30,725 nt of DNA from Chrysochromulina tobinii. Taxonomy: Eukaryota; Haptophyta; Prymnesiales; Chrysochromulinaceae. The stretch spans positions 1 to 30,725 of the forward strand of contig JWZX01002748.1 of assembly GCA_001275005.1 (NCBI GenBank), given 5' to 3'. Below, piece by piece: positions 1 to 30,725 of the stretch. The notes under the pieces are model-generated. The model did no database searches. It was not told where the DNA came from and saw only the letters and a program-made list of their open reading frames with translations. Position numbers and translations under genes: made by a program. Within the stretch, counting starts at the first letter, position 1, and each line of letters begins with the position of its first letter.

Positions 1-604
1 ATGCGCCAAAGCCATGCCGATGCGCCATGTTCCTAGAGGAGACAAGAGAGCAGGAAGTTGGGGCCTTCCTGTGTGGCTCTGGCTGTGTTGTGTGTGTGGG
101 CAGTGGTGATAAACGCGTATACACACATCTTAAAACGCGTATTCGCACCTACCCGCGTATACGCACCCCTGCCTGCGTATACGCACCCCCCGCGTATACG
201 CACCCGGTGCCTGCGTATACGCACCTACCCGCGTATACGCACCCTGGGGTGCGTATACGCACGTACCTGTGTATACGCACCCACACCCGCGTACAAGCAC
301 GTGTGCGTGAACGCGGCGTCGGGTGCGTAAACGCACTATCTCGCGTATACGCACCCGACGCTGCGTTTACGCAGGGACGCGACGAACGTCATGACCATAG
401 GAAGTTACCAACAAGGAGGCGGCTGCCCCCCTCTCTCCGGATGCGGGCGCGTGCCAGCCTGCGCCCACCCCCCTGTGCCGGGGGGCGCGTGGCGTGGAGG
501 CGCGGATCGGAGCGGATCGGCCTCTCGAGCAGAGTTAGATCAGGCTCGGAGATTACCCGGAGATTGACGACCCACGACCCGTGTCTCGTGCTTCACGCAC
601 AATC
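1..604. other. Intergenic stretch downstream of the BTB gene
   Basis: No gene is supported here. Several short reading frames cross it, but they are translations of the tandem palindrome cluster in the first 380 bases and have repetitive Tyr-Thr-His or Arg-Ile-Arg sequence, so I do not call them. Bases 380-604 are GC-rich and featureless to my eye, and would form the 3' flank of the minus-strand BTB gene. Confidence 0.6.
115..375. repeat. Cluster of GCGTATACGC palindromes
   Basis: The self-complementary 10-mer GCGTATACGC occurs exactly seven times, starting at 155, 175, 192, 213, 231, 251 and 343. About seven degenerate copies lie between and around them near 116, 136, 270, 290, 305, 325 and 364. 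The copies are mostly 17-21 bp apart and usually followed by ACC or ACCC. The spacers are too short and too similar to each other for a CRISPR array. Function is unknown. Confidence 0.85.
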
Positions 605-1834
605 CTACAGCTCATCAAAGGAGCCCTCGCCGCCCTCTTGCAGTAGCATGTTGCCAAGTAGCTGGAGCTGTATCTCTGCAGGCAGCTCAGACCCGAGCGG
701 CAGTACGGCCGGTGCCAGCACCGTTGCCGCACCCGTCGCTTCGGTGGAAGTTCCCGCCACTGCCTTTCGGCGCCTTTGTGGTCTGAAAGCCGTCTGTGGC
801 TGTGCCGCTGCGGCTGCTGCGGCTCTCTCCTCAGCGCGCCGACGCTTCTCCTGCCTCGCAAGTGGCAAAAGTGAATTCTGCCAGTCTTCGCCCGCCTTCT
901 GGATGCACTTGTCCCGCAGTCTCGTGAGGCTGTCGCTGGCAGGATGCTTGAGGACTGCCTTTAGCAGCGACATCGTCGCATCGCTGCCGAGGTGGCTCAG
1001 GAAGTCGTCATCAACGACCGATTCGAAAAAGCTCCCGTCGATGTCCGCGCGCCGATTGCAGTAGTCCGCGACAAGGCGCACCACGCACCACGACAAATCA
1101 CCATACCGTCCGGAGAAATCTGCATCTGGTCTGAAATCGGATGTGACGACACGTGCAAATAATGCGGGGTGAAGAGCAAGCAGATCTTGAAGCTCTGGGG
1201 GGTAGGGGGCAGAATCACCATCGACTGTCTCTGGAAATGTGACGCTTTCTGAATAGTCCTCGAGGTGCTCGGCAGCGACCTGCACAGCGGCATCCGCGAG
1301 CTTCTCCTGATTGAAAAGACTCGAGCTCGCCACCAACTTTGGAGCAAACTTGAAGTTCCACTCACTTTGGAGGCCCGCCTCGATGAAATCTTTCACCTCG
1401 GCATAGAGCGGCGGGTTGCCCAGATACTCGGCCAGGTGGAGAAGCGCGTACGCATTCTCCTTGGTCGCCTTGAGACTGCCAGTGTACACATAGTCCAGAA
1501 AGTCGGGAATCGCCTCTGCAGCCTCAGCTTCGAGATCCAGCTTGCTTTCGCTACGCACCGCCTCTGCGAGTTGCGAAGCACCGCCACCACTACGGCACTG
1601 TCGCACGAAGTAGTCGCTTTTGCGTGGACCGCCGGCGATCATGGCCTTGTGCACATGGTATACGTTTTTTATTTTGAGAGCTGGCACCTCCACCACAATG
1701 CGCCAGTCAGAAAGCGTCTCTTCAGGGTCGTCGCGCCACGAAAGTGACGCATCTTTTTCCACCGGTGCCGAGCCCGAACCATACTCGCCGATGTCGAAGC
1801 GCTTGGCGCGCGGGTCGTGTCTCTTCGGCGGCAT
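605..1834 (-). CDS. BTB/POZ domain protein
   Basis: This is an intronless frame of 409 residues with an ATG start at 1834. A BTB/POZ fold is recognisable from about residue 40 to 150: a strand like WRIVVEVP, then the segment with VHKAMIAGGPRKSDYF, which matches the conserved helix where BTB proteins read H-x-x-[IVL]-L-x-x-x-S-x-x-F, then DFLDYVYTGSL, the typical YTG turn. The helical region after it (about 150-330) resembles a BACK-like extension. The C-terminus is a charged Arg/Glu/Ala stretch followed by a low-complexity tail. BTB proteins dimerise and often act as substrate adaptors of Cullin-3 ubiquitin ligases; that role here is family inference. It is divergently arranged with the ABC transporter and shares a roughly 250-bp spacer with it. 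I see no kelch or MATH partner domain, so the substrate is unknown. Confidence 0.82.
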   Translation of the reverse strand: MPPKRHDPRAKRFDIGEYGSGSAPVEKDASLSWRDDPEETLSDWRIVVEVPALKIKNVYHVHKAMIAGGPRKSDYFVRQCRSGGGASQLAEAVRSESKLDLEAEAAEAIPDFLDYVYTGSLKATKENAYALLHLAEYLGNPPLYAEVKDFIEAGLQSEWNFKFAPKLVASSSLFNQEKLADAAVQVAAEHLEDYSESVTFPETVDGDSAPYPPELQDLLALHPALFARVVTSDFRPDADFSGRYGDLSWCVVRLVADYCNRRADIDGSFFESVVDDDFLSHLGSDATMSLLKAVLKHPASDSLTRLRDKCIQKAGEDWQNSLLPLARQEKRRRAEERAAAAAAAQPQTAFRPQRRRKAVAGTSTEATGAATVLAPAVLPLGSELPAEIQLQLLGNMLLQEGGEGSFDEL

Positions 1835-2084
1835 CGGGGCCTCCCGATGCGACCAGGAGATGGGGGCGAAGGGTGCGGGACTTCGGCGGTGTTTTCAAGG
1901 CAAGTCAAGTCAAGCCCTTTGGGGGAGCAGCAGCATCAGCCTACTCCTATCGGACGTGACTTTCCTTCCTACAGTAGGTCTCTTCACAGCTCACACGAGG
2001 GCGAGTCGAGGGCGCGGGCGCGGCGCGCGCTCTTCACGGCTCACACGTGGGCGAGTCGTGTGGGCGCCGCCCCGCCAGGCCAGG
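1835..2084. promoter_or_regulatory. Divergent promoter region with a 50-bp-spaced direct repeat
   Basis: This 250-bp spacer lies between two divergent starts. It holds a near-perfect 28-bp direct repeat at 1981-2008 and 2031-2058 (both begin TCTTCAC and contain GCGAGTCG). The second copy has a CACGTG-type core at 2043-2048. The spacing and location suggest a regulatory element, but this is inference and no TATA box is evident. Confidence 0.4.
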
Positions 2085-3435
2085 ATGCTGCGGCTCGTAA
2101 TAGCTGCCGCCGTCTGCGCGGACGCGGCTGTTGCTTATTCGACCAGCGTGCGACCGTCTCCTGGTTATCCATCGGCAGTGACGACTGGTAAGGTGCTTCT
2201 CGTTGCGTCGCAAAGCCGTCGTGCCGAACCCATGGTGATGACTGTAGCCCCGGCGGAGACTGCTCCAAAGAAGAGGCGTGGCACCCCGTGGCCTACACTG
2301 CTGCGCTTGTGCAAGCCAGACTTACCGTTGCTCTTCGTCGCCTTTGTGTCGCTTACCATCGCGGCTTCCTGCGATGCGCTCCTGCCAGCGTTGCAAGGGG
2401 CCGCTCTGAACACAGCCCTCGGACTTGAGACGCGTGGTGGCGCGTCATTGAGCTTGGCACTGCTCCAAATGGCTGGGGTCGGCGTGGCCACTGCCATCTT
2501 TACCGGGCTACGCGGCTTCACCTTTTGGCTCTGCGGCGCGCGCTTGGTCAAGCGCCTTCGGGCCACGCTCTTCGAATGCCTGCTGCAGCAGCCGCAAGCG
2601 TTCCACGATGAACAGGGGCCTGGTGAGCTCTCGTCACGGCTTGCCACCGACTGCGTCAAGCTGGGCGACGTGCTCTCGCTCAACGTCAACATCGTGCTGC
2701 GTCAAGTCATCCAGTCGCTCGCGGGCATCGCTATCATCGTCCGTATCAACGCGCGGCTCGCAGCGCTCGTGCTGTGTGGCGTGGCCATTCGGAGCGTGTT
2801 CGCGCACTACTATTCCAAGTTCTCGCGGCGCGTCTCGCAGGAGATGCAGGACGCGCTCGCGACCTCATCGGGCGTGGCCGAGCAGTGCTTCTCCCTCATC
2901 AAGGTGGTACGCTCGCATGGCAACGCGGCGTATGAACGGGAGCGCTACGTCCAGCAGCTCAACCGACTCCTGCAGCTGGACACTGAGAGGGGGGCGGTGT
3001 ACGGCTTCTCGCGAGTCTTCAATGGTGCCGTGAACGCGTTCCTGCTGTTTGGCATCCTGACGCTGGGCGCCGCGTTCGTCTCGGCGGGCCTCTTGCCCAA
3101 GGAGAGCCTCACCTCCTTCGTACTCTACGTGACCTTCATCTCGGAGGCGTCGAGTGACGTGGCGGACCAATGGAGCCGCATCCAAGAAGCCCTTGGAGCG
3201 GCGACTGAGGTCTTCGACTACCTCGAACCGCGCCCGCTCGACCTTGGGCTGAGCGCTGTACTGGCGCCCGTTGGCTCCGCCAGTGTAACCACCAGCGGGC
3301 TCGTCGGTGTAACCACCAGTGTAACCACCAGCGGGCTCGTCGGTGTAACCACCAGTGTAACCACCAGCGGGCTCGTCGGTGTAACCACCAGTGTAACCAC
3401 CAGCGGGCTCGTCATCCCTCTAGTGAGCACGGGCG

Positions 3436-3488
<53 letters not shown>

Positions 3489-4391
3489 CTTGGTGCGACC
3501 ACCTCACCGGCACCGGCGCTAGTCGAACTGGCGTCGGGTAGCTTAGCGGCGCCGCGCCGCGGCGAGCTCATCTTCGAGTCGGTGAGCTTCACGTATCCGT
3601 CGCGCCCAACGCAGCGCGTGCTCTCGAAGCTGAGCCTACGCGTCCCCGGCGGGCAGCGCCTTGCGATCGTGGGCGGCTCGGGCAGTGGCAAGTCGACCAT
3701 CTTTGCGCTCGCGCTGCGCTTCTATGCCGCGGGGCGCGGCCGCGTGCTGCTCGATGGTCAGGATGTCCTGACGATGGACGAGGCCGATCTCCGCCGCCAG
3801 ATCGCGTGGGTGCAGCAGGAGCCTCCGCTATTTCCCAATACGACCGTGCGAGAGAACATCGCTTACGGGCTCGTCGACTGCCCGATGGAGCGCATCGAGG
3901 CGGCCGCCAAGGAGGCGAACGCGTACGAGTTCGTCATGGGACTTCCACAGGGCTTCGACACGCGCATCGGCGCCGCGGGAGCCTCGCTGAGCGGCGGGCA
4001 GAAGCAACGTGTTGCCCTCGCGCGGGCTCTCGTGCGTGACCCGTCGCTGCTGCTCCTCGACGAGGCCACGAGCGCACTCGACCCCGAGTCAGAGCAGCTT
4101 GTGGAAGCGGCGATCGCGCGCGCAGCCGCCGAGCGCACAGTGCTCTTCACGACGCACAAAGTCGCACAAGCGCGCAATGCCGACCGCATCATCGTGCTCG
4201 CGCACGGCGTGATCGTCGAGGAAGGATCCCATAATGAACTGCTGCGGCGCAACGGAGCGTATGCGCAGCTGGTGCGTGCCTCCAAGGGCGGCGGCGTGAG
4301 CGAGGCCGAGGCAGGTGCGCTCATCGACCAGGCGGCAGGCATCGTGGAGGAGGATCCACTGCCGCCAGAGCTCGCGATTGGGACGGTCTGA
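2085..4391 (+). CDS. ABC half-transporter, TAP/ABCB type, with expanded linker
   Basis: The frame is open upstream to 1620, but I start at the ATG at 2085. The upstream part would be antisense to the BTB gene, while from 2085 the protein begins with a signal-peptide-like hydrophobic segment (about residues 1-18). That gives 768 residues. A six-helix transmembrane domain (about 75-400) precedes one nucleotide-binding domain with Walker A GGSGSGKST (530-538), Q-loop WVQQEPP, signature LSGGQ (635-639), Walker B LLLLDEATSALD with Asp659 and Glu660, and the switch His691 in TTHK. All catalytic residues are present. It should work as a dimer. The closest named relatives I can suggest are TAP-like ABCB half-transporters, including the plastid ABCB26 type of plants; plastid targeting is inferred from the leader. 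Between the two domains are four imperfect 12-residue VTTSGLVG repeats and a run of 17 alanines. The substrate is unknown. Confidence 0.88.
3283..3412 (+). repeat. 36-bp in-frame minisatellite in the ABC transporter
   Basis: A 36-bp unit containing GTGTAACCACCAGCGGGC is repeated about three and a half times with almost no divergence. Because 36 is a multiple of three it adds 12-residue blocks to the linker without breaking the frame. The near identity of the copies points to recent expansion. Confidence 0.9.
3438..3488 (+). repeat. (GCC)17 microsatellite encoding polyalanine
   Basis: Seventeen uninterrupted GCC codons encode 17 alanines in the ABC transporter linker, just before the nucleotide-binding domain. 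The purity suggests a length-variable trinucleotide tract. Confidence 0.95.
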
Positions 4392-4481
4392 CGCATTCGA
4401 GTGTCGTCGAAAGACATGCGATCTCAGCCAGAGCTCGAGATTGGGACGGTCTGACGCATTCGAGTTTCGTCGAAAGACATG
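4364..4481 (+). repeat. 63-bp-period duplication across the ABC transporter stop codon
   Basis: The 55 bp at 4364-4418 recur at 4427-4481 with two visible differences. The unit holds the last codons of the transporter, the TGA and the first untranslated bases, so the 3' end is duplicated just beyond the real stop. Confidence 0.9.
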
Positions 4482-5412
4482 GCTACCTGAGCCTACCCTT
4501 CCCAAACGATGGTCTTTCGTGTATCCGTGGCGACGGTTCGTCCGTGGAGCTTGCAACCGCAAAGTAAGGGCCTCTGTAGGCAGAACAGCGTGGTGCGTCG
4601 CGGACGGTGCGGAAAAGCGCGCTGCGCGGGAAGGCCGAAGCCGGCGCCCCCGCCGCGCCACTCGCGCGCGGTCCGGTCGCGGCCGTTTGCCCGTTTCCCA
4701 CCCGGCAGCGTCACGGGTGCGGGCAGCGGCACTGCCCCCGCCCTTCGCGCGCGTCGGACGGTCCCACCGTGAGTGATGAAGCTCGTTGAAGCCTTGCGAA
4801 CGCGAGTCGCGACCCGTCGAAAGCGTGCATGTGGGTTGCATGTCGTTTACTACGACTAGGTTCGACTACGGTCTACCGGCGCGGCGAGCGTCGGCCGTCG
4901 CGGTGCGTTCGAGGTTCGTCGTGTACGCTCTATACAGTCACGCAAGTGTAACTACGTATTTAACGCCCGGTCAAGTAGAACCTGGGATTAATACGACGCG
5001 AAACCCACGGAAAGTCAACCGAACGATCTAGTACCGCTACGAAGACGGGTCAATCCACAATAACGCGGGCGGAAGCGCGCGGAACAATCTTGCCATGAAG
5101 ACGCGTCTGAACAATGCACACCGTGTCGATGGAGACACTCGGAGTCGGACTCAGACTCTCAGATATGCGCACCGGCGCATCCCTCGCGCCTCAGCGGCAT
5201 GATTGTGCACTAATTGTGCACATCCGCACATGCGATACAAATCATCACGAACACATGCACACGAACACACAGGTGTAGAACCAGTGAAATACCTCCTCAG
5301 CTGTTCTCAGCTGTTGATCGACGTCATATGAGTGTGCAACGCGTGCTCCGATGGTGACCCTCTGACCGAGCAGTTGGCAAACCATAGCTCCCTTCCAGCG
5401 TCGCGCGTGGGG
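4392..5412. other. Intergenic spacer between convergent genes
   Basis: Apart from the stop-codon duplication at its left edge I see no gene. Frames between 4400 and 4850 are short, Arg- and Pro-rich and lack any recognisable motif. Base composition falls towards AT from about 4900, and 5200-5330 is the least GC-rich part, as expected for the 3' flanks of two converging transcripts. Confidence 0.5.
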
Positions 5413-6540
5413 CTAAGCGGCTGGCGGGAGCTGCAGCACGCGCTCCGCTTGGCTCGCAAACGAGGCATGCACCCAGAGCTGATCGCCGTAACAGCCGTGC
5501 TCGCCCACAAATAGGTACGAGTGCGCTCGCAGCCGCTCGCGCAGCGTGCTGCTCGGACGCTCAACCGTCAGGGAGAGGAAGGTAAATTGTGCGAATGGAA
5601 AGTTAGGTCCCAGGACACTCTCTTCCGCACCTTCGACATCGAGCGAAAGATAGTCGATGACGCTCGGCGCGTTCACGTAGCGCAGCAGGTCTTGGAGGGC
5701 GACGGTCACAAGCTGCTGCTCCCTCCAACCAGCTCGATTGGATCCAAGCTTGCCAGGCGTGGGATGGGTGGGATCCACTTGGAGCAACCCCACAACTGAG
5801 CCGAAGCCCGAACGTGTGTCAATTGCACTGTTGCTCATGGCGGTACTTCTAGCATGTACGGGCGTGGTGAAGGAGACCGTGTCCCCAGACTGGTCAGTTA
5901 CGACCGCCTGTACGCAGCGGCACGTACGATACTTGATGGATTTCTGGAGCAGCTCTGCATTTGCATCGATGCAAACACCATTCCAGCCCAGATCTCGCTC
6001 CAGGGTGCGCGTGTTGGAGAGGTGTATAGGCTCGTTCGAGGCCAGGTCGATGAAGAACCCGCCGCGCTTAAGCCCATGAAGCTTTGCGATCGTCTTGTCC
6101 TGGCCAGACTGAGAGTGCCAAGAGCCCTTGGTATCGACCCCCTTCATGCCCTTAATCCCTGCTTTGGTCTTGGTCACCACTGTTTCGTGCGTGCCAACCC
6201 GAGCACTTTCGTACTGTTTCGTGCCGATGTACACTTCAATACTGCGGAAGCCAGCTGAGCTGTTGTTCGCGATATTCGCTGCTATTGTGATCAGCAGTGC
6301 GGCGGTCGCCAGAGGCATGATCACTTGTAAGATCACTTGTGTGCAAGGCACAGGAATTGCGATTCCTTGTTCCTGACTTGTTGCTGATGAGGTTTCGTTT
6401 CGGGCATTTGTAGTTCCACATGTCCTCAAAAAAAAGGTCGTGCTGCATGCGGCTCTTCGGACGCGCCTCCGAGATCGAACGTGTTTCTTGTCGACACCGG
6501 GAATTCGGAATACCCGGCTCGTCACGGGGTCATTGGTCAT
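5413..6540 (-). CDS. FkbM-family methyltransferase, membrane anchored
   Basis: This is a 375-residue frame with its outermost ATG at 6540. A second ATG at 6318 would give 301 residues and put the hydrophobic helix (about 75-91) at the extreme N-terminus as a signal anchor, which I favour slightly. The FkbM signature is clear: SQSGQDKTI (143-151), the SAM-site strand GFFIDLASNEP (161-171) with LSNT following, GWNGVCIDAN (185-194), and YLSLDVEGAEESVL (297-310), the conserved LDVEGAE block. The family O-methylates sugars and other small molecules using S-adenosylmethionine. With an N-terminal anchor the enzyme probably faces the Golgi or ER lumen and modifies glycans, which is inference. The usual DVG in the first SAM motif reads DLA here, a variant seen in eukaryotic members. 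It converges on the ABC transporter gene. Confidence 0.87.
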   Translation of the reverse strand: MTNDPVTSRVFRIPGVDKKHVRSRRRVRRAACSTTFFLRTCGTTNARNETSSATSQEQGIAIPVPCTQVILQVIMPLATAALLITIAANIANNSSAGFRSIEVYIGTKQYESARVGTHETVVTKTKAGIKGMKGVDTKGSWHSQSGQDKTIAKLHGLKRGGFFIDLASNEPIHLSNTRTLERDLGWNGVCIDANAELLQKSIKYRTCRCVQAVVTDQSGDTVSFTTPVHARSTAMSNSAIDTRSGFGSVVGLLQVDPTHPTPGKLGSNRAGWREQQLVTVALQDLLRYVNAPSVIDYLSLDVEGAEESVLGPNFPFAQFTFLSLTVERPSSTLRERLRAHSYLFVGEHGCYGDQLWVHASFASQAERVLQLPPAA

Positions 6541-7136
6541 TGGTCATTGTAGCAGTGAGTGATTCTGAGCGAGTGAGTTTATATTGGGACACAGACACAC
6601 CATGGAACAATACGGGGTTCGGGTCGAGATACCTACTGAGTTAAAGAGTACGCGGAAACACAGTACACGCTTAGTATGCCTGGGGGAGCCCCCCTCGCCA
6701 CGTGTACGCTGCCTGTACTTGGCATGATGGGTTACTACTTACTTACTTAAAGAGTTACGCGGAATCTGCACTGCGCGAGATTTTGGCCTTCTGAGGGAAG
6801 GTTTCAACACTCAGGTAGTTGAACCCTAAGTATGGTGTTTCAACATAGTGGTGCGCGAGATTTTGACCTTGGGGGAGGGTTTCAACCCTCACTCCCGGTA
6901 GATGTTACTTGATGTTACCGTATAGCGTATATCATGCCGTATATATGGTTAATATGGTGTTTCAAGGATTCAACAATCAACATAGTGCTGCACGATATCG
7001 CGGACCGCGGCGCGACGCCCCGCGGCGTGGCGGTCAGCCCCTCTAACCGGATCGGTACGGGAACGGATTGTCGCCGTTAAATGTCGCTTTTGTCGGATTT
7101 CCGCGCTTTGTGGATGCGAGTTTGGCGGTTAGGCGT
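6541..7136. repeat. AT-richer spacer with dispersed direct repeats
   Basis: I see no gene here. Several short direct repeats occur: TTAAAGAGT(T)ACGCGGAA at 6641 and 6747; GCGCGAGATTTTG[GA]CCTT at 6773 and 6853; CAACATAGTG at 6841 and 6978; ATGGTGTTTCAA near 6833 and 6955. The composition is much more AT-rich than the flanking genes. It could be a decayed mobile element, but I found no clear terminal inverted repeat. Confidence 0.6.
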
Positions 7137-7567
7137 TAGCCGTGCATAGGGTGGGGGTAGCTTTTTCGGAGGGTCCGAAGCTTTTACCGTTTTACGAGAA
7201 TCTCGCCAAGTGGCAACTTTTACCGCTATACGCCCATATCCTGTGAGTCACTTTTACCGTTTTACCGCAATCAAACACTGAGTGGACGGAGGCTCCATGT
7301 CCGAAGGAGTGCGTCTCGGTCGGGCACGCAATGCAGGAATACAGGACCGGTGAAGTCTCCTGTTCATGAATTACATTCACGCTCGGCGGTTTAAGCGAAT
7401 TTTACTGGCGTGCTTTCAGTAAAAGTGGCTTTCACCCTGCTTTTACCCTGGATACGGAGGCACGAGGACTTTTACCGTTTTACGCGAATCATGTGCAGCT
7501 GCACACTTTTACCGTCTTACGCCAAAATGCCCTCACTTTTACCCTACCCCCACCCTATGTAGCCGTG
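7137..7567. mobile_element. hAT-like non-autonomous transposon (MITE), 415 bp plus 8-bp target duplication
   Basis: The element at 7145-7559 begins with CATAGGGTGGGGGTAG (7145-7160) and ends with its exact reverse complement (7544-7559), a perfect 16-bp terminal inverted repeat. It is flanked on both sides by the same 8 bases, TAGCCGTG (7137-7144 and 7560-7567), a target-site duplication. An 8-bp duplication and a terminal repeat starting CA with a G-rich run fit the hAT superfamily. Inside are repeated copies of CTTTTACCGTTTTACG and close variants at about 7181, 7217, 7251, 7469 and 7507, resembling the subterminal transposase-binding repeats of hAT elements. No transposase frame is present, so it must depend on an enzyme encoded elsewhere. 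The perfect ends and duplication suggest a young insertion. Confidence 0.9.
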
Positions 7568-7947
7568 TCGACGTGTATGACTTATGAGTTGTAATCGCGC
7601 GCTCGACTTCGGCCTTCGCGCACGAAACCAACAATTGGTAATGTGGTGGTACATTTCTTGCGGGTGTTTGATCATTGATGTTTCCTGTGAAAAGCGTTCC
7701 GGCACACAATTCCACACTTGCCGGACTTGGGCACATGTCTAGCGTAGGCCGTAGCCAGTGGGCGCGCGACCCACGCCATGCAACCCTGCAGCTATCTCCG
7801 AGAGGTGCCGCGGCACCACATGCTATGCAGGGGCCAACGCCGTCGGCCCATCGCCCCTAGCACATGCCGCGGCAAATGTGAGTGCGTGCCGCGCGGGCGT
7901 AGCGAGGGCGGATCGACCATGAAATAGATGCGTCACGATTCGCTGGA
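7568..7947. other. Spacer between the MITE and DRC3
   Basis: This holds the 3' flank of the minus-strand DRC3 gene. Short open frames exist but show no family resemblance. I see no RNA gene or further repeat. Confidence 0.5.
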
Positions 7948-9495
7948 TCAATTGTCCCATTCGCCTAGTTTGAGCTCAGCCTTGTTCTGGGCCGACAGGT
8001 TCCAAATCTCAACGACGCGCGTGCGGTTGCGCACGTACTCAGCATCCATGGCGGCCTTGGCGGCCGCTTGGTTCGCGCCTTGCTCGAGCGTCCGAAGCTC
8101 ATCCTCCTTCGCGTCGAGCCGTGCCACACGAGCGTCGTGGGCCCCGTTCACCATGGCCATAGGGGCCTCCTTGTCCCCTAGCAGTGCGCGTGCGTCATCA
8201 GGCAAGTTGCTCGCGTTATCCGAGGCCACCCTCTCCAGCAGCTCGGTGCATGCCGCGATGACGCGCTCGTGGTAGGCTGCCTCGAGCTCGCGCAACTTGC
8301 CGGTGAAGACTTGCAACTCTTCCTGAGTGCGCTTCGAGAGCTCGTCAAACGAGGACTCGAATTTGGAGATGGCCTCGGCGTACCGTTCGGACGAGGACAC
8401 CTCGAGATCCATCAGCCGCTCGAAGAGGGCATCGTTCGCCTTGTAGAGCATCTGAAGCGTCGCCGGTGGGATCTCGCCCCCGGCCTCGATCAACGACTGC
8501 TTCACGAGCGCGTTGTACTGCGCGATCTCCGCCTTGCTCTCCTCGGACGCCTCGGCCTTCGCGTACTCCATGGCAATGCTGAAGTCGTCCTTCTCCTTGT
8601 GCTTCGCGTCCTTGTGTAGCATGATCGTCGCGACGTAATCGGCAGCCAGTGCCTCCACCTGCTCGCGGAGCTGCTGGAGGGGCTCTTGGAAGGGTTGTAG
8701 CGAGCGCAGGCGCTCGCCGAAGTCCCCATCTCCTTTCATCATGATGTCCTCGAAGATGGTGTCCATGCCCCTCATATTCGCGCTCAGATGCAGCGCGACC
8801 CGCTTCGCCTTCTCCTCGTCCGCCACCGCCTGCGTCTCCTTATTCCCCTCGGTCTCGTCCAGTTCGAGGAGCTCGTCCTGGTACTGCTCCTTGGCAGACG
8901 AGACGGCCTGCTGATCGACGAGCCGGTAATCGAGATACTTGACGTGCTTCAAATGGGCCAGCACGTACCGCCGATACTCCTCCTCCTGGCAAAAGGGGTT
9001 CCCCACAAGATTGACGGCTTGAAGCTCCTCGAAGGGGCGCAGGTACATGATGTTATCCAACTGCGAGAGGAGGTTGTTGCCGACGGAAAGCACCTGCAGC
9101 TTCGATAGCGTGTCCATCCCACCGAGCTGCGTGATGCGGTTGGAGAAGAGCGAGAGTGAGGTCAGGCTCGTCAGGCTATCGAGGCCGGCAATCTCGCTGA
9201 TGTTGTTGAAGGAGAGGTCTAGCTGCGTCAGAGACGTAAGGTGCGAGAGGTTCTCAATCTTCTCGATGATGTTGTTATCGAGCTGCAGCTTGACGAGCTT
9301 ATCGAATCCCACCAAGTTGTCCATCTTCAAGAGGTTCTGGTACGAGAGACGCAAGAGCTGCACGTCGCGGAAGGCAATCGAATCCTTTTTGGCTTCGTAC
9401 TCCTTGCCGGCGGCACCCGTCTTCAGAGAGCCGATGCATTTCCGACATAGATCTTCATCGATCACAGCCGGCGGCGACGCGAGGATGATCGACAT
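7948..9495 (-). CDS. DRC3: Dynein regulatory complex subunit 3 (LRRC48-like)
   Basis: DRC3 is a subunit of the nexin-dynein regulatory complex on motile axonemes, where it helps control dynein activity. I start at the ATG at 9495 (515 residues). The frame extends to 9657, but only from a non-ATG codon, and the extra 54 residues do not resemble the family. The N-terminal part holds leucine-rich repeats (about 40-165) of the SDS22 type, with KLQLDNNIIEKIENL and LDLSFNNISEIAGLDSL, followed by the capping segment HVKYLDYRLVD. Coiled coil fills the rest. The C-terminal block LPDDARALLGDKEAPM and AHDARVARLDAKEDEL is the conserved DRC3 tail. Length matches animal and algal DRC3 (about 520). It implies a flagellated stage in the life cycle. 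It lies head-to-head with the TBC-like gene, 222 bp apart. Confidence 0.93.
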   Translation of the reverse strand: MSIILASPPAVIDEDLCRKCIGSLKTGAAGKEYEAKKDSIAFRDVQLLRLSYQNLLKMDNLVGFDKLVKLQLDNNIIEKIENLSHLTSLTQLDLSFNNISEIAGLDSLTSLTSLSLFSNRITQLGGMDTLSKLQVLSVGNNLLSQLDNIMYLRPFEELQAVNLVGNPFCQEEEYRRYVLAHLKHVKYLDYRLVDQQAVSSAKEQYQDELLELDETEGNKETQAVADEEKAKRVALHLSANMRGMDTIFEDIMMKGDGDFGERLRSLQPFQEPLQQLREQVEALAADYVATIMLHKDAKHKEKDDFSIAMEYAKAEASEESKAEIAQYNALVKQSLIEAGGEIPPATLQMLYKANDALFERLMDLEVSSSERYAEAISKFESSFDELSKRTQEELQVFTGKLRELEAAYHERVIAACTELLERVASDNASNLPDDARALLGDKEAPMAMVNGAHDARVARLDAKEDELRTLEQGANQAAAKAAMDAEYVRNRTRVVEIWNLSAQNKAELKLGEWDN

Positions 9496-9717
9496 CGGAT
9501 CGGCACCGGATCGGGCCCAACGAGCAGGCCGACAGCGTCGCGTGCAGAGCCGCGCCCTCCACCCTCGCAACTGCAGGACGGCGCTGTCTTGGTTTTGAAC
9601 TAGGAATGTGAATGCTTCCTGGATATCGACACTTTTCGGTTCCTTGATTTGTGCCAATAAATAAATAATTTCGCGTCAAGATTGAAATACCACGCGACAT
9701 TCCGCAACGGCGCTTCG
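9496..9717. promoter_or_regulatory. Shared 222-bp divergent promoter of DRC3 and the TBC-like gene
   Basis: The spacer between the two start codons is short enough to act as one bidirectional promoter. An AT-rich stretch, AATAAATAAATAATTT, sits at about 9656-9671, about 50 bp before the plus-strand ATG. No other site can be recognised. Confidence 0.45.
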
Positions 9718-11415
9718 ATGGCTGAGCGCGCGAGGGCTTCAGCCAGGGACGATGTGTCGCACGGCGCTGGCGCCTTTCTCAACGACGTGCGCTCCCAGAT
9801 CTCTGACTCGGCAGAGTTCCGCTCGCTGGCGGGCGCGCTCTACAGCGGCGTGCGAGACAATCTCCGTGAGGTGGGCCAGCCGAGCTTTGGCAAGCTCTCG
9901 CAGGCTGAGCAGGAGGCGCTCGTGAACCGCGTGCGCACGCAGCTGCTTGGGACCGAGGTCTACGCCCGCTGCCGTGACGCGACCTGGCGCGCTCTCGATG
10001 CAGCGCTCGACGGCGCCTCCGAATCGCTGGTCTCCAAGCGCGGCGGCAACATGGGTGGCCGGCGTGGCCCGGGCCCGACGTGGCCGACGCAAAATGCGGA
10101 CGACGACGAGGGCGATGAAGGTTCGATAGGCGTCCAGCGCAGTTCGACCAAGGTCGGCGCGATCCTCGAGTTGGCGAGTGTGAGCGCCTCGTCGCTGCTC
10201 GACCGCTGGCCAGCGGCGCAGGACGAGCTGCTCTGGCTCCTCAACACGGAGCTGCCCACGGCGCTGCGGCACTCGATGTGGCACCTCAAGCTGCGCGCAC
10301 CCGCCGCGCGCGCCGAGTACGAGCGCAAGCGCTCCGAGTCGGTCTTTGCCACCCTCTCGCTGCGCGACGGCGCCATCAGCCAAGGCTGCCAAGCGACGTT
10401 GCAGCGGATCGCGCCGCAGCTGCTGAGCCAACTCAACTTCCACAAGACCTGCCTCTCGTACGCGGACTCGCTGCGCCCGCTGCCGCCGGCGCCGAGCGGC
10501 TGGCCCTCGACCATCCTCGACGCCTCCTCGGGCGCCCACGACGGCGCGGCGGCCACGGGTGGCGACGGCGCCCGCGACGGCGCCAAGGGCGGTGCCGGCG
10601 GCGCCAAGGGCAGCGCCGGCGCCATCCACACAGCGCCCCTCGAGTCCTTCTGGGGTGTGCCGCTGCTGCGCGTCTTCGTGGGCAGTGCGAACGCCACGCG
10701 CTCCGCGGCCGAGCAGGCGGAGCTCGAGGCGACGTTAATTGAGCACTTCATCGCCCTCGTGGCGATGCCCAAGCCTCTCTTAGGGCTTGCGGCGGACAAG
10801 AAAGGAGGCAAGGCGGACAAGAAAGGCAAGGCAGCGCTCGGGCCTTCCTCGGCAGAGGCACTGCTCGGCACGGTCGACGAGGAGCTCGCCAGCAAGCTCG
10901 TTGGCATGCTCGGCATCACCGGCATCGACGCCGTCCTGCTCCCGTATGCGCAGCGTCTCGCGGTAGGCTTCTTCTCACTCGGACTGCCTATGATTGTCTC
11001 TGATTGCGTCTGAGGGGCTCTTGATTGCCTCCCTCATCAGGTGGGCTTCTTCTCCCTCGGACTGCCTCTGATTGTCTCTGATTGCGTCTGATGGACTATT
11101 GATTGCCTCCCTCATCAGGTGGGCTTCTTCTCCCTCGAAGTGGCCACCTTCGTCTGGGACTTATGCCTCCTCGCCGGCTGGTCGGCGCTGCAGCCGGCGC
11201 TCTGCTCGGCGCTCATCTGCTTGCGCGAGTCGCTCATCACGTGCGCAAGCGCCACGGAGGTCAAGCTCATCCTCGCCGCGCAAGGACCCCAGATTACAAT
11301 CTCCCAATTGCAGCGCATGCTCACCGCTCACTTCATGGCAGGCATCCGGAAGGAACTCGCGGCGCCGCCGCCACAGCAGGCCTTTGAGCTCACGCCTGGC
11401 GGCTCGTGGAGCTAG
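9718..11415 (+). CDS. Putative TBC (Rab-GAP)-like protein, spliced
   Basis: Exon 1 is 9718-10962 and exon 2 starts at 11119, joined in phase 0. Using the first stop in exon 2 (11413-11415) gives 513 residues. An alternative splices from a GT at 11406 to an AG before 11485 or 11497 and continues to 11695; that frame ends in a charged, coding-like tail (LEALKELEEARRKVRE), and I consider it plausible. The segment LNTELPTALRHSMWHLKL resembles the start of a TBC domain and FVWDLCLLAGWSALQPALCSALICLRESLI resembles its last helices. I do not see the catalytic arginine and glutamine fingers, so GAP activity is doubtful. Gly/Ala- and Lys/Gly-rich inserts interrupt the middle. Its head-to-head position with DRC3 hints at a flagellar role, which is inference only. 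Confidence 0.6.
10963..11118 (+). repeat. Intron made of two tandem 78-bp copies
   Basis: The intron is two 78-bp units, 10963-11040 and 11041-11118, each starting GTRGGCTTCTTCTC and ending CCTCCCTCATCAG. The first 19 bases of the unit recur at 11119 as the start of exon 2. Either unit alone could be an intron. The core contains CTCTGATTGCGTCTGA, the unit seen in other introns of this window. An in-frame TGA in each copy rules out a read-through exon. Confidence 0.9.
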
Positions 11416-11695
11416 TTACCGCAGGCTGTGCCTACGCATCGATGTGGTGCGCGTGCGCGGACGCGGTGCGCGATGCTGGGGAAGTCAGTGGGGAAGTGCG
11501 GTTCACACCGTGACACACCGCGGTCGTACCGATTGCGTCGCCCCCACCGTGGAGGCTGAAGCGGAGCGGCCGCGCGCACCGCGCGCGGCCGCGCCTCTCG
11601 CGGTCGCGCCCGTTCTGGAGGCGCTTAAGGAGCTAGAGGAGGCGCGACGAAAGGTGCGAGAGACCCGGGGGTCAAAGACTCCCAACTACAACTAG
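11416..11695 (+). other. Possible extra exon of the TBC-like gene
   Basis: A reading frame from about 11497 to the TAG ending at 11695 looks coding: acidic and basic residues alternate in a helical pattern near its end. It joins exon 2 in phase if the GT at 11406 is the donor and the AG at 11495-11496 (or 11483-11484) is the acceptor. If it is not used, this stretch is 3' untranslated sequence. Confidence 0.4.
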
Positions 11696-11942
11696 AGGAT
11701 TATAGACTGTGCAAAACGACGCGTCGAGATCAACTCATAATTTTGCGTCGATCGACAGCGGCGGAGAGAGTTACCGCGGCTTTGGGCAGCCAAGACACCG
11801 AACATTGACACGTTGCCGCCCCGGCAGCGGGGACACCTATTTTAATCATGACTGTGGTCGTGCCAAGAACCGTCCACTGCCATCGCGGTGACGGCACTGG
11901 CCCACTGCGACGTGTGGGCACCGGAGAGCCGTTGCGAGCTCA

Positions 11943-12548
11943 TCAGAGCGGTACGAAGTGTGCGAGGTTGAGGGCGCCGAGGAAGAGGCAGAAGATGGTC
12001 GGGATTGTGAGCCAGGTCCATACGGGCCAGAAGGCCACTGTGAACGCTACGAGGCTGCTGACGGCGCATATGGTAGCCACGGGAATGGCGCGCGGACTGT
12101 AGTCCTCCCATTCGCCCGGAAATTTGAGAATGTACTTGACCCACAGGATGAGGTAGCCGGCCACCAGGCACCAGCCGCCAAAGCCGGCGAGACCAACGTT
12201 GAAGGAGAAGCTGCGGTCAGGACGTGCGTGACGCTGTGGTCAATCTTGGATCAGGGTTCGAGGCGTGGCCTGCAATGCACAGTGCGCGCGCGTTTACCGA
12301 TTGAGCTGTCGCTTCTCGTCGTGCGGCGGATGGCCGTCCAGGATCACCTCGTAGATCTCCGTGTAAGCGCAGATGAAGGATGCGATCACAATCCATAGCA
12401 GCGCGTGCAGCTTTGCGAGGATGTAGGCGAGCCACTGATCGGTCTTGCTCTTGTACTCCTCTTCATCATCGTAGTCCGCGCCCGCGGATAGCGGTTTGAG
12501 CTCAACGGATGCGTATTTCTTTCGCTCGCGCGGGACGCTTGACGCCAT
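11943..12548 (-). CDS. TMEM128: TMEM128-family four-helix membrane protein
   Basis: Exon 1 is 12298-12548 and exon 2 is 11943-12210, joined across an 87-bp GT-AG intron (12211-12297) in phase 2, giving 172 residues. An ATG 18 bases upstream (12566) is also possible. A charged N-terminal region of about 40 residues precedes four hydrophobic helices. The second half, with PRAIPVATICAVSSLVAF and VWTWLTIPTIFCLFLG, matches the TMEM128 pattern of an IP motif, a VW-S/T-W-F turn and a final helix ending in a phenylalanine-glycine pair. The spliced junction reads QLNRFSFNVGLAGFGGW, restoring the second helix that neither exon carries whole. TMEM128 proteins are small, poorly understood ER-type membrane proteins, so no biochemical role can be given. 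Its intron lacks the repeat unit of other introns here. Confidence 0.75.
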
Positions 12549-12723
12549 GTTTTTGCGAAGTGCCACGACGACGCTCGAACGGCGCGCGACTGCCCGCCTA
12601 AACGGCAGGCACCTTTACGTACACCAGACGTTCCTACTCAAACCCACTTGGGGTTTTTCACAGTCCACTTCACGCCCGAGAGCCCCCCGAGTCGATCGAG
12701 CAACGCCCATTCGGACGAGGAGG

Positions 12724-13602
12724 ATGCCAGGCTCGACAACGAGCCAGGTTTCATCGACGAGCAGCGTGACGACGATCAGCACAGCGTCGCGCGTGGTGCG
12801 ACCCATTCGTCACCATGCAGTTGAGCCGGGTTGGGCGCGAGCAGGCAATGGGCCACTCTACATTGGCCCATGGCAGGAGTTTGCGCTCAGCCGCGCTCTC
12901 AACCAACGCCCGAGGCGCGGCGGTGGCGCATCGAACACATTCGCGGCACCATTCGACCCGACATGCTCCGAAGCCTCGTCCACCGCCTCGGGCTTCTCTG
13001 CAGCCAGCAGCGCCTCCACGCGACCAGCCGATGGCCCGGAAGAGCTCGCCCAGTTCGTCGCGGCGTTCAAGGAGATGGCGAGCACGATGGACGAGGAGGG
13101 CGCGCGCAACCTTCTCATGTGGTCGCCTCTATTCATGCCGACGGTCGAGAATCTGATGAAGAACAGCTCGCGCAGCATGGGCGGACCCGCGCGCAAGCCA
13201 CGTCTCAAGGCTGGCATGCCGCGCGAGGTGACGCACCCGGCTCCAAACGCACAGGCCGACGCTGCAGCGGCGCAGCGACAGGCGCACATGGCCAAGCTGC
13301 AGGCGCTCTACATGACAGGCGCAGTGCCGCCGCCGCCACACGAGACACGCATGCCGCCGCTGCATTCGGCGGTGCCGCCGCAGCATTCAGCCTGTCCTGG
13401 TGGGTATGGTTCGGCGTTGACACCCGAGATGCACATCTCCGCAGCGGGATCGACCACAAGCTACGTGGATATTTACCCGCGGCGTACCCCGCCACGGGCA
13501 GCATGCGTATCCGCCCTCAACGCCGGCCTCAATGACGACTGGGAAGAGGAGGTCGACGACCTGCTCACATGGACGACTCAACTTCCTACACCCGACTTGT
13601 AA
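12724..13602 (+). CDS. Hypothetical protein with acidic C-terminus
   Basis: I do not recognise this protein. The open frame reaches back to 12496, but its first part is antisense to TMEM128 exon 1, so I prefer the ATG at 12724 (292 residues). The start is uncertain and a short intron near it cannot be excluded. The middle has one likely folded helical segment, with PEELAQFVAAFKEMASTMDE and NLLMWSPLFMPTVENLM, set between Ser/Thr/Ala-rich and Pro-rich regions. The last 25 residues are acidic with embedded hydrophobics (DDWEEEVDDLLTWTTQL), a pattern like transactivation or partner-binding motifs; this is speculation. It is divergent from TMEM128 across a spacer of about 175 bp. Confidence 0.5.
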   Translation: MPGSTTSQVSSTSSVTTISTASRVVRPIRHHAVEPGWARAGNGPLYIGPWQEFALSRALNQRPRRGGGASNTFAAPFDPTCSEASSTASGFSAASSASTRPADGPEELAQFVAAFKEMASTMDEEGARNLLMWSPLFMPTVENLMKNSSRSMGGPARKPRLKAGMPREVTHPAPNAQADAAAAQRQAHMAKLQALYMTGAVPPPPHETRMPPLHSAVPPQHSACPGGYGSALTPEMHISAAGSTTSYVDIYPRRTPPRAACVSALNAGLNDDWEEEVDDLLTWTTQLPTPDL

Positions 13603-14006
13603 GCGCGCGACCCGGCGGGTGGCGCGTGTAAGGTATTTCAGAAGAAACAAATGATACATTCAACGTGGCACCAACCATCCAACGTTAGAGCAGATATAGA
13701 TGATATAGGTCGGGGGCCCGCTCGTGCTGGCTGCCGGGCCGGGGACAGAACACGTACCGACGTCGACGAGCGCGCCGAGCGGGGCCGGGCGCGGTCGGTG
13801 CGAGCGCGGCGAGGACGAGCTGGTCGAGCGCGTGCGGCGTGGCGGCTGGCGCTGACGGAGGAATGGCGTGCGGTGGCTCTTCTCGCCCTAAAGGGACCTC
13901 CCAACCGAACCGCCTGCGCCGCCGCCAGGCCACTACCAGGCCTCTGCGCTCAGCGCGCGGCGCGTACAGGGTATCCGAACTCTCTCTGCCAGCGCCATCT
14001 GGCGGC
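13603..14006. other. Spacer between convergent genes
   Basis: This lies between the 3' ends of the hypothetical protein and the GT8 gene. Frames on both strands are Arg/Ala-rich translations of GC-rich DNA with no motif. A short AT-rich patch at 13630-13700 may hold polyadenylation signals. Nothing else is seen. Confidence 0.5.
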
Positions 14007-16950
14007 TCACAAGGCGTCGTTGGGCAGCGCACGACGTTCACCACCCAACGTGAGTCGCAATGAGCGCGTCAAGTTGTCACGGCATGCACGTATGTCTCTT
14101 CGGCACGACACGCGCGAGATCGTGACCTGCGGCTCGAAGATGTGAAGCATTTCCTCGGAGGCAACGGCCAAGCCTCCGTCATCGCCGTCGCCGCCGTCGC
14201 CGCCGTCGCCCCCGTCGCCACCCATACCTCCCATACCTCCCATGCCACCCATACCTCCCATACCTCCCATGCCGCCCGCGAACCGCCCAGAGCCTCTGTG
14301 GAAGTACGCGACCCGTGCACCGCCCACCGCTTCCAGTGCGCTCCGCACGTCAACGCGATCCATCGACGCTCCCGAACCGCTCCCAAAGTGCGACGCTCGC
14401 GACGACGCTCGCCCAAAGGTGCGCTCGTCGCTCGCCGCAGCGCTCGTACCGTCCACGCCCCGAATGTCGGGCGCAGGACAGCTTGGCCCATCAGCGCCTG
14501 CGCTGCTGCTGCCGCCACTCCCGGCAAAACGACCCTTAGTACAACGGCGACTGCTGATCCATACGCAAGGCTTCGACTCGGTGTGCGCGAGGTGGCACTC
14601 GACCTCGTTGGCGATGGACGAGCACCAGCCTGTCTGTTGGCTCACCATCTTGCAGCCACCGCCCGCGCAGCAGCCCGCGGCGGCACCTCCGCCTCCACCT
14701 CCTCCGCCTCCTCCGCCTCCTCCGCCTCCACCACCACCGCCCGGCAGTAGCGCGAGCGGAAGCGGCGGCCCGAGGAGCTCGTCGAGCGCGATCCGAAAGA
14801 AGAGGAAGCGCGAGGCCGTTGGGCACACGCAGGGCAGCATCGGTGCATTGGTCTCGTGGCGCAGGAGCCGTTTCACAAAGTGAATGAACACTTCCGTCGC
14901 GGACCGCCCAGCTGCCCACCGATGCCACTGGGCCAGCAGGGCGGCCCGCGGCGGTAGCGTCGAGGTGACGGAGGCGTAGATGGAGCGCCAGGTGCAGAGC
15001 TCGCGCTGTTGGAACGAGTCGCGCGAGCAATCAGGACGCACTCAAGGCACGATCAGGACGCACTCAGGACGCACTCAGGGCGCGCTCAGGACGCACTCAG
15101 GGCGCACTCAGGGCGCACTCAGGGCGCACTCAGGGCGCAATCAGGTCGCAATCAGGTCGCAATCAGGGCGCAACCAAGGCGCACTCAGCGTACCTGCTGG
15201 CACGAGTCGATGGGCGGCGCCGCCATCGCCCATCCTCTGCGCGCGCATCGCTTCCCGGTTCGGTTGTAGCGCACGCACACCTTGCGCCCGAACGGCATCA
15301 GAGCATCGGGGTGCGGCTCGAGCCGCCGATCTCGCACGGACGCGTACGAGGCGCAGCCGAAGCTGTCGTTCACGAAGCCCTCCGAGACGGCGCGTGCCAC
15401 GTCCGCTGACGCGCCGTCGTGAAGCAGCAGCACGAGGTCGAGAGGCCGCGGCGTTGTCTTCGGACGCGCCTCTGGTGGCAGGAGCGGAGCATACTCGACG
15501 AAGGCGGTGGGCATCCACGGCTTGCGTTCTCCGGTGTAGTGGAGCACAGCGGCGCGTTCGATACGGCGCGCGCCTACGAGGTGGATCATCTCATGCATCG
15601 GGATGTGGCCTAAGCCATCCAACTGCACCCAGCCGCCATGCCCATCGTCGCCACCGACGATGCCACCACCGACGCCACCGACACCACCGGTGCCCATGCC
15701 CTCCGTCACGGCGTGCTGTCCAAAGCATTGCACCTTGCCTTGGTAGACGAGGTACGCCACGCCTAGGCCATACAGGAGCGAATCGGGCGCCACGACTCGC
15801 TCGGTCAGCAGCTGTGCCGCCACACGCTCAAACCGTGCAGCGAGTCGGTGCTCGCGATGGCGCTTGAGCTCAAGGAGCGTCGCCCCGAAGTTCCACACGG
15901 TGTGGTCCCTCTGGATGGGCGCCTGCAGCGCGCGGCCGAGGGGTGCCCAGTGCGCCGGCTGCAGCCCGTGCTCGGACCGCCCAAACCAGGCCGAGTAGTT
16001 CTCGTGCGAGATGGACCATCCTACACACCTGATGAGGGACGCAATCAGATGCAATCAGAGGTCATCAGCGGCGAGAGCGAGATGGACCATCCTACACACC
16101 GCCGGCTCCATGCGAACGTATCGCAGTTGGCCGCCAGCAGCGTCCCCGGCTGCTCCAATGGCAGCTCGAGGAGGTGCCGCAGGCTGCGGCGCACGACGAC
16201 GTCGTCGTCGAGCAGCACGATGCGCGCCGTCTGTGCGAGGAGCGGCAGCTCCGCGAGGAAGAAGCGCAGGTGGTTGAGGCACAGCGCGTGCTTGATGTGA
16301 CGCGAGGCGGGCTGCACTAGCGTCGGTCCTGAGTGCCGTCCTGTGGGCGCCGCGAGTGCAGACGCGTTGCGATCGAGGGTGCACACACTCCGTGGGGCAA
16401 AGCCACGCGCTTCGAGCACTCGGACGACGTCCGAAGCCAGGAGCGGCAGCAGACGGCACGACTCGAAGCGAGGCTGCAGTCCCACTTGTGGGGCGGTCGA
16501 CACGAACAGCAAGTCCACCTCGTCCTTCTGCCTGCATAGGCTGCGAAGGGTCACCTCTGCAGCCCGTTCGAACCGGTCACTCAGCATGACGGCGAGCGGC
16601 CGCTGGCCGCGGAGCCGCTCGCACGCGGCGTGGTTGTCGGAGCATGCGGCAGGGTGGTCGGTGCACCTCCTCCCTGGCACGCTGGCATCGCACCACCACC
16701 CCTGCCCTCCCGCGTGGATCGACGGCTCCGAGGCTGCGCGCATCTTGTTGAACCCAAACAAGCCGACTAACACGGTGCTGACAAGTAGAAGTAGGCGGCA
16801 GCGCGGGGCTTGAGCGCGCGTCGTCACCTTGGTGGACGCTTGGTCGACCGCGAGCCTCCACTTGGCGCGCCCGTCGTCGGTGTCGCGACTAGAAGTGGAC
16901 GCTGCGCGCCGCAGTCTGCTAGACTTGGTGGATCCGAGGAGCGCTGGCAC
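14007..16950 (-). CDS. GT8-like glycosyltransferase, membrane anchored, three exons
   Basis: Exons are 16100-16950 (5' end unresolved), 15194-16028 and 14007-15005. Introns of 71 bp (phase 2) and 188 bp (phase 0) join them into about 894 residues. The start is uncertain: 16950 is GTG and no in-frame ATG lies upstream before a stop, so a small 5' exon is probably missing. A single hydrophobic helix (about 51-67) makes it a type II, probably Golgi, protein. GT8 hallmarks are RIVLLDDDVVV (243-253, the metal-binding DxD region), HTVWNFGATLLEL (about 326-338, the usual N-x-G-V block) and HYTGERKPW (about 447-455, the family's H-[FY]-x-G-x-x-KPW). These suggest a retaining sugar transferase, possibly of galacturonosyltransferase type. 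Glycine-rich inserts break the catalytic domain. The C-terminal 300-400 residues, with a Gly17 run, a Cys-rich patch and GGM repeats, match nothing I know. Confidence 0.77.
14160..14280 (-). repeat. GGM and GGD codon repeats in the GT8 gene
   Basis: On the coding strand a 9-bp unit reading Gly-Gly-Met is repeated about six times, followed by Gly-Gly-Asp repeats. It makes a flexible, nearly featureless segment close to the C-terminus of the glycosyltransferase. Confidence 0.85.
15006..15193 (-). repeat. GT8 intron 2: array of 11-bp units
   Basis: Between donor GTACGCTGAG and acceptor CCAACAG the intron is almost wholly an array of about 15 units of 11 bp, CTGAKTGCGNC, read on the coding strand. 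Neighbouring units differ by one or two bases. The flanking exon frames fit only if this segment is removed. Confidence 0.9.
16029..16099 (-). repeat. GT8 intron 1: 71-bp intron with exon-boundary duplication
   Basis: On the coding strand the intron starts GTGTGTAGGATGGTCCATCT, and the same 23 bases begin the next exon, so intron plus exon form a 71-bp-period duplication. The rest contains CTCTGATTGCATCTGATTGC and ends CCCTCATCAG, the same ending as the intron in the TBC-like gene. Confidence 0.9.
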
Positions 16951-17455
16951 GATGAGAGTCGATCCGCCGATCGTGAGAGAGGCACCTCGCGATCGCGCAA
17001 GGTCCCATGTGGTTGTGGAGGAGGACTGCCATTTTCAGACCGAGGTGTGAATAGGAGAGACTGACTGTGGACAGAACCGACCTCACATCTCAGCGCACGA
17101 GCACACGACATTTCGACACACTGCTCGGGACGTCGTAGTGAGCGCACACATCTCCGATCTCGCGACTTCCCGAGGTAATATGCCGCTGGGTCACGCCGCG
17201 CCCCCATACAGGCTGTTTCGTAGTCGCCGCGGCGAGCAGGAGGGATCGACGCTTTTGCCCATATATTACATCCAATCTTGTGAGGGGAGATTGGAGGCCG
17301 CGCCTCCGCACCAGAGACACGTCTGCCGACCGCCGCCTTCGCGTCCATGCCGCAGCGGCATCGCGTCACGCCGCTTCCCTCTCGACACCCCAGAACAACA
17401 AGAGCCGCCACCGTCGTCCTTTCCGGGGCGCCAAGCGAGCTCACCAGCGAGCTCA
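16951..17455. other. Spacer between USP7 and GT8, probably including a missing GT8 5' exon
   Basis: Both neighbours run on the minus strand, so this holds the USP7 3' flank and the GT8 5' region. Candidate ATGs for GT8 on the minus strand at 17032 and 17008 are out of frame with the known exon, so reaching it would require an intron, which I could not place with confidence. No other feature is seen. Confidence 0.45.
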
Positions 17456-20400
17456 TCAGCCATGGATCTTGATCGGCTTGTCGGCGTAACCACCCCTGCT
17501 TGCATTCTTTTTGCGACCGGCTCCGGGCGAGTGGGCGTGCTCAAGGCCAAGATAGTCGTCCCAGTTGCCATAGTTGTCGTGCTTGCGGAAGCGGTTTTTG
17601 ACGATCTCGTCGTCCTCGAGATACTCGACCCGCCCAAAGGAGATGACGGCGAGCTTCCACTTCGCGAGCTCCTCGTCGCTCAGGCTGAGCTTTGCCTGGA
17701 TGCGCGTACGCACCGAGGCCGTCGTCTCGGCCTCGCCAAGGAGCAAGAGGAAGGGGTCGCCGAAGTTGTGCGTCATGTTCATGCGAGAATCGCGATGGAA
17801 GTGGCGCACATGCACTAGCTTGTCCTCGGGCCCGGCCCGTAGCTCTTCCTCGGGGATCTTCTCCGCGCGGATCGTCCAGTATTGATCGTTGATCGAGTCG
17901 ATGTCGTCCGACTCCGCGAAGATTTTGTATATCCGGTGGTTGAAGACCTCCATCAATCGCACACGGCGCGGCGCGAGCGCGAGCGGGTGCGCCTGCGCCG
18001 CCGCCTGCGCCGCCTGCGCCGCCCCCGCCGCGCCCTCCACATCGCTTGCGGGCAGCTTGCTCAGCTCGAGCACGAGCGCGTCAATCGCCTGCCCCACGTT
18101 GCTCTCCTTGTGCAGCAGCAGGTTCACCGTGCACACCTCCTCCGAGGCGCCGTTGTGCCACGAGACTTTGAGCGCCTTTTTGGACTCGTACTCCTGCAGC
18201 GGGATCTCGAGCGCCTCGTAGAAGAGCTGATCGGTCGACTTTTGCATCGATGTGAGCATCTCCTCGAGCGTGCTGACGCCGCGGAACTTGACAGGCTGCG
18301 GCTTGGGCAGGTCGGAGAAGGGATTGTGCATCGTGAGCCGCAGGTGGTCGGCCCGCAGCGACAGCGCCTGCCCGATGCGACCGGTGACCTGGTCGTACGT
18401 CCAGCGCTTATCCATCGCAATCTGGATCGCGCGCTCCTTCTCGCGCACGCCCTGTCCTCGTTGCTGCTGCGGCGGCAGCTTGCGCACGTGCACAACCACG
18501 CGGTTCTTGACGTGCTCAAAAAACTGGCTGATGGTCAGCAGCGGGTCGCGCTCGCTCTCGAGGACGACATTGCGCGGCGGCGACTTCGCAGCCGCGGTGG
18601 TGACCAACGCACCGTCGCCGCTACCCTCGGCCATGTCCACGTCGGCGGGCACGGCTGCAGGCACGGGCGGAGGCGGCACCATGGGACGTGCCAACTGATA
18701 CACAAGGATGTCGCCGCTCTGCAGCTCGCAATCCTTGAGGCTCTTGCCATGGACGATGGGCTCGAAGCGCACTGAGGTCTCAAACTCGACCTCCTCGTAC
18801 ACGACAAGCTCAGCCTCGGCCGAAAGCCCCTTGGCCTGGCGCAGCACGGGCAGCAGATCCGACAGCGTGTCGTGGCTGCTCGCCACGTGCGTGCACACGA
18901 AGGAGAGCTGCTCGCCCGCCGGCTCGTAAAACTTGAGGAACAGGAGCAGCTGGTCGGCGCCGAGCAGCGGATAGCCCTCCTCATCGGGCGCGACCGCATC
19001 GGGAGGGGGGATCTCGAACGGCATCGGGCGCGTCGTCACGGGCTCGAGGTAGAGCCGCAGCTCTGCTTGGAACTTGCCCGCGGGTGGCGGGTGGTCCTCC
19101 TTCACGTCCATCATGGCCACGTGGTCGTCATATTCCTGCTGCAGTGGCCGATCGGGCCGGAAAGTGTGGTTTTGCCGGCGTGCCCACATCCACAGCCGCT
19201 GCTCCGAGGGCCGCACGCCCGTCATGCGCCAGATCTCGTGCTTGAGCTGCAGCACCGTGTGCTCTTTCTTGATCCGGAGCGTCGCCACATTATCAGGGTT
19301 GACGAGGTCGAAGAAGCGTTCGGTGCCGATCTGCGCCTTCAGATCAGCGCTCGTGGCGACGCGTATCACAGTGTACAGGTGCGCCTCGAGTCTCTCCTTC
19401 TTCTTGCGCGTCTTCTCCTCTTGCTCCTTTTCGAGCGTGTGCCGCAGGTGCGCGGCGATGTCATCAGCGGTCACGTCAATGTTGATGTCGCCGATTGCGG
19501 ACTCGCGCACGTACACAAGCATGTACGCGGACGAGATCTTCGGATACTTCCATTGGGGCGTGTGCCCCGGGGCCGTGTGATGCTCGAGCCCGCCGTACTG
19601 CCCCTCGACCGCCTCCTTCTCCTTCACCTTGGTCACGCGCTCGTCGTCAAACTTAAACCACTGCTCCACGCCGAGCGGCCGAATGTAGGCATAGTAATGG
19701 CCGCCGTTGGGCCCTCCTGAGTGCACGAGCACCGAGTGCAAGTGGTACAGGTTGCGCACGGTCGGGTCGGCGTCCTCGGTGAAGTACTTGCGCCCCTCGC
19801 GGTCCATATCGAGCGTCGTCGGGAACTCGAAGCGCTCGTTGATCTTGGCCATCTGATCGGTGGTAAAGTCGTACTCAAAGCGGCGCAGATGCAGCGCGAG
19901 CACGGGCGGCATCGACGTGAACGCGACGCCCTTTTTGGCGTCCTGCTTGCCGTGCTTGTCCGAGTAGTACTGATTGTCGCCGTCGAGGGTCTCTTCCTTG
20001 ACGTACTCGTCGAGCGAGTCGTACAAGGTCTTGCACCCCTTGACAGGCATCTGCAGGTCGTAAAAGTCCTCATCGCGCGTCGACTTGTCCTCTACGTTGA
20101 TGCATGCGACGTAGTTGGTGAACTTACCGCGGAAGAGGTGTGCCATGGTGCCCTCAACTGAAGTGCCCTTCATCTTCTCCTCGAGCTTGTCGACGAGCAC
20201 GCGGTTGAGCTCCTGCACGTCGTGCTGCATGAAGGTGTCGTTCGTGTCCCACCCAAACGACTTTGTGAGCTGCTTGGTCGACACGGACGAGTCCGAGTGC
20301 TGTAGCTTGTAAAAGATGCGCTGGAGCGCGAGCGCAATCGACTGCTCGGGATCCTCGCCATCGGTCGTGTGCATGTGGTACACCGCCTTGCGAAAGTACG

Positions 20401-21576
20401 GGATGTGCGTCAGCGTCTGCAGCAGAGAGTTCATGTAGCAGGTCGCCCCCTGGTTTTTGAGGCCCACGTAGCCAGTCTCCTTCTTCGAGTCCCAATTCCA
20501 CCAGTTGACCTGCGCCTCCACACGCACGCGCGCCGAGATGACGAGCTTATCGTCCATCAAGAAGCCCGTACGCGAGTCCTTGAGCTCGGCGAGGGGCACA
20601 AACTCGCGGAAGCCCCAGTCGCAAGCGCGCAGCGTGAAGTGGTGGTCAGCATCCTTAACCACGGAGCGCTGAGGTTCCTTTTGATTCTGCACGGTGAGGC
20701 TGAAGTGCGCCTGGCGCGACCATCCTTGGGGCAGTGTGACCGAGTCGGCCACATCGAGGTACACGGAGAGCTGCTGCACGTTGTTGCCGCCCGGGAAGAG
20801 CAGGATGCGCCTGACAGCCGCGAGACACGCGAAGAACTGCCGTCAGCGGCAGGCGGCAGGCGGCGGCGGCGGCGGCGGCCGCGGCGGCGGCTTCGGCAGC
20901 GGCCGCGGCGGTGGCGGCGGCGGCGGACACGGCGGCGGCGATGGCACTAGAGGCTGATCAGGGGGATGGGAGGATGGGGGGGTGGCCGAGGCCGTGGAGC
21001 GCTCGAGCGCAAGATGCCTATAGCTGCGCGTGGCGGACGTGGCAGGCGCCACGGCGCCGGGGCACGTGCAGCGAGCGCGGGCGGCCCCTATCTGCGTGCG
21101 CAATCTGGAGCGTAGACGCGTGAGGCAGCCATCGCGGCCATCGCCGCCGGTGCGCCCAGCTCCCCCGCGCCCAGGTCGGGTCGCGGCGCGCCGGATGCGC
21201 CAGGCCACAGAGCGCGCTCGCGCACCAGTTGTACTGGCCGCTCTGGAAGACCGGAGAGTACAGCTTCAGCTGCTTGATCTTCGAGTAGTTCTCGATGGTC
21301 CATGTGTAATCTCCTGTGAGAGCCTCTTCCGAGGCGTCCTTGTCGACTGCGGGTCGGGGGATGGATCAGGCCGCGGTGTGCCGCGTCAGCAGCAGAGCCC
21401 GAGTGCGTGTGCCCACCCACAAGGCCGCAGGCCCTTGAGGAATTCTCAGTCAAGGCAAGTCGCAGCTCACCGTCCATTTCGTCTGCCTCTCCAGTGGTGG
21501 CGGCCGGCACCTGCACGACATCGGTCACCTCGGTGGTGTCCGCCGGCACCTCGACTGCCTCCGTCTGCTGCGTCAT
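17456..21576 (-). CDS. USP7: MATH-domain ubiquitin hydrolase, USP7/UBP12 type, three exons
   Basis: Exons 21471-21576, 21226-21313 and 17456-20810 join into 1182 residues. The junctions rebuild the MATH domain: GDYTWTIENYSKIKQ, then QYN-W-RILLFPGG, which neither exon carries alone. Order: short acidic N-tail, MATH domain (about 35-165), USP catalytic domain (about 180-500), then about 650 residues of ubiquitin-like repeats. Catalytic residues are all present: Cys189 in NQGATCYMNS, His436 in GGHYYAYIRP and Asp453 in WFKFDDERV. The C-terminus DDYLGLEHAHSPG and final KPIKIHG follow the conserved USP7/UBP12 tail, which in USP7 activates the catalytic domain. It removes ubiquitin from nuclear and other substrates; the MATH domain recruits them. 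Length is close to human USP7 (1102) and plant UBP12. An Ala-rich insert (AAGAAQAAQAAAQAH) interrupts a ubiquitin-like repeat. Its introns lack the repeat unit common in this window. Confidence 0.95.
20811..21225 (-). other. USP7 intron 2 with GGC-rich tract
   Basis: A 415-bp intron with donor GTGCGCGAGC and acceptor GCGGCTGTCAG on the coding strand. Bases 20850-20940 are a nearly pure GGC/GCC tract. The 157-bp intron 1 (21314-21470) has no notable repeat. Confidence 0.85.
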
Positions 21577-22113
21577 GTCGGTTCGCTGTTTGCAAGCGCG
21601 CGCGGCGCGCTCGGCTAGGTGCGACCGCAGAGCAAGTCTTCTCTCTGCTGCACAGTGAAAGGTCCGTACACATGAAATTACCATTGGCTGTGAAACTCTT
21701 TTGCAAGTGCTCACGCTAGCGACGCTCTTCACGAGTCGACGTGTCACATAAACTCCGGCGGGGAGGCACACGGGTGGTATATGAGAGACGGGTCCAGCTG
21801 CTGCTCACGCGTGTAGGCGTGTTACGCCCCCGCGGCGCTCGCGCGTCCGAGCCGCTGCAGCCGAGGCGGCTGCCAACAGCGGCCCTATTGGTACTACAAT
21901 GTTTACATTCGGGGGAGGAGGTGGGCACCGGTCTGGCGCGCAGATGCTAGCCCGGCGCTCTCTCTTCCCCCACGCTTCGCCGATTAACGGCCTGTGTTAA
22001 TACGGGTGTGTTAGCACGGGTGGTGTCGGCCACACCTCCGTCCATAGCGACAGTGACCCTCGTGCTTGGGGGTCCGGAGCAACGTGCGTTGTGTTGAACG
22101 CTTTAGCTTTTTC
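21577..22113. promoter_or_regulatory. Divergent intergenic region between USP7 and the coiled-coil gene
   Basis: This 537-bp stretch separates two divergent starts and should hold both promoters and 5' untranslated regions. Bases 21870-22020 are less GC-rich, with CATTACA-like and TTAATA patches. No ORF here resembles a protein family. Confidence 0.4.
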
Positions 22114-24230
22114 ATGTCTGCTCGTGGCAGTCCCAGGCTGAACCTTACTTTCGCGCACCACCGTGTTGCGCCCAACCCACCATCCGGCGTGGGCTCGGCC
22201 AGGCCGCAGTCTGCACGCACTAGCAGCGACCCTTCGCCGCCTGACGTCTATCCCAGCGTCGGACTGCAGTCCACCGTCACATGCGGTGGATCGGTTGAAC
22301 CCACCTCAGCGGCGAGCCGTGCCTTTGGCGGCACCAACCTGCTCACGACGGCACGAACAGCAGCGAGCAGCGGTGGCGCTGTCGCCGGTGCGAGCGCTGA
22401 GCATCATCATCAGCAGCAGCCGCAGCCGCAGCCGCAGCAGCAGCAGCCCACGCAGCCAGCGGCGGCTGCGGGTGGCGCGTGCTCCGTGTGGGCCGCGGCC
22501 AGCAGCAGCCCGGCCGAGCCGCCGAAGAAGGCGGGTCTGGGCGGGATGGGCGGGCTCGCGGCGCGCTTCCAGCTCGCTGCGGCCACGGCTGGTGTGGGCG
22601 GCAAGGGCATCAAGTCCATCGCCGACGTGGCGAAGCCGGCGATCAAGGCCAAGGGTGGACTGAACGCATTGCTCACGCGCTCGCCGCTCGATGGGGCGCT
22701 GACAGAGTCGACCCGGGCCATCACCGATGCCAGGCGCGCAATGGCCGAGGGCGAGATCAACCTGAACAAGCTGTACGCGCTGGACCATGACGGGATGATG
22801 ACTGCTCGAGGGCTGCTCGTAGGATCGAACAAGGCGATTACGAAGCTCATCAGTGCGAGCGAGGCACTCATGACGATTGCGGACGAGGCGCGTAAGAAGC
22901 TCGAGGATGATAAGAAAGCGCTCCGGGACGCGGGCAACCAGAGCATCCGACAGCTGACCGCGCAACGCGAGATGCTCGCGACGACGCTTCTGGCCGAGCT
23001 CGCGTGCATCGAGCAAGACACGACCTTTTCGATTGTGGCGCTGCTGGGCGCGAACCAGAAGCTGGAGCGCGACGTCGCCTTGGGCCACGAGCGCAAGAAG
23101 CAGGTTGAGGAGATGCTCGGGAGCTCGCTCGGAGATCTCGGCACCAAGCACACGCAGTACGTGGCCGACCATGAAAAGTACCACTGAGTGCTACTGAGTA
23201 CCACTGAGTGCCTCTGAGTGCGCCACTGAGTGCTACTGAGTACCACTGAGTACCACTGAGTGCGCCACTGAGTGCGCCACTGAGTGCCTCTGAGTGCCAC
23301 TCTGAGTGCCACTGAGTGCGCCACTGAGTGCCTCTGCGTGCCACTGAGTGCCGTTGAGTGCCTCGCGTGCAGGTACGTAGCCAACGCCGAGCGTACCGAG
23401 GAGCGCCTCTCTGCGGAGATCGGGCGGCTCTGTGGTGTGGTGGAGCATCTCAAGCTCGAGATGGCGCGCCAGGTGCGATCTCCCTTGATTATGATGAGGA
23501 GGAGGAGCGGAGCATCTCAAGCTCGAGATGGCGCGCCTGGTGCGATCTCTAGAATGCGTCAGATGGCCTCGGATTGCGTCGGATGGCGCCTTGTCTTGCC
23601 GCTGATGGCCTCTGATGGCCTCGGATCGCCTCTGACTGCCTCGTGCAGGCGCGCGAGTCGACCGAAGCGTACAACACGCTCCAGCGCAACATGTCCAACG
23701 CCCTCGCCGACAAGCAACAGGCTATCCATGAGCGCGACACGACCATCCTTGAGTTACGGGCTACTCTCAGCGGCACCACCTCTTCGCTCAACTCGAAGCT
23801 GCATGACCTCGCGCGCGAGAAAGCGGAGCGCGAGCAGCGGCTTGAGAAGGAGAAGCAGGAGCTCGCCGAGAGCGGCCGGCGCGCGACGATGGAGCTCGAC
23901 CAGCGACTGAGCATGCTCCGCATTGAGAAGGAGCAAAAGGAGCAGGCCATGGCCCAGGAGCTCGAGCGCTCGCATCTCGAGAGCGTCAAGCAAGCAGAGA
24001 CGCTCAAGAGCAAGATCGAGAAGATGCGCAAGCTGCAGGAGCTTGCCCTCGGCGGCCTCGCTGGTGAGGACGGCTCGCCCCAAACGACCGGCAAGCCGAA
24101 AGCGCCGTCGACACGCGGCCGCCAGCTTCTCTACTTCGAGGCACTCAAGAACAAGAATGCCGAAAAGTCGTCGATTTCGTGGCGGGGCAACGACGTGTGG
24201 GCGCACGAGCAGATCAAGCAAGGGACATGA
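22114..24230 (+). CDS. Unknown coiled-coil protein, three exons
   Basis: I do not recognise the family. Exons 22114-23177, 23373-23472 and 23649-24230 join (phases 2 and 0) into 581 residues. The frame opens upstream at 22066, but the ATG at 22114 is the more natural start. Residues 1-150 are disordered, with a His/Gln/Pro-rich run (about residues 108-128: EHHHQQQPQPQPQQQQPTQ). From about 175 to 540 the protein is largely helical, with long heptad-like stretches such as AREKAEREQRLEKEKQEL and a C-terminal coil. Exon 2 supplies YVANAERTEERLSAEIG, continuing the coil across the splice. A structural or cytoskeletal role is plausible but not shown. The two introns belong to the repeat-built class described in the findings. 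Confidence 0.75.
23178..23372 (+). repeat. Coiled-coil gene intron 1: array of 10-12-bp units
   Basis: After donor GTACCACTGAGTG the 195-bp intron is about 17 units of CTGAGTGCNN(NN), 10-12 bp each, ending CTCGCGTGCAG. The octamer CTGAGTGC is identical to that in GT8 intron 2. Splicing restores HEK-YVANAE across the junction. Confidence 0.9.
23473..23648 (+). repeat. Coiled-coil gene intron 2 with a duplicated exon-intron boundary
   Basis: Bases 23442-23482 (31 bp of exon plus 10 bp of intron) recur at 23509-23549 inside the intron, with the donor context CAG|GT altered to CTG|GT. The rest carries units such as CGGATTGCGTC, CTGATGGCCTC and CTGACTGCCTC and ends TCGTGCAG. Confidence 0.9.
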
Positions 24231-24327
24231 GAGAAGAAGACATCTTCAGAATGTGTGAAGCTCACATCAGTTTCAGAGAGAAAACGGTAGGAATCCTATT
24301 CACGGACGCGGTCAACCTCGAAAATTC

Positions 24328-25560
24328 ATGCCGCTCTACCAGCATGAGATCGCGGCCGACGGCGCGGCGTTCGAAGCCGAACTCGAGATGGTTCGACGCG
24401 AAATGATTCGTCCGCCAAACGAGTCGTTCATTTCACTTTTCGCCGAGCTGGACGCATTAGTTGCCACTGGCAGTAGGCAGTCGTTGCAGTCGTTGCAGAA
24501 GATAGAACCGGCGGCGCAGCGGCGGGCAGCGCTGCTGCGCATGGGCTCGATTGCCGCCTCGATGACGCAGGTCCGCCTCTATGCAGCAATTGCGGCGCAG
24601 CCAAGCGTGCACACCATCTGCGAGATTGGCTTCAATGCCGGCCACTCGACCGCCGTCTGGCTCTCGTCCAACAAGCACGCTACGGTGGAGTCCTTTGACC
24701 TTTACAAGACGCGAGCGTCACACGCGGCGCTCCATCTATTGCAGCAGCGGTTTCCGGGCCGCCTCACAGCCCATCGTGGCGACAGCCTCTCCACCGTGGC
24801 GCGAGCGAGGCTCCCGCGTCGGTGTGATTTGGTGCATGTGGACGGCCGGCACTCATTCCGGCACGTTGTGGCCGACGCGCTCAACATGATTCCCTTAGCC
24901 GCTCCGACAGCCATCTTTCTCTTCGACGACCAGTGCAGGGCCTCCTCGTGCGACGCCGGGTCCACAGTCGCTGGTGAGCCAACGCTGGCGACGTGCGAGC
25001 TCGAGAACGCGAGATTCTTGCAGGTGAAGGCCACTGATGGCCGTCTGATTGACCTCGGATTGCCTCTAGTAGCGTTCACATCCTCTCTCTCTCTCTCTCT
25101 TGATTGATTGACCCCGGATGGCCTCTAATAGCGTTCGCTTCTCTTTCTCTCTGTGTGTGGCGACCTACAGCCGATGAGGCTGATTGACGACAGCGCGCTC
25201 CAACAGCGCGCCGCCTTGAGCGCTGCATTGGACGGCACCAATCAGTCGGCGCCCGCCTCGGCATCGCTCGTGCGCGTAGGGCGGCGCTACTGCAGCGTGT
25301 ACCAACTCGGTATCGAAGGCGCGCGACTCCAAAGCACGCGCGGCGGCGACGCTGCCGAGCGCCGTGGCGAGCGCGCGGCAGGAGGAGGCGCCACCACGCC
25401 GCCGGCTGGCACCTTGCCGTGCATGCCGCGCTGCCGCCTCGTATGGGCGAGTACCGCCCTCGAGCGCCGATGGGCGAGCTACGCGTATGGGACCGGCTAT
25501 GAGGCGGAAAGGTGGCAGAAGGCGCTGCGCCCTCAATCGTGTATCTATGGAAATGTTTAG
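24328..25560 (+). CDS. SAM-dependent methyltransferase, Methyltransf_24 type, two exons
   Basis: Exons 24328-25023 and 25171-25560 join in phase 0 into 361 residues. The first exon contains a class I methyltransferase core: ICEIGFNAGHSTAVWL (97-112) is motif I, with the Glu and Gly-x-x-x-Gly-x-S pattern; VESFDLYKT (119-127) is the acidic motif II strand; CDLVHVDGRHSFRHV (166-180) carries the D-G-x-H signature of the family; and TAIFLFDDQC (about residue 195) follows. The second exon is weaker and Arg/Ala-rich, but opens with a plausible helix and a strand pattern (YCSVYQLGI) like the family's last strand. The substrate is unknown; relatives act on small molecules or sugars. It starts 97 bp after the coiled-coil gene, on the same strand. 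An N-terminal exon further upstream cannot be excluded. Confidence 0.75.
25024..25170 (+). repeat. Methyltransferase intron with 59-bp-period duplication
   Basis: The 147-bp intron contains a degenerate duplication, 25047 onward and 25106 onward, each reading GATTGACCYCGGATKGCCTCT followed by ARTAGCGTTC and a CT-rich tract. The motif TCTGATTGACCTCGGATTGC near the donor resembles the unit in the other repeat-built introns. Confidence 0.8.
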
Positions 25561-25956
25561 GGCGAACTCTGCGCATGTGTGATTCTCGTAAATTTCGGCG
25601 CTGCGATGCGCGTACCCGGTACCGGGTAGTGAGGCAGGGTCGGGTTTGCTGGGGGCGGCCTCTTCTGAGTCGGCCGCGGGGAGCGGTCGGCTTCGGGCTT
25701 GCGGCTGTTGAGTCGGCCGCGGCTTCGGTCGTCGCGCTGACGTGCGGGGTGTTTGTTGTTGGTGGGTTTGGTTGGTTGTGAGATTGGTCTGTGTGCCTTT
25801 GTGCGTCCGCGTGTCCCGTGTGTCCCGTGTGTGTCCCGGCTCCCCCCGGTGTCTTTTTACCGGTAGTGATGAAAGATCAACGCCCACGACAGCGCGTGTG
25901 GACATGCGGCCCTGTTCGTGACGTGGGCACAGAGCTGACGCTGCCATCGGGCGAAC
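25561..25956. other. Spacer with a 16-bp palindrome
   Basis: This holds the methyltransferase 3' flank and the promoter of the next gene. A perfect palindrome, TACCCGGTACCGGGTA, lies at 25613-25628. A direct repeat containing GAGTCGGCCGCGG occurs near 25668 and 25711, and a CCCGTGTGT repeat near 25815-25840. No gene is seen on the plus strand, and the long minus-strand frame across it is Arg- and Ala-rich without family resemblance. Confidence 0.5.
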
Positions 25957-28742
<2,786 letters not shown>

Positions 28743-29624
28743 TCAAAACAACAGATGTGAGTCGCTCGGTACCGGTGGCAGTGAGCCGCCCGCAGCCCGG
28801 TTGACCCGAGCGTCCCACATCCACTCCCGTTTCGCAGGCTCGCCAAGGAAACCAAAGGAGAACAGGGACGGTTGCACAGTTGCGGTGTCGGGTGCAGCGC
28901 CCGGAGCGTCTCGAGGATTTCTTGGAAGAGTCGAACTGGTTCGGATGCCTGAGGCTGTCGACGGTCGAGAGCCCAGCACGGTCGACCGGGTTGAGCTTGG
29001 TAGGTCAAAGGTGACCATCAGGTGACCGGAGGAGCGTGCTCGAGAGCCTGCAGTCGACGGTCGAGAGCTGGTTGTCAACGGAGTTGGACTTGTAGATGTA
29101 GTCGATGGCTCATACACACGCGGCGCTGATCCGCCTCGCTGCGCCACTGACATCGCTCGCCACCTCTCTTGTTCGATGGCAGCCCGAACTTGATGCGTCG
29201 TCTCGAACGACCTGAGCAGATCGAGCTTGTCTCGGCGCATGCTCCTGGTCGACCATGAAACTCGGCTGCTGGGAACGAACTCGTGTTTGAGGGTTGAAAA
29301 GGTGGCCCGAACGTTGGCATCCCGAACCTGATGCGAGATGGCGTGAGCTTTCTCTCTATTCTGCTCATAAACTCGTGGAGGCGAGGGCAGCTTCTTGGAG
29401 GCTTGGCAACGAGGGTCGAAGGGCGAGGGCCGAGGGACAAGCGGCGATGGTGACAGACGAATGCGAAGGTGTGTGTGTGACAGGAGCGTCGGTTGCGCCA
29501 TCACCTTGGGCTCGTAGACCCGCGGGGGCCCGAGTGTGCTGGCACTGTTGGGCCTGGCCACTTTTCCCTCGGGCGAGTAAGCGATACACTGCGTGGCATC
29601 CACGTTGAGCAACGGCCCTCTCAT
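28743..29624 (-). CDS. Unknown protein with three PRVYEP-like motifs
   Basis: I do not recognise the family. The frame is open up to 29741, but the first ATG is at 29624, giving 293 residues. The protein is basic, rich in Ser, Arg and Pro, and has no membrane helix or signal peptide. A short motif recurs three times: GPPRVYEPK (about residue 34), SPPRVYEQN (about 83) and SAPRVYEPS (about 172). A second motif, SRPSTA, occurs twice (about 190 and 220). Between the first two groups is a helical segment (KLDLLRSFETTHQVRAAIEQERW). Repeated linear motifs in an otherwise disordered chain suggest a scaffold binding several copies of one partner. Basic Ser/Arg/Pro proteins with such spaced motifs include microtubule-associated and ciliary proteins, but that is a guess. 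Confidence 0.55.
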   Translation of the reverse strand: MRGPLLNVDATQCIAYSPEGKVARPNSASTLGPPRVYEPKVMAQPTLLSHTHLRIRLSPSPLVPRPSPFDPRCQASKKLPSPPRVYEQNREKAHAISHQVRDANVRATFSTLKHEFVPSSRVSWSTRSMRRDKLDLLRSFETTHQVRAAIEQERWRAMSVAQRGGSAPRVYEPSTTSTSPTPLTTSSRPSTAGSRARSSGHLMVTFDLPSSTRSTVLGSRPSTASGIRTSSTLPRNPRDAPGAAPDTATVQPSLFSFGFLGEPAKREWMWDARVNRAAGGSLPPVPSDSHLLF

Positions 29625-29845
29625 TTGAGCGTCGGTGCGCGACACGCCGGTCGTCGCCGCCCACAGCACGGCCGAGTAGCCGACCGCGCGCGCGGCGTGT
29701 GGACACAAATCGATTTGTTGAAGACCGACCGCGCGATCCAAGCGTCCGTTTCGGCGTCAACAAAGTGTCAACAATAAAAAGAGACCGATGCATGCTTATC
29801 AGCCGAAATTCTGTGATCACATCACCACTCCCTTAACATCGGGCC

Positions 29846-30586
29846 TCAGGACGCCGCGATGGGGTTGGGGTAAATGAACGTCTGGATTAGCAGCACGATG
29901 TTCATGAGGCAACCTCCCACGAAGCCCGCGAGGACGAGCTTGTCCTGCGTAATCTTCCAAGTGGTGAAGACGCGGGCCGCCGTGCCTGCGGTACTCAGCG
30001 CCGCGCTCACTGGGGACCAGCCGCACGTGCCCGTCCGAAACGGCAGGAGAATCTGCGGCAGGATGGAGACCGTGACGAGCGTGCCTGAGACGGCCTGCAG
30101 CGCCTTGAGCACCAGCTCGGGCGCTCGTGATAGCGCGACGAACAGGGCCGATCCGGCACCTAGTCCAGCTACAATTATGCGATAGTCGATGTGCATATCA
30201 AAGTAGAGCAGCAGGCTCAGGATGGCCACCGTCTGAGCCGTGAGAGCGATGAGCTCAGCATACGTGTGGATCGGGTAGCCGCAGGCCGACTGGTACACGA
30301 GCGCGCCTCCGAAACCAATCAGCGACAATGCCCAAGATGTGGCCGAGAGGCCGCTTCCACTGCGCGAACGCAAAATCTGCATGATAATTGGCGAGTAGAG
30401 GAACAGGCTTCCAGCCAAGACGACATAGCCGATTAGCGTGGCAACGACGTTATCTGATGAGTCACTCGCCTCGACAGGGTGCCCAGACTTGGTCGCGGCC
30501 AGCGCGGCTGCGATAAGAGTGACGGGAGCGGAGCCACCGCTGCCGCCGCGCAGCGCGAGCAATGGCGAGGGCGCGTGCAGCCGCAT
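29846..30586 (-). CDS. PQ-loop membrane protein, MPDU1-like
   Basis: A 246-residue frame with an ATG at 30586. The first 20-30 residues (LLALRGGSGGSAPVTLIAAAL) look like a leader. Then come about seven hydrophobic helices arranged as two PQ-loop repeats. Repeat 1 has YSPIIMQILRSRSGSGLSAT, repeat 2 has SILPQILLPFRTGTCGWSPV. The GSGLSATSW and YPIHTYAELIALTAQT segments match MPDU1/Lec35 proteins, which are needed for use of dolichol-phosphate mannose and glucose in the ER. In repeat 1 the PQ pair is degenerate (no PQ, only P-I-I-M-Q). An alternative is an organellar or sugar-transport PQ-loop relative (SWEET or KDEL-receptor-like folds are more distant). ER or plastid location cannot be decided from the leader. 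Confidence 0.83.
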   Translation of the reverse strand: MRLHAPSPLLALRGGSGGSAPVTLIAAALAATKSGHPVEASDSSDNVVATLIGYVVLAGSLFLYSPIIMQILRSRSGSGLSATSWALSLIGFGGALVYQSACGYPIHTYAELIALTAQTVAILSLLLYFDMHIDYRIIVAGLGAGSALFVALSRAPELVLKALQAVSGTLVTVSILPQILLPFRTGTCGWSPVSAALSTAGTAARVFTTWKITQDKLVLAGFVGGCLMNIVLLIQTFIYPNPIAAS

Positions 30587-30725
30587 AAAGGTCTTCGCGG
30601 GGGATCTTGTTGCTTCGGAAGTCTTCGTTCATGAATTCACACACCACACGTAAACACAACACAGGCGTTCACAACACACCAAGCAAGCAAGCAAGCTACA
30701 ACACACCAACACGTGCTCCGCGGGG

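What the first reader, a model, noticed from the sequence alone, without database searches (positions are those of the whole stretch)
10963..25170. A family of repeat-built, introner-like introns in four unrelated genes
Introns in the TBC-like gene (10963-11118), GT8 (16029-16099 and 15006-15193), the coiled-coil gene (23178-23372 and 23473-23648) and, more weakly, the methyltransferase (25024-25170) share one sense-strand unit, about CTGAKTGCSYC, repeated at 10-12 bp. It is always in the transcribed orientation although the genes lie on both strands. USP7 and TMEM128 introns, in the same window, lack it. Shared sequence among introns of unrelated genes is the hallmark of introners. Introners are known from some marine algae (Micromonas, Aureococcus); this unit, built of an 11-bp tandem array, is not one I know. 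The alternative is convergent slippage of a repeat favoured in introns.
Basis: partly seen in the sequence, partly recalled or inferred. Interest (0 to 1): 0.92.

Follow-up and report, generated by a model that had tools for sequence, protein, structure and literature searches.

The report
Mobile splice-signal cassettes creating new introns
This marine alga carries thousands of short related sequences that look like inserted splice-signal cassettes: each often sits between two copies of a piece of the gene it interrupts, so that splicing can remove it cleanly, and many genes appear to have gained introns this way.

Summary
The window lies in a 53.15-Mb haptophyte assembly; the nearest named USP7 relative is Phaeocystis antarctica (66%). 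A repeat-blind gene finder trained here recovered four of the six reported introns exactly and two in part. In its introns CTGATTGC occurs 311 times sense, 2 antisense. The double unit has 4,046 exact genome hits, its reversed control none.

Two results favour real intron gain over slippage. First, 128 of 279 arrays are flanked by a 14-80-nt direct repeat of neighbouring sequence (1.6 expected); in 61 of the 128 the copies supply GT and AG at the same offset, so splicing restores one copy exactly (control 9.3%). Second, a non-repetitive sister cassette, GTGCTCACCACGGCGC-N4-30-CCCCACAG, has 473 copies, 405 followed by GT. A long form joins array units to that cassette.

Best reading: introner-type elements bearing a branch-site-like motif and usually a 3' splice site, inserted with long variable target duplications at AG|GT; arrays are later expansions. 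Splicing is inferred from homologous proteins, not RNA; how the element moves is unknown. Introners are known, also in a haptophyte; this is a new variant.

The parts
10963..11118 (+). Array intron of the TBC-like gene: two 78-nt modules (10963-11040, 11041-11118), each ending ..GATTGCCTCCCTCATCAG
   Evidence: ten homologous proteins read across the junction without intron residues; finder returned 11008-11118 only
10963..10981 (+). Duplicated target sequence, intron copy (GTAGGCTTCTTCTCACTCG)
11119..11137 (+). Same target sequence at the start of exon 2 (GTGGGCTTCTTCTCCCTCG); a third copy starts the second module, 11041-11059
16029..16099 (-). Array intron of the GT8 gene, 71 nt: 24-nt target copy plus an insert of three units ending ..GATTGCGTCCCTCATCAG
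16077..16100 (-). Target copy 1, GGTGTGTAGGATGGTCCATCTCGC (supplies the 5' splice site)
   Evidence: identical to copy 2
16006..16029 (-). Target copy 2, in the exon downstream
15006..15193 (-). Array intron of the GT8 gene, 11-nt units CTGAKTGCGNC
15194..15209 (-). Target copy 1 at the end of the upstream exon, CGACTCGTGCCAGCAG; copy 2 (CGACTCGTTCCAACAG, 15006-15021) ends the intron and supplies AG
   Evidence: score 11 of 16 nt; below the cut-off
23178..23372 (+). Array intron of the coiled-coil gene (CTGAGTGC type); no target duplication found
   Evidence: finder returned 23178-23306 only
23473..23648 (+). Array intron of the coiled-coil gene (GATGGCCTC type)
23442..23482 (+). 41-nt segment across the exon-intron border, GGAGCATCTCAAGCTCGAGATGGCGCGCCAG|GTGCGATCTC, repeated inside the intron at 23509-23549 with AG changed to TG
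   Evidence: Read from the sequence; not among the rows
25024..25170 (+). Methyltransferase intron with a diverged internal duplication and few units (weak member)

Best explanation
The introns belong to introner-type insertion families of one haptophyte lineage. Inferred origin: an element, in its longest form about GTACG-TTGATTGCC-A-CTGATGACC-TGCC-TTGCATGCAAGTGCTCACCACRGCGC-(pyrimidine-rich)-CCCCACAG, or a shortened part of it, inserts into an exon and leaves a direct duplication of about 14-51 nt of the exon on its two sides. If the duplicated piece holds or abuts AG|GT, splicing from GT in the first copy to AG before or in the second copy restores the old reading frame exactly, so the insertion is tolerated and becomes an intron. 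The element supplies a branch-site-like motif (CTGAT, CTAAT or CTCAC) and often the 3' splice site (..CCTCATCAG or ..CCCCACAG); the target supplies the 5' splice site, or both sites. After insertion the CTGAT-type unit, sometimes together with the target copy, multiplies in tandem and gives the 10-12-nt arrays. Shown here: shared sequence, sense bias, duplications in register with splice points, repeated insertion or duplication at one site, clean junctions against homologous proteins. Inferred: splicing itself, the branch-site role, descent of the arrays from the long form, and the order of events. Not known: what moves the element.
For: Shared unit with sense bias. Flanking repeats: 128 of 279 arrays against 1.6 expected from re-paired flanks; 83 of 196 merged array sites; in the six loci not chosen for the unit, 4 of 12 array sites. 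Splice rule: 61 of 128 rows (47 merged sites) against 9.3% in a control with random exon pieces; exon 1 ends AG in 54 and exon 2 begins GT in 55 of the 61. Copies are close: median identity 0.974, identical in 20 of 47. Gene-model test: in-register duplications in 17 of 126 array introns against 0.35 expected, and in 4 of 123 introns without units against 0.2. Three introns (L011 5172-5349, L035 3871-4015, L023 6006-6159) hold a further copy of the joined exon1-exon2 sequence. Family termini: GATTGCNTCCCTCATCAG 1,318 copies, 884 before GT; sister cassette 473 copies, 405 before GT; 13 of 23 held sister cassettes have flanking duplications against 9 of 452 re-paired controls, 11 of the 13 starting 0-2 nt from the 3' splice site. 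Long form: 30 genome copies. Junctions: seven array introns inside an alignment to trifunctional enzyme alpha; at six the junction is clean, and at the seventh the duplication rule removes a 9-residue repeat left by the finder; in a CDC23 homologue the rule removes the 4 extra residues left by the finder; ten of 15 aligned homologues of the TBC-like protein read across its junction.
Against: No RNA data. 113 of 196 merged array sites show no flanking repeat and 67 of the 128 rows with one do not meet the splice rule (age, nesting, or another origin). No terminal inverted repeat or autonomous partner was looked for systematically. Known introner duplications are 3-9 bp (PMC9860276, passage). 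Array introns show no concentration of CTGAY at branch-site distance over the rest of the array, and introns without arrays show only a weak one for CT[CG]AY, so the branch-site role is not demonstrated. In the CDC23 homologue a further 22-residue stretch and the sister cassette were read as coding by the finder; the first has no counterpart in human CDC23, the second lies beyond the alignment. Most held loci were picked because they contain the unit.
Confidence: 0.82

Rival explanations
1. Old introns in which a favoured branch-site-like repeat expanded by slippage many times independently; the shared unit is convergent.
For: Arrays are homogeneous within an intron and differ between introns; sense bias fits selection on a splicing signal; array introns have a YTRAY at 12-45 nt from the 3' splice site in 71% against 12% of introns without arrays.
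Against: Does not make in-register exon duplications, an 18-nt shared terminus before GT, or the non-repetitive cassette. Slippage remains likely as the way the arrays grow.
Confidence: 0.1
2. No mobile element: repair of staggered double-strand breaks duplicates the overhang and captures filler, as proposed for Daphnia, and the filler happens to be copied from other introns; or plain tandem duplication of AGGT-bearing exon pieces.
For: Variable duplication length (14-51 nt at rule sites); AG|GT often inside the duplicated piece; repeated rounds at one site, all described for Daphnia neointrons, with 4-12-bp repeats (PMC4202315, passages); two fission yeast cases of tandem duplication (PMC3629103, passages).
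Against: The filler is not random: one sequence family, in sense, with the same 3' terminus in hundreds of places. This rival overlaps the best explanation and differs only in what brings the insert.
Confidence: 0.3
3. RNA-templated insertion: excised intron RNA is copied back into nicked exon DNA from its 3' end, giving fixed 3' ends, shortened 5' ends and variable target duplications.
For: Sister cassettes keep the 3' end and match the long form for varying lengths upstream, mostly 10-20 nt and up to 40; no antisense copy among 17 of the 19-mer GCATGCAAGTGCTCACCAC (12 intron, 4 exon, 1 unassigned); variable duplications.
Against: Inserts with an intact 5' end whose AG comes from the target also exist (L018(-)4034, L020(+)7421); no enzyme identified.
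Confidence: 0.25
4. Assembly or gene-finder artefact.
For: Short contigs, self-trained gene finder, no RNA.
Against: The duplication test uses no gene model; the pattern recurs on many contigs; database proteins from other assemblies at 97-98% identity (P0121, P0131) also run into this intron, in two differing versions.
Confidence: 0.03

Closest known systems
Introners (Gozashti et al. 2022, PMC9860276; first text part and passages seen), including a Chrysochromulina sp. family in a Tara Oceans assembly
   Same: Related introns in unrelated genes; one or both splice sites recruited from the target duplication; message length kept; aquatic microbial eukaryotes.
   Different: There previously characterised families have 3-9-bp duplications (4 bp for the Chrysochromulina example); here 14-51 nt and variable. 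Here the insert is often a tandem array. Their pipeline was built to leave out most cases of microsatellite growth in old introns, so array introns may be missed. Whether this very assembly was among their 520 Tara genomes could not be checked.
Daphnia neointrons by staggered double-strand breaks (PMC4202315, passages)
   Same: Direct repeats at opposite ends, repeated rounds at one site.
   Different: Repeats of 4-12 bp; no shared sequence family reported in the passages seen.
Intron gain by tandem duplication of an AGGT-bearing exon piece (PMC4974935 and PMC3629103, passages)
   Same: AG|GT in the duplicated exon piece gives the splice sites.
   Different: There the intron is copied exon or intron sequence; here a foreign, family-shared insert lies between the copies.
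Amoebophrya introner elements (PMC7789003, passages)
   Same: Repeated introns in a marine protist, direct repeats at the borders.
   Different: 3-5-nt direct repeats, inverted repeats and non-canonical splice sites; here GT-AG.

Membership tests
Introners (introner elements) | Introns of unrelated genes share sequence reaching the splice border | tested here: met
   GATTGCNTCCCTCATCAG 1,318 and GTGCTCACCACGGCGC-N4-30-CCCCACAG 473 genome copies, reversed controls 0; at the 3' border only, the 5' part is target sequence or array
Introners (introner elements) | Insertion makes a new intron in formerly continuous coding sequence | tested here: met
   In-register target duplications, homologous proteins continuous across junctions; no empty-site DNA seen
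Introners (introner elements) | Spliced out of mRNA | not testable with these tools
   No RNA reads; inferred from homologous proteins
Introners (introner elements) | Presence/absence variation between close relatives | tested here: inconclusive
   P0121 and P0131 (97-98%) run into the intron, P0123 (71%) and P0126 (63%) read across it, but whether these come from DNA or RNA is unknown
Introners that are cut-and-paste DNA transposons | Short target duplication of 3-9 bp | tested here: not met
   14-51 nt, median 28, at 47 rule sites; pieces under about 12-14 nt were below the cut-off
Introners that are cut-and-paste DNA transposons | Terminal inverted repeats | not tested
   None noticed in the printed inserts; no systematic search
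Intron gain by AGGT tandem duplication (Rogers model) | Duplicated exon piece with AG|GT supplies both sites | tested here: met
   61 of 128 rows, control 9.3%; this counts sites at the edge as well as inside the piece
Intron gain by AGGT tandem duplication (Rogers model) | New intron consists of duplicated exon sequence | tested here: not met
   Only the target copy is; the rest is a family-shared insert
Daphnia-type staggered-break introns | Direct repeats of 4-12 bp at the ends | tested here: not met
   Longer; shorter ones were not searched for

The most novel reading that the evidence does not exclude
A retroposon made of a spliceosomal 3' end: a 3' splice-site and branch-site cassette, copied from excised intron RNA, is written into exons by a nick-primed reaction with 14-51-nt target duplications, and then its branch-site unit multiplies into arrays. 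Introns in this lineage would be selfish elements that spread by carrying the minimum that the spliceosome needs.
Probability: 0.22. Interest if true: 0.93.

Novelty: new variant of a known kind. Interest (0 to 1): 0.78.

Why it matters
How introns arise in numbers is an old open question, and few genomes show recent gains in bulk. Here the duplicated target is still readable in 83 of 196 array sites, so the old exon, the insertion site and the source of each splice signal can be read from one genome. It gives a direct test of whether a branch site and a 3' splice site are enough to make an intron, links introners with the tandem-duplication and staggered-break models, and suggests that searches which set aside repeat-built introns miss a class of introners.

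Tried and rejected
Rejected or led nowhere: (1) first gene finder, over-split with 2,401 introns of median 21 nt, replaced by one with a minimum intron length and a cost per intron. (2) L018/L021 as alleles with and without an introner: they are paralogues about 81-93% alike; one 254-nt difference has a 10-nt repeat at its ends but no cassette. L009/L017 are near-identical over 6.5 kb and showed no array difference among the indels listed. (3) Viral contigs: five loci matched three cassette patterns; L036-L039 have no array of this kind in context, L040 ends in a sister-like cassette on what looks like a chimeric contig. (4) Branch-site enrichment near the 3' splice site: inconclusive. U2 RNA has the usual GTGTAGTATC. 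(5) Genome-wide estimate: 9 arrays of three or more cores in 54 kb, 8 of them in one locus, scales to about 8,900 but is very rough. (6) One search was a first duplication test that let array-like repeats count (75 of 165 at score 13 or more, 6.5 expected); one search leaves them out. (7) Papers: ten searches listed no work on array-built or long-duplication introners in haptophytes; the library lacks most subscription papers, and supplements could not be read. I recall dimly, unchecked, that tandem repeats in Emiliania huxleyi introns have been noted.
Full report
What was examined. The window is contig C1590 of an unnamed assembly of 53,154,812 bases in 2,253 contigs. Its USP7-like protein matches unnamed environmental proteins at 99, 83 and 77%, Phaeocystis antarctica at 66% over 72% and Diacronema lutheri at 54% (120 of 5,115 hits listed), so the organism is a haptophyte, nearest by name to Phaeocystis. 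Held sequence: the window, 20 loci around matches of the first pattern and six 9-kb loci at regular contig numbers. The 20 loci are a biased sample; the six are not chosen for the unit.

The observation. The six introns and the unit are as described. A gene finder that knows nothing of the repeats (three-periodic coding model, GT and AG matrices, self-trained) gave four of the six exactly and two in part. Introns used in later tests: 269, of which 126 have two or more units and 123 none. In predicted introns CTGATTGC is 311 sense to 2 antisense, CTGATGAC 202 to 2, CTGATGGC 132 to 1 (L017 left out). In the six unbiased loci CTGAYTGC is 17 to 0 in introns, 3 to 1 in exons and 0 to 2 in unassigned DNA. 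Whole genome: the 10-nt-period double unit 4,046, the 11-nt-period one 87, reversed controls none.

Duplicated targets. I looked at both sides of each array for a direct repeat that is not itself made of units, without using gene models (L017 and L021 left out). 128 of 279 arrays have one of score 14 or more within 90 nt, against 1.6 expected when left and right flanks of different loci are paired. Merged, that is 83 of 196 array sites; in the six unbiased loci 4 of 12, in the window 2 of 5. In 61 of the 128 rows (47 merged sites) GT stands in the first copy and AG before or in the second at the same offset, so splicing leaves exactly one copy; random exon pieces with the real insert ends do so in 9.3%. 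At the 47 sites the pieces are 14-51 nt (median 28), median identity 0.974, identical in 20; target plus insert is 58-198 nt (median 81), and longer targets go with shorter inserts (Spearman -0.48). Exon 1 ends AG in 54 and exon 2 begins GT in 55 of 61 rows. The 67 rows that fail the rule include nested and higher-order copies; I did not sort them. In L011 5172-5349, L035 3871-4015 and L023 6006-6159 the intron also holds a copy of the joined exon 1 and exon 2 sequence, which I read as the unbroken site left by a second round.

Window examples. GT8 16029-16099: the 24-nt piece GGTGTGTAGGATGGTCCATCTCGC stands identical at the donor and after the acceptor, with a 47-nt insert of three units ending CCCTCATCAG. 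TBC-like 10963-11118: two 78-nt modules and a third copy of their first 19 nt at the start of exon 2. GT8 15006-15193: the last 16 nt of the upstream exon recur, with two changes, at the end of the intron and supply AG. Coiled-coil 23473-23648: 41 nt across the border recur inside the intron with AG changed to TG. For 23178-23372 and 25024-25170 I found no target duplication.

Families. CCTCATCAG ends 32 of 146 predicted introns with at least one unit. GATTGCNTCCCTCATCAG has 1,318 exact genome copies and 884 are followed by GT, as expected if the next exon starts with a duplicated GT-leading target. Looking for other shared words showed a second cassette without tandem units: GCATGCAAGTGCTCACCAC in 17 held places, 12 in introns and 4 in predicted exons, all sense, and 1 unassigned. 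GCAAGTGCTCACCAC has 764 genome copies. With its pyrimidine-rich tail, GTGCTCACCACGGCGC-N4-30-CCCCACAG has 473, of which 405 are followed by GT. Of 23 held cassettes with such a tail 13 have flanking duplications of score 13 or more, against 9 of 452 controls; in 11 of the 13 the second copy starts 0-2 nt from the 3' splice site; lengths 18-37 nt, for instance 37 identical nt at L018(-)4240. A long form, GTACGTTGATTGCCACTGATGACCTGCCTTGCATGCAAGTGCTCACC, occurs in L018 and with small changes in L009, L014, L020 and L027; its first 24 nt have 30 exact genome copies. It joins two array units to the sister cassette, so I infer one element with shortened and expanded descendants.

Are they spliced? 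No RNA was available. In a HADHA homologue (L028) seven array introns lie inside an alignment to trifunctional enzyme alpha (5zqz, E 7e-189). Six junctions carry no extra residues; at the seventh the finder left the repeat GIDVTTHVV, which the duplication rule (intron 92 instead of 65 nt) removes. In a CDC23 homologue (L012) the rule removes the four extra residues and gives RLDQ-VDTYSN against RIEN-MDTFSN in human CDC23; another 22-residue stretch has no human counterpart, and the sister cassette in that gene lies beyond the alignment. For the TBC-like gene ten of 15 aligned homologues read LAVGFFS across the junction; P0121 and P0131 at 97-98% run into the intron in two versions, and P0122 stops there. 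P0123 ends in VRLVP after a Q, which may be a read into an intron at another place (inference).

Mechanism. Shown: insert flanked by duplicated exon, splice signals in register, family sequence with a shared 3' terminus, sense bias. Inferred: the cassette's YTNAY (CTGAT, CTAAT, CTCAC) is the branch site. The test of position was inconclusive: array introns have YTRAY at 12-45 nt in 71% against 12% of introns without arrays, but the motif is equally dense along the array. U2 RNA has the ordinary recognition sequence. Variable duplication length speaks against an ordinary transposase with a fixed cut and fits staggered breaks or a nick-primed reaction. Fixed 3' ends with varying 5' extents fit the latter; inserts that bring the 5' splice site instead (L018(-)4034, L020(+)7421) do not. 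The absence of antisense copies in introns is unexpected for an element that lands anywhere.

Compared with the known. Introners are known in 175 of 3,325 genomes, with splice sites recruited from target duplications in several ways, and a Chrysochromulina sp. family has 4-bp duplications (PMC9860276, first part and passages). Daphnia neointrons have 4-12-bp repeats from staggered breaks (PMC4202315, passages). AGGT duplication is known from single cases (PMC4974935, PMC3629103, passages). The Phaeocystales genome paper reports many simple repeats and no introner in the passages and the section read (PMC12480563). What is new is the combination: long variable duplications, a portable branch-site and 3' splice-site cassette, and array growth, at genome scale. 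It is a new variant of a known kind.

Noticed in passing
window 136-300: Tandem repeat of the palindrome-bearing unit GCGTATACGCACC (period 18-38-76) upstream of the first gene.
   Followed up: no
window 7150-7560: TTTTACCG / CTTTTACC word recurs many times in a non-coding stretch.
   Followed up: no
window 3280-3413: 36-nt tandem repeat inside the ABC-transporter-like open frame, followed by a 52-nt CGC run.
   Followed up: no
window 25957-28065: Open frame of 702 aa with a 66-nt tandem repeat coding for [26 protein letters not shown] units.
   Followed up: no
L018 4985-5237 against L021: Paralogous contigs differ by a 254-nt piece with a 10-nt direct repeat at its ends and no cassette.
   Followed up: partly
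L040 4499-4554: A contig filed as viral ends in a sister-like cassette next to four CTGACGAACC repeats; it looks chimeric.
   Followed up: partly
L023 8041-8272 (minus-strand coordinates), L019 4304-4490 (minus-strand coordinates): Target copy plus array repeated in tandem three or more times inside one intron (higher-order duplication).
   Followed up: partly
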